Of a DNA stretch of 47,406 bases, positions 1-47,406 are shown piece after piece. The stretch is from positions 1 through 47,406 of the forward strand of contig CADCHO010000012.1 in the NCBI GenBank assembly GCA_902801255.1, given 5' to 3'. The position numbers and the translations under genes are program-made. Positions within the stretch are counted from its first letter, which is position 1. Each line of letters opens with the position of its first letter. The stretch comes from an uncultured Eubacteriales bacterium (GTDB lineage: Bacteria > Bacillota > Clostridia > Peptostreptococcales > Anaerovoracaceae). The notes beneath the pieces are model-generated. The model saw nothing but the letters and a program-made list of their open reading frames with translations. It had not been told where the DNA came from and searched no databases.

Positions 1-1
1 A

Positions 2-46
2 GATGGCAGACCGCTTACGCGTTTCCACGCGTACCGCGAGGAGTAG
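2..46 (+). CDS. Possible 3' end of a preceding gene
   Basis: The frame starting at base 2 is open to a TAG at 44-46 and a strong terminator follows 24 bases later, which is what the tail of a gene would look like. Only 14 codons are visible, so no family can be assigned. Two other frames are also open here, so this may be chance. Confidence 0.25.
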   Translation, partial: DGRPLTRFHAYREE

Positions 47-69
47 GGGCTATGCCCGTAAAAACACAA

Positions 70-100
70 CCCCGCGTTTTACGCGGGGATGGTTTTTTCT
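70..100 (+). terminator. Rho-independent terminator
   Basis: Seven-base stem CCCCGCG/CGCGGGG with a five-base loop, followed after three bases by a T-run. It separates whatever lies left of the window from the transporter operon. Confidence 0.8.
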
Positions 101-153
101 TATTCTTGCCATAAATCCAAAATCATTTTATATAAATCAAGTTTGTTTCATAG

Positions 154-159
154 TATAAT
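154..159 (+). promoter_or_regulatory. Candidate -10 box of the nucleoside transporter operon
   Basis: A perfect TATAAT lies 48 bases before the first gene in an AT-rich stretch after the terminator. No good -35 box is visible at the right distance. I see no purine riboswitch core here. Confidence 0.4.
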
Positions 160-207
160 AACGTTGTATAGGTATCACTTTGGAAAGAGACGGAGGAATA
201 CGGGATT

Positions 208-1803
208 ATGGATGCACCTTATGCCATAGAGATGGTGAACATCACCAAACGATTCCCCGGCATCATAGCGAATGACAATATTACGCTGCAGCTGAAGAGA
301 GGCGAGATACACGCCTTGCTTGGCGAAAACGGTGCCGGTAAATCGACCCTCATGTCAGTCCTTTTCGGTCTGTATCAGGCTGAAGAAGGAGTCATAAAAA
401 AGGACGGCAAAGAGGTAAAGATCAACAACCCTAACGATGCGAATGACCTAGGCATCGGAATGGTACACCAGCACTTCAAATTAGTCCAGTGCTTCACAGT
501 TCTCGAAAACATCATCCTCGGAGTTGAGTCTACAAAGAACGGAATACTCCAGATGGATGAAGCAAGAGCAAAGGTAAAAGCACTATCTGAAAAATACGGA
601 TTGCAGGTCGATCCGGACGCCAAAATCGAAGACATCACTGTAGGAATGCAGCAGAGAACTGAGATTCTCAAGATGCTTTTCAGAGACAACGAGATCCTCA
701 TTTTCGACGAGCCTACTGCCGTACTTACGCCGCAGGAAATCGACGAGCTGATGGAGATCATGAAGAACCTCAGAGCTGAGGGTAAATCGATCCTCTTCAT
801 CACACATAAGCTGAATGAGATCAAGGCTGTTGCTGACAGAGTAACTGTTCTCCGCCGCGGCAAATACATCGGTACTGTTGATGTAGCTACGACTTCGAAA
901 GAAGAGATGAGCCGCATGATGGTAGGCCGCGACGTAAACATGGTTGTCGACAAGACTCCTGCAAAGCCGAAGGATGTAATTCTCAAGATCGAAAACATGA
1001 CAGTAGCTTCCAAAATGCACTCCAACAACGCTGTCAAGAACGTCAGCTTCGAAGTGCATGAAGGCGAGATCGTATGTATCGCAGGTATCGACGGAAACGG
1101 CCAGACTGAGTTCGTTTACGGACTCACCGGAATGGAGCCTCTCGTCGACGGCAAGATCACTCTCTGCGGTCAGGATATCACAAAGGAATCGATCCGCAAG
1201 AGAAGCAGACTGCTGAGCCACATTCCTGAGGACAGACACAAACACGGACTCGTACTTGACTATCCACTCGAGTACAACATGGTTCTTCAGAGATACTTCG
1301 AGCCTGAGTTCACATCAAAGGCAGGATTCCTCAAGAGACCTGAGATCCGCGCATACTCTGAGAAACTCGAAAAAGAATTCGACGTAAGATCCGGACAGGG
1401 TCCTATCACGATCGCAAGAGCTATGTCAGGCGGTAACCAGCAGAAGGCCATCATCGCGCGTGAGGTCGACAAGGAGCACAAGCTGCTCGTTGCAGTACAG
1501 CCTACAAGAGGTCTGGACGTAGGAGCTATCGAGGGCGTACACAAACAGCTGATCGCTGAAAGAGACAACGGCCGCGCGGTACTCCTGATATCACTCGAAC
1601 TTGAAGAGGTAATGAACGTTCCTGACAGGATCCTCGTAATGTACGAGGGCGAGATCGTCGGAGAACTCGATCCTAAGAAGACGACCGTCGAAGAACTCGG
1701 TCTCTACATGGCAGGTGCCAAGAGAAATGTCAATATCGACGCAAATACACCTGAGATCGAAGAGTCGGAAACAATTGATACATCAAGGAAGGAGGAGGCG
1801 TGA
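208..1803 (+). CDS. Nucleoside/simple-sugar ABC importer, duplicated ATPase subunit
   Basis: Energises a BMP-type nucleoside importer (family of Bacillus NupO/YufO and Streptococcus NupA). The 531-residue protein has two ABC modules. The first has a full Walker A (GENGAGKST, residues 39-47), a degenerate signature (VGMQQ) and Walker B ILIFDEPTAVL. The second has a Walker A without the lysine (GIDGNGQT), a good signature SGGNQQK and a Walker B lacking its usual DE (VAVQPTRGLD); this asymmetry is normal for the family. A GGAGGA ribosome site lies ten bases before ATG. The stop overlaps the next start (TGATG), so the three transporter genes are translationally coupled. The substrate-binding lipoprotein is not in the window. 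The nearby deo genes favour nucleosides as substrate. Confidence 0.92.
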   Translation: MDAPYAIEMVNITKRFPGIIANDNITLQLKRGEIHALLGENGAGKSTLMSVLFGLYQAEEGVIKKDGKEVKINNPNDANDLGIGMVHQHFKLVQCFTVLENIILGVESTKNGILQMDEARAKVKALSEKYGLQVDPDAKIEDITVGMQQRTEILKMLFRDNEILIFDEPTAVLTPQEIDELMEIMKNLRAEGKSILFITHKLNEIKAVADRVTVLRRGKYIGTVDVATTSKEEMSRMMVGRDVNMVVDKTPAKPKDVILKIENMTVASKMHSNNAVKNVSFEVHEGEIVCIAGIDGNGQTEFVYGLTGMEPLVDGKITLCGQDITKESIRKRSRLLSHIPEDRHKHGLVLDYPLEYNMVLQRYFEPEFTSKAGFLKRPEIRAYSEKLEKEFDVRSGQGPITIARAMSGGNQQKAIIAREVDKEHKLLVAVQPTRGLDVGAIEGVHKQLIAERDNGRAVLLISLELEEVMNVPDRILVMYEGEIVGELDPKKTTVEELGLYMAGAKRNVNIDANTPEIEESETIDTSRKEEA

Positions 1804-2960
1804 TGAAAGAGAAAAAGAGCTTACTTAAAAATCCGTCCTTCCAGGCGATACTAACATCGCTCATCTGTATCGTACTCGGACTTCTGATTGGATATATTGT
1901 ACTGCTCATGATCAACCCGGCCGGAGCGGGGGATGCCATCAAGACGATCATCCTTAACTTCCTGACACGTTCCAGCTCGGCAGCAAGAGCAAAGGCACTC
2001 GGTAACACGCTTGCCAAGACAGCACCGCTGCTGATGTGCGCACTGTCGATCTGCTTCTGCTACAAGGTAGGTCTGTTCAACATCGGAGCTCCGGGACAGT
2101 ATGAGGCCGGAGCCTGCATCGGACTTTACGCAGCGATCGCATGGCACACACCTTGGTTCATAAGCCTTATCCTTGCGGCTCTCGCAGGAGCTGTAGTCGG
2201 ATCCATCTCCGGCGCACTCAAGGCATACAGAAACGTTAACGAGGTAATCTCGGGCATCATGCTCAACTGGATAATCCTCTATCTGACAAACACGATTCTG
2301 GGCGGAAAGAAGACAAAGGACATTGCAAGTCCTTACACAATGAAGCTGGGTGCCGGCAACACGAAGATCCCTTCAGCCGGACTCAACACACTCTTTGCAA
2401 ACAACACAACCGTAACGATAGCGATCCCACTCGCGATCCTCTTCGCGATACTCATCTGGGTGATCCTGTCGAAGACAAAATTCGGCTACGAACTGCGTGC
2501 TACCGGTTTCAACAAGGAAGCTGCCAAGTATGCCGGAATGAAAGAAAAACAGAATATTATCGTAACGCTGGCGATCGGCGGAGCTCTCGCAGGAATCGGC
2601 GCTGCATTCCTCTTCCTCACCGGATATCAGGAATGGTCGACTACACAGAACTCCGTACCGGCAATGGGATTCAACGGAATCGCTGCTACCTTCCTCGGCG
2701 GACTGCATCCGATCGGGACGATCTTCGCATCGTTCTTCATCCAGTCCATCACGGACGGCGGCGCCCTCATCAACAAGTCGGTATATCCTTCGCAGATATC
2801 TGACCTGATCTCATCGATCATCATCTACCTCTGCGGATTCGTGCTGTTCTTCAAGTTTGCTATCAACAACTGGATCAGCAAGAAAGACAAGGGTGGCCCG
2901 AACGTGAATGACGTGCCTGTCAAAGATGACGCTGCAAAAGCGGAAGGAGGTGAGAAGTAA
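1803..2960 (+). CDS. Nucleoside ABC importer permease 1
   Basis: A 385-residue BPD_transp_2-family inner-membrane permease with about ten hydrophobic segments. It contains the family's GLFNIGAPGQ-type stretch and the cytoplasmic coupling region around FGYELRATGFN. The start is the ATG at 1803 because an AAGGAGGAGG ribosome site stands directly before it and it overlaps the upstream stop as TGATG; the GTG three bases earlier is too close to that site. It corresponds to the NupP/YufP-type subunit and should pair with the next gene as a heterodimer. The C-terminal tail is short and charged (Lys/Asp-rich). Confidence 0.9.
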   Translation: MKEKKSLLKNPSFQAILTSLICIVLGLLIGYIVLLMINPAGAGDAIKTIILNFLTRSSSAARAKALGNTLAKTAPLLMCALSICFCYKVGLFNIGAPGQYEAGACIGLYAAIAWHTPWFISLILAALAGAVVGSISGALKAYRNVNEVISGIMLNWIILYLTNTILGGKKTKDIASPYTMKLGAGNTKIPSAGLNTLFANNTTVTIAIPLAILFAILIWVILSKTKFGYELRATGFNKEAAKYAGMKEKQNIIVTLAIGGALAGIGAAFLFLTGYQEWSTTQNSVPAMGFNGIAATFLGGLHPIGTIFASFFIQSITDGGALINKSVYPSQISDLISSIIIYLCGFVLFFKFAINNWISKKDKGGPNVNDVPVKDDAAKAEGGEK

Positions 2961-3901
2961 TGGTACTGTTACTGCAATACACTATCATATTCGCCTCTGT
3001 ACTTTGCCTCGTGGCACTTGGCGGATGCTTCTCCGAGCACTCAGGCGTTATCAACCTGGGACTTGAGGGAATCATGGTTATGGGAGCTCTCGGTGGAGCT
3101 GTAACGATGTTCATGCTTCCTGCCGGAACTTCAAAGATCGTCATCGTAATTGCGACCACGCTCGCTGCGATACTTCTCGGAATGCTCTTCTCCTGCCTGC
3201 TGGCAGTTGCCTGCATCAACTTCAAGGCTGACCAGACACTTATCGGTACAGCTATGAACCTGCTGGCAACAGCTGCTGCGACAGTATTCGTAAGAGCGAT
3301 GAACACATCGATCAACCCGGATAACGTTTCCACATCGATTCAGTACATCCAGCCGAAGAAGGCATTCCTGAAATACATCGGCGGATTCGAGTTCAACTGG
3401 TTCATGCTGATGGCAGTCGTGCTGCTGATCGCATCGTACATACTGCTGTACAAGACCAGATTCGGTCTGAGACTCATGGCCTGCGGTGAGAACCCTCAGG
3501 CTGCTGACTCGGTAGGTATCAACGTATACAAGATGCGCTGGGCAGGCGTACTCATCTCGGGCTTCCTCGGAGGACTCGGCGGAATCGTGTACATCACGGC
3601 CGGCGTATCCGAGTGGAAATTCGAAATGGGCGTTGCGGGCTTCGGCTTCCTGGCTCTGGCCGTAATGATCTTCGGTCAGTGGAAACCGACAAACATCGCA
3701 CTCGCTGCACTGCTCTTCGGACTGTTCAGAGCACTGTCCAACGTATACACAGGAATCCCGTTCCTGGCTGCGATGAACATCCCGAGCACGGTATACAACA
3801 TGCTGCCTTACATCATCTCGCTCATCGTTCTTGCATTCACATCCAAGAACTCCAGAGCACCGAAGGCAGAAGGAATACCATACGACAAAGGCATGCGTTA
3901 A
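2960..3901 (+). CDS. Nucleoside ABC importer permease 2
   Basis: A 313-residue BPD_transp_2-family permease, shorter than its partner as is usual for the NupQ/YufQ-type subunit. It shows the GVINLGLEGIM motif after the first membrane segment and FGLRLMACGENPQAA in the coupling loop. Its start overlaps the previous stop (TAATG) with AAGGAGG just upstream. A strong terminator follows, so the operon is ATPase-permease-permease. Expected role is moving nucleosides through the cytoplasmic membrane, feeding the deoC-udp-deoB genes 700 bases downstream. Confidence 0.9.
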   Translation: MVLLLQYTIIFASVLCLVALGGCFSEHSGVINLGLEGIMVMGALGGAVTMFMLPAGTSKIVIVIATTLAAILLGMLFSCLLAVACINFKADQTLIGTAMNLLATAAATVFVRAMNTSINPDNVSTSIQYIQPKKAFLKYIGGFEFNWFMLMAVVLLIASYILLYKTRFGLRLMACGENPQAADSVGINVYKMRWAGVLISGFLGGLGGIVYITAGVSEWKFEMGVAGFGFLALAVMIFGQWKPTNIALAALLFGLFRALSNVYTGIPFLAAMNIPSTVYNMLPYIISLIVLAFTSKNSRAPKAEGIPYDKGMR

Positions 3902-3934
3902 ATCATGCATAGCGGTTAAATCATGTAAAATAAC

Positions 3935-3965
3935 AAAAGCGGAAGCTTCGGCTTCCGCTTTTTTC
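3935..3965 (+). terminator. Rho-independent terminator of the transporter operon
   Basis: Nine-base stem AGCGGAAGC/GCTTCCGCT with a TTCG loop, preceded by A's and followed by a T-run. It can act in both directions. Confidence 0.9.
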
Positions 3966-4118
3966 GTGCCGGCACAGCGCGCAATTGAGCTGTAATTCCT
4001 TCTTTTTTATTCCCGCTACCCAGATCTTTTCCAGATGTCTCCGACTTTTGTTGCCCAGTTCAGAGCCAATACCAAGAATGTTCCTTTTAATTGTGATAAG
4101 GCTGCGATAAAAGTGAGG

Positions 4119-4367
4119 TAACCTTGAAAAAATAAAAGAAAAACAAAAAATTTTCAAGATTTGACCTGCGATGAGTAAAAAAATGACGAGAAAAGAGTAT
4201 AAATCTTGAATATATTTGGCTTTTAGGTAGTATTTACAAGATTTTTTACACAAAATCTTGTAAATATCAGATGAAAAGGATTAATTTTCAAGATTTGCCT
4301 TAGAAAAAGAAATGTAGAGACTTAAATCTTGTAAAATCTGAATGAAAAGATAAAATTTTCAAGACGT
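4119..4367 (+). repeat. Array 1: four CTTG-N28-CAAG units, arm AAATCTTG/CAAGATTT
   Basis: Eight 8-base motifs alternate in orientation, starting at 4119 (TAACCTTG, degenerate), 4155, 4201, 4237, 4253, 4289, 4324 and 4360 (CAAGACGT, degenerate). The six inner ones are exactly CAAGATTT or its complement. Each CTTG-type motif is followed after exactly 28 bases by a CAAG-type motif, giving four 44-base units, and the gaps between units are 38, 8 and 27 bases. The middle pair extends to a 15-base perfect inverted repeat (4231-4245 with 4252-4266). The same geometry recurs inverted at 34621-34870. Family unknown. Confidence 0.85.
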
Positions 4368-4379
4368 GAAACATGCGCA

Positions 4380-4401
4380 GTGCTTCGGCAAAGCATTTTT
4401 C
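4380..4401 (+). terminator. Weak terminator-like hairpin
   Basis: TGCTT/AAGCA stem with a five-base loop followed by five T's, immediately after array 1. It could end a transcript crossing the array; the stem is short. Confidence 0.35.
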
Positions 4402-4589
4402 GCCCGATCCTGCCGGATAAGATGCAGCGCGGATATGCCGGGCTATCTGTTATTAGAAGTCCAGATACTGCCTTTTTTATTATTAATGGATAACAATAGG
4501 CTTGTATTTCGTAGTATACTTTATTTGTAAAACTATGCGTGTTCAGCAGGTATTGGCAAAGGACTTAGATTTGACAAAGGAGTTTGGAT

Positions 4590-5246
4590 ATGGAAACAAA
4601 AGACATTCTTAAGTACGTTGACCACACTCTTCTCGCGCAGACTGCTAAATGGGAAGATATTAAGGCGCTGATCGATGATGGAATCAAATATGAGACAGCA
4701 AGCGTATGCATCCCGCCGGGGTATGTTGCTCAGGCAAGGGAGTATATCGGAGCAAGACTGCCGATCTGTACTGTAATCGGATTCCCTAACGGATACAACA
4801 CAACAGCTGTAAAGGCGTTCGAGACAAGTGATGCTCTCGACAACGGTGCTGATGAGATCGACATGGTCATCAATATCGGATGGGCAAAGGACGGCAGATG
4901 GGATGACATCGAAAATGAGATCCGAACTCTCAAGGAGATCTGCGGTGACCATATCCTCAAAGTCATCATTGAGACAAGCATGCTGACCGATGAAGAAAAG
5001 GTAAAACTCTGCGAGATCGTTACTTTTGCAGGAGCTGACTTCATCAAGACTTCGACAGGATTCGGCGGTGGCGGTGCTACATTTGAAGACGTCGACCTGA
5101 TGGTAAAGAATGTCGGCGAAGGAGTAAAGGTAAAAGCATCGGGCGGCATCAGCGGCCTCGACGATGCAGCTAAGTTCCTCGAGATCGGAGCAAAGAGACT
5201 CGGAACCAGCAGAGTTGTAAAAGCTGCAAAGAATGCGGAGAAGTAG
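4590..5246 (+). CDS. deoC: Deoxyribose-phosphate aldolase
   Basis: Cytoplasmic class I aldolase cleaving 2-deoxyribose 5-phosphate to acetaldehyde and glyceraldehyde 3-phosphate in deoxynucleoside breakdown. The 218 residues match the usual length. The Schiff-base lysine lies in DFIKTSTGF and the second active-site lysine in the GGI-preceding VKVKASGG stretch; the KVIIET strand is also present. I start at ATG 4590 because AAAGGAG ends seven bases before it; the in-frame TTG at 4584 is too near that site. It is followed after 115 AT-rich bases by udp and then deoB, together a full nucleoside-to-glycolysis route. Confidence 0.95.
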
Positions 5247-5361
5247 GTAAAAGAGACTGATAATTCGCAATATTAAGGCGTTTTCATAATATATCAATAT
5301 TTTTCTCAATATTATTACAGATTTTTTGCGAGATTATTACAGAAATGAATGAGGTGTCATT

Positions 5362-6150
5362 ATGGTAGATTACACAGAAGGCGCAGGCTATCAGTATCAC
5401 GTTGGGCTCAGGCCTGGCGATGTCGGTGAGTATGTAATTCTCCCTGGCGATCCGCACAGAGTACCGAAGATAGCAGCATATTTCGATAACGCAGAAAAGG
5501 TTGCAGACAGCCGTGAGTATGTAACATATACAGGCTATCTTGACGGAGTAAAGGTCAGCTGCACGAGTACGGGAGTTGGAGGTCCATCGGCTTCAATAGC
5601 TCTTGAGGAGATCGCCAATGTAGGCGGAAAGACATTCATCAGAGTCGGAACATGCGGCGGAATGGACATCGACGTAAAGGGCGGAGATGTAGTGGTAGCT
5701 ACAGGTGCGGTACGAATGGAAGGAACATCCAAGGAGTATTGCCCGATAGAGTATCCGGCTGTTTCGGATGTAACGGTATCTGCTTCGCTGGTTCAGGCCG
5801 CTAAGAAACTCGGCGCGGATTATCACACAGGAGTGGTTCAGTGCAAGGATGCGTTCTACGGACAGCATATGCCTGAGGCTCTGCCTAACAGTCACGAGCT
5901 TCTTGAAAAATGGGATGCATGGCTGCGCATGGGATGCAAGGCTTCTGAGATGGAATCAGCCGCACTCTTTATTGTTGGAGCATACCGCAGGGTCAGAGTC
6001 GGCTCGGTATTTCTGGTTGTAGCAAATCAGGAAAGAGAGAAGGCCGGTCTTCCTAATCCGCAGGAGCATGACACAGACCTGGCTATCCGCTGTGCTATCG
6101 AAGCGATCCGCATTATGATAGCTGAGGATAAGGAAAAGGAAGGTAAATAA
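5362..6150 (+). CDS. udp: Uridine phosphorylase
   Basis: Cytoplasmic NP-I family enzyme splitting uridine (and probably deoxyuridine or thymidine to some degree) into base and ribose 1-phosphate. The 262 residues align with E. coli Udp through the phosphate-binding [11 protein letters not shown], the [11 protein letters not shown] loop, RVGTCGG and the nucleoside-binding EMESA segment. A GAGGTG site lies five bases before the ATG. It sits two bases before deoB. Purine nucleoside phosphorylase is less likely because the GGPS and EMES context fits uridine phosphorylase, but exact base preference cannot be read from sequence. Confidence 0.9.
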
Positions 6151-6152
6151 AT

Positions 6153-7319
6153 ATGGCTAAGAGAGTATTCTGGATAGTGCTCGACAGCGCTGGCATAGGC
6201 GGAGCTCCGGATGCTGCAGATTTCGGCGATTTCGGAGCCGATACCTTCGGCACCTGCTATAAAAGCGGGGAACTGGATGTTCCGAATATGGCAAAAATGG
6301 GCCTGTATAATATCGCAGGTACTTCGTTCTACGATCCAAAGGAAAAGATCGACGGCTGCTACTGCCGCATGCATGAGAAATCACGCGGCAAAGATACGAC
6401 CGTAGGCCACTGGGAGATGGCCGGCATGGTCTCACCGAAACCGCTCCCGACATATTATGAAGGATTCCCGCAGGAGATACTCGACAAGCTGTCTGAGGTC
6501 ACCGGCAGAGGAATAGTCTGCAATAAGACTTACTCCGGCACTGATGTTATCAGGGACTATGGAAAGCACCACGTTGAGACCGGAGATCTTATCGTTTACA
6601 CAAGCGCCGACAGTGTAATGCAGATCGCAGCCCATGAGGATATAGTACCTATCGAAGAACTTTACGATATTTGCCACAAGGCAAGAGAGATAATGCAGGG
6701 TGAGCATGGAGTAGGACGTATCATCGCAAGACCGTTCGAGGGTGAATGGCCTTTTAAGAGAACAGTAAGACGTCATGACTACAGCCTGCAGCCGCCAAAG
6801 GAGACTGTGCTGGATGCCTTGAAAAAAGAGGGTTTCCAGACTATAGGCGTTGGAAAGATCTACGACATATTCGCAGGCAAGAGCGTCATGTTCAGCTATT
6901 CCAATAAGGGCAATGAAGCTAATATGGTAAGGACGATCGATCTTGCAGACGCAGATTTTGAAGGACTGTGCTATGTAAATCTTGTAGATACAGATATGAT
7001 CTACGGACACAGAAGAGATATCGCCGGCTACACAAAGGCACTCAATACTGCAGACAGGCAGTTCGGCGAGCTGATGGCAAAGATGGGACCGGATGACATA
7101 CTGATGGTTACGGCTGATCACGGATGCGATCCGGGCTACAAGGGAACAGACCATACAAGAGAAGATATCCCTTGCCTCGTCTGGGGACCATCTCTCAAGA
7201 AGGGCGTCGATCTCGGTACACGCGACACTTTTGCCGATATGGCAGCTACTATAGCTGAATACTTCGGTATCGAATACCGCGGCGACGGAACTTCGTTCCT
7301 GGCTGAGATCACCGAATAA
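6153..7319 (+). CDS. deoB: Phosphopentomutase
   Basis: Interconverts (deoxy)ribose 1-phosphate and 5-phosphate, linking uridine phosphorylase to DeoC. The 388-residue protein has the alkaline-phosphatase-like fold signature: the N-terminal metal-binding DSAGIGGAPDAADFGD, the GKDTTVGHWE segment with the phosphorylated threonine, and the C-terminal metal ligands in DMIYGHRRD and TADHGCDP. Its ATG follows AAGGAAGGT and lies two bases after the udp stop. Third gene of the deo operon. It is followed at once by mnmE, so transcription may read through into the tRNA-modification genes. Confidence 0.95.
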   Translation: MAKRVFWIVLDSAGIGGAPDAADFGDFGADTFGTCYKSGELDVPNMAKMGLYNIAGTSFYDPKEKIDGCYCRMHEKSRGKDTTVGHWEMAGMVSPKPLPTYYEGFPQEILDKLSEVTGRGIVCNKTYSGTDVIRDYGKHHVETGDLIVYTSADSVMQIAAHEDIVPIEELYDICHKAREIMQGEHGVGRIIARPFEGEWPFKRTVRRHDYSLQPPKETVLDALKKEGFQTIGVGKIYDIFAGKSVMFSYSNKGNEANMVRTIDLADADFEGLCYVNLVDTDMIYGHRRDIAGYTKALNTADRQFGELMAKMGPDDILMVTADHGCDPGYKGTDHTREDIPCLVWGPSLKKGVDLGTRDTFADMAATIAEYFGIEYRGDGTSFLAEITE

Positions 7320-7339
7320 CAGGAAGGTATCAATATAAC

Positions 7340-8749
7340 ATGGCAGACACAATTGCTGCGATTTCAACAGCGCCCGGTGAGGGCGGAATAGGGATTGTAA
7401 GGGTCAGCGGCCCTGAAAGCGAGAGCCTCATGAAGAGGCTCATGCTTTCGTGTCCCGAAAATATAGAGCCAAGACACGCTTATCTTGGCAAAGTCGTAAA
7501 AGACAGCTCGGAGGCAGAAGCCGAAGTCATTGATGAAGGGATCTTCCTTTTCATGAAAGCGCCTGCTTCATATACAGGCGAAGACATGCTCGAGATCCAG
7601 GGACACGGCAGCAATGTTTCTCTGAAAGCAATACTTGCCGCAGTTCTTGAGTCGGGGCTTCCGAATGTCAGGATGGCAGATCCGGGTGAGTTCACCAAAC
7701 TGGCTTTTCTGAATGGCAAAATGGACCTCTCGCAGGCTGAAGCTGTCATTGATATCATAAAGGCGAAAAGCGATCTGTCCCTTGAAATTGCTGAGGGACA
7801 GCGTGCCGGAAGACTGAGTGACTGCATTCAGGATATCCGCAGCTCGCTGCTTGATGTGCTGGCACAGATGGCAGTAGACATCGACTACCCTGATGAGGAT
7901 TACGGCGATGAAAGCGGAGCGTACAGCGAGCTGATCGACCAGCTCAGATGGGTACACGCAGATGTGGAGGAACTCCTGGATACTGTTTCCATAGGAAGGA
8001 TCGCGCGCGAGGGTGTCAGGGCTGTCATAGCAGGCAAACCTAATGCCGGCAAGAGCTCTCTTATGAACGCAATACTCGGCGAGGGACGTGTGATCGTCAC
8101 TGATGTGCCGGGAACTACCAGAGATACGGTCGAAGAGAGCGCTTCTTTGGGCGGTGTGCCTATCGTACTCGTTGATACTGCCGGACTTCGCGATTCTGAC
8201 GATAAGGTAGAAAAGATAGGTATAGAGAAGACCACACATGCCATCGCAGGCGCTGATCTTGTCATACTCGTGCTCGACGGAAGTCAGGCTCTCGATGAAG
8301 AGGACGACAAAGTCATCTCATACATAGGAAAGATGAGCAAAGACCACATACTGGTCGTCATAAACAAGGAAGACCTCGGAAGATCTGTCACCGAGGAAGC
8401 GGTGCTTGAAAAACTTCCTGACGTCAGGATCATCAGCACATCACTCGTGGGAAAAGGCTCTCTCGATGCAGCAAGAAAAGTATCGGAGGCAGTCGGGGAA
8501 ATGTTTGATCTCAGCGGCATCAACGTCAAGGAGACCAACATTGTTACGAATCAGAGACACGTACACCTGCTCAGAAAGGCATCGGTGGAGATCGATGAGG
8601 CAATAAACGTGCTTCAGAGCGGTGAACCCGTTGAAGTTGCTGAACTTTCGGCACATTACGCATATGAAGCCCTGGGCAAGATCATAGGCGAGGAAGTCGG
8701 TGAAGAGATCCTGGATACAGTATTCAGCAAATTCTGCCTGGGCAAATAA
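7340..8749 (+). CDS. mnmE: tRNA uridine-5-carboxymethylaminomethyl modification GTPase
   Basis: With MnmG it forms the complex that modifies U34 of certain tRNAs. The 469-residue protein has the N-terminal tetrahydrofolate-binding TrmE domain (about 1-118), a helical region, a central G domain with G1 GKPNAGKSS (232-240), DVPGTTRDT, DTAGLR and NKED, and the C-terminal FCLGK, a variant of the catalytic FCIGK box. AGGAAGGT precedes the ATG. It is directly upstream of mnmG, the normal arrangement near Firmicutes origins, but here the usual rpmH-rnpA-yidC-jag genes are replaced on the left by the deo operon. Confidence 0.96.
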   Translation: MADTIAAISTAPGEGGIGIVRVSGPESESLMKRLMLSCPENIEPRHAYLGKVVKDSSEAEAEVIDEGIFLFMKAPASYTGEDMLEIQGHGSNVSLKAILAAVLESGLPNVRMADPGEFTKLAFLNGKMDLSQAEAVIDIIKAKSDLSLEIAEGQRAGRLSDCIQDIRSSLLDVLAQMAVDIDYPDEDYGDESGAYSELIDQLRWVHADVEELLDTVSIGRIAREGVRAVIAGKPNAGKSSLMNAILGEGRVIVTDVPGTTRDTVEESASLGGVPIVLVDTAGLRDSDDKVEKIGIEKTTHAIAGADLVILVLDGSQALDEEDDKVISYIGKMSKDHILVVINKEDLGRSVTEEAVLEKLPDVRIISTSLVGKGSLDAARKVSEAVGEMFDLSGINVKETNIVTNQRHVHLLRKASVEIDEAINVLQSGEPVEVAELSAHYAYEALGKIIGEEVGEEILDTVFSKFCLGK

Positions 8750-8755
8750 AACAGA

Positions 8756-10759
8756 GTGAAAGAAAAAACTACAGCTAAGAAATACCAGATAATCGTTATA
8801 GGAGCCGGTCACGCGGGATGCGAGGCCGGTCTTGTTTGCGCGCGCCTTGGCATGGAGACAGCGATGTTCTGTACGGATATCGATTCTGTAGCCATGATGC
8901 CTTGCAATCCGTCGATCGGCGGTACCGGCAAGGGCCACCTTGTACGCGAGGTGGATGCTCTAGGCGGAGAGATGGGTCTCAATATAGACAAGACCTTCAT
9001 TCAGTCCAAGATGCTGAACACTTCAAAGGGTTCTGCAGTACACTCTCTCAGGGCTCAGGCGGACAAGGAAAAGTATCATCAGGAGATGCTTAAGACCATC
9101 CGCGAGCAGGAGCATCTTGAGCTTATCGAGGATGAAGTTACGGAATTGGTGTTGACGGAACGCAGTGATTGCAATGATTCCGGAAAACCTGTGGAAAAGT
9201 CTGTAAAGGGAATCAGAACGGCATCAGGCAAAGAATATGAGTGTGATGCGGTCATTTTCTGCACCGGAACTTTCCTTGCCGGGAAGATATTCATCGGCGA
9301 TGATATTCGCATATCCGGTCCTTCGGGACTCCGGCCTGCAACAAAGCTCGGCGATAATCTCAGGGAGCTCGGGTTCCCTATAAGGCGCTTCAAAACAGGT
9401 ACACCTGCCAGAATGCATAAGGACACGCTCGACTATGATGCGATGACCGAGCAGAAGGGCGATGAAAAGATAGTTCCGTTCAGCTTCATGAACGAGGACA
9501 AAACATATGATATAGACCAGATCAGCTGCTGGCTTTCATATACGAACGAAACCACGCACAAAATAATCCTTGATAACATTGAAAAGTCGGCAATGTACTC
9601 CGGAAACATCGTGGGTGTGGGCCCGAGATATTGTCCGTCTATCGAGGACAAAGTATCGCGATTCAAAGACAGAAAGAGACACCAGCTCTTTGTCGAGCCT
9701 GAGGGTCTTGATACCGATCTTATGTATATCCAGGGTATGAGTTCAAGCCTTCCGGAGGACGTACAGCATGCATTTTATGCTACCATTCCGGGCCTTGAAC
9801 ATGCTGAAATTCTAAGCCCGGCTTACGCAATTGAGTATGACTGCGTAGATCCGCTTTCGCTCAAACCGAGCCTCGAAAGCAAGCTGGTTGACGGCATGTT
9901 CTGTGCCGGTCAGTTCAACGGAAGCTCGGGCTATGAGGAAGCTGCGGCTCAGGGTTTGCTGGCGGGAATCAATGCGGTCTCCAAGCTCAAAGGAAAGGAG
10001 CCTCTCGTACTGAGACGCGACCAGGCTTACATCGGCGTTCTTATAGATGATCTCGTTACCAAGGGAACCAACGAGCCTTACCGTATAATGACTTCCAGGG
10101 CAGAATACAGGCTCCTGCTCAGACAGGACAATGCTGACAGAAGACTTACGGAGATAGGCTATAAATACGGGACGGTCACCGAAGAGAGATATAAAAGATA
10201 TCTTGAAAAGAGAGAAAAGGTCGATGCAGAGGTTGCAAGGCTCAGGAGCAGAAGAGTAGATATAGATACATTCAGGAGCTTCCTTTATGAGCATGAGATA
10301 CGCCGCGCTGAGGAAGTCTGCAGCGGAGATCCGGAAAAGCTCGAACAGCTCGAGAGAAAGAAAAAAGAGCTCGAAGAGACTGCAAATCAGTGCTTTGCGG
10401 ATATTCTGAAGAGACCTGCTATTTACTACAAAGACCTTGAAGATATTGATGATGAGACCAGACCTTCCCTTACGGAAAACGAAAAGACGGAGGTCGAAGT
10501 CATTCTTAAGTACGACGGATATATCCAGAAGCAGATCAATGAGGTGGAGAAACTCAGAAATCTCGAGGATAAGAAGCTGAGTGAGAACCTCGACTACAAT
10601 TCGATAGGAGGTCTCAGGCTTGAGGCCAGACAGAAACTCTCGGATATCCGCCCTATCACCGTCGGACAGGCAAGCCGCATTTCAGGCGTCTCCCCTGCTG
10701 ACATAAACGTATTACTGGTATATCTTGAAAAAGAAATGCGATCAAAGCGACAGGCTTAA
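8756..10759 (+). CDS. mnmG: tRNA uridine-5-carboxymethylaminomethyl modification enzyme
   Basis: FAD protein, partner of MnmE. The 667 residues show the N-terminal dinucleotide motif [10 protein letters not shown], the [19 protein letters not shown] region, the RFKTGTPAR strand and a long C-terminal helical domain. It is slightly longer than the usual 620-640. The start must be the GTG at 8756, six bases after the mnmE stop: there is no ATG before the FAD motif. No good Shine-Dalgarno is visible, so it probably relies on coupling to mnmE. Confidence 0.94.
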
Positions 10760-10772
10760 AAATACAGGTATT

Positions 10773-11432
10773 ATGACAACAAAATTCGACCCGGAAATAG
10801 TAGCTGAACTGCAGGAAAAATATGGTAAACAAAAGGTGTCCACCCTCCTCGCCTACCTAGATCTTGTACTGGTAAGAAATGAGCATATCAATCTTACAGC
10901 TGTAAGAGACCGCAATGAAGCTCTGATAAAGCATGTGCTTGATTCACTCGCGATCACAGATCTTCCTGAATATAAAGAAGCGAAGACCATAATTGATGTG
11001 GGCACAGGCGCAGGCTTTCCGGGAGCTCTTCTTGCCATAGTAGATCCGGAGAAGGAATTCACCCTTCTTGACTCCACACTTAAGCGTCTCAAAGTCATTG
11101 ATGAGTTCGCTAAGACTTTGAATATATCCAATCTCAAAACGGTACATGCCCGCGCAGAAGAGATATCAAGGAAGCCGGAATACAGCGAGGCTTTTGATAT
11201 CTGCGTATCCAGGGCAGTTGCCAATCTTGAAAAGCTTTCCGGCTGGTGCCTTCCTTTCGTAAGAAAAGGAGGATACTTTATTGCCTACAAAGGTGAAAAC
11301 TACGAGGAAGAACTGTTGCAGGCCGCAAAGGTCATTAAGAAGAACAGTGCTCGCCTCTCTTATATAGAATCCTATAAAGACGTTCCGGAAGAGATCTCCG
11401 GACATGTGCTTCTGACAATATCCAAATTCTAA
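10773..11432 (+). CDS. rsmG: 16S rRNA 7-methylguanosine methyltransferase
   Basis: Methylates G527 (E. coli numbering) of 16S rRNA. The 219 residues contain the family stretch NEHINLTAVRDRNE followed by KHVLDSLA, the SAM-binding motif DVGTGAGFPGALLA and the SRAVANLEKL motif. I choose ATG 10773, after the mnmG stop, rather than the TTG at 10725 inside mnmG, because it gives the usual N-terminus; the ribosome site is weak either way. Last gene before the parS-bearing gap. Confidence 0.93.
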   Translation: MTTKFDPEIVAELQEKYGKQKVSTLLAYLDLVLVRNEHINLTAVRDRNEALIKHVLDSLAITDLPEYKEAKTIIDVGTGAGFPGALLAIVDPEKEFTLLDSTLKRLKVIDEFAKTLNISNLKTVHARAEEISRKPEYSEAFDICVSRAVANLEKLSGWCLPFVRKGGYFIAYKGENYEEELLQAAKVIKKNSARLSYIESYKDVPEEISGHVLLTISKF

Positions 11433-11435
11433 AAA

Positions 11436-11451
11436 TGTTCCACGTGAAACA
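11436..11451. promoter_or_regulatory. parS centromere site 1
   Basis: TGTTCCACGTGAAACA differs by one base from the Firmicutes parS consensus TGTTTCACGTGAAACA. It lies just after rsmG and 1.1 kb upstream of parB, whose product should bind it. Confidence 0.9.
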
Positions 11452-11564
11452 TATTTAAACACACAGCAAGATCCGCAAACACAGCAAGGCATGCAAAGAA
11501 GTTTTGTGATTTTTCTTTTGCCATGGCATTTAAATGGCCCTTTCTCCGGATCTGCACAGCAAAA

Positions 11565-11580
11565 TGTTTCACATGAAACA
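11565..11580. promoter_or_regulatory. parS centromere site 2, CAT centre
   Basis: TGTTTCACATGAAACA differs from the parS consensus only in the centre (CAT for CGT), which breaks the perfect palindrome. 129 bases from site 1, giving a two-site loading region in front of parA. Confidence 0.8.
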
Positions 11581-11718
11581 TTTTTGAACTTCTATATATA
11601 GTGGTTAGTCGGCTCATATGACACAATTTGCATTTTGCATTTATTAAAGGCCACTAAAATCACCGAAACATCACACTTAAAACACTATAAGAAGTAGAAA
11701 ACTCCTTCATAATTGCAG

Positions 11719-11724
11719 TATAAT
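11719..11724 (+). promoter_or_regulatory. Candidate -10 box of parA
   Basis: Perfect TATAAT 48 bases before the parA ATG; the expected -35 position shows no consensus. It may start the long parA-to-rsmA run. Confidence 0.4.
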
Positions 11725-11771
11725 ACACGGAAGTGTTGAATCGGGAACTATGTCCCGCAGGAGGTAAGTTA

Positions 11772-12557
11772 ATGGGCAAGGCAATTGCTATTTTCAATCA
11801 AAAGGGCGGTGTCGGTAAAACGACAACAAACATCAACCTGGCTGCATGTCTGGCGCGCAGGGGGAAGAAGGTCCTTATGGTAGACATCGATCCGCAGGGT
11901 AATACGACCAGCGGTATCGGTATCCGCAAAAGGACACTGAAGTCTACTCTGTATGATGCGCTTATAGACACGGACTTTGAAGTGCGGAAAGCCGTCCTGC
12001 CAACGAATACGGAGAACTTATTCATTATCCCTGCAAGCGTTGATCTTGCAGGCGCAGAAGTGGAACTGGCTCTGCTTGAAGGCCGTGAACGCAGGCTCAA
12101 GAGGGTCATTGACGCTGTAAGGGAAGACTACGATTATATTCTGGTCGACTGCCCTCCTTCTCTGGGCATTCTGACTATCAATTCGCTTACTGCCGTCAAC
12201 AGTGTTCTCATTCCTATCCAGTGTGAATTCTACGCGCTTGAAGGAGTCAGCCAGCTCATAAGCACCATCGAAAAAGTAAAAGAAAGACTGAATCCTGATC
12301 TCTACATAGACGGAGTCATTCTCAGCATGTTCGACGGAAGAACGAATCTCTCGCAGGCTGTTGTAACAGATGTCAGAAACTTCTTCGGACCGGCCATGTA
12401 CCACACGATAATTCCTCGCAATGTAAGGCTTGCAGAAGCCCCGAGCTTTGGAAAGCCGATCATAGATTATGACCCGAAGGCGCAGGGCGCTAAGGCATAC
12501 CAGGAATTCACCAAGGAATTTCTGGCCAGAGAGAGAGCAAGAAAGAGAGCGAAGTAA
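11772..12557 (+). CDS. parA: Chromosome-partitioning ATPase ParA/Soj
   Basis: Walker-type ATPase that binds DNA non-specifically, is released by ParB and controls origin segregation and replication initiation. The 261 residues have the deviant Walker A NQKGGVGKTT near the N-terminus, the DIDPQGN motif and Walker B ILVDCPPSLG. AGGAGGT ends seven bases before ATG 11772; the ORF can be extended 13 codons upstream but that has no ribosome site and is not family-like. parB follows after two bases. Confidence 0.96.
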   Translation: MGKAIAIFNQKGGVGKTTTNINLAACLARRGKKVLMVDIDPQGNTTSGIGIRKRTLKSTLYDALIDTDFEVRKAVLPTNTENLFIIPASVDLAGAEVELALLEGRERRLKRVIDAVREDYDYILVDCPPSLGILTINSLTAVNSVLIPIQCEFYALEGVSQLISTIEKVKERLNPDLYIDGVILSMFDGRTNLSQAVVTDVRNFFGPAMYHTIIPRNVRLAEAPSFGKPIIDYDPKAQGAKAYQEFTKEFLARERARKRAK

Positions 12558-12559
12558 CA

Positions 12560-13495
12560 ATGGCCAAGAAAGCAGGACTCGGGAGAGGGCTGGACGCGCT
12601 GTTTGCAGACGCAGCCCCGATAGAAGAAAGACGGAGACCCGCTGTCGATGTGGCAGATAAAACATCAGGGGCGAATGCCGGGAGCGAAGACAGGGTGCTT
12701 TATATCGACATTAACGATATCAGACCTAACAGCGCGCAGCCTCGTAAGAATTTTGACGAAGAAAAGCTCAAGGAACTGTCAAGTTCCATCAAGGCAAACG
12801 GGGTCATACAGCCGCTCATCGTAAGAGAGAGCAGCAGCGGTTACGAGCTGGTAGCCGGCGAAAGAAGATGGCGCGCTGCAAGGATGTCGGGACTCAGAAC
12901 GGTCCCGTGCATCGTAAGGAACTTCGACGACAGGCAGAATGCCATTGTTGCCATCATCGAAAACATGCAGAGAGAAGATCTCGACCCTATAGAAGAGGCT
13001 CTCGGACTCAAGTCGATGACCGAAAAATACGGCTTTACACAGGAGCAGGTATCTGCATCGCTCGGTAGAAGCCGAACATATATCACGAACAGCATCAGGC
13101 TGCTCAAACTGCCGGAAGAAATACAACAGTACGTGTCCAGCGGACAAATGTCTGCCGCTCACGGAAGGACTATCATAAATATCCCTGACAAGGCAAAGCA
13201 GAAGGAGATCGCAGATAAGATCATACGCAACGATCTGTCTGTAAGAGCTACCGAAAGGCTTGCCGAGAAGGTCAAGGACGAGCTCAGACCGGAGCGCAAG
13301 AAACGTAAAAAAGCTTCTGAGACCGACAAGGCGAAAACTGCCGAGATCACGGCGGTCGAAAGGGAGCTCATGACACTGGTGGGCACCAAGGTGAATATCA
13401 CCGGTGATGAACGCAAGGGGAAGATCGAGCTCGAGTATTACAGCCTCGATGAGCTTAACAGACTTATCGATGCTCTGAGGGATGCCTTCAAGTAG
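12560..13495 (+). CDS. parB: Chromosome-partitioning protein ParB/Spo0J
   Basis: CTP-dependent DNA clamp that loads at parS and spreads. The 311-residue protein has the N-terminal CTPase domain with the GERRWRAAR box and NMQREDLDPIEEA, a central helix-turn-helix (TQEQVSASLGRSRTYITN) and a C-terminal dimerisation region after a Lys-rich linker. Two parS sites lie 1 kb upstream. No separate noc paralogue is seen next to it. Confidence 0.96.
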   Translation: MAKKAGLGRGLDALFADAAPIEERRRPAVDVADKTSGANAGSEDRVLYIDINDIRPNSAQPRKNFDEEKLKELSSSIKANGVIQPLIVRESSSGYELVAGERRWRAARMSGLRTVPCIVRNFDDRQNAIVAIIENMQREDLDPIEEALGLKSMTEKYGFTQEQVSASLGRSRTYITNSIRLLKLPEEIQQYVSSGQMSAAHGRTIINIPDKAKQKEIADKIIRNDLSVRATERLAEKVKDELRPERKKRKKASETDKAKTAEITAVERELMTLVGTKVNITGDERKGKIELEYYSLDELNRLIDALRDAFK

Positions 13496-13507
13496 AGAGG
13501 AGAAGTC

Positions 13508-15304
13508 ATGGACATTCAATACATCAGGACGCTTCCAATACCGGCCTGTTCTGTTGACCCGGATGGTTTAGTATCCGGAGCCAATCCACTCATGAAGAAC
13601 GTATTCGTATACGATGACATCGTCGGAACCAAATTCTTCACATTGACAGGCTATAAGCGCGACCAGCTCATGAATGCCAACAAGGAAGAGATGGTCCTTG
13701 ACCGCAACGGCAAGCTTTTCAAGCTCTGGGTCAACGAGGACGCGAAAGAAGACGAAGATATAGTCGTATTCTTCGATGAAGCAACCGCAAGAGAATCGTT
13801 CAAGAACAAACTCGAGAGCGAAAGAGCGGCTATCGTGTACATCAATATCGACAACTACGATGAGCTGATCGCAAGTTCACCGGAAGACCTCAGAAGACTG
13901 ATCCCGGCGCAGATTGACGGACTGCTCCGTAAGTGGGGCGACTCCTTCGAGTCACCGGTGATCAGCACATGGGAAGACAGATACGTCATGTACACAACCA
14001 GAGGACAGCTGGACCGCATGATAGAAGAGAACTTCAGCATTATCGATGAGGTCAGGAATCTGGAGTCGAAGATAGATTTCCCGGCGTCGATCAGCTTGGG
14101 AATAGGCATCTCCAATCTGTCGCTGATAGAGTCTACCGAGCTTGCGGAGGCAGCTCTGGAGCTCGCCCTCGGACGCGGAGGAGACCAGGCTGTCGTAAAG
14201 ACAGACGACGGCACCCGCTATTACGGCGGAACGCTCCAGTCGCTCGAGAAAAACAACCGCAGCAAGCCTAGAGTCATTGCTCACGCTATGAAGGCGCTGA
14301 TAGATGATGCCGACAAGGTGTTCATCATGGGCCACAGATGGCCTGACATGGACGCGTTCGGTTCTGCACTGGGAGCAAGCTCTATATGCAGCTTCCTCGG
14401 CAAGGACTCGTACATTGTTATGGACAAGCATAACGAAGCGCTTGATACCATCTTCAATAAGGTTGCGGATACTGATATTTACAACATTATCAAATCAGAG
14501 AGAGCGCTCAGGATGGTGACGGATATGTCTCTGCTCATCATCGTTGACACCAACAGACCTATGCTGGTGGAATGCCCGGAGCTGGCAGACGCGTGCAAAA
14601 CGAGGGTCGTCATCGACCACCACAGACTTGCCGAAGACTCGTATCACAATTCGGCGGTTGCCTATGTGGAAAGCTACGCGTCATCGGCGAGCGAGCTCAT
14701 TGCTGAGCTGATGCAGCACTTCTCGCAGAAGCGTTTCATCAGCAAGCTCGAAGCTGAAGCGATGCTCGCGGGTATCATGGTGGACTCCAATAATTTCTCG
14801 GGAAGAACCGGTGTAAGAACTTTCGAGGCAGCTTCGTGGCTCAAACGCGGCGGAGCAGACACCACTGAAGTGAAAAAATTCTTCCAGGTAAGGCAGGAGG
14901 ACTTCATTGCAAAGGCGACCGCGATCTCGGGCGCAGAATTTTCGCCTGATGGAGTCGTATACGCAATAACAGAGGGAACTACAAACAATATCCAGATAAT
15001 CAACGCGCAGGTCGCGGACGAGCTGATCACTGTCAAGGGCACAAAAGCGTCTTTCGTTCTCGGAAGAAACGGCAGAGGCCAGACAGTAGTGAGTGCAAGG
15101 TCTCTGGGTGAAATAAACGTGCAGTCGCTCATGGAAAAGCTTGGAGGAGGCGGACACTTCACTTCGGCAGCTGTGCAGACTGACGATCCGCTCGCAGAGG
15201 TGCTGGCACGCATAAGGAAGGGCGTCAAGGATTACTTCGACAAGGAAGAAGAGGAACGCAGACGCGCCATGAGCAAGACTCAGGAAATAGAACTGATCAG
15301 ATGA
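13508..15304 (+). CDS. GdpP-like cyclic-di-AMP phosphodiesterase without membrane segments
   Basis: 598 residues: an N-terminal PAS-like part (about 1-100), a degenerate GGDEF region (about 100-245), a DHH phosphoesterase domain with GHRWPDMDA (275-283) and VVIDHHR, and a DHHA1 domain ending with GGGGHFTSAA near 548. The order PAS-GGDEF-DHH-DHHA1 upstream of rplI and dnaB is that of Bacillus gdpP/yybT, whose product hydrolyses c-di-AMP. Canonical GdpP starts with two transmembrane helices; here the protein begins directly at the PAS-like part and no hydrophobic segment is seen, so it should be soluble. The start has GAGAGGAG seven bases before the ATG. Enzymatic motifs look intact. Confidence 0.88.
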   Translation: MDIQYIRTLPIPACSVDPDGLVSGANPLMKNVFVYDDIVGTKFFTLTGYKRDQLMNANKEEMVLDRNGKLFKLWVNEDAKEDEDIVVFFDEATARESFKNKLESERAAIVYINIDNYDELIASSPEDLRRLIPAQIDGLLRKWGDSFESPVISTWEDRYVMYTTRGQLDRMIEENFSIIDEVRNLESKIDFPASISLGIGISNLSLIESTELAEAALELALGRGGDQAVVKTDDGTRYYGGTLQSLEKNNRSKPRVIAHAMKALIDDADKVFIMGHRWPDMDAFGSALGASSICSFLGKDSYIVMDKHNEALDTIFNKVADTDIYNIIKSERALRMVTDMSLLIIVDTNRPMLVECPELADACKTRVVIDHHRLAEDSYHNSAVAYVESYASSASELIAELMQHFSQKRFISKLEAEAMLAGIMVDSNNFSGRTGVRTFEAASWLKRGGADTTEVKKFFQVRQEDFIAKATAISGAEFSPDGVVYAITEGTTNNIQIINAQVADELITVKGTKASFVLGRNGRGQTVVSARSLGEINVQSLMEKLGGGGHFTSAAVQTDDPLAEVLARIRKGVKDYFDKEEEERRRAMSKTQEIELIR

Positions 15305-15328
15305 TCCGGAAACACGGAGGTAACATAA

Positions 15329-15778
15329 ATGGAAGTCATTTTGAAACAGGATGTCAAGGGAACAGGTAAGGCAGGTCAGGTCGTAAAGGTCAGCGATGGT
15401 TATGCCCGCAATAAACTGATACCGGGAGGACTCGCGGTAGAGGCAACTCCTGCCAACAAGAAGCAGATCGAGAGAGAGAAAGCAAAGGCTAAGGAGAAAT
15501 ACGAGGCTGAAAAGGCAGCGGCTCAGGATCTTGCGAACCAGCTTGCGGACAAGATCGTAGTAGTAAAGACAAAAGTAGGCGATAACGGCAGGCTTTTCGG
15601 CGCCATCACCTCGAAGGACATCGCAGCTGCTATCTCGGAGCAGACAGGCATAGAAGTTGACAAGAGAAAGATCGTTCTCGACAAGCCTATCAAGGAGACA
15701 GGTGTTGAAACCATTGGAATCAAGCTGTTCCAGGATGTAAACACCAAGGTGGTCGTAAAGATCGAAGGCGGAAAGTAA
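15329..15778 (+). CDS. rplI: 50S ribosomal protein L9
   Basis: 149 residues with the typical N-terminal domain ([32 protein letters not shown]), a long charged connecting helix and a C-terminal domain containing NGRLFGAIT. Normal length. CGGAGG ribosome site before ATG. Located between the GdpP-like gene and dnaB as in many Firmicutes. Confidence 0.97.
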
Positions 15779-15785
15779 AGAAAAG

Positions 15786-17144
15786 ATGGACGAGGAAAGA
15801 AAAGACGTTCTGCTTCCACCGGTAGATATAGATGCCGAGAAAGCAGTTCTGGGATCCATGCTTAAAAACCAGGATGCCAGAGCTGACGTCAACGCGATGC
15901 TGAGGCCTGATGATTTCTATCTCAAGGAGCATCAGGAGATCTACAGGACCATGCTCGACATGGAACAGAAAGGCACCGGTATCGATATTACAACGGTGTA
16001 TTCGGCACTGAAGCAGAGAAAGACCGCTGACATGGTGGGCGGTATCACATATCTGAGCAGACTGATGGACGAGGCCATCGTTCCTTCGAATGCCCGTTAT
16101 TATGCTGAAACCGTATCGGACAAGTCCAAGATGAGACAGCTGATAACCGAGTCAGAGGCCATAAGGGATGCGGCGTATTCATCTGAGCTGCCGCCGGAAG
16201 ATATTCTGGACAATGCCGAGCAGAGGATACTTGAGATCGCTCACAAGGCACAGCGAAGCAGCTACGTCGATGTCAATGATGTGCTCTTCGAGAACATCAA
16301 GCAGCTTCAGGAACTGGAGAAGCACGGCAACGACAGAGGTATACCTACCGGATTCAGAGACGTCGACAAGATCCTCGGCGGATTCCAGAAGACAGACCTC
16401 ATAATCCTGGCTGCAAGGCCGGGTGTAGGAAAGACCGCATGGGCGCTCAATGTAGCTGAACACGCGGCTTCGGTCGGCAAAAAGGTCATGATATTCAGCC
16501 TTGAGATGGCCAACCAGCAGCTCGGCGAGAGACTGCTTTCCATGACTTCAAGCGTTCCTCTTGAGAATATCCATAAGGGAGAGATCTCCATGGAGGACTG
16601 GGAAGACCTCTCAGCAGCTCAGGACAGTTTCTACGGATACGACATGGTGATCGACGAATCGTCGGTGATCACACCGGTCGAAATGAAAAACAAGTGCCGC
16701 CGGTTCAAGCAGGAGAAGGGAGACCTCGATCTTGTCGTGATCGACTACCTTCAGCTGATGAGCATGGGCGGATATAGAATAGAGCAGCGTGAGAAAGAGA
16801 TCGCTGCGATCACAAGATCTATAAAGATCATGGCCAAGGAGCTCGATTGTGCGGTGATACTGCTGTCACAGCTCTCCAGAGGACCGGAACAGCGCGGAGG
16901 AGATCACATGCCTAAGCTGTCCGACCTGAGAGACTCGGGAGCTATCGAGCAGGACGCCGATGTAGTAATCTTCCTCAAGAGAGACGATTATTACAGCTCC
17001 GATGAAGAAAGAGCGAACATCGACGACAGCACGGGTCTTACCTGTGCTGTCAATATAGCCAAGCACAGAAACGGTCCGGTCGGAATTGCCAACCTGACAT
17101 GGATCCCTAGATATGTAAAATTCGGCAACATGGCGAGAGAGTAG
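15786..17144 (+). CDS. dnaB: Replicative DNA helicase
   Basis: Hexameric 5'-3' helicase of the replication fork. The 452-residue protein has an N-terminal helical domain (AEKAVLGSML, ITYLSRL) and a RecA-like C-terminal domain with Walker A AARPGVGKTAWALN, Walker B LVVIDYLQLM and the arginine-finger region LSQLSRGPEQR. DnaC in Bacillus naming. The next gene, five bases after its stop, encodes a DnaD-type protein, so loader function is encoded alongside. Confidence 0.96.
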   Translation: MDEERKDVLLPPVDIDAEKAVLGSMLKNQDARADVNAMLRPDDFYLKEHQEIYRTMLDMEQKGTGIDITTVYSALKQRKTADMVGGITYLSRLMDEAIVPSNARYYAETVSDKSKMRQLITESEAIRDAAYSSELPPEDILDNAEQRILEIAHKAQRSSYVDVNDVLFENIKQLQELEKHGNDRGIPTGFRDVDKILGGFQKTDLIILAARPGVGKTAWALNVAEHAASVGKKVMIFSLEMANQQLGERLLSMTSSVPLENIHKGEISMEDWEDLSAAQDSFYGYDMVIDESSVITPVEMKNKCRRFKQEKGDLDLVVIDYLQLMSMGGYRIEQREKEIAAITRSIKIMAKELDCAVILLSQLSRGPEQRGGDHMPKLSDLRDSGAIEQDADVVIFLKRDDYYSSDEERANIDDSTGLTCAVNIAKHRNGPVGIANLTWIPRYVKFGNMARE

Positions 17145-17149
17145 GAACC

Positions 17150-18544
17150 ATGGCAAAGACCAAACTGTCAATCGACAGAGGAAGAGACATTTTCCTTCAC
17201 AGAACGAAGGTAGAGAACCTTTTTATAAGTGAATATCTGCCGGATGCTCCGGGAGACTATGTTAAGGTGTTCCTCTTCGGGCTGATGTACGCTCAGTACG
17301 AGATCAAGCCTGACAGGAGCGAGCTCGCAAAGCTGCTGGGGCTCAGTGTGGAAGAGATCGCGGAAGCATGGATCTACTGGGAATCCAGAGGGATGGTGCG
17401 TATCATACGTGAAAAAGACAGCAATAACGAAGAAGTCAGCCACATAGTCTTCCTGTCCAAGATAGAAGAACTTTATGGCAAGCTTAGCGAGCCGCAGCAG
17501 GCGGCAACAGTATCCTCCGAAGTGACGGCGGAAGAAGATCTGCCTCTTTATGTCTCTATAGACGACATGGATTTCGATGAGGTCATAAATAATAAGCTCG
17601 TTGACAGAAGACTTCGCGAGCTATACGAGAAGTATCAGGTCACAACAGGCAGGACTATCTCCAGGCAGGAGATATCCAAGATCGAGGATGCAATAAAGGT
17701 ATACGGCATTGAACCTGAGATCTTTGACTTCGCTATCGACTACTGCGCTGATCTGGAGAAATACAGCATCGATTATATATTCAAGGTGGCACTCAGATGG
17801 ACCGAGGATGGCTGCCGCACGGTCGAAGAAGCCAAGAGGCTGCTCGACAGGCACAGCCGCAGAAACGACTGCTACAGACAGGTGTTCAGGGCGCTCGGCT
17901 TCAACAGGCTGCCGGCACCGATCGATCGTGAGATCATGGACAGGTGGTTCGATCAGATGAACTGCTCGCTCGCGGAAGTGCTTGATGCGTGCTCCGCGGC
18001 CGCGGGGATCAGAGAGCCGAACCTTAAGTATGTAAACAAGGTGATAGAGAACCGCCGTCTCGAAAAGGGCGGTATCAACACCAGGCTGCCGAAAGACAGC
18101 AATCAGAACGTTTCCGCGGATACAGCATCCTCCGATGAAGGAAGTCCGGTGAGCCGCAAGGTGCTGGCGGACTATTATGAGTTCATAAGAAACGAAGACG
18201 AGAAAGAGCGCGAATCGCGCATAACAGAAGTCCTCAGAAAGATCCCGGGAATGAGAGAGACCTTCGAGGCGGAGAGTAGCGTTAATTCAAGGATGCTCTC
18301 GCTCAGACCGGGAGCTGATAACCTTGACACAAGGCAGAGACTGAGGGCCGAGAGAATAGCGATAGAAGAAAACAGAAAACAACTGCTTACCGTGAACGGT
18401 TTCCCAAGTGACTATCTGACAAGAAAGTACAGATGCAGTATTTGCAGGGACACCGGTTACACGGATGAAGGTATGGTGTGCAGCTGCTGCAAAGAACGCG
18501 CTGCAGAAGCATTCAGATGGCACACGGAAAAAGAAAAGGCGTAG
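17150..18544 (+). CDS. DnaD-type replication protein fused to a helicase-loader N-terminal zinc domain
   Basis: 464 residues. The N-terminal part (about 1-130) resembles DnaD-type winged-helix regions and a DnaD C-terminal-like helical domain covers about 170-280. From about 340 to the end it looks like the N-terminal half of clostridial DnaI/DnaC helicase loaders: a helical stretch, then LLTVNGFPSDYL, then a Cys cluster CSICRDTGY...CSCC (429-447) that should bind zinc. The AAA+ ATPase domain that normally follows that cluster is absent; the gene stops 17 residues later. Position directly after dnaB supports a role in helicase loading. It could use a separate ATPase encoded elsewhere. Confidence 0.75.
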   Translation: MAKTKLSIDRGRDIFLHRTKVENLFISEYLPDAPGDYVKVFLFGLMYAQYEIKPDRSELAKLLGLSVEEIAEAWIYWESRGMVRIIREKDSNNEEVSHIVFLSKIEELYGKLSEPQQAATVSSEVTAEEDLPLYVSIDDMDFDEVINNKLVDRRLRELYEKYQVTTGRTISRQEISKIEDAIKVYGIEPEIFDFAIDYCADLEKYSIDYIFKVALRWTEDGCRTVEEAKRLLDRHSRRNDCYRQVFRALGFNRLPAPIDREIMDRWFDQMNCSLAEVLDACSAAAGIREPNLKYVNKVIENRRLEKGGINTRLPKDSNQNVSADTASSDEGSPVSRKVLADYYEFIRNEDEKERESRITEVLRKIPGMRETFEAESSVNSRMLSLRPGADNLDTRQRLRAERIAIEENRKQLLTVNGFPSDYLTRKYRCSICRDTGYTDEGMVCSCCKERAAEAFRWHTEKEKA

Positions 18545-20446
18545 ATGACATTTAAATATAACGAACCAGAAGAAAAAACAGTAAATATAGAACCCGGGTC
18601 GGAAGCCGAAACGGAAACCGCAGAAAATGATCAGCCCAAGCTCGATGATGTTCAGATAAGAGCGGCAGCTTTGGCGTACGCGCGATTCCTTAAGGACAAC
18701 AATCTGACTCCGGATGGCGAGACTGCTGAAGAATCCATAGAGACTGCTGAAGAAGCAGAAGAAGCTTCAGAAGACGCTGCGCCGGAAGAGGCAGATGAGA
18801 AGGACGAGCCTGAAGCAGCGGAAAAAACTGAGCAGTCCGGTCAGGAAGAAGACGACAAAAAAGACGAAAAAAAGGATAAAAAGAAGGAAGCTAAAAAAGC
18901 TGCAGATCTTGAAAAGATCCGGAAGAGACAGGAAGCCAAGCAGAAGAGCAAAGAGAAGTTCCTGAGGGAAGGAAACGCTCCTTTCGCGTCGGTAATGAAT
19001 GCCCACGATAAAGTTCAGGACGGGATCGACGGGACTTTCAGCAAGATCGGCAAGGATATCATCAGAGGCGCACACAGGATCGCCTCCACCTACAAGAATT
19101 CCAGAAGAGTCATTGGGATCGCCATACTGATCATAGGACTTGTAGCATCGGGGATCCTCATCGTATTCGACATGTTCACGGTCTATGAATACGCATACAA
19201 CGGTAAGGTCCTCGGTTATGTAAAGAATCAGGAAGAGGTCACAGACGTTCTCGATATCGCGGGCAGGGAGCTTACATATAACAGCAGTACAGTGGCGGAT
19301 GTAAAATTCGTTGCCAACCAGAATGTTACGTTCAATCCGGTAGACGGCAGAGGAAAGAGCACAGACGACTCGGATACGGTCGTAAACAAACTCATCTATA
19401 TGACGGATATCGAGACTGAAGCGTATGCTGTGTATGACGGAGACAAGGTGGTCGCTATAGTAAAGGATCAGAATGATGCTGATGCTCTGCTCCTGCAGAC
19501 GAAAGCTGACCTTTCCACACCTGACAATGGAATGGAGCTCGTGTCCGCAGAGTTCGACAAAGAACTTTCCATAAAGCCGGTCAACGTGCTGCTCGGAAGC
19601 GTACAGAGCAATGTAGCAGCGCAGACGCAGATGACAAACGGCGGAGAAATGCATACATATCACATCATCGAAGAAGGCGAGACCATCCAGAGCCTTGCTA
19701 AGGAATTCGGCGTTGAAGAATTCGACATATACGATGAAACCAACAAAGAACCGGTCACCGAGATCGAGAAAGGCGACAGAGTCTGCATCAGAAGTCTCGT
19801 CTCGCCTGTCAGCGTCAAGATGGTTGAAAAAGGCAGGATCAAGGAGATCATAGAATACAAGACCATCAAGAAGGAGACCGACGAGTACTACAAGGGCGAT
19901 TCCTATCTGGAACAGGAAGGCCAGGACGGAGTGCAGATCTTCGAAGGAATCATAACGAAGGTTGGCGGAGAGGAAACGGAAAGAAAGGCAACAGCTGAAC
20001 CGGAGATCATAAAGAAAAAGAAAGACAAGATCATCCTTATCGGTACGGCGGAAAGACCTAAGACTGCTGCGACCGGAACCTTCATAGTACCTCTGAATCG
20101 CTATACGATAACGTCCGAATGGGGAGGCAGATGGGGTCGTATGCACGAAGGTATGGACCTCGCTGCACCAACAGGAACACCTATATATGCTTCCGATGGA
20201 GGAAAGATCATAAAGGCGAACTACTGGTCAGGCCACGGTCTGTGTGTTGAGATCGACCATGGTAACGGTATCATCACAAGATACTCCCACTGCAGCAGGG
20301 TGCTGGTAAGCATAGGAGACCTGGTATACCAGGGACAGCACATAGCTAACGTAGGTAATACCGGACACAGTTTCGGAAGCCATTGTCACTTTGAAGTAAG
20401 AGTAAACGGTTCGTCACGGAACCCGAGAAACTATATAAAACCTTAG
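18545..20446 (+). CDS. Membrane-anchored LysM / M23 metallopeptidase
   Basis: Predicted cell-wall endopeptidase of 633 residues. Order: an acidic then Lys-rich low-complexity cytoplasmic part (about 1-170), one transmembrane segment (about 190-215), an extracellular region, a LysM-like segment (HIIEEGETIQSLAKEFGV), a G5-like domain with KTIKKETDEY and a C-terminal M23 domain. The zinc ligands are seen in HEGMD (H534, D538) and HCH (H613, H615). Such proteins cleave peptidoglycan cross-bridges during division or sporulation. ATG immediately follows the previous stop with little ribosome site, implying coupling. Confidence 0.87.
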   Translation: MTFKYNEPEEKTVNIEPGSEAETETAENDQPKLDDVQIRAAALAYARFLKDNNLTPDGETAEESIETAEEAEEASEDAAPEEADEKDEPEAAEKTEQSGQEEDDKKDEKKDKKKEAKKAADLEKIRKRQEAKQKSKEKFLREGNAPFASVMNAHDKVQDGIDGTFSKIGKDIIRGAHRIASTYKNSRRVIGIAILIIGLVASGILIVFDMFTVYEYAYNGKVLGYVKNQEEVTDVLDIAGRELTYNSSTVADVKFVANQNVTFNPVDGRGKSTDDSDTVVNKLIYMTDIETEAYAVYDGDKVVAIVKDQNDADALLLQTKADLSTPDNGMELVSAEFDKELSIKPVNVLLGSVQSNVAAQTQMTNGGEMHTYHIIEEGETIQSLAKEFGVEEFDIYDETNKEPVTEIEKGDRVCIRSLVSPVSVKMVEKGRIKEIIEYKTIKKETDEYYKGDSYLEQEGQDGVQIFEGIITKVGGEETERKATAEPEIIKKKKDKIILIGTAERPKTAATGTFIVPLNRYTITSEWGGRWGRMHEGMDLAAPTGTPIYASDGGKIIKANYWSGHGLCVEIDHGNGIITRYSHCSRVLVSIGDLVYQGQHIANVGNTGHSFGSHCHFEVRVNGSSRNPRNYIKP

Positions 20447-20473
20447 TCCGCACGGACGAGCGGAGGTCAGGAA

Positions 20474-20971
20474 TTGGCAAATAAACGCAGAACACAATAT
20501 GATACACGGGAAGTCCACTGGGATGATGAGGAGATGCAGAAGCGCGTCGAAGAAAGGCGCAGAAAAAGCATTTCCAGAAGGCGCAGAAGAAAACTGCTGA
20601 CCCTGATACTTGTCATCGCTACATTTTCTGTGCTTGCTACCATGTGCGGGAAGGATATCGTAAGACTCAAGGCGGAAAACCGTGCTCTTAAAAAGCAGCA
20701 GGTCGCTCTCGAACAGCAGAGAGAAGAGCTGCAGGAAGAGCTCAGGAACGCCAATAATCAGGAGTATATACGCGAGCAGGCAAAGAAGCAGCTCAATCTT
20801 CTGAACCCGGGAGAGATACTCTTCACATTCGAGGAGGAAGAGCCGGAGGAAGAGGCTGAACAGGCCAAAGAGACAGAAGAGACCGAAAAAACAGAAAAGA
20901 CAGAAAACACAGAAAAGGAAAAAGCTGAGGACTCCGGCAATGATAAGAAAGACGGAGGAACCGATGGCTAA
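20474..20971 (+). CDS. DivIC/FtsB-like septum formation protein
   Basis: 165 residues: a basic N-terminus, one membrane segment around LLTLILVIATFSVLATM, a coiled coil (KAENRALKKQQVALEQQREEL) and the family's YIREQAKKQLNLLNPGEI stretch, then a long acidic Thr/Glu-Lys tail. This matches DivIC/FtsB, which bridges FtsL and the divisome. Start is TTG 20474 with GGAGGT six bases upstream. The tail, rich in TEKTE repeats, is unusual in length. The stop overlaps rsmA by eight bases. Confidence 0.82.
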   Translation: MANKRRTQYDTREVHWDDEEMQKRVEERRRKSISRRRRRKLLTLILVIATFSVLATMCGKDIVRLKAENRALKKQQVALEQQREELQEELRNANNQEYIREQAKKQLNLLNPGEILFTFEEEEPEEEAEQAKETEETEKTEKTENTEKEKAEDSGNDKKDGGTDG

Positions 20972-21833
20972 AAGAAAGTCGCACAGGGTCCAGGCGAAAA
21001 AACCAAAGAGTCTTGCAGGTGTCAGACCGCATAAAAGCCTCGGCCAGAATTTCCTCATCGATGAAGAGGTTATACAAACCATTGTTGATGAGAGCGATGT
21101 GACGGAAGAGACCCTCGTTCTTGAGATCGGACCGGGTACCGGGGCGCTGACCCTCCCTCTCGCTGAGCGCGCGGGCAGAGTCATTGCAGTCGATCTCGAT
21201 CCGGACATGATCGAAGGACTCAGGGTCAAGACTTTCGGGATGGACAACGTGGAACTTATCCATGGAGACATCCTTCAGCAGGACATCAAGGGGATGACCG
21301 CAAAGAGCATGGAGGAGCACGGACTTTCCGAGCTTCGCATAATCGGCAATCTCCCCTACTACATTACGACACCAATTATCATGAAATTGCTCGAAGCAGG
21401 TACCGGTGCAAAGAGCATCACAGTGATGATGCAGAAAGAGGTAGGCGACAGGATCGCCGCTGAGCCGGGCACCAGGGCTTCGGGTGCAATAACATATCCG
21501 GTTCACTACTACTCTGAGGTCACCGAGATCATCGATGTGCCGAGGGAGTGCTTCTACCCTGTTCCGGGTGTTGACTCCGTTGTGCTCAGACTTGATCTCA
21601 GAGATAAGCCGGGAGTAGAGGTGAAAAGCGAGGAGATGCTCATGCGCTGCGTAAAGGCAGGCTTTGCCATGAGGCGCAAGACCCTGCTGAACGCACTCAC
21701 TTCTCTGGGCGGATATGATAAAAAAACACTGTCGGATGCGCTCGAAAGCGCGGGTATCGATCCCGGCCGCAGAGCTGAGAGCCTTACGCTCGAAGAGTTC
21801 GCAAAACTTTCCGACAGTTTGCAGGAGGCATAA
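20964..21833 (+). CDS. rsmA: 16S rRNA dimethyladenosine transferase (KsgA)
   Basis: Dimethylates the two adjacent adenines near the 3' end of 16S rRNA. The 289-residue protein shows KSLGQNFLID, the SAM site EIGPGTGALTLPLA, the catalytic NLPYYITTPI motif and VMMQKEVGDR. ATG 20964 is chosen because GAGGAA stands five bases before it; the ATG at 20940 lacks such a site. The N-terminus carries a short basic extension. Confidence 0.95.
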   Translation: MAKRKSHRVQAKKPKSLAGVRPHKSLGQNFLIDEEVIQTIVDESDVTEETLVLEIGPGTGALTLPLAERAGRVIAVDLDPDMIEGLRVKTFGMDNVELIHGDILQQDIKGMTAKSMEEHGLSELRIIGNLPYYITTPIIMKLLEAGTGAKSITVMMQKEVGDRIAAEPGTRASGAITYPVHYYSEVTEIIDVPRECFYPVPGVDSVVLRLDLRDKPGVEVKSEEMLMRCVKAGFAMRRKTLLNALTSLGGYDKKTLSDALESAGIDPGRRAESLTLEEFAKLSDSLQEA

Positions 21834-21835
21834 TT

Positions 21836-23938
21836 TTGCAGGATAAGATTCGCAAGGTAATTGCCGTGCTGGCTGCTTTCTTCAGGAAGATCGGCCAGGG
21901 CATCAGCAAAGTATTCCTTAAGATATTTCCGAAAAGAGCGGCAAAATACTTTGACGCTGACGTTCACGAGGTCAGATACATCGGCCTCATGGCGCTCAGC
22001 GCGCTCGCGATCTACCTCTACATAGAGGAGTTCGCGAGGCTCACTACAGGCCCGCTCGAGGGCATCCGCTGGGCATTCACCCATCCGGTGATATTCCTTT
22101 ACAACACTCTTATAATCTTTGCTACCATAACTTTTGCGCTGCTTTTCAAGAGGCGCAGATTTGTATGGCTCATGATAGCGGTCGTCTGGCTAGGGCTGGG
22201 CACTGCCAACGGCGTGATCCTCATGAACAGGATGACCCCGTTCACTCTTTATGACTGCACCAATTTTGCAGACGGACTCACGATCGCAACCACTTACTTT
22301 TCGAAGCTCCAGATAATTCTTTTCCTTGTTGCACTGGCTCTCGGAATCGCGGCGATCACGCTGATTTTCATCAGGAGTGAGAAGTGGAAGAACATCAACT
22401 ATAAGAAGAGTTTAGCGGTGATCCTGATCGCGGCAGCTGCAGCAGCAGGCTCAACAATAGGGCTCCAGCGGACCGGCGCGATAAGCTCGTTCTTCGGAAA
22501 CCTCAACTACGCATACAGAGACTTCGGTATGCCGTACTGCTTCATCTCCACATCAGTCAGCGCGGGGATCTCAAGGCCGAAGGGCTACTCTTCGGATCTG
22601 ATAACCGGAATCCTTGAGGACAAGACGAAAAATGGTGAAGACACCATTCTCGAGGAGAAGGATGACAGCACTGAGCATCCGAATATAATCGTGCTCCAGA
22701 TGGAGTCGTTCACGGTGGCGCAGGACTACGCAAACATTGAAGTTTCAAAGGATCCTACGCCTGTGTTCAACAAGCTCTACAAGGAATACACATCGGGCAG
22801 TTTCATAGTCCCGGCCTGCGGCGCTGGAACAGCCAATACCGAATTTGAGGTGCTCACGGGCATCAGCGCCAAGTTCTTCGGACCGGGCGAATACCCGTAC
22901 AAGGGCAAACTGCGTAAGAACGTGCTCGAGAGCATGGCATATGTGACGCGCTCACACGGATACAATACCGCCGCGCTTCACAATCACAGGGCGCTCTTCT
23001 ACAACAGAAACGAAGTGTACGCGAACCTCGGATTCAACACCTTCACTTCTGTTGAGTACATGAACAACGTATCATTCACGCCTACTAACTGGTGCAAGGA
23101 CAGGGTGCTCACCAATGAGATCATGGAGATCATGAACTCGAGCGAGGAGAGAGACTTCCTGCATGTCATCTCGGTAGAGGGACATGGAGCGTATCCGACT
23201 CAGAGGGTCTTCAAGAAACCGTATACGGAAGTCACTACTGACGACGAAGAAACGAAGTGGAAGTACGAGTACTACCTCAACGAGTGCCATGAGATGGATA
23301 CTTTCATCGGCGACCTCATCGATGCGATCGAGGAGAGCGGCGAGCCGACCGTAATGATAATCTACGGTGACCACATCCCTGCTCTCGATGTAAAGGAAGA
23401 GAACTACAAACAGAAAGACCTGTACACAACGCGTTACGTGATATGGGACAACATGGGACTTCCTAAGAAGGACCGCGACATACATTCGTATGAGGGCGGA
23501 GCCATGCTGCTCGCTGACGCGGGGCTTGATCATGAAGGTATCATCTTCGACTACCAGCAGACGAACGACCCGGAAGACGACAGCACATATCTGTCAGATC
23601 AGGAGGCGCTGGCCTACGACATGCTCTACGGCAGGCAGTACGCCTACGGCGGCAAAGAGCCTTACGAGCCGGTCAATATGAAGATGGGCCACAAGAACAT
23701 CGAGATCAAAGACCTCGTCAAGATAGGTGACAGGTACTATATAAGAGGAAACAACTTTACGGAGAGATCGATAATCAGTATGGACGGCAAGCAGCTGTCG
23801 ACGGTATATCTGTCGCCTACCCTGCTTGCATTGAACGAGACTATCGATTCTGATGATGTGGATAAGCTTGAGGTCAGCCAGGTAGATAAGTCTAAGGAGA
23901 CTGTACTGACGACAGTCGGAGCAAACGAGGAGCTGTAA
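21836..23938 (+). CDS. Lipoteichoic-acid-synthase-like sulfatase-fold membrane enzyme
   Basis: 700 residues: about five membrane helices within the first 210 residues, then a linker and an extracellular sulfatase-fold domain. Metal and nucleophile positions of the LtaS family are recognisable: the Glu of QMESF (E290), the Thr of GTANTEF (T332, expected nucleophile) and YGDHIP. The family polymerises glycerol phosphate or transfers phospho-groups to cell-envelope glycans. The exact product cannot be told. Start TTG 21836 follows the rsmA stop by two bases with CAGGAGG eight bases before. Its stop codon lies inside the left arm of the nested hairpin at 23934. Confidence 0.85.
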   Translation: MQDKIRKVIAVLAAFFRKIGQGISKVFLKIFPKRAAKYFDADVHEVRYIGLMALSALAIYLYIEEFARLTTGPLEGIRWAFTHPVIFLYNTLIIFATITFALLFKRRRFVWLMIAVVWLGLGTANGVILMNRMTPFTLYDCTNFADGLTIATTYFSKLQIILFLVALALGIAAITLIFIRSEKWKNINYKKSLAVILIAAAAAAGSTIGLQRTGAISSFFGNLNYAYRDFGMPYCFISTSVSAGISRPKGYSSDLITGILEDKTKNGEDTILEEKDDSTEHPNIIVLQMESFTVAQDYANIEVSKDPTPVFNKLYKEYTSGSFIVPACGAGTANTEFEVLTGISAKFFGPGEYPYKGKLRKNVLESMAYVTRSHGYNTAALHNHRALFYNRNEVYANLGFNTFTSVEYMNNVSFTPTNWCKDRVLTNEIMEIMNSSEERDFLHVISVEGHGAYPTQRVFKKPYTEVTTDDEETKWKYEYYLNECHEMDTFIGDLIDAIEESGEPTVMIIYGDHIPALDVKEENYKQKDLYTTRYVIWDNMGLPKKDRDIHSYEGGAMLLADAGLDHEGIIFDYQQTNDPEDDSTYLSDQEALAYDMLYGRQYAYGGKEPYEPVNMKMGHKNIEIKDLVKIGDRYYIRGNNFTERSIISMDGKQLSTVYLSPTLLALNETIDSDDVDKLEVSQVDKSKETVLTTVGANEEL

Positions 23939-24115
23939 ACGATACCTCGCTTCGACGGGGCTTCGTCGCCGGGAATGTCAGCTCGCTCGACTTTGCCGGT
24001 TGGAGAACAGCGCCTGACGCTTCGCTTGCGGCGGCCTGTTCTTAACCAACCGCCTGCAGCCTCGTCGCGACATTCCAAGCGGCGACTTCGCAGTCTCAGC
24101 TCAGTATCGTTTACA
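23934..24115. repeat. Nested hairpin element copy 1
   Basis: Outer 12-base perfect arms TGTAAACGATAC (23934-23945) and its complement (24104-24115); inside are GTCGCC/GGCGAC, GGAATGTC/GACATTCC and CGGTTGG/CCAACCG with AGAACAG/CTGTTCT. The core CTGACGCTTCGCTTGCG (24014-24030) is identical to one in the copy at 41894-41910, as is CGTCGCCGGGAAT in the left arm. The outer arm contains the stop codon of the preceding gene. Confidence 0.85.
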
Positions 24116-24186
24116 ACTAAACTGCAGGCTGCACCTTTGAAAAGGTCTTAAAATTTTTAAAACTCCCGTTAATAAGAGAGAAAATT

Positions 24187-25422
24187 ATGAAAGAAACAAC
24201 TGATATAAAAGAAATGATGGATGCTGCAGAGGCTGTTTCCGAGGCAGAAGATACATCTGCAGAAGCTGAAACGGCTGGTGTGGAAGCTCCTGCTCAGGAA
24301 AACGACGGCAAATACGATGTTGAAGGTATTCTTGAGCTGTCGGATGACGGCTTTGGCTTCCTCAGATTTGACAATTTCCTGACTTCAAACAAGGACATTT
24401 ATGTGTCGCCTACGCAGATCAGACGCTTTGGCCTGAGGACAGGCGACAAGATTTTCGGTATCGCGAGAAAGCCGAGAGGTACTGAGAAGTTCGGTGCGCT
24501 TCTGTATGTGAAGACGGTCAATGGATTCGATCCGATGACCGCAAAGAGAAGACCGCATTTCGACAGTCTCACCCCTATTTTCGCGAACGAGAAGATAGTG
24601 CTCGAAAACTCGAGCATCGACCTTTCGACAAGAGTAATGGATCTGGTGGCGCCTATAGGCAGAGGACAGAGAGGACTCATAGTTGCTCAGCCTAAAGCCG
24701 GCAAGACGGTACTGCTCAAGAAGATCGCGGCCTCAGTCGAGGACAAGTATCCGGACATAGAGCTCATAGTGCTGCTCGTGGATGAGAGACCTGAAGAGGT
24801 CACCGACATGAAGAGGAGCCTGAAGCATTCCGAGGTCATCTACTCTACTTTCGACGAAGAAACGAAACACCATGTAAAGGTGGCACAGATGGTGATCGAG
24901 CGCGCGAAGCGCCTTGCGGAGTCCGGAAAGGATGTCATGATACTGCTGGATTCGATAACAAGGCTCGCAAGAGCCTACAATATGGAGGTGCCGGCGTCCG
25001 GAAGGACGCTCTCGGGCGGTCTCGACCCGGGTGCGCTGCACCCGCCGAAGAAGTTCTTCGGCACAGCGCGGAACCTCGAAGAAGGCGGCAGCGTCACGAT
25101 ACTGGCCACCGCGCTGGTCGAGACCGGATCGCGCATGGACGACGTTATCTACGAGGAATTCAAGGGCACCGGCAATATGGAGCTCCACCTCGACAGACAG
25201 CTCAGTGAGCGACGCATCTTCCCTGCCATCGACCTTTACAAGTCGGGCACAAGACGCGAGGATCTCCTGCTCACACCGGAAGAATATCAGGTCATGTACA
25301 TGCTGCGCAGGGCAATGAGCTCAGGCAGTGTAATGGATGTGACCGAAGAGATAATTGACAATCTTTCGAGCACTAAGTGCAATAAGGATTTCGTCAACTT
25401 CATGCTTAAAAAACTTCATTAG
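24187..25422 (+). CDS. rho: Transcription termination factor Rho
   Basis: Hexameric RNA-dependent ATPase ending transcription at unstructured C-rich RNA. The 411 residues have an acidic, low-complexity N-terminus (1-40), the cold-shock-like RNA-binding domain (DVEGILELSDDGFGFLR to about 110) and the ATPase with Walker A AQPKAGKT (167-174), LLVDERPEEVTD and the Q/R-loop region. Ribosome site before ATG 24187 is weak (AAGAGAG). Flanked on both sides by nested hairpins (23934-24115 and 25425-25641). rpmE, often found after rho, is missing. Confidence 0.95.
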   Translation: MKETTDIKEMMDAAEAVSEAEDTSAEAETAGVEAPAQENDGKYDVEGILELSDDGFGFLRFDNFLTSNKDIYVSPTQIRRFGLRTGDKIFGIARKPRGTEKFGALLYVKTVNGFDPMTAKRRPHFDSLTPIFANEKIVLENSSIDLSTRVMDLVAPIGRGQRGLIVAQPKAGKTVLLKKIAASVEDKYPDIELIVLLVDERPEEVTDMKRSLKHSEVIYSTFDEETKHHVKVAQMVIERAKRLAESGKDVMILLDSITRLARAYNMEVPASGRTLSGGLDPGALHPPKKFFGTARNLEEGGSVTILATALVETGSRMDDVIYEEFKGTGNMELHLDRQLSERRIFPAIDLYKSGTRREDLLLTPEEYQVMYMLRRAMSSGSVMDVTEEIIDNLSSTKCNKDFVNFMLKKLH

Positions 25423-25424
25423 CA

Positions 25425-25641
25425 ATTTTTGCAATGTGCGGTGCAGAGAGCGGCCGTCTCGCCTCTCTCGGATCTGCCATTGCATCCTCACTCACTCCGC
25501 GTTCCGGGACGTTTGCGGAACTCGCTTCGCTCAGACACCCGCACAACGTCAGCCGGCCCGCGTTCACTCAATCGGTGCAGCTGGCAAGATCCTCGAGACA
25601 CGCTCGACTGCCGCTCTCTGCACCGCTCATATTACAAAAAT
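25425..25641. repeat. Nested hairpin element copy 2, bridging rho stop to next start
   Basis: The outer arms are about 30 bases long: 25425-25454 pairs with 25610-25641, including a perfect 16-base CGGTGCAGAGAGCGGC with its complement. Inner pairs are GTCTCG/CGAGAC, GGATC/GATCC with TGCCA/TGGCA, and GACGTT/AACGTC with TGCGG/CCGCA around a CTCGCTTCGCTC core. The left arm begins three bases after the rho stop codon and the right arm ends inside the ATG of the next gene. Confidence 0.85.
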
Positions 25642-27823
25642 GGCAAAGATAGATTACGACAAAATATTTATAGACGGCGCCTGCCCTACTGCGATCGGCG
25701 GACAGGCTGTGATGGAAGGCGTCATGATGCAGGGCCCTGACAGGCTTGCTCTTGCGATGCGCCTGCCTTCGGGCGAGCTCTACCTTAAAACGAAACTCAA
25801 GAAGAAACCATCCCGTGCGGCGAAGATCCCTTTCGTAAGGGGCATCGTTTCCTTTGTGAACGCCCTCGTCGGCGGCATGGGAACTCTGATGGAGTCCGCC
25901 GATATACTCGAGACTTACGCTCCTGAGCAGTATGCAGAGGAGCCGGGAAAGATCGAGGCATGGATCAATAAAAAATTCGGCGAAAAGGCAGCATGGAATT
26001 TCCTGATGACCACAGCGCTGCTCTTTGCAGTAGTGGTCTCGATAGTCTTTTTCGTCATTCTTCCGACCTGGGTCGTGAACTTCCTGGGCAAATGGATACA
26101 GAACGCTTTTGTGCTCAATCTCATAGAAGGTGTTCTCAGGATAGCGATGTTCGTCGGCTATGTTGTGGCGATCCGTCGCATGAGCGATATTAAAACGCTG
26201 TTCCAGTATCACGGAGCCGAGCATAAATCCATACACTGCTTCGAAAACGACAGGGTGCTCTGCCCTGAGAACGCGGAAGAGTTCTATACGCTGCACCCGA
26301 GATGCGGGACCAGCTTTCTTGTATTCGTGCTGCTAATAAGCTTGCTTCTGTTCAGCTTTTTAGGCTGGCCGAATCTGGTGTGGAGGATCACATCGAGAAT
26401 ACTTCTTATCCCTGTGATCGCAGCCATAAGCTTTGAACTCCTGAGGTGGGCCGGCAGATCGAACGGCAAGATAGTACGAATCCTCAGCTGGCCGGGACTC
26501 CAGCTCCAGAGACTGACAACTGCCGAGCCGGACAGAGATCAGCTAGAGGTTGCTCTGCTCTCGCTCAAGGCTGTTCTTGTGGACCCGGGTGTTCCTGAGA
26601 TCGAGGGATTCGTCGACAAGGACGGCAATCCGGTGAGATCCAAAGCCGAGATGAAAGAGGTTGAGCGCGAGATGGAAGCCTGGGCGGCAGACGTTGAAGC
26701 TCATACCGAAGCGAACAAGAAGGCTGCAGCTGAGGCGATAGATGATCTTACGCGTATAGAGGAAAGATCCGTTTTCGAAGATCCGGCTAACGGCGCGAGC
26801 GATGACGAGATTTTCAGCGCGATCGACTTTCTGGACGGGCTCGACACGGACGGCTATACCTTAGTTGCTCCTGAAGAGACAGACGGGAGGACTCTCGTAA
26901 GGGCAATTGCCGACCGGGAAGCGATGGAGGCAAAGGCCAGGACTCTCGCGCGCAGGTATACAAAAGATATCAAGACCTACGAGAATGCACTCAGCTGGGG
27001 CAAAGCCGCTCTGAGCATGCTCCCGAACGGCAAAAACGAGGCCAGGATGATAATGTCGTATGCGACGGGTCTCGGCACAACTGAGCTCATCACCAGATCA
27101 AAGGAGCTCATGCGAGAGGACGACTTTGAAGAGTTCCAGAAAAGGATCTACGCGAGGATCGAGGGCGTACCGCTGCAGTATATAGTCGGCATGCAGGAGT
27201 TTATGGGACTGCCGTTCAGAGTCAATGAATCAGTGCTCATACCGCGCCTCGATACAGAAGTTCTGGTCGAAAATGTGATTGAGACCATCAACAGAATGAA
27301 TCTCATAAGGCCGGAAGTGCTTGATCTGTGTACGGGGAGCGGCGCTATCGGTATTAGCATAGCGGCAAAGGTACCTGACGCTGTCGTGACCATGACAGAC
27401 GTGTCCGAAAAGGCGCTGCAGACAGCGATGAGCAATGCGGGCCTCAACGGAGTCAACCGCCGCTGCATATTCCTGCTCGGTGATATGTTTGACGCGATCC
27501 CTGAAGACAAACGTTACGATGTGATAGTCTGCAATCCGCCGTATATCCCTAGCGATGTCATCGACACTCTGGATATCGAAGTAAAGGAACACGAGCCGCG
27601 CATGGCTCTCGACGGCGGCAAGGACGGACTCGATTACTACAGGATAATAGCGGATAAAGCCAGTATGCATCTGAAAACAGGCGGCGTGCTCGCTCTTGAG
27701 ATAGGCGCTGAACAGGCTTCAGACGTAAAGAAGCTGCTGAATAAGGCAAACACATACGAAGGTATCAGGGTGATTCGTGATCTCGCACACCTCGACCGCG
27801 CGATACTAGCAACGCGCAAATAA
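25640..27823 (+). CDS. prmC: DUF1385 membrane protein fused to PrmC release-factor methyltransferase
   Basis: 727 residues carrying two normally separate proteins. Residues 1-about 300 are a DUF1385 (YqhQ-like) membrane protein: GGQAVMEGVMMQGP near the start, hydrophobic segments at about 120-180 and 225-265, and YHGAEHKSIHCFE (190-202). After an acidic linker (about 300-430), residues 430-727 are PrmC, which methylates the Gln of the GGQ motif in release factors: IPRLDTE, SAM site LDLCTGSGAIGIS (561-573) and catalytic NPPY (632-635). The frame is open throughout with no internal stop. The start is ATG 25640 because MAKIDYDK matches the family N-terminus; upstream codons lie in the hairpin. 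There is no ribosome site. rpmE and prfA are not adjacent. Confidence 0.85.
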   Translation: MAKIDYDKIFIDGACPTAIGGQAVMEGVMMQGPDRLALAMRLPSGELYLKTKLKKKPSRAAKIPFVRGIVSFVNALVGGMGTLMESADILETYAPEQYAEEPGKIEAWINKKFGEKAAWNFLMTTALLFAVVVSIVFFVILPTWVVNFLGKWIQNAFVLNLIEGVLRIAMFVGYVVAIRRMSDIKTLFQYHGAEHKSIHCFENDRVLCPENAEEFYTLHPRCGTSFLVFVLLISLLLFSFLGWPNLVWRITSRILLIPVIAAISFELLRWAGRSNGKIVRILSWPGLQLQRLTTAEPDRDQLEVALLSLKAVLVDPGVPEIEGFVDKDGNPVRSKAEMKEVEREMEAWAADVEAHTEANKKAAAEAIDDLTRIEERSVFEDPANGASDDEIFSAIDFLDGLDTDGYTLVAPEETDGRTLVRAIADREAMEAKARTLARRYTKDIKTYENALSWGKAALSMLPNGKNEARMIMSYATGLGTTELITRSKELMREDDFEEFQKRIYARIEGVPLQYIVGMQEFMGLPFRVNESVLIPRLDTEVLVENVIETINRMNLIRPEVLDLCTGSGAIGISIAAKVPDAVVTMTDVSEKALQTAMSNAGLNGVNRRCIFLLGDMFDAIPEDKRYDVIVCNPPYIPSDVIDTLDIEVKEHEPRMALDGGKDGLDYYRIIADKASMHLKTGGVLALEIGAEQASDVKKLLNKANTYEGIRVIRDLAHLDRAILATRK

Positions 27824-27886
27824 GCAGGGAAACAGGGACAGAGAGTACTTCTAAATCTGACCTTCAGACTGGGAGGGAATCTATAA

Positions 27887-28681
27887 ATGAATGGGTTTTT
27901 GATATTGTTTGCATTCGCGCTCGTTGTAAGCGCGATCGGGTTCAAAAAGTACGTATGGTTCATATCGATAGGCTATGGATTTTCCGTGGCAGCGATCGGA
28001 CTTGTGCTGCTCTGCCTTTACGGAAGGCGTGCAGACGCAGGGCTCATCATAGCTTGTGTGCTGTTCATCCTGTACGGACTCAGGCTCGGCGGATACCTGA
28101 CATACAGGGAAACAAAGAAAACCTCGTACAACAAGAAGATGAAAAATGAGATCAAGGACGGCAAAGGCATGCCGCTGATCGCTAAATGCGGTATCTGGAT
28201 CTCAGCCGCCCTGCTCTACGCATGTGAAACCTCACCTGTTCTGTTCAGACTCGAAAACGGTAAAGGTACTGACGGATGGGTCATAGCAGGGATCATCATC
28301 ATGGCGATCGGGCTTGTTACTGAGACCAGTGCCGACGTGCAGAAGAGCCTGGCCAAGAAGGAAAAACCGGGACGATTCGTCGATACCGGTCTGTATAAGA
28401 TCGTAAGATGCCCGAACTACATGGGCGAGATGACTTTCTGGACGGGGGTGTTTCTCACGGGGATCGGATCGAACGCAGGCGTATGGCAGTGGATCGCGGT
28501 CCTGACCGGATACCTCGGCATCATTTACGTTATGTTCGGAGGAGCACGCAGACTCGAGATAAGGCAGGACAGAGAGTATAAGGATGATCCGGAGTACTGG
28601 GCATATAAAAACAAAACGCCTATCATGATACCGCTCATACCGCTTTACAGCGTTAAGAAATATAAGTGGCTCGTTGCCTGA
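27887..28681 (+). CDS. DUF1295 / steroid-5-alpha-reductase-like membrane protein
   Basis: 264 residues with about six membrane helices and the C-terminal region typical of DUF1295 and isoprenylcysteine-methyltransferase-like folds (PGRFVDTGLYKIVRCPNYMGEM, then DPEYWAYKNKTPIMIPLIP). Some relatives reduce steroid or enoyl double bonds with NADPH; others are uncharacterised. Function here is unknown. GGGAGGG precedes ATG 27887. It starts a tightly packed group of five genes, overlapping the next by one base (TGATG). Confidence 0.75.
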   Translation: MNGFLILFAFALVVSAIGFKKYVWFISIGYGFSVAAIGLVLLCLYGRRADAGLIIACVLFILYGLRLGGYLTYRETKKTSYNKKMKNEIKDGKGMPLIAKCGIWISAALLYACETSPVLFRLENGKGTDGWVIAGIIIMAIGLVTETSADVQKSLAKKEKPGRFVDTGLYKIVRCPNYMGEMTFWTGVFLTGIGSNAGVWQWIAVLTGYLGIIYVMFGGARRLEIRQDREYKDDPEYWAYKNKTPIMIPLIPLYSVKKYKWLVA

Positions 28682-29316
28682 TGCAGAAAAGAGAAATGAC
28701 CGAATTTGAGAGAATGGAAGCCGGGCTGCTGTACGATCCGGGAGCTGAAGAGATCCTGTCAGTACAGAGTCCGCTTGGAGAGAAAATCAAGGAGTTCAAT
28801 GACCTCAGGCCGTCGCAGTTCGAAGAACAGCAGCGCCTCATGAGAGAAATGTTTGCCGAATGCGGGGAGAATGTATTCATTCAGAGACCGCTGTACGCTA
28901 ACTGGGGAGGCAGACATGTGCACATGGGCTCCAACATATATGCAAACTTCAATCTGACGCTTGTCGATGACGGGCACATTTACATCGGAGACTGGGTCAA
29001 GTTCGGGCCGAATGTCACTATCGTGACTGCAGGGCATCCGGTACTCCCGGAGCTGAGGAAAGAACCGGCTCTTCAGTTCAACAAAGATGTGCATATAGAG
29101 GAGTGTGTCTGGATAGGAGCCGGTGTGATCGTGCTGCCGGGCGTGACCATCGGTAAGAACAGCGTCATCGGCGCCGGAAGCGTTGTAACGAAAGACATAC
29201 CGGAAAATGTCGTTGCGGTCGGCAACCCATGCAGGGTCATGAGGCCGATTGGCGAAAAAGACAGAGAAACGTTTTTTAAAGACGAGAAGATAGACTGGGA
29301 GGAACTGAATGGCTAA
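28681..29316 (+). CDS. Maltose/galactoside O-acetyltransferase-type hexapeptide enzyme
   Basis: 211 residues. N-terminal Mac-type helical region (TEFERMEAGLLYDPG) then a left-handed beta-helix with hexapeptide repeats, the catalytic His in TAGHPV, and a C-terminal GAGSVVTKDIPENVVAVGNPCRVMR. It uses acetyl-CoA to acetylate a sugar hydroxyl. ATG 28681 overlaps the upstream stop; ATG 28696 (MTEFERM) would match the family N-terminus better and is the alternative start. Neither has a good ribosome site. The stop overlaps the next gene by eight bases. Confidence 0.85.
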   Translation: MQKREMTEFERMEAGLLYDPGAEEILSVQSPLGEKIKEFNDLRPSQFEEQQRLMREMFAECGENVFIQRPLYANWGGRHVHMGSNIYANFNLTLVDDGHIYIGDWVKFGPNVTIVTAGHPVLPELRKEPALQFNKDVHIEECVWIGAGVIVLPGVTIGKNSVIGAGSVVTKDIPENVVAVGNPCRVMRPIGEKDRETFFKDEKIDWEELNG

Positions 29317-29935
29317 AGTTATATTGATAAACGGCAGCCCGAGGGCTGATCAGTGTACTGCGACAGCTCTTGATGAGATGATAAAGGCATTCCATGAAGA
29401 GGGTGTCGAGACAGAACTTATCCACATCGGGAACAAGAGCATCAGAGGCTGCGCTGCATGCGGATATTGCTCTTCGCATGACGGCTGCGTCTTTAAAGAC
29501 ATAGTGAACGAAGTCAACGCAAAGCTCGAAAAAGCGGACGGACTTGTAGTAGGCAGCCCTGTTTATTACAGCTCACCGAACGGAACGCTCATCTCCTTCC
29601 TCGACAGACTGTTCTACAGCGCTCAGTATGACATGCACATGAAGGTCGGAGCGGGAATCGTAAGCGCAAGACGCGGCGGCACCACAGCATCGTTCGATGT
29701 GCTCAACAAGTACTTCAGCATCAGCGGAATGCCGATCGCAACATCCACTTACTGGAATAATGTGCATGGGTTCACGGCAGAAGATGTAAAGAAAGATGCC
29801 GAGGGACTGCAGGTGATGAGAAACCTTGCCCGCAATATGGCTTTCATGATAAAAGCCATTGCCGATGCAAAAGAAAAATACGGACTCCCGAAAGTGGAGC
29901 ACGACGCGTTCACCAACTTTATGGACGGTAAATAA
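29309..29935 (+). CDS. Flavodoxin-fold NAD(P)H-dependent FMN reductase-like protein
   Basis: 208 residues of the iron-sulfur-flavoprotein / FMN reductase group: ILINGSPR phosphate loop at the N-terminus, a Cys-rich stretch GCAACGYCSSHDGC (around 47-60) and VGSPVYYSSPNGTLISFLDR. The cysteines follow the compact CxxC pattern seen in iron-sulfur flavoproteins of anaerobes, so it may carry an Fe-S cluster, though a disulfide role is possible. Electron-transfer or quinone/nitro reduction is the likely role. GGGAGGAA ribosome site before ATG. Confidence 0.82.
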   Translation: MAKVILINGSPRADQCTATALDEMIKAFHEEGVETELIHIGNKSIRGCAACGYCSSHDGCVFKDIVNEVNAKLEKADGLVVGSPVYYSSPNGTLISFLDRLFYSAQYDMHMKVGAGIVSARRGGTTASFDVLNKYFSISGMPIATSTYWNNVHGFTAEDVKKDAEGLQVMRNLARNMAFMIKAIADAKEKYGLPKVEHDAFTNFMDGK

Positions 29936-29950
29936 AAGGAGGAAACAGAT

Positions 29951-30136
29951 ATGTGCCTTTCAACTGTATACAAGAATGAAGTAAACGATGCGAATATGCT
30001 CGCAAAGAACGTTGCGGACATCAAGGTGGATGGAGGAAAGCTCATTTTCACCGACCTTATGGGAATTCGCTATACATTCGACGGTACGCTTGAGAAAGTC
30101 GATCTTATGGACAACTACGTTATTGTCAGAGATTAA
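29951..30136 (+). CDS. CooT-family nickel-binding protein
   Basis: 61 residues starting MCLSTVY, with the Cys2 that binds nickel in CooT. The remaining pattern (IKVDGGKLIFTDLMG, a short beta-rich fold) fits the family. CooT helps nickel delivery to CO dehydrogenase, but many anaerobes have homologues away from CODH and none is visible here. GGAGGAAACAG ribosome site, 15 bases after the previous gene. Together with the His-rich protein at 46417 it hints at nickel handling. Confidence 0.8.
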   Translation: MCLSTVYKNEVNDANMLAKNVADIKVDGGKLIFTDLMGIRYTFDGTLEKVDLMDNYVIVRD

Positions 30137-30171
30137 TTTACAAAAGCGTTTAAATAAGAGAGGGAGTGAAT

Positions 30172-31311
30172 ATGTATTACAACGATTTTAAAGATCTGAA
30201 ACTTTCCGGTCTCGGGCTTGGCTGCATGCGCCTTCCGTGCATTGACGGTGATGACTCCAGACCTGATCCGCAGGCTGTGCAGGAAATGGTCGATTACGCG
30301 ATGGCTAACGGAATCAACTACTTCGATACCGCATGGGGATATCACGCCGGTAACAGCGAGACAGTCGTCGGGGAAGCTCTGTCGAAATATGACAGGAGCA
30401 GCTTTTATCTTGCGAGCAAGTTCCCGGGCTATGATCTCTCCAACTTCGGCAAGCACGAGGAGATCTTCGAAAAGCAGCTCGAGAAGTGCAAGACTGACTA
30501 TTTTGACTTCTATCTCTATCACAATGTGTGCGAACTTAACATCGACAAGTATCTCGACGACAGCACAGGCCTCACCGAGTTCCTTCTGAAAAAGAAGGAA
30601 GAAGGCAAGATCCGCCACCTCGGTTTCTCGTGTCACGGCAGCCAGGAGACTATGCATCGCTTCATTATGAAGAACTTCAGACATATCGAGTTCTGCCAGA
30701 TCCAGCTGAACTATCTTGACCTTGAGTTCCAGAACGCAAAAGACAAAGTGGAGGAGCTCAATAACATAGGTATTCCTATCTGGGTTATGGAACCGCTTCG
30801 CGGAGGCAAGCTCGCTAAGTCCTGCCTCGGCGGCGAGAAGATGCTTGCAAAGAGCAATCCGGACTACACGCCTGCCAACTGGGCGTTCGGATTTGTAGAG
30901 TCCGTACCGGGCGTCACAATGATACTCTCCGGAATGTCGAACTTTGAGCAGCTGAAACAGAATATAGATTTCTTCAGTGAAAAAAGAGTACTCAGCGACG
31001 ATGATATCGCGATTCTCCTGACAGCAGCGCACTACGACACAACCGGCAAGAATGCCGGCACTGTGCCTTGCACCGCATGCAGATACTGCACTACCAAATG
31101 CCCGCAGGAGCTCGATATCCCGAGGCTGCTTGCGCTTTACAATGAGCACGCTTACAGCGAAGGCGGATTCATAGCCCCGATGGCGCTCGCAGCGCTTGAC
31201 GAAAACAAACTTCCATCTGCCTGCATCGGATGCGGAGCCTGCGCAGCAGTCTGCCCGCAGCAGATCGACATACCGGGAACCATGTCGAAGTTTGCATCCT
31301 TATTAAAGTAA
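30172..31311 (+). CDS. Aldo/keto reductase with C-terminal 4Fe-4S ferredoxin domain
   Basis: 379 residues. An aldo/keto reductase barrel (LGLGCMRLP, YFDTAWGYHAGNSE with the catalytic Tyr/Asp, KFPGYD, LGFSCHGS) is followed by a ferredoxin-like tail with CTACRYCTTKCP and CIGCGACAAVCPQ, which should bind two [4Fe-4S] clusters. Common in anaerobes, where it may pass electrons between NADPH and ferredoxin; the substrate is unknown. ATG 30172 follows AGGGAG; the GTG at 30166 overlaps that site and is rejected. A terminator follows, closing the group that began at 27887. Confidence 0.9.
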   Translation: MYYNDFKDLKLSGLGLGCMRLPCIDGDDSRPDPQAVQEMVDYAMANGINYFDTAWGYHAGNSETVVGEALSKYDRSSFYLASKFPGYDLSNFGKHEEIFEKQLEKCKTDYFDFYLYHNVCELNIDKYLDDSTGLTEFLLKKKEEGKIRHLGFSCHGSQETMHRFIMKNFRHIEFCQIQLNYLDLEFQNAKDKVEELNNIGIPIWVMEPLRGGKLAKSCLGGEKMLAKSNPDYTPANWAFGFVESVPGVTMILSGMSNFEQLKQNIDFFSEKRVLSDDDIAILLTAAHYDTTGKNAGTVPCTACRYCTTKCPQELDIPRLLALYNEHAYSEGGFIAPMALAALDENKLPSACIGCGACAAVCPQQIDIPGTMSKFASLLK

Positions 31312-31317
31312 TATAAT

Positions 31318-31359
31318 AACAGCCTGAATGAGGACGTTCTCAGCAGGGCTGTTTTTTAA
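31318..31359 (+). terminator. Rho-independent terminator
   Basis: AACAGCC/GGCTGTT stem enclosing an inner TGAG/CTCA stem, followed by six T's, seven bases after the aldo/keto reductase stop. Confidence 0.75.
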
Positions 31360-31391
31360 ATTCAAAAATACAATTTGCACTTTATAAAATC

Positions 31392-31421
31392 TTGCCATTA
31401 ACCCCGTGCAGGGGTTAATAT
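31392..31421 (+). promoter_or_regulatory. Promoter with palindromic operator before the dehydratase operon
   Basis: TTGCCA (31392-31397) and TAATAT (31416-31421) are 18 bases apart. The spacer holds a palindrome AACCCC-GTGCA-GGGGTT (31400-31416). A palindrome inside a slightly long spacer is the layout of MerR-family activated promoters. The downstream leader contains GTGCCC/GGGCAC enclosing GAAAC/GTTTC, and GACCGG/CCGGTC at 31499-31511. Confidence 0.5.
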
Positions 31422-31556
31422 TTTATCGAGAGGGAAACTGAATCCGGCAAAATGGTGCCCTATGAAACGATCAGAAACAGCGTGTTTCCGGGGCACTCGA
31501 CCGGACCGGTCCTGAGAGGGATATTTTTTTATATTTAAAAACAAGAGGAGTTGTAT

Positions 31557-32759
31557 ATGAAAGACCTCAAGCATCTTTTGTATTTTGAAAACCTCCTGCA
31601 GAATGCGAACAACGAACTGATTGAACAGGCCAAGAAGGACGGCAAGATCTGCGCAGCGTTTACATGCGAGAATATACCGGAACCTTTGATGAATCTCGGC
31701 AATGCGTTCTCAGTTCGTCTTTTTGCGCCTAATTCCGGCTCGCTCGACATAGCTACGTATTATATGACGAGCTTCCTTTGCGAGACGAGCAGAGCCCTGC
31801 TGGAGAGAGCGATCGAGGGAGGCTTCAATTTCGCAGACTGCCTGATCGCGGCGGACGGCTGCACCATGATGAACCGTGCTGCTGAGAACATGGAGCTGCT
31901 GCACACCATGGATGAGGGGAAGGACAAATTCTTCTACCAGTTCATGGAGATCCCTATGAAGGCGAAAGAAAACGGAGTCGCGCTCCTGAAGCTGCAGAGC
32001 CAGAACCACATACTCAAGCCGCTGCATGAAAACTACGGAATCGACATTTCCGAAGAAGCCATGCTCAAGGCTGTCGAGGAGCATAACGAAGTCTGCAGAC
32101 TCATTCAGGAGATCGGTGAGTTCCGCAAGGAAGATGACCCGCGCATCACAGGATACGAGTTCCATGTGCTCACTCTCGCAACATATCTGGCTCCGAAGTA
32201 TCTGCTCATCGATAAGCTGAGAGAGACGCTCGAGGAGATCAAGACAAGAGAGCCTGACGGCAAGAAGTGGCGCGCACGCGTCCTGGTGGTCGGCTCCGAG
32301 ATCGACGACATCGGCATGATAAAGCTGATCGAGGAATGCGGCACTTACGTATGCGCTGACAGATTCTGTTTCGGCTCGCTTCCGGGAAGAGTACCGATCC
32401 CAATCGATAAGGATTCGGATGACGACATCCTCACGCAGATCTGCCGCCACTACACGATGATCGGACAGTGCCCGCGTACCATGAACATGGAGAAAGTATA
32501 CGGCCGCAAGAAATACGTTGCGGATCTCGCGAAGGAGTACAAGGCCGACGGCATCATTTACGAGCAGGTCAAGTTCTGTGACCCATGGGCATATGAGCGT
32601 ATGCTGGGATCGCACATGCTGAGAGAGGATTACGGATTCCCGGTACTCTCCGTAGACAGACCGTACAACATCAACGCCGGCGCCGGCCAGATGCGTACAC
32701 GTGTACAGGCTTTCATAGAAAGCATTGAGATAAAGAAGATTCAGGGAGGTGAGAAATAA
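31557..32759 (+). CDS. 2-hydroxyacyl-CoA dehydratase-like protein, subunit 1
   Basis: 400-residue HGD-D family protein (2-hydroxyglutaryl-CoA dehydratase / benzoyl-CoA reductase superfamily). Such subunits bind a [4Fe-4S] cluster and use single low-potential electrons to remove an alpha-hydroxyl or reduce an aromatic ring. Likely cluster cysteines are in the FLCETS (C75), AADGC (C102) and KFCDPW (C341) stretches. ATG 31557 has GAGGAG six bases upstream; a TTG two codons earlier is too close. It overlaps the next gene (TAATG), so the pair forms a heterodimer. No activator ATPase, CoA-transferase or CoA-ligase is beside it, so the substrate is open. Confidence 0.88.
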   Translation: MKDLKHLLYFENLLQNANNELIEQAKKDGKICAAFTCENIPEPLMNLGNAFSVRLFAPNSGSLDIATYYMTSFLCETSRALLERAIEGGFNFADCLIAADGCTMMNRAAENMELLHTMDEGKDKFFYQFMEIPMKAKENGVALLKLQSQNHILKPLHENYGIDISEEAMLKAVEEHNEVCRLIQEIGEFRKEDDPRITGYEFHVLTLATYLAPKYLLIDKLRETLEEIKTREPDGKKWRARVLVVGSEIDDIGMIKLIEECGTYVCADRFCFGSLPGRVPIPIDKDSDDDILTQICRHYTMIGQCPRTMNMEKVYGRKKYVADLAKEYKADGIIYEQVKFCDPWAYERMLGSHMLREDYGFPVLSVDRPYNINAGAGQMRTRVQAFIESIEIKKIQGGEK

Positions 32760-34363
32760 TGGCATTCAAAACGGTCAGGAAGATCACTAACCCTAAGAAG
32801 AAAAAAGGTGACCAGACGCTGGGCAAGCTCTATCCTACCAACGGCAAGACCAAGGTCTTCGTCCGCCGTGAATGGAGAGGTGTAAAGGACACACTCTACG
32901 ATTATTCGAGATGGCTGTACATCATGTCGATCCTCGCAAGATTCATCGCGAAGCCTCGTAACATCAAGGCGATGTTCCGTTACAGATGGATGGCCAACTA
33001 TCTGGCTGTTCCTTACATGATGGACAAGTTCACACTCGGACTCAGAGATGAGCCGCTGCGCATCACCCATACAGCCATGAACTTCGTAATTTACGACGTA
33101 GCCAAGACGATGGACAACATCTTCAAGGGCGACCGCCGTACGGGCAATAACAAGAAGTTCTCTGATACATGCGTGCTGACAGACGAGAATGCGATGACAG
33201 CATTCATGATGGGATTCCAGGATACAACAGCTATCCTCAGAGAGGTCCCTACAATGTTCGTCGCAAACCTGCTGACTCAGAACTCGACTACACATTATCT
33301 CGACGTTGCTCAGGAGTTCGGACTTCCGGGCGATGTCTGCCCGATGCCTGAAGCAGAGGCCGGCATCTCCATTGATGACGACTTCGCTGTACTCGGATGC
33401 TGCGCTGTTCAGGTCAACACCACCTGCGACGGTTCGCTCATGGGCAACGGTGTTATCGCACACAGACTCGAACGCGAATACGGTATCCCTACATTCCAGC
33501 TGACTGCCCCGCTCCGCCACAAGGAGGACGACGTTCAGGAATACGCTGCCAATGACATGAAGGAAGCTGTAAAGTTCATCGAAGAGCACGCTCATGAGAA
33601 GTGGAACTGGAAGCGCTATTTCGAGAGCGCTGCCAGAGTAAACGATGCAACCAGACACCGCGCGTTCTGGCTCGACAACAACTCAACTGACTATCCTCAG
33701 TTCGTAGGTTCGGTATTCTCCCTCTACAACGACACCAACTACATGGGTAACTGCGGAAGATCCGCTCTCTTCCCGCCAAAAGACAAGAAGATCAGCAAGC
33801 TCGTTGAGCAGGGTTACAAGAAAAAGACGATGATCTGCCCTGAGTACAGGCACAGATGTATCGTCTGGGGAGTACAGCCGCAGTACAACATTCATATGCT
33901 CTACTGGATGATGCATTGCTGGGGCGTTGTGCCGCTGACAGACATGCTTTCGATGGTCAACACCGACATGATCGCAGATGTGGATACTCCTGAGAACAGA
34001 GAGAAAGCATGGTACGACATGGCATGGCTCAACGAGAACATGATCATGCGTAACCGTACTCACGGCGGATACAAGGTGCTCGTCGATGAGCTCTGGGAGT
34101 TCTGCGAGATCATGAACGCCGACATGGTAATGATGTGGGAGCACATGAGCTGCAAGGCACTCGACGGCCTCCACGGAATGTTCGAGGAGCAGGGCCGCGA
34201 GAGAGGTATCCATGTTGTATGGGTATGCCACGACCTCTGCGATCCGAGAGTATACACAAGACAGGCTATCCGTGACGAATTCAGCCAGTACATGCGTACA
34301 GTGCTGCGCGAGGAGCCGCTTGATCCGACGATCGAACATATCCCGGATGAGAACATGTGGTAG
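32759..34363 (+). CDS. 2-hydroxyacyl-CoA dehydratase-like protein, subunit 2
   Basis: 534 residues, same superfamily as its partner but longer. A basic N-terminus (1-40) is followed by a helical region, then the HGD-D core with DVCPMPEAE (C194), LGCCAVQ (C214/C215), NTTCDGS (C223) and a later MSCKALDGLHG near residue 460. The cysteine pattern suggests a [4Fe-4S] site. AGGGAGGTG stands before the overlapping ATG. Like its partner it lacks an adjacent activator of the HgdC/BcrAD type; that ATPase may be beyond the right edge, where a paralogue of subunit 1 begins. Confidence 0.85.
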   Translation: MAFKTVRKITNPKKKKGDQTLGKLYPTNGKTKVFVRREWRGVKDTLYDYSRWLYIMSILARFIAKPRNIKAMFRYRWMANYLAVPYMMDKFTLGLRDEPLRITHTAMNFVIYDVAKTMDNIFKGDRRTGNNKKFSDTCVLTDENAMTAFMMGFQDTTAILREVPTMFVANLLTQNSTTHYLDVAQEFGLPGDVCPMPEAEAGISIDDDFAVLGCCAVQVNTTCDGSLMGNGVIAHRLEREYGIPTFQLTAPLRHKEDDVQEYAANDMKEAVKFIEEHAHEKWNWKRYFESAARVNDATRHRAFWLDNNSTDYPQFVGSVFSLYNDTNYMGNCGRSALFPPKDKKISKLVEQGYKKKTMICPEYRHRCIVWGVQPQYNIHMLYWMMHCWGVVPLTDMLSMVNTDMIADVDTPENREKAWYDMAWLNENMIMRNRTHGGYKVLVDELWEFCEIMNADMVMMWEHMSCKALDGLHGMFEEQGRERGIHVVWVCHDLCDPRVYTRQAIRDEFSQYMRTVLREEPLDPTIEHIPDENMW

Positions 34364-34369
34364 GCTTGC

Positions 34370-34480
34370 TCGTCTTTTCTGCCCACAGCTTCGTCTGCTG
34401 CGCGACTCTTCGGTGCTCACGTACTTTTAGGTACGCTCCGCTCCTCGACCGCTTGCATCCTCGCTGTGAACAAAAAATAC
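34370..34480. repeat. Weak nested hairpin element, possible copy 4
   Basis: Directly after the dehydratase stop. CACAGC/GCTGTG outer arms, an imperfect middle and CGTAC/GTACG around a TTTTAG loop. It shares TGCATCCTC and CTTCG-rich character with the other copies but pairing is much poorer. Confidence 0.45.
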
Positions 34481-34516
34481 TTCGCAATTCTGAAAATAAA
34501 AGGTAACGACATACAG

Positions 34517-34544
34517 GGGGCATCACTTCGGTGATGCCTCTTTT
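34517..34544 (+). terminator. Rho-independent terminator of the dehydratase operon
   Basis: GGCATCAC/GTGATGCC stem extended by a G-U and a G-C pair, TTCG loop, then TTTT. Confidence 0.85.
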
Positions 34545-34608
34545 GTTCAGAAGTCTGAAACTATGGCTTCGACAGTGAAAATGCTCAACATTTGGCTGAT
34601 TAAGTGCG

Positions 34609-34870
34609 AAAACTTGGCGAAAAACTTGTACAAATGACAGAAAATGCAAATTTTGACAAGTTTCATACCACATAACAAGGGAAAAACAGATTAAAACTTG
34701 AATAATAGGGGCTTATAAGAGAAAATGACAAGTTTTTCTTTGCAAAACCTTGTCAAAATCTGAAAATAATGCATTTTATACAAGTTTATTCTCTGTAAAA
34801 AGCCGTTGGGGAAGCTTCCCTGAAGACAAACTTGACAGAACAATGGATTATGGGCGAATTGACAAGTTTT
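34609..34870 (-). repeat. Array 2: four CTTG-N28-CAAG units, arm AAACTTG/CAAGTTT
   Basis: Motif starts are 34609 (extra), 34621, 34657, 34693, 34729, 34745, 34781, 34827 and 34863. CTTG-to-CAAG spacing is exactly 28 bases in all four units (34628-34657, 34700-34729, 34752-34781, 34834-34863), and gaps between units are 28, 8 and 38. Read on the minus strand this is 38, 8, 28, matching array 1 (38, 8, 27). The arms here are mostly AAACTTG/CAAGTTT, often extended to TGACAAGTTT; one (AAACCTTG at 34745) is degenerate. Spacer sequences are not conserved with array 1. Confidence 0.85.
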
Positions 34871-34907
34871 GCTTCAGATAAGGCTAGGCATTGATGGGGT
34901 TGGTCTC

Positions 34908-34935
34908 TTGACACAGTATTTTGCGGGTTTAGAAT
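34908..34935 (+). promoter_or_regulatory. Promoter of the MATE gene
   Basis: TTGACA (34908-34913) and TAGAAT (34930-34935) with a 16-base spacer. The start codon at 34945 is only nine bases after the -10 box, so the message would be leaderless or nearly so. Confidence 0.6.
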
Positions 34936-34944
34936 TAAAGTGTA

Positions 34945-36318
34945 ATGGAAAGCAGTCTTTTGAAAAAGCGAATACCTTCGGAACCGGACCTGACGAGCGG
35001 CTCTATTGTCGATAAGGTCCTTCTTTTTGCCATTCCGCTCATGCTGACCAGCATGCTGCAGCAACTTTTCAATGCGACTGACGTTGCTGTTGTCGGTAAG
35101 TTTGCAAGCATGGAGGCGATGGCGGCGGTTGGAAGCAACACGCCGATCGTTTCGCTGCTGGTCAATTTCTTTGTGGGAATTTCGGTAGGATCAAACGTGC
35201 TGATCTCCCACAATATCGGAGCAAGAGAGCCGGAAAAGGCAAAGAGTGCTGTTAGGACCTCCATGGCGTTTGCTCTGGCGGCGGGTGTATTCGTTGCAGT
35301 GCTCGGCAATCTGATAGCGGTCCCGATCATAGATTTACTGGGAGTTCCGGCTGAGGTAAAAGATTACTCGGTCACCTATCTACGGATCTATTTCAGCGGC
35401 GTTCCGTTCATCATGCTCTATAACTTTGAAGCCGCCATTTTCAGGAGCGATGGCAACACGCGGACTCCGCTCATCTGTCTGACGGTCGGCGGTGTGTTCA
35501 ATGTGGCTGCGAACCTCTTTTTCGTTCTGGTTCTGGGAATGGACGTGGACGGCGTTGCCATAGCTACTGTGCTTGCGAACGTGATAAGCTCCATGATGCT
35601 GCTCTACTATCTCAGGAAGAAAGACAGTGTCATACATGTCAATGTGGCAAAGATCCGGATGAACAAGGACGATTTAAAAACCATCCTCAGGATCGGTATG
35701 CCGGCCGGACTGCAGAGCGCGGTCTTCTCTATCTCCAACATCTGCATCCAGTCCGCTATAAACAGCCTCGGCGCCGACTACATGGCCGCATCTTCCGCGG
35801 CGTTCAACATAGAAATATTCGCATTCTTTGTGGTAAACGCCTTTACGCAAACATTGGTGACCTTTGTCGGCCAAAACTACGGCGCCGGCAAGTACGACAG
35901 ATGCAGAGAGGTAATCCGGAAGACCCTTCTCGTGAGCTGGACCTTCACTATGGTGCTCTCTGTCCTGCTGCTCATTTTCGCCAGACCTTTGCTGGGACTT
36001 TTTACAAACGAGCCGCAGGTAATAGAGGCGGGCCTGCTGAGGATCAGGCTTCTCCTTTATGCCGAGACGCTCAACGTGCTGATGGACAATCTGTCCGGAG
36101 CCATGAGAGGTCTCGGAAAGTCGCTGGTCCCTGCTCTTACGACACTTATCTGTGTCTGCGGAGTTCGTATCATCTGGGTATTCACGGGATTTCAGATCTA
36201 CCACACATGGCTGTCGCTGATGATAGTTTTCCCGGTCAGCTGGGGAGTCAACGCATTATTCATCATCATCGGATATATCCACACCCGCAATCGCATGCTG
36301 CCGGCAGATAAACAGTGA
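34945..36318 (+). CDS. MATE-family efflux transporter
   Basis: 457 residues with about twelve membrane helices in two six-helix halves. The N-terminal LTSGSIVDKVLLFAIPLMLTSMLQQLFNATDVAVVG is typical of the DinF/NorM-like clade. Such carriers export drugs or metabolites using Na+ or H+. ATG 34945 has no ribosome site and lies nine bases after a likely -10 box. It is convergent with the acyl ligase at 36369 and shares a terminator with it. A link to the fatty-acid genes next door is possible but not shown. Confidence 0.9.
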   Translation: MESSLLKKRIPSEPDLTSGSIVDKVLLFAIPLMLTSMLQQLFNATDVAVVGKFASMEAMAAVGSNTPIVSLLVNFFVGISVGSNVLISHNIGAREPEKAKSAVRTSMAFALAAGVFVAVLGNLIAVPIIDLLGVPAEVKDYSVTYLRIYFSGVPFIMLYNFEAAIFRSDGNTRTPLICLTVGGVFNVAANLFFVLVLGMDVDGVAIATVLANVISSMMLLYYLRKKDSVIHVNVAKIRMNKDDLKTILRIGMPAGLQSAVFSISNICIQSAINSLGADYMAASSAAFNIEIFAFFVVNAFTQTLVTFVGQNYGAGKYDRCREVIRKTLLVSWTFTMVLSVLLLIFARPLLGLFTNEPQVIEAGLLRIRLLLYAETLNVLMDNLSGAMRGLGKSLVPALTTLICVCGVRIIWVFTGFQIYHTWLSLMIVFPVSWGVNALFIIIGYIHTRNRMLPADKQ

Positions 36319-36330
36319 AAAAGCAAAATG

Positions 36331-36358
36331 AAAAAGGCGCTCCACTGAGCGCCTTTCT
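36331..36358. terminator. Bidirectional terminator
   Basis: AAAGGCGCTC/GAGCGCCTTT with a CACT loop, A-run on the left and T's on the right, between the convergent MATE gene and acyl ligase 2. Confidence 0.88.
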
Positions 36359-36368
36359 ATGTGTGATC

Positions 36369-37727
36369 TTATTTATACAGTTCCTGAAGTTCGTATCTTT
36401 TTATCTTTCCGGTTACCGTGCGCGGAAGTGCATCTGACGTCATTATGATATCGCTTATCTGACGTGAATGCGGGATACTCTTGTTGAATCTGTCGACTTC
36501 TCTTACAAGCTTTTTCTTAATGTCGGCTGAAATAGCAGGATCTTTAGGGCATGTGCCGGCTACCAGCACGGCTTCTCCATCCTTCAGGATGACCCCCAGA
36601 TCAGGCAGGCCGCTCATCTGCTCAAGAGCCTCTTCATATTCAGGACAGAATATCTTATCTCCGTCGGAAAGCACCAGCACGTCGTTCTTGCGGCCTTTCA
36701 GGTGAAGTCTGCCCTTTTCGTCAAACCATCCGAGGTCGCCCGTAAAGAAGCGTCCTTTCTCAAACATAGGCTCTCTGCCCAGATAGCCCTGCATCATGCA
36801 AGGCGTTGCAACGGAGATCTCACCGTCTTCCTCTATACGAATGTCTGCTTCCGGGCACGGATACATGGCAGAAGGTTCGTCGAGATCCTGAGTTATCGCA
36901 ATACCGCTCGATGTTTCCGTAAGCCCATAGCCGAGATAGACCTGTATACCTTTTTCCCTTAGCGCGTCAACTACATGCTGAGGGCACGGAGCTCCGCCGA
37001 TCAGAACGACACGGAGCTCAGGATTCAGAGCGTCCTTATTGAGCATATCGGCGATCTGCGAAGGAACAGCAGGTAAAATGGTAGGCTTGAAAAACAGAGC
37101 ATCTCCGGTAAAACGGAGCACATCTCTGCCTAGAGCTACTGTTGCGCCATATGCGAGTCCCCACAGCATGGCGCATACGAATCCGTATGCGTGTGAAAGG
37201 GAGAGATTTGACAGGATCACATCGCCCTTGCCGCATGCGAGCATGCTCTGGCCGCTCCATGCGCTGGTGCACAGCGACTTGGATGTCAGCCTTGCTATTT
37301 TGGAACTGCTTGTGGTTCCGGATGTAAAGAAAAGGAGTTCTCCTTCTCCGCCCTTGCCTTTGATGCGCCCAAACTCGTCTCTCTGATTCTCTCGGAAATA
37401 CCTGGCGGCTTCCGCTGCCTCGGCGGCATACTCATTAAAACCCTCCGGAACACGTGGATCGGCGATAATGACATCGCAGCCGGCTAACACGTGAGCGAAG
37501 ATGTCTACGAGAGAGTCTACGGTCTGCTCATATCTGACGACCTCGACACTGCTGCATTCTGCCTTTACATGGAAGGATTCCGTGATTATCATCTCGCCAA
37601 AATCCCGGTAGGAGACTTCACTGGTCTCGCCCTCCATGTTGCCGCAGCGTATAGCGATGCTGTCACGTGTCAGGAAGTCGTTTACAAGCTCTTCGAAGGA
37701 TGAAAACTTTCTGTATATGCTATACAT
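36369..37727 (-). CDS. AMP-forming acyl ligase 2 (acyl-ACP/acyl-CoA synthetase family)
   Basis: 452-residue ANL-superfamily adenylating enzyme: P-loop FFTSGTTSSSK, YLGYGLTETSSG, TGDLGWFDEKGRLHLKGRKNDV and the C-terminal catalytic lysine region RTVTGKIKRYEL. The P-loop has Ser at positions where Gly and Pro are usual (TSGTTGxPK). It is a close paralogue of the ligase at 38936, and their upstream regions match in layout. A terminator at 37806-37840 separates it from the ACP/thioesterase unit, so it has its own promoter (-10 box 37775-37780). Likely role: activation of a carboxylic acid, plausibly a fatty acid, for transfer to CoA or to the nearby ACP. Confidence 0.85.
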   Translation of the reverse strand: MYSIYRKFSSFEELVNDFLTRDSIAIRCGNMEGETSEVSYRDFGEMIITESFHVKAECSSVEVVRYEQTVDSLVDIFAHVLAGCDVIIADPRVPEGFNEYAAEAAEAARYFRENQRDEFGRIKGKGGEGELLFFTSGTTSSSKIARLTSKSLCTSAWSGQSMLACGKGDVILSNLSLSHAYGFVCAMLWGLAYGATVALGRDVLRFTGDALFFKPTILPAVPSQIADMLNKDALNPELRVVLIGGAPCPQHVVDALREKGIQVYLGYGLTETSSGIAITQDLDEPSAMYPCPEADIRIEEDGEISVATPCMMQGYLGREPMFEKGRFFTGDLGWFDEKGRLHLKGRKNDVLVLSDGDKIFCPEYEEALEQMSGLPDLGVILKDGEAVLVAGTCPKDPAISADIKKKLVREVDRFNKSIPHSRQISDIIMTSDALPRTVTGKIKRYELQELYK

Positions 37728-37774
37728 AGTTGATACCCTTTTTATTCTGCTTTTGTTGAAATAGGCTTGCTATG

Positions 37775-37780
37775 ATTATA
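37775..37780 (-). promoter_or_regulatory. Candidate -10 box of acyl ligase 2
   Basis: TATAAT on the minus strand, 48 bases before the start. The block 37755-37780 (GTTGA, 14 bases, GATTATA on the plus strand) has the same layout and length as 40290-40315 before ligase 1. Confidence 0.5.
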
Positions 37781-37805
37781 AAACAATCACGATAAAGGCT
37801 CTATT

Positions 37806-37840
37806 AAAAAATGCCGTAAATAGCTGAATTACGGCATTTT
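37806..37840 (-). terminator. Terminator after the thioesterase gene
   Basis: AAAATGCCGTAA / TTACGGCATTTT with a nine-base loop; on the minus strand it ends in T's, 22 bases past the thioesterase stop. Confidence 0.88.
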
Positions 37841-37861
37841 ATGCAAATTGTCAACTCGATA

Positions 37862-38650
37862 TCAATATTCGTATCTGGCGCGGAAGAACGGCTTGTCGCC
37901 GGTGCCCTCATAGTAAGTGGTGTCGGCGTCTTTATATTCTTTCAGTGTCAGATGCATGCCCGCCTTTATCTCGTTTAAGTAGTTTATGTACACAACTTTC
38001 GGCACAGGCATGACCGCAGCCGCCTCAACCGTATCAGTTGCGGCATCTCCGGAGATACGGGATGACACATCGTTCCATATCGCATCATCGATCATGTTGA
38101 AATAGCTGGTGTTGTTCATGTGCCCGTTTATATCCATCTGGCTGAACCTGGTAACTATTTCAGTGCAGGATACAGGCTCACCGGCCGATTCCGGTATTAC
38201 GATGGCAGGCAGGAACATGTCATCGCTTCCCGGACGTCCCGGAAGCTCGATCCCGTAATCCTCGGGCATGATGATCTGACGTGTATCCTCATCTATCAGG
38301 GACCACAGGGCCTGCGCGCGGATTATCACCTTCCCCTCCTTTATGATCTCGTAAAATCGCGGGAAGAACACGTGCATCATTTCACCCTGCCAGCCGCGGA
38401 TGGTGATCTCATCATCGTAGACCGGCATCTCATCTATCTCGACCAGCTGCCTGGTAATTATCCAGAGAAGCCCTTTGTCGAGAGTCTCCCGGCGCGTGCA
38501 GCCAAGCGCCTCCGTGTGAGCTATTGAAATATCTTCGAGCAGACGGAAAAGCTCGGACATGCGAAGACGCCTCGTCATGTCTACCTGCTCGCTTCGGATC
38601 ACAATCGTCTTTACATATGTTAGTTCTTCGGGACGGTATTCTCTGTACAT
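37862..38650 (-). CDS. Acyl-ACP thioesterase
   Basis: 262 residues with the double hot-dog layout of FatA/FatB-type bacterial acyl-ACP thioesterases: first hot-dog with MTRRLRMSELFRLLEDISIAHTE, second with the catalytic motif DINGHMNNTSYFNMIDD (N175, H177, N180). It hydrolyses acyl-ACP to free fatty acid. It lies 15 bases after the ACP gene, so its substrate is probably carried on that ACP. Third gene of the ligase-ACP-thioesterase operon. Confidence 0.88.
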   Translation of the reverse strand: MYREYRPEELTYVKTIVIRSEQVDMTRRLRMSELFRLLEDISIAHTEALGCTRRETLDKGLLWIITRQLVEIDEMPVYDDEITIRGWQGEMMHVFFPRFYEIIKEGKVIIRAQALWSLIDEDTRQIIMPEDYGIELPGRPGSDDMFLPAIVIPESAGEPVSCTEIVTRFSQMDINGHMNNTSYFNMIDDAIWNDVSSRISGDAATDTVEAAAVMPVPKVVYINYLNEIKAGMHLTLKEYKDADTTYYEGTGDKPFFRARYEY

Positions 38651-38665
38651 GGCAGTGATGACGTC

Positions 38666-38914
38666 CTATCTGAGAGCCTCGATTTTGTCGAGCAGCTCGC
38701 CCAGCGTGTTGATCGATGTCCACTCCTTGCGCGGGATGCGGATGTTGAATGTGGACTCGACCTTTGTGATGAGCATGATGAGGCTCAGCGAGTCGATGTT
38801 TGTATCCGTGTTGATGATCGATGACTCATCAAGCTCAGCATTCTGAAGCTCAGGGATGAAGTTGTGAATGAGTTTGATGACCTTTTCTTTGATTTCGTCT
38901 CTTGTGAGTTCCAT
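38666..38914 (-). CDS. Acyl carrier protein
   Basis: 82 residues, acidic, four-helix ACP with the phosphopantetheine attachment motif IDSLSLI (Ser42). AAGGAG stands upstream of its ATG (minus strand). It is too diverged in the C-terminal half (FNIRIPRKEWTSINT) to be the housekeeping AcpP and is probably dedicated to this cluster, between ligase 1 and the thioesterase. Confidence 0.92.
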   Translation of the reverse strand: MELTRDEIKEKVIKLIHNFIPELQNAELDESSIINTDTNIDSLSLIMLITKVESTFNIRIPRKEWTSINTLGELLDKIEALR

Positions 38915-38935
38915 TGATTGATCTCCTTGAATTTT

Positions 38936-40273
38936 TTATTTGCTGATCTGCTCCTGCAGCTCGTATCTTTTGATCTTGCCTGTCGCCGTCCTCGGAAGCG
39001 AGTCTGCCCTTATTATAACATCATATATCTGCTGCGAGCGCTGCAGGGATCTGTTATACTCGCCGACAGTCTTCAGAAGCTTTGCTCTCATGTCTGCTTC
39101 TGTGGCCGGATCCTCCGAAAGAGAACCCGCGACAAGCACTGCATGGCCGTCCTTCATCGTTACTCCGAGGTCTGCAAGTCCTGTCAGATGCACAAGATCC
39201 TCTTCATACTCAGGACAGAAGATCTTTGTACCGTCCGCCATCAGGAGCACGTCCTTCTTGCGTCCCTTAAGATGGAGCCGGCCCTTATCATCGAACCAGC
39301 CGAGATCGCCTGTGAAAAACCTGTCTCCTTCGAACATAGGCTCGGCGCCGATGTAACCCTGCATCATGCAAGGAGTCGCGATCGTGACCTCGCCGTCTTC
39401 TTCGATGCGGAAGTCTGCACCCGGGCACGGATAGAGAGCTTCAGGCTCGTCAAGATCCTGAGTGATCGCGATTCCGCTTGAGGTCTCCGTAAGACCGTAT
39501 CCGAGATAGACCTTTATTCCCTTTGCTCTCAGCGCTGCCGTTACTTCAGGGGTGCAGGGAGCAGCACCGATAAGCGCGACTTTAAGACCCGGATTCAGAG
39601 TGTCGAATTTAAGCATCGCATTGATAAGCGTCGGAACTGCCGGCAGGATCGTCGGAGAAAAGAACAGCGCGTCATCGAGGAGATGTCTTACTCCCCTGCC
39701 GAGCGCTATCGTGGCGCCGTACGCGAGGCCCCACAGCATGGAGCATACGAAGCCGAACACGTGGGAAAGCGGCAGTATCGACAGTATCACGTCGCCTTCA
39801 CCGCATGCAAGCATGCTCTGGCCGCTCCATGCGCTGGTGCAGAACGACTGTGATGTGAGCCTTACGATCTTCGACCTGCTGGTGGTGCCGGATGTGAAGA
39901 AGAGAAGTTCACCCTCGCCCTTTTCGCCGGAGTCACTCATAGCCTCCCGTGCTGCCTTTGCGGCTTCGGCTGCCTCTGACGCTCTTGCAGTGATCTCTTC
40001 AGGGACCATCGGATCTGCAACGATGATGTCGCAGCCGGCCATGACATGAGAAAAGATGTTGACCAGAGTTGCCGGATCCTGTTCATCCCGGATCACTTCT
40101 ACGGCGCTGCGATCCGATTTCACATGAAGAGCCTCTTCCCTGATCATTTCAGCGAATTCACTGTAGGAAATGTCGCGGACTATGTCATCTTCTCCGGCAT
40201 AACGAATGGCCACTCCGTCACGTATGGACATGTCGTTTACTAATTCTTCAAATGATGAAAACTTTTTATACAT
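38936..40273 (-). CDS. AMP-forming acyl ligase 1 (acyl-ACP/acyl-CoA synthetase family)
   Basis: 445 residues, first gene of the minus-strand operon ligase-ACP-thioesterase. Motifs: P-loop FFTSGTTSRSK (125-135), YLGYGLTETSSG, TGDLGWFDDKGRLHLKGRKKDV and RTATGKIKRYEL. It is collinear with the ligase at 36369 over its whole length with very high similarity, so one arose by duplication. The P-loop shows the same unusual Ser substitutions. Adjacent to a dedicated ACP, it most simply acts as an acyl-ACP synthetase loading an exogenous acid. It is divergent from the isomerase gene at 40412. Confidence 0.86.
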   Translation of the reverse strand: MYKKFSSFEELVNDMSIRDGVAIRYAGEDDIVRDISYSEFAEMIREEALHVKSDRSAVEVIRDEQDPATLVNIFSHVMAGCDIIVADPMVPEEITARASEAAEAAKAAREAMSDSGEKGEGELLFFTSGTTSRSKIVRLTSQSFCTSAWSGQSMLACGEGDVILSILPLSHVFGFVCSMLWGLAYGATIALGRGVRHLLDDALFFSPTILPAVPTLINAMLKFDTLNPGLKVALIGAAPCTPEVTAALRAKGIKVYLGYGLTETSSGIAITQDLDEPEALYPCPGADFRIEEDGEVTIATPCMMQGYIGAEPMFEGDRFFTGDLGWFDDKGRLHLKGRKKDVLLMADGTKIFCPEYEEDLVHLTGLADLGVTMKDGHAVLVAGSLSEDPATEADMRAKLLKTVGEYNRSLQRSQQIYDVIIRADSLPRTATGKIKRYELQEQISK

Positions 40274-40411
40274 TGCGGGTTTCCTTTTCGTTGATAATAG
40301 TCCCTTGTGATTATATAATAATCCACGGAGTGTTCTCCATATAAAAACACCATTAATACTTGAACGAAACGGAGAACAAGTTCAGTTAACATTTAAGGAG
40401 GCAAATTCAAA
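40274..40411. promoter_or_regulatory. Divergent control region between the two fatty-acid operons
   Basis: 138 bases. On the minus strand TATAAT (40310-40315) is the -10 candidate of ligase 1. An inverted repeat TGTTCTCC (40331-40338) / GGAGAACA (40371-40378) spans the middle, and GAACAAGTTC (40374-40383) overlaps its right arm. AAGGAGG precedes the plus-strand gene. A shared regulator binding here is plausible. The plus-strand promoter is not clear. Confidence 0.5.
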
Positions 40412-41797
40412 ATGGACAAGAACACCAAGATCTGCATCGTAGGCGGAGGCCCTGCAGGACTCTCTGCAGGAATGTATCTCGAGCAGAAGGGCTACGAGAA
40501 CTACACGATCCTCGAAAGACTTGACCGCGTAGGCGGAAAGTGCTGGTCGCCGACATACAACGGCAGACGTTATGAGATGGGCGCTATCATGGGCGTTCCT
40601 TCATACTATGCTGTTCACGATGTAGAGGAATTCTGCGGTATCACTCATGACGGTCCTAAGCTGAACCGCAACTACAAGAACAAGAACGGAAAGGTTATCG
40701 AGCCGTTCGAACCTAAGAAGAACATCCTCAAGATTCCTAGACTTCTCAAGATGAAGAAGCAGCTCAAGGAGTTCGGTGAGCTCCTCGAGACAAAGTACTA
40801 TGGCTATGACATCAACGGACACCGTGGTGTTGCTGAGGGACGTTATGAAGGCTTTGCATGCACACCGGAGCGTGAGCCTGTAAGCGGAACAAACCCTAAC
40901 CTCAAGGATCTTGCACTTCCATTCAATGAATTCTGCAAGAAGAATAAAGTAGAGCTCGTTCAGGATGTGTGGATCGGACCTTACACATCATTCGGTTACG
41001 GCTACTTTGATGAGATCCCTGCAGGATACGTCCTCAAGTACCTCGACTTCCAGACGACAATGAACTTTGTAAAGGTCAACCTCTGGACATGGAAAGAGGG
41101 AACACAGTGGATCTGGGAGTGCCTCGATGCCAAGCTGAAGCACCCTGCAAGACTCAACAGCAAGATCGACAAGGTTGAGCGTAAAGACGGCAAGGTATAC
41201 GTAACAGTAAACGGCAAGGTCGAAGAGTATGACAAGATCATCGTTACAGCACCTCTGTACATCCCTAACAAGAGAGCTGACGGACAGGTAGGCATGGTAG
41301 ACTACTTCGACGCAAGAGACGACGAGAAGGAACTCTTCAGCAAGATCGATTACGAAAGATACGATGTACAGGCAGTTCTCACAAAGCCTGAGGATCACCC
41401 TGAGATCAGCTACTATGTATTCGAGAACATGGTAAAAGAGAGACTCGGACACCTGATGGTCTACTACAGAAGATGGAGAGACGAGATCGATCAGGTCATC
41501 ACAACTTATGCTCTGCGTAAGCACAAAAATGGTCCTGAGATCCCTTATGAAGAGGTAAGAGCTACAGTGCAGGAAGACCTCAAGACAATGGGCAACCCTG
41601 CAAAGGAAGTTATCAACGAGTGGTCAGTTTACTACTTCCCACATGTCTTCAGCGAAGACTATGCTGCAGGCTGGTATGACAAGGTCGAAGCAATGCAGGG
41701 CAAGTACGACACATACTATGCAGGCGAAGTCATGGCGTTCGGCGACATGGACGAGACTGCAGAGTACAGCCGTGAGCTCGTAGAGAGATTCTTCTAA
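40412..41797 (+). CDS. Polyunsaturated fatty acid isomerase-like flavoprotein
   Basis: 461 residues. It strongly resembles, from memory, the Propionibacterium acnes isomerase PAI, an FAD enzyme that turns linoleic acid into trans-10,cis-12 conjugated linoleic acid. Shared stretches run along the whole protein: GxGxxG at 11-16 followed by GMYLEQ, YTILER, VGGKC, GRRYEMGAIMGVPSY; the middle YVLKYLDF and LWTW..GTQ; and at the C-terminus MVYY.RW, ITTY, YYFPHV.SEDY, AGWY.KVE.MQG and YAGE. A roughly 35-residue insertion near 130-165 (KYYGYDINGHRGVAEGRYEG and following) is longer than in PAI. The substrate is inferred. AAGGAGG ribosome site. First gene of the plus-strand operon. Confidence 0.85.
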   Translation: MDKNTKICIVGGGPAGLSAGMYLEQKGYENYTILERLDRVGGKCWSPTYNGRRYEMGAIMGVPSYYAVHDVEEFCGITHDGPKLNRNYKNKNGKVIEPFEPKKNILKIPRLLKMKKQLKEFGELLETKYYGYDINGHRGVAEGRYEGFACTPEREPVSGTNPNLKDLALPFNEFCKKNKVELVQDVWIGPYTSFGYGYFDEIPAGYVLKYLDFQTTMNFVKVNLWTWKEGTQWIWECLDAKLKHPARLNSKIDKVERKDGKVYVTVNGKVEEYDKIIVTAPLYIPNKRADGQVGMVDYFDARDDEKELFSKIDYERYDVQAVLTKPEDHPEISYYVFENMVKERLGHLMVYYRRWRDEIDQVITTYALRKHKNGPEIPYEEVRATVQEDLKTMGNPAKEVINEWSVYYFPHVFSEDYAAGWYDKVEAMQGKYDTYYAGEVMAFGDMDETAEYSRELVERFF

Positions 41798-41814
41798 ATC
41801 ATCATTAAATAAGG

Positions 41815-41995
41815 GCGGATACAAGAACTTCAGCTCGCTGGTTCCGTCGCCGGGAATATCTGCTTCGTCGGCCTTGCTTCTTGGGGAACGGCTCTGACGC
41901 TTCGCTTGCGAGACTCGTTCCAGCCAATCAGCTGCGGCCTTCTCGCGATATTCCGGACGGCTTCTCCACACGCTCGCTTCGGTTCTTGTATCCGC
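41815..41995. repeat. Nested hairpin element copy 3
   Basis: Outer 14-base perfect arms GCGGATACAAGAAC (41815-41828) and its complement (41982-41995). Inside, CCGTC with GGGAATATC pairs with GATATTCC and GACGG, then TTGG/CCAA and GGAACG/CGTTCC. Core CTGACGCTTCGCTTGCG at 41894-41910. Fills the gap between the isomerase stop and the ribosome site of the next gene. Confidence 0.85.
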
Positions 41996-42016
41996 TCTTA
42001 CCACAAGGAGAATGTT

Positions 42017-43594
42017 ATGAAATTTTATAAAGATCACTATGATGTCGTGATCATCGGAGGAGCCCTTGCGGGGCTTTCCGCTGCCCTTCAGCTTCAGCAG
42101 AAAGGCATCAACGACATCCTTATCCTGGAGAAGCACAATCTTCCTGGCGGCCTGGCCACGAGCTATGTCCGTAACGGTATTGAGATCGAAGCGACTCTCC
42201 ACGAGATGATGAGCATCGGCTCAAAGGAAGACCGTCTCAAGGTCGGCGTGTTCTTTGACGAGTGCGGAGTCGACATCGACTGGCTCAAAGTTCCTGAAGC
42301 ATACAGATTCGTTGAGCCTAACAAGGGTATCGACATCACGCTGCACTCGGGTTTCGAGAGGATGGCTAACGAGATCGACGCGCAGTATCCTGGCTGGGGA
42401 CCAAAGGTGCTTGAGTTCATGCAGCTCTGCAACAGAGTATATGATTCGATGAACACCCTTTCGGTGACTCCGATGAGCAAACCTGCAATGCTCATAAAGC
42501 ATCCGGATTTCGTGAAAACAGCGGGATACACCGCGACTGAAGTCATAGATACGTTCGGATTCCCGCAGGATATCGTGGACATTCTGACACCGTACTGGAT
42601 CTACGTCGGAAACCCGATGAGCACTCTGCCTTTCACTATCTACGCCTTCCTGATGGCAGACTACTTCCGCGGCGGAAGCTATGTGCCTAAGAAATACTCG
42701 CATGAGATGAGCATGAAGCTTATGGCAAAGGCCGAGGAGAACGGCGCTCAGATCGAGTTCTGCCAGGAAGTCGAAAAGATCCTCGTGAAGGACGGCAAGG
42801 TCACGGGCGTGCGCACAAAGCGCGGTGACGAGATCAACTGTGATTACGTGATTTCGGCTGCCTACCCTAACAAGGTGTACACACAGATGATAGAGCCTCT
42901 GTCGGAAGTCCCGGCAGGAGCCATCAAGATGGTAAACGGCCGCAGGCTGTCAGTCACAACAGCATCCGTAATGATGGTGCTCGACGACACTCCTGAGAAC
43001 CTCGGCATCAAGGATTACAATATCTTCTCGGCAGGCGAGACGATGGATACGGATAAGATCTGGGAACAGAGCAAGACGCTGGGACCATACAAGTATCTGA
43101 CATCGATCTGCCTTGATCTGGCGAATCCGGGTGCTACGCCTGAGGGAATGTGTCAGTTCTCTATCACCAACCTGCCGCTCGTGCAGGGGTTCCTCGATCT
43201 GAAAGAGGAAGACTATTACGATTTCAAGCGCAAAATGGCGCTCGACATGATCACTGAGTACGAGAGAGTCAGCGGGATCAACCTGCGCGACCACATCGTC
43301 GAGATCGAAGTCTCGACACCTGTCACTATTGCCCACTATGTAGGCGCGTGGAAAGGAAGCATTTACGGTTACTCGCACAGCATAGACGACCACGCGGTGG
43401 CACGTCTCCAGATGAAGGAAGATGATCATTTCATAGACGGACTTGAATTCGCGGGAGCCCATGCCATCAGCGGAAACGGCATGGGCCCGGCCGTTACAAA
43501 CGGCCGCGCCGCCGCCAAGGCTGTCATTGACGATGTTGCAAAGAAGAAGGCTGCCTCCGAAGGCGGCCCGAAAAAGAAAGCAAAGAAAGCTTAG
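42017..43594 (+). CDS. Phytoene desaturase / retinol saturase-like FAD oxidoreductase
   Basis: 525 residues. N-terminal FAD motif VVIIGGALAGLSAALQLQQKG (GxGxxG-like GGALAG at 14-19, with Ala in the middle), the family's GGLATSYVRNG-type second motif and a C-terminal FAGAHAISGNGMGPAVTNGRAAA that closes the FAD site. This clade includes carotenoid desaturases and retinol saturase, which reduces a conjugated C=C bond. A Lys-rich tail ends the protein. ATG 42017 has AAGGAG six bases before; the longer ORF from 41906 runs through the hairpin and is rejected. Placed between the isomerase and the reductase, it is the best candidate for a conjugated-diene reductase. Confidence 0.82.
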   Translation: MKFYKDHYDVVIIGGALAGLSAALQLQQKGINDILILEKHNLPGGLATSYVRNGIEIEATLHEMMSIGSKEDRLKVGVFFDECGVDIDWLKVPEAYRFVEPNKGIDITLHSGFERMANEIDAQYPGWGPKVLEFMQLCNRVYDSMNTLSVTPMSKPAMLIKHPDFVKTAGYTATEVIDTFGFPQDIVDILTPYWIYVGNPMSTLPFTIYAFLMADYFRGGSYVPKKYSHEMSMKLMAKAEENGAQIEFCQEVEKILVKDGKVTGVRTKRGDEINCDYVISAAYPNKVYTQMIEPLSEVPAGAIKMVNGRRLSVTTASVMMVLDDTPENLGIKDYNIFSAGETMDTDKIWEQSKTLGPYKYLTSICLDLANPGATPEGMCQFSITNLPLVQGFLDLKEEDYYDFKRKMALDMITEYERVSGINLRDHIVEIEVSTPVTIAHYVGAWKGSIYGYSHSIDDHAVARLQMKEDDHFIDGLEFAGAHAISGNGMGPAVTNGRAAAKAVIDDVAKKKAASEGGPKKKAKKA

Positions 43595-43609
43595 AAAGGA
43601 GGCAGCCAC

Positions 43610-44791
43610 ATGAAAGTAAAAGGATTTTTAAAAGATGTCGGCGGCGCCTCCCGCGTCACCAAAATGCGCAAAGAGCTGATTGCAAAAGGATCTCCTCTTC
43701 CTGATCCGAAGGATCCTATCCGCGAACTCGCTGACCTGCTCCACCCGGGCAAGCAGCAGTTCAAAGTCACCGAGATCCGTGAAGCGTCACCTACGGCTAC
43801 TACTTACAGGTTCTCGCCTTTGAACGGTCACGTTCCTGTATTCCAGAGCGGTCAGTATGTAAACTTCTACCTGACCGTTGGCGACAGCGTGCTCACAAGA
43901 GCATACTCGATCTCATCGGCACCTTATGAGGCAAGGCTTGCAGAGCCTTTCTTCGAAGTAACGATCAGACACAACGTACACTACCTCGTTCCGGACTGGT
44001 TCCTCGAGAACGTAAAGGTCGGCACGGAGATCACAGCCGCCCTTCCGTTCGGACAGTTTCTCTACGAGCCGCTCCGCGACTCCGATCATATCGTAGGCAT
44101 CGCAGGCGGATCGGGCATCACACCTTTCGCTTCGATGGCCAAGGAGATCGCACACGGCAAGCTCGATATCGATCTTACGATCATCTACGGTTCTGTCAAA
44201 CATACAGACATCGTCTGCGGTGAGGAGCTCGAAGCTGCCCGCAAAGCGGCTCCTGATAAGATCCACGTGGTACATGTCATGAGCGATGACGAAGACTGGG
44301 ATGGAGAGAAAGGCTTCGTAACGGAAGAGATCATCAGAAAGTATTCGCCTGAGGGCTGCTCGTACTTTTTCTGCGGACCTCCGGTGATGTTCTTCCTGAT
44401 CGATAAGATCATGAAGGAGATGGGCGTTCCACTGAAGAGATTCAGACATGATGCGACAGCCCAGCCGGCTGTAAAGATGATTCCGGGATTCCCGATGGAT
44501 CAGGTCGGCAAGACTTACAAGATCACCGTAATGCGCGGCATTCATGAGGATGTGATCGATGCAGCAGCAGACGAACCGGTGGCGGTCGCTCTCGAAAGGG
44601 CAGCGATCCCTATCGATACCCACTGCAGAGGCGGCGAGTGCGGATACTGCCGTACCCAGCTTCTTTCAGGAGACATTTTCGTATCGCCGCTCAATGACGG
44701 CAGAAGAGCAATGGACAAGGAGCTCGGCTGGTTCCACGCCTGCTCCGCGTACCCGACTTCAGACCTGAAGATCAAGATCCCTATCATCTAA
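43610..44791 (+). CDS. NAD(P)H-dependent flavoprotein reductase with C-terminal [2Fe-2S] domain
   Basis: 393 residues: a short N-terminal extension (1-45), an FAD-binding reductase domain with RAYSISSAP (97-105), an NAD(P) domain with GIAGGSGITPF (163-172) and YFFCGPPVMFF, and a plant-type ferredoxin domain with CRGGECGYC (C339, C344, C347) and C378. The order reductase-then-ferredoxin matches flavohaemoglobin-reductase/oxygenase-reductase-type proteins (PDR/BenC-like families) that pass electrons from NAD(P)H to a partner. AAAGGAGG ribosome site; 15 bases after the phytoene-desaturase-like gene, its likely partner. A terminator follows at 44849. Confidence 0.9.
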   Translation: MKVKGFLKDVGGASRVTKMRKELIAKGSPLPDPKDPIRELADLLHPGKQQFKVTEIREASPTATTYRFSPLNGHVPVFQSGQYVNFYLTVGDSVLTRAYSISSAPYEARLAEPFFEVTIRHNVHYLVPDWFLENVKVGTEITAALPFGQFLYEPLRDSDHIVGIAGGSGITPFASMAKEIAHGKLDIDLTIIYGSVKHTDIVCGEELEAARKAAPDKIHVVHVMSDDEDWDGEKGFVTEEIIRKYSPEGCSYFFCGPPVMFFLIDKIMKEMGVPLKRFRHDATAQPAVKMIPGFPMDQVGKTYKITVMRGIHEDVIDAAADEPVAVALERAAIPIDTHCRGGECGYCRTQLLSGDIFVSPLNDGRRAMDKELGWFHACSAYPTSDLKIKIPII

Positions 44792-44848
44792 ACAGGATGA
44801 GTCCGGCCGAATCCGGAAGAACCGGACACGGTCACTTAAAAATCAATG

Positions 44849-44876
44849 AAGCTCCGGCAACCCCGCCGGAGCTTTT
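44849..44876 (+). terminator. Terminator of the isomerase-reductase operon
   Basis: AAGCTCCGGC / GCCGGAGCTT stem with a six-base loop and TTTT. A second GTCCGG/CCGGAC hairpin lies just before it (44801-44827). Confidence 0.88.
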
Positions 44877-44924
44877 GATTGTTTAAAATTCATCAATGAA
44901 TCACAATTCAGCATGCAAATAGTC

Positions 44925-44930
44925 TATAAT
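44925..44930 (+). promoter_or_regulatory. Candidate -10 box for the 45003 gene
   Basis: Perfect TATAAT 73 bases upstream of the gene, in AT-rich sequence; no convincing -35. A GGGAG/CTCCC inverted repeat lies in the leader. Confidence 0.35.
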
Positions 44931-45002
44931 AATCCTCTACGGGAGAAGCTGCATTGATTTATAAAAATGCCGGCGCTCTCCCCTATGGGAAGGAGATAAA
45001 AA

Positions 45003-45299
45003 ATGAACAGAAATCTTATAGCGGCTGTGGCGTACTTTACATGGATCGGCTTCCTTGCTGCATATATGCTGGGCGACAAGAACGACCCGTTCATCAGGCA
45101 CCATCTTAATCAGGCGCTGGTTATCGACCTTGCGGGTTTAATAGGAGGCGTATTTGCGGTCATACCGATTCTCGGCGCTCTGGTAGCCGGAGTGGTAAAC
45201 ATCGCAGGCTTTGTGCTGGATATCATGGGAGCGGTAAGCGCATACCAGGGAAGCACAGCATCGCTTCCGATTATCGGTGACATCCATATTATCGGCTGA
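45003..45299 (+). CDS. Small Tic20/DUF4870-like membrane protein
   Basis: 98 residues with three or four hydrophobic segments and a polar FIRHHLNQALVIDL motif after the first, typical of small DUF4870/YtxG-like membrane proteins. Function unknown. GGAAGGAG ribosome site before ATG. Confidence 0.6.
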   Translation: MNRNLIAAVAYFTWIGFLAAYMLGDKNDPFIRHHLNQALVIDLAGLIGGVFAVIPILGALVAGVVNIAGFVLDIMGAVSAYQGSTASLPIIGDIHIIG

Positions 45300-45355
45300 A
45301 AACAATTCTATAGAACGTACACTTCTGATATCGTGCAATAGAAAGGAAAACGGAA

Positions 45356-46285
45356 ATGAAAAAAGCGACAAAATTGTTTGCCTTGCTGATGACAATAATG
45401 ATGGTAGTTACTCTCGGCCTCTCGGCATGCGGAAGCAAAACCGAAGAGCCAGTTGAAGATGAGGGGCAGAATCCGATCATGAATTTCATCGGAACCTATG
45501 CCAGCGGCAGAGCCAGTATCTTTATCGGAGCAACAGACGAAAGCAACGGCGCAAATGCGACAGTCACCTGGAGCAGCAGCGCAGCGGAAAACAGTACATG
45601 GGTAATGAGCGGAACATTCGATCCTGAGACGCTTCAGTTCGAATATCACGACTGCGTAAGGACCGATTACGTTTATAACGAAAGCGGTGATGTTGAATCC
45701 CAGGAAGAAGTATACACAGGCGGACATGGATTCATGACATTCACAGACGGTGACCCTCTGACACTTACATGGCAGGACGATCAGGAGCACATGGCAGATG
45801 ACATGGTCTTCGAGTATGTCGGAATGGTGCCGGATGACGGCAGCGTCGGCATGGCAAACCCATGGAGTGATGCAGGCACACTGGCTGAAGCAGCTGAAGG
45901 AGCAGGCCTTGACGGATTCTCGATCCCTGAAGGCGCAGAAATCAGCCTTGGCGAGGTCAACCTCACAGAGGCCAGATATATGGAAGGTCTTGCAGAGGCA
46001 GTCGTTGAATTCCCTGCAGTCGAGATGACGATCCGCAAGGGCAATGCATCCGCTGCCACCGATGGAGATATCTCCGGAGACTACAACGAGTACGCAAACA
46101 CCTGGACCCAGAACATCAAGGGACTCGAAGTGACATGCTTCGGCAACCGCGAAGGCGATGCTACCAAGACGATCTGGCAGGTAGACGACACGTGCTACTC
46201 TATCACAGCATACGGACTTGGCGGAGACACAGACTACGGTCTGTCCCCTGATGACCTCAATTCGCTCATCAACGGAATCCAGTAA
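45356..46285 (+). CDS. Secreted lipoprotein, function unknown
   Basis: 309 residues. N-terminal lipoprotein signal: KKATK, a hydrophobic stretch and lipobox LSAC (Cys25). The mature part is acidic, with an N-terminal beta-rich repeat-like region (WSSSAAENSTWVMSGTFDPETL) and a C-terminal part (ADGYSITAYGLGG-like, ...GDTDYGLSPDDLN). I do not recognise a family. AAAGGAAA ribosome site. Terminator at 46301-46336. Confidence 0.7.
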   Translation: MKKATKLFALLMTIMMVVTLGLSACGSKTEEPVEDEGQNPIMNFIGTYASGRASIFIGATDESNGANATVTWSSSAAENSTWVMSGTFDPETLQFEYHDCVRTDYVYNESGDVESQEEVYTGGHGFMTFTDGDPLTLTWQDDQEHMADDMVFEYVGMVPDDGSVGMANPWSDAGTLAEAAEGAGLDGFSIPEGAEISLGEVNLTEARYMEGLAEAVVEFPAVEMTIRKGNASAATDGDISGDYNEYANTWTQNIKGLEVTCFGNREGDATKTIWQVDDTCYSITAYGLGGDTDYGLSPDDLNSLINGIQ

Positions 46286-46300
46286 AAAAGCAAAAATTTA

Positions 46301-46336
46301 AAAAACTGCAGCGGTATAACCGCCGCAGTTTTTTCT
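46301..46336. terminator. Terminator between lipoprotein and His-rich genes
   Basis: AAACTGC/GCAGTTT stem enclosing GCGG/CCGC, with A's on the left and T's on the right; can serve both convergent genes. Confidence 0.85.
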
Positions 46337-46416
46337 TTCCCTATATGCAAGCGAACTTCCGTCTCAGAGACCCGTTTATCGCATTTAAGACGGAAGTCGA
46401 AAACCCATAAATAGTT

Positions 46417-46779
46417 TTAGGCGTTCTTGATAAGTGAAAGAGCCTGCTCTATAAGATCATTGCTCTCACCGAGCTTGTCGACTGCATCGTGGATCAGGTC
46501 GCCGACTACGTCGTCGAAGCAATGTCCGAGATCATGAAGTTCCTCGGCATGATGCCTGTTGTGGTCGAGCATATACTTCAGAAGTGCCAGGGCTTCTTCA
46601 GGCGAAGACGCCGCAGCATGCGAATGAGTATGAGCATGAGTGTGTGTGGTGCCGTCAGCATGAGTATGAGTGTGGCTGTGGCCGCAATGCTCGTGAGAAT
46701 GAGTATGCTCGTGATCGTGTTCGTGGACCTCGTGTTCATGATCCGCTGTGATGATTTTGTTTTCGTTATCTGTACACAT
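46417..46779 (-). CDS. His-rich metal-binding protein
   Basis: 120 residues. Residues 13-55 are almost entirely His alternating with Glu, Asp, Thr, Ser (HEHEVHEHDHEHTHSHEH and HTHAHTHSH), then a short helical domain of about 65 residues (SPEEALALLKYMLDHNRHHAEELHDLGH) with more His. Such tails bind Ni2+, Zn2+ or Co2+ and occur in nickel/zinc chaperones. The family is not known to me. GGGAGG ribosome site on the minus strand. Confidence 0.8.
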   Translation of the reverse strand: MCTDNENKIITADHEHEVHEHDHEHTHSHEHCGHSHTHTHADGTTHTHAHTHSHAAASSPEEALALLKYMLDHNRHHAEELHDLGHCFDDVVGDLIHDAVDKLGESNDLIEQALSLIKNA

Positions 46780-47072
46780 TTTGTGCCTCCCTTACGTGTC
46801 AGTCTTTTAGCAGGGCGATTCATGCTTTTGTCATGAGCAGCCGACATAAACGTCATTATAGACGTCACGCGATAAATATGCGATGACATTTGCCGTCATC
46901 AATCTCGTCACGATTTCCGGACTTATGCGTTTCTAACGGCAGAAGCTGTCGCCTTTTGGCTGTCAGGATAACCTGCTTTTTTACCTGCTGCTTTATCTAT
47001 TGCTGCAAGCATAAGATGAGTATTCTTACCCGTATATTGTAATCAAATATGTGGTGTTTTTAAAGGCTTTAC

Positions 47073-47089
47073 AACCCTATATGGGGGTT
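47073..47089. promoter_or_regulatory. AACCC-N7-GGGTT palindrome
   Basis: AACCCTATATGGGGGTT has the same length and arms as AACCCCGTGCAGGGGTT at 31400-31416. Both lie upstream of genes for dehydratase subunit 1. Here it is about 80 bases upstream of the -35 box, so the arrangement differs. Confidence 0.45.
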
Positions 47090-47167
47090 ATTTTCACCCC
47101 CTCTTTTCTTGTATAAAAAAAATACAAAAACGCGGACACTAATTGCAGCTTCCGCGTTTCCTTCTCG

Positions 47168-47197
47168 TTGACACATTTGTAACAAAGAACGTAAAAT
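47168..47197 (+). promoter_or_regulatory. Promoter of the partial dehydratase operon
   Basis: TTGACA (47168-47173), 18-base spacer, TAAAAT (47192-47197), followed by a leader of about 130 bases. Confidence 0.65.
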
Positions 47198-47333
47198 AGA
47201 ATCAACAATAATATTGTAGAAAAAGTCTGTTCCGTACATGCGGAATGCGTGCTTTCGTGCGTTAAAGCAGTACGGAGAGGCGGTTTTCTATGAGAGTTTT
47301 TATTAAAGAGAGGGAGAGGTAAGGTGACACACA

Positions 47334-47406
47334 ATGCGTGACTTAAAGCATCTGATCTACTTTGAGGACCTTCTGCAGGAAGCTAACAACGAGCTCGTGC
47401 GCAAGG
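47334..47406 (+). CDS. 2-hydroxyacyl-CoA dehydratase-like subunit 1 paralogue (5' end only)
   Basis: The window stops after 24 codons. The first residues match 17 of 24 with the protein at 31557 (RDLKHLIYFEDLLQEANNEL against KDLKHLLYFENLLQNANNEL), so this is a paralogue of that subunit with the same start. GAGGTAAGG ribosome site upstream. The rest of the operon, including any activator, lies beyond the edge. Confidence 0.8.
   Translation, partial: MRDLKHLIYFEDLLQEANNELVRK

What the first reader, a model, noticed from the sequence alone, without database searches (positions are those of the whole stretch)
36369..44791. Candidate fatty-acid capture, isomerisation and reduction cluster
Two divergent units combine two acyl ligases, a dedicated ACP, an acyl-ACP thioesterase, a PAI-like fatty acid isomerase, a retinol-saturase/phytoene-desaturase-like flavoprotein and an NAD(P)H-[2Fe-2S] reductase. 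Family knowledge suggests a logic: load or release acyl groups, convert a methylene-interrupted diene to a conjugated diene, then saturate one double bond with NAD(P)H electrons. That would be a genetically linked biohydrogenation route. The chain of substrates is inference; I do not know of a described cluster with this composition.
Basis: partly seen in the sequence, partly recalled or inferred. Interest (0 to 1): 0.9.

Follow-up and report, generated by a model that had tools for sequence, protein, structure and literature searches.

The report
Rumen fatty-acid isomerase-and-reductase gene cluster
A conserved set of linked genes in many uncultured ruminant-gut bacteria looks like a complete kit for re-arranging and then saturating dietary linoleic acid, and may be the missing genetic basis of the rumen route whose trans-10 product lowers milk fat in cows.

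Summary
Two divergent units (36369-40273 minus; 40412-44791 plus) encode ligase-ACP-thioesterase-ligase and isomerase-flavoprotein-reductase. The isomerase matches C. acnes PAI (E 1.8e-135). In the 80 closest named relatives (84-99%), 68 of 68 with enough downstream sequence have the flavoprotein and reductase, 58 of 60 the ligase-ACP-thioesterase trio, 49 of 51 everything; 65 of 80 carry ruminant-gut titles or RUG names. The isomerase stays 86% identical at nearly saturated synonymous sites. C. acnes PAI groups, not firmly, with an isomerase in a full cluster. Phytoene synthase is absent from 14 of 14 genomes. Best reading: linoleate -> conjugated diene (probably trans-10,cis-12) -> monoene, electrons NAD(P)H -> 2Fe-2S reductase -> CrtI-like flavoprotein; the acyl trio's role is inferred. 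Corrections: the second ligase is a local duplicate; a ~940-aa Fe-S flavoprotein is a frequent seventh gene; the reductase pair also occurs without the isomerase. Rumen PAI homologues were reported before (PMC10019597); no paper listed in my searches describes the cluster. Substrates and regiospecificity are untested.

The parts
36331..36358 (-). terminator-like hairpin ending the minus-strand unit
   Evidence: 12-pair stem, (consensus match only)
36369..37727 (-). second acyl ligase (LIG2), 452 aa, lineage-specific duplicate of LIG1
   Evidence: PF00501 6.7e-33; 66% identical to LIG1; close second copy otherwise seen only in L048
37862..38650 (-). acyl-ACP thioesterase, 262 aa
   Evidence: PF01643 75 bits over cut-off 23.7; all 7 solved-structure hits at E<=0.01 are acyl-ACP thioesterases
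38666..38914 (-). acyl carrier protein, 82 aa, serine motif DSL
   Evidence: PF00550 22.1 bits, cut-off 20.8; DS-hydrophobic motif in 72 of 72 ACPs extracted
38936..40273 (-). acyl ligase (LIG1), 445 aa
   Evidence: PF00501 1e-34; motifs TSGTT 68, YG.TE-type 69, TGD 62, GK 65, GR-type 27 of 69 ligases extracted
40274..40411 (.). divergent promoter region
   Evidence: facing sigma-70-like promoters, 11/12 and 10/12 matches
40412..41797 (+). PAI-type polyunsaturated fatty acid isomerase, 461 aa
   Evidence: E 1.8e-135 to 2b9w, 48% identity; only full-length match in own genome
41798..42016 (.). palindromic (REP/MITE-like) insert between isomerase and flavoprotein, not a general part of the cluster
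   Evidence: fold z -5.4; one other 74% copy in the genome
42017..43594 (+). CrtI/retinol-saturase-like FAD protein (CRT), candidate conjugated-diene reductase, 525 aa
   Evidence: crtI_fam 4e-31, carot_isom 2.7e-27, both below cut-off; start checked; N-terminal glycine-motif pattern in 58 of 80 extracted
43610..44791 (+). NAD(P)H-dependent [2Fe-2S] flavin reductase (FER), candidate electron donor of CRT, 393 aa
   Evidence: PF00970, PF00175, PF00111; C4C2C motif in 75 of 75, GGSG-P-type pattern in 24 of 75; identity pattern follows CRT, Spearman 0.86
44848..44875 (+). terminator-like hairpin ending the plus-strand unit
   Evidence: 11-pair GC-rich stem, (consensus match only)

Best explanation
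A self-contained fatty-acid biohydrogenation cluster of ruminant-gut bacteria. PAI converts linoleic acid (and probably alpha-linolenic acid) to a conjugated diene, most likely trans-10,cis-12, by internal hydride transfer on its FAD. The CrtI/RetSat-like flavoprotein then reduces one double bond of the conjugated diene, with electrons passing from NAD(P)H through the [2Fe-2S] reductase, giving a trans monoene (trans-10 18:1 if PAI is trans-10 specific). The ligase-ACP-thioesterase unit activates free fatty acid onto the dedicated ACP and releases it again, holding substrate or product in a soluble, less toxic form. Shown: gene content, conserved linkage, strong purifying selection on PAI, and pairwise co-variation CRT-FER and ligase-thioesterase. 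Inferred: substrates, regiospecificity, direction of electron flow, and the role of the acyl trio.
For: PAI homology by sequence, with the residues aligned to PAI Arg88, Phe168 and Phe193 (numbers recalled as active-site residues; no call gives them) kept in 83, 84 and 84 of 84 sequences. C. acnes PAI groups with L148 (63% identity, support 93/82), whose isomerase lies in a complete cluster. Linkage 68/68, 58/60, 49/51. CRT beside FER in 16 of 16 CRT stretches fetched from the class-wide search, 14 without PAI, and CRT-FER identity correlation 0.86 against 0.22-0.54 across blocks: an NAD(P)H-driven flavoprotein. Ligase-thioesterase 0.80. Four-fold sites nearly saturated against the window (0.28 seen, 0.23 random, 80 pairs) at 86% protein identity. 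65 of 80 loci carry ruminant-gut titles or RUG names. Phytoene/squalene synthase in 0 of 14 and oleate hydratase in 1 of 14 genomes.
Against: No enzyme here has been assayed. PAI is only 48% identical to the characterised enzyme, so cis-9,trans-11 product is possible. The C. acnes + L148 join is below the tree's own mark for firm support (95/80) and C. acnes is a long branch. CRT-FER occurs without PAI, and 6 of the 14 CRT-bearing genomes of the family draw have only 28-34% CRTs not tied to a close PAI, so its substrate need not be a PAI product. CRT also resembles carotenoid isomerase, a redox-neutral enzyme. Five genomes of the family draw with 54-58% PAI have no CRT >=47%. The acyl trio is missing from 2 of 60 named loci and from the 19.9-kb stretch L176. 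Butyrivibrio, the standard trans-11 organism, could not be tested by name.
Confidence: 0.66

Rival explanations
1. Same pathway class but the trans-11 route: the isomerase makes cis-9,trans-11 CLA and the flavoprotein gives vaccenic acid, i.e. this is simply the genetics of the main rumen biohydrogenation.
For: Trans-11 is the usual rumen route (PMC7339423, passages); PAI identity to C. acnes is only 48%; the cluster is widespread in ruminant-gut genomes.
Against: C. acnes PAI groups, though not firmly, with a cluster-linked isomerase. PMC6249431 (passages) reports no linoleate isomerase gene in Butyrivibrio genomes (an annotation-based statement). Only 12 of 299 genomes drawn from the Lachnospiraceae-titled family have a PAI of 54% or more. 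[quoted passage not shown]
Confidence: 0.2
2. The flavoprotein is not a reductase but a redox-neutral cis/trans isomerase kept reduced by the [2Fe-2S] reductase, as in carotenoid isomerase; the cluster makes trans fatty acids for the membrane or for detoxification without saturation.
For: carot_isom is the second-best NCBIfam model (95.8 bits); an NAD(P)H reductase would also serve a reduced-flavin isomerase.
Against: Both scores lie far below cut-offs; an NAD(P)H supply gene beside it in 68 of 68 loci suits steady electron use better than occasional flavin reduction (inference).
Confidence: 0.12
3. The cluster builds or modifies another lipid or polyketide-like acid on its ACP (a secondary metabolite), and PAI acts on that ACP-bound chain.
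For: Dedicated ACP, ligase and thioesterase in 58 of 60.
Against: No chain-building enzyme among the window's own neighbours scanned against Pfam; neighbours in the other loci were not annotated. C. acnes PAI works on free linoleic acid (PMC2885616, passages). The most conserved partner by far is the isomerase.
Confidence: 0.1
4. Carotenoid or retinoid metabolism.
For: CrtI-type flavoprotein.
Against: 0 of 14 genomes have a phytoene/squalene synthase while 7 of 14 control genomes ring; PAI and acyl genes have no known place there (recalled).
Confidence: 0.02

Closest known systems
[quoted passage not shown]
   Same: Full-length homology, 48% identity, conserved FAD region; [quoted passage not shown]
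   Different: Studied as a lone enzyme in the passages read. PMC7339423 (passages) reports C. acnes monoculture accumulating trans-10,cis-12 CLA and B. fibrisolvens reducing it, while PMC2885616 cites about 10% trans-10 octadecenoic acid from C. acnes. The gene neighbourhood in C. acnes was not checked here.
PAI-type genes found by BLAST in rumen MAGs (PMC10019597)
   Different: The passages read describe isomerase genes only; the word reductase does not occur in the main text and no gene cluster is described in those passages. Two of the three MAGs correlated with trans-10,cis-12 carry the other isomerase type LAI.
Butyrivibrio fibrisolvens CLA reductase (Fukuda 2007; Hughes 1982, both seen only as citations)
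   Same: Reduces conjugated dienes to trans monoene (PMC2654759, passages); the activity proposed here for CRT-FER
   Different: Its sequence is not held here, so kinship could not be tested
Lactiplantibacillus plantarum CLA-HY/DH/DC/ER system
   Same: Converts and saturates linoleate through several enzymes (PMC13365329, passages)
   Different: Works by hydration to hydroxy and oxo acids; its MCRA hydratase is missing from 13 of 14 genomes tested
CrtI / carotenoid isomerase / retinol saturase flavoprotein superfamily
   Same: Family of CRT by weak profile matches
   Different: Scores below every NCBIfam cut-off shown; retinol saturase kinship is recalled, not tested
NfnA/GltD-type Fe-S flavoproteins
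   Same: Central part of the frequent seventh gene (E 3.4e-81 to NfnA)
   Different: Extra N-terminal part of about 340 aa and C-terminal Fe-S region; role beside PAI unknown

Membership tests
PAI polyunsaturated fatty acid isomerases | full-length homology with FAD-binding region | tested here: met
   phmmer 1.8e-135, residues 2-138 and 165-461 aligned
PAI polyunsaturated fatty acid isomerases | residues equivalent to Arg88, Phe168, Phe193 (role recalled) | tested here: met
   window has all three; 83, 84 and 84 of 84 sequences
PAI polyunsaturated fatty acid isomerases | linoleate to trans-10,cis-12 CLA activity | not testable with these tools
   needs enzyme assay
CrtI phytoene desaturase family (TIGR02734) / carotenoid isomerase (TIGR02730) | score over curated cut-off | tested here: not met
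   108.2 of 238.1 and 95.8 of 586.9 bits
carotenoid pathway | phytoene/squalene synthase in the genome | tested here: not met
   0 of 14 genomes with CRT; window genome 78.5% complete
acyl-ACP thioesterase | Pfam PF01643 over gathering score | tested here: met
   75 bits over 23.7; D.N.H.NN-type motif (recalled) in 46 of 56 extracted
acyl-ACP synthetase | transfers acyl group to ACP rather than CoA | not testable with these tools
   AMP-binding family only; closest solved structures are 2-succinylbenzoate-CoA ligases
L. plantarum hydratase route | MCRA fatty acid hydratase | tested here: not met
   1 of 14 genomes, not the window's
Butyrivibrio CLA reductase | sequence homology to the Fukuda 2007 gene | not tested

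The most novel reading that the evidence does not exclude
This cluster is the missing genetic basis of the ruminal trans-10 pathway (trans-10 shift, milk fat depression): one genome carries both linoleate -> trans-10,cis-12 CLA and its reduction to trans-10 18:1, and it is spread over uncultured Bacillota, Coriobacteria and possibly spirochaetes of the ruminant gut rather than resting on rare C. acnes.
Probability: 0.48. Interest if true: 0.93.

Novelty: new variant of a known kind. Interest (0 to 1): 0.8.

Why it matters
Papers read say the rumen bacteria that form trans-10 intermediates are not unambiguously identified (PMC7339423, passages) and that no rumen laboratory strain was available before C. 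acnes AP1 (PMC11770317, part 1 of 4 of the text read), although trans-10,cis-12 CLA causes costly milk fat depression. PMC9853040 (passages) lists taxa that rise with the trans-10 shift: one OTU of the [Eubacterium] coprostanoligenes group, a Muribaculaceae OTU, Lachnospiraceae NK3A20, Olsenella (formerly Coriobacteriaceae) and, in its table, the [Eubacterium] nodatum group under Anaerovoracaceae. Loci with this cluster bear Mogibacterium (Anaerovoracaceae), Lachnospiraceae, Oscillospiraceae and Coriobacteriaceae titles. The overlap is at family level only and not uniform: in the same table Anaerovoracaceae as a whole does not change (p 0.344) and Oscillospiraceae tends to fall (p 0.074). If the novel case is right, a gene marker and a candidate target for controlling milk fat follow at once, and candidate genes for a conjugated-diene reductase become testable.

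Tried and rejected
Carotenoid reading: dropped. Hydratase (MCRA) route: dropped. Recent transfer as the general cause of the high isomerase identity: dropped, because synonymous sites are nearly saturated against the window; over all pairs the excess over random (0.47 against 0.39) is like that of the other genes, and single transfers, for instance to the spirochaete-titled loci, are not excluded. Plasmid carriage: the flavoprotein has no match, the isomerase two hits at 26-29% in plasmid records. First neighbour clustering by greedy ORF choice picked antisense ORFs (it recovered 42 of 80 isomerases); its counts are not used, only the lead to the ~940-aa gene, recounted by tblastn. Structure prediction of CRT never ran: the machine was busy at each of seven tries. 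Test of Butyrivibrio by name: three accessions recalled for plasmids or chromids are not held, and a Butyrivibrio phage record (L186) proved useless as a host marker; given up. Rows dropped: loci with too short a flank were left out of linkage counts (of 80: 68 kept downstream, 60 upstream, 51 both, 58 for the seventh gene); 45 of the 80 loci were given; one search kept the best 80 of 388 confirmed relatives, so lower-identity relatives are under-represented; the tree used 48 rows; sequence counts used only ORFs covering 85% of the query (84 isomerases, 80 CRT, 75 FER, 72 ACP, 69 ligases, 56 thioesterases, 38 of the large flavoprotein).
Full report
What is there. The window is contig C12 of a 2.24-Mb, 78.5% complete genome. 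Its nearest named relatives by the isomerase are MAGs titled uncultured Clostridiales RUG12610 and RUG12387 and Mogibacterium sp. from goat ileum. Between a MATE-type transporter gene (34945-36318) and a DUF4870 gene (45003-45299) lie seven genes in two divergent units. Minus strand, read outward: ligase 1, ACP, acyl-ACP thioesterase, ligase 2. Plus strand: PAI-type isomerase, CrtI-type flavoprotein (CRT here, start at 42017), NAD(P)H [2Fe-2S] reductase (FER). Facing sigma-70-like promoters fill the 138-bp gap and terminator-like hairpins follow both last genes.

Identity of the parts. The isomerase is the clear anchor: phmmer to the solved C. acnes PAI gives E 1.8e-135, the next match 1.1e-9. 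CRT has only distant solved relatives (4rep, gamma-carotene desaturase, E 1.5e-17 with a profile of 25 sequences) and misses all NCBIfam cut-offs shown. FER is a BenC-like reductase with a C-terminal ferredoxin. The thioesterase's 7 solved-structure matches are all acyl-ACP thioesterases. The ligases are AMP-binding enzymes of unsettled acceptor.

Conservation of the cluster. A scan of named genomes confirmed 388 relatives of the isomerase and kept the best 80, all 84-99% identical. By tblastn, CRT and FER follow on the same strand in 68 of 68 loci with at least 3 kb downstream; ligase, ACP and thioesterase lie divergently upstream in 58 of 60 with at least 3.5 kb upstream (not found in L069 and L071); all in 49 of 51 with both. 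Median identity to the window: isomerase 86, CRT 62, FER 51, ACP 42, ligase 39, thioesterase 37. By my count of titles, 31 name a ruminant host and gut site (RGIG), 1 red deer, 33 bear RUG names (rumen origin of that name recalled), 15 give no host. Titles include Actinomycetota (L057, L111, L126, G+C 0.61-0.65) and Spirochaetota (L093, L123, G+C 0.46); MAG titles can be wrong. Among more distant carriers the trio can be collinear instead of divergent (L037, L175, L179) or missing (L176).

Co-occurrence. In 299 genomes drawn from the family of a Lachnospiraceae-titled carrier, 12 have PAI at E 1e-20 or better and 14 have CRT at 1e-40. The 7 with PAI >=66% all have CRT >=52%, beside the isomerase (L063, L175-L179, L185); G787 alone has CRT >=47% without PAI (Fisher 2e-13). 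The other 6 CRT carriers are at 28-34%. The 5 with PAI at 54-58% have no CRT >=47% (G946 has a 34% one on another contig). In the order draw of 297 genomes, the 5 with PAI >=68% over most of its length (window included; in L036 the isomerase gene is in two pieces) have CRT and FER next door; G295 (58%) does not, and G286 has only a 52-residue PAI match (71%) with no cluster in the 16 kb fetched. L148 is an exception to the identity pattern: its PAI is only 54% identical to the window's yet lies in a complete cluster. Class-wide, CRT was found in 16 of 391 genomes and PAI in 5 of 382.

How it evolves. Against the window, four-fold synonymous sites of the isomerase agree at 0.28 (random 0.23; 80 pairs) while 86% of amino acids are kept; over all pairs the excess over random is alike for isomerase, CRT, FER, ligase and thioesterase (0.07-0.09), while protein identity runs from 0.86 down to 0.47. 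So the isomerase's likeness is old and held by selection. Pairwise identities co-vary most within CRT-FER (0.86, n 74) and ligase-thioesterase (0.80, n 54), less across (0.22-0.54); none of 500 permutations reached any of these (kinship of genomes alone raises such values). This suggests two working pairs joined through the isomerase. CRT stands beside FER in 16 of 16 CRT stretches fetched from the class-wide search, 14 of them without PAI in the stretch, including a second pair in the window's own genome (contig C9). This is the best sign that CRT receives electrons from NAD(P)H.

A link to the known trans-10 enzyme. In a tree of 48 isomerases, C. acnes PAI groups (93/82) with L148, 63% identical, from another clostridial family, whose isomerase sits in a complete cluster. 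The join has a long branch and is not firm, and the 54-58% PAIs without CRT branch between this pair and the window's group. G336, same genus as L148, has CRT, FER and the large flavoprotein but only the last 94 isomerase residues: a natural loss.

A seventh gene. A ~940-aa Fe-S flavoprotein with an NfnA/GltD-like core follows the isomerase unit in 33 of 58 loci with enough sequence and lies on either side in 39 of 58. It is also within about 5.5 kb of 8 of 8 fetched distant PAI relatives (26-30%) of the same order (weaker hits were not fetched), and beside 4 of 6 PAIs that lack a CRT neighbour (L038, L181, L182, L184; not found with L183, nor in the cut stretch L180). It is not next to the cluster in the window or in L034, L036 and L037; a 44% relative is elsewhere in the window's genome. 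It may be an alternative electron supplier (inference).

Proposed working. Linoleate enters; PAI shifts a double bond to give a conjugated diene; CRT reduces one bond using NAD(P)H through FER; ligase and thioesterase load and unload ACP with substrate or product. Likely uses are detoxification of linoleate (PMC2654759, abstract passage: biohydrogenation as defence against toxic fatty acids in B. fibrisolvens) and an electron sink. Only the gene facts are shown; the chemistry is inferred from family.

What is known. Nine paper searches of the held library (listings only, several capped) listed no paper on this cluster. [quoted passage not shown] PMC6249431 (passages) reports no linoleate isomerase gene in Butyrivibrio. 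PMC4478896 (passages) could not verify the fatty-acid oxidoreductase gene. PMC7339423 (passages) found only C. acnes among 28 species to make trans-10 intermediates, calls its relevance questionable because of low abundance, and shows B. fibrisolvens can reduce trans-10,cis-12 CLA, so a separate reducer is also possible in vivo. PMC1413795, the PAI structure paper, was not held.

Verdict. Observation confirmed and much strengthened; interpretation plausible, with its core (PAI plus reductase) well supported by genomics and its substrates untested. Interest is high because it makes the open question of who makes trans-10 fatty acids in the rumen directly testable.

Noticed in passing
window 41798-42016 and 23964-24076: About 200-bp palindromic element (arms GCGGATACAAGAAC, RNA fold z -5.4) between isomerase and flavoprotein; one 74% copy elsewhere in the genome; relative L049 has only a 21-bp gap there. 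REP/MITE-like; could be polar on CRT-FER in this strain.
   Followed up: partly
L056:14176-16998 and L035, L038, L040-L047, L147: ~900-970-aa Fe-S/NfnA-like flavoprotein near close and distant PAI genes; in L038, L040, L041, L045, L046 and L147 genes that look like HypB and in some HypA lie next to it (names recalled from sequence). A nickel-chaperone link to fatty-acid metabolism is unexplained.
   Followed up: partly
L040:6665-7732, L041:10906-11973, L045:7249-8274, L046:7740-8801: A ~350-aa protein that looks like an IS-type helix-turn-helix protein directly abuts or overlaps the start of the distant PAI gene in 4 of 4 loci viewed; perhaps a domesticated regulator.
   Followed up: no
window 30166-34363: Aldo/keto reductase with 4Fe-4S followed by two HGD-D (double-cubane/2-hydroxyacyl-CoA dehydratase-type) proteins; conserved next to the cluster in L048 and L049, with a second pair of such proteins in L034/L049.
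   Followed up: no
window 25355-27823: One 822-aa frame joins a DUF1385 protein to a PrmC-type methyltransferase; a fusion or a missed boundary.
   Followed up: no
L147 (G336 C1): Single-contig genome with CRT, FER, a TetR-like gene (by eye) and the large flavoprotein but only the last 94 residues of the isomerase: a natural loss that could serve as a comparison strain.
   Followed up: partly
L036:8755-10181 and L048:11458-13018: Isomerase in two ORFs in L036 and flavoprotein in two ORFs in L048; sequencing error or decay cannot be told apart.
   Followed up: no
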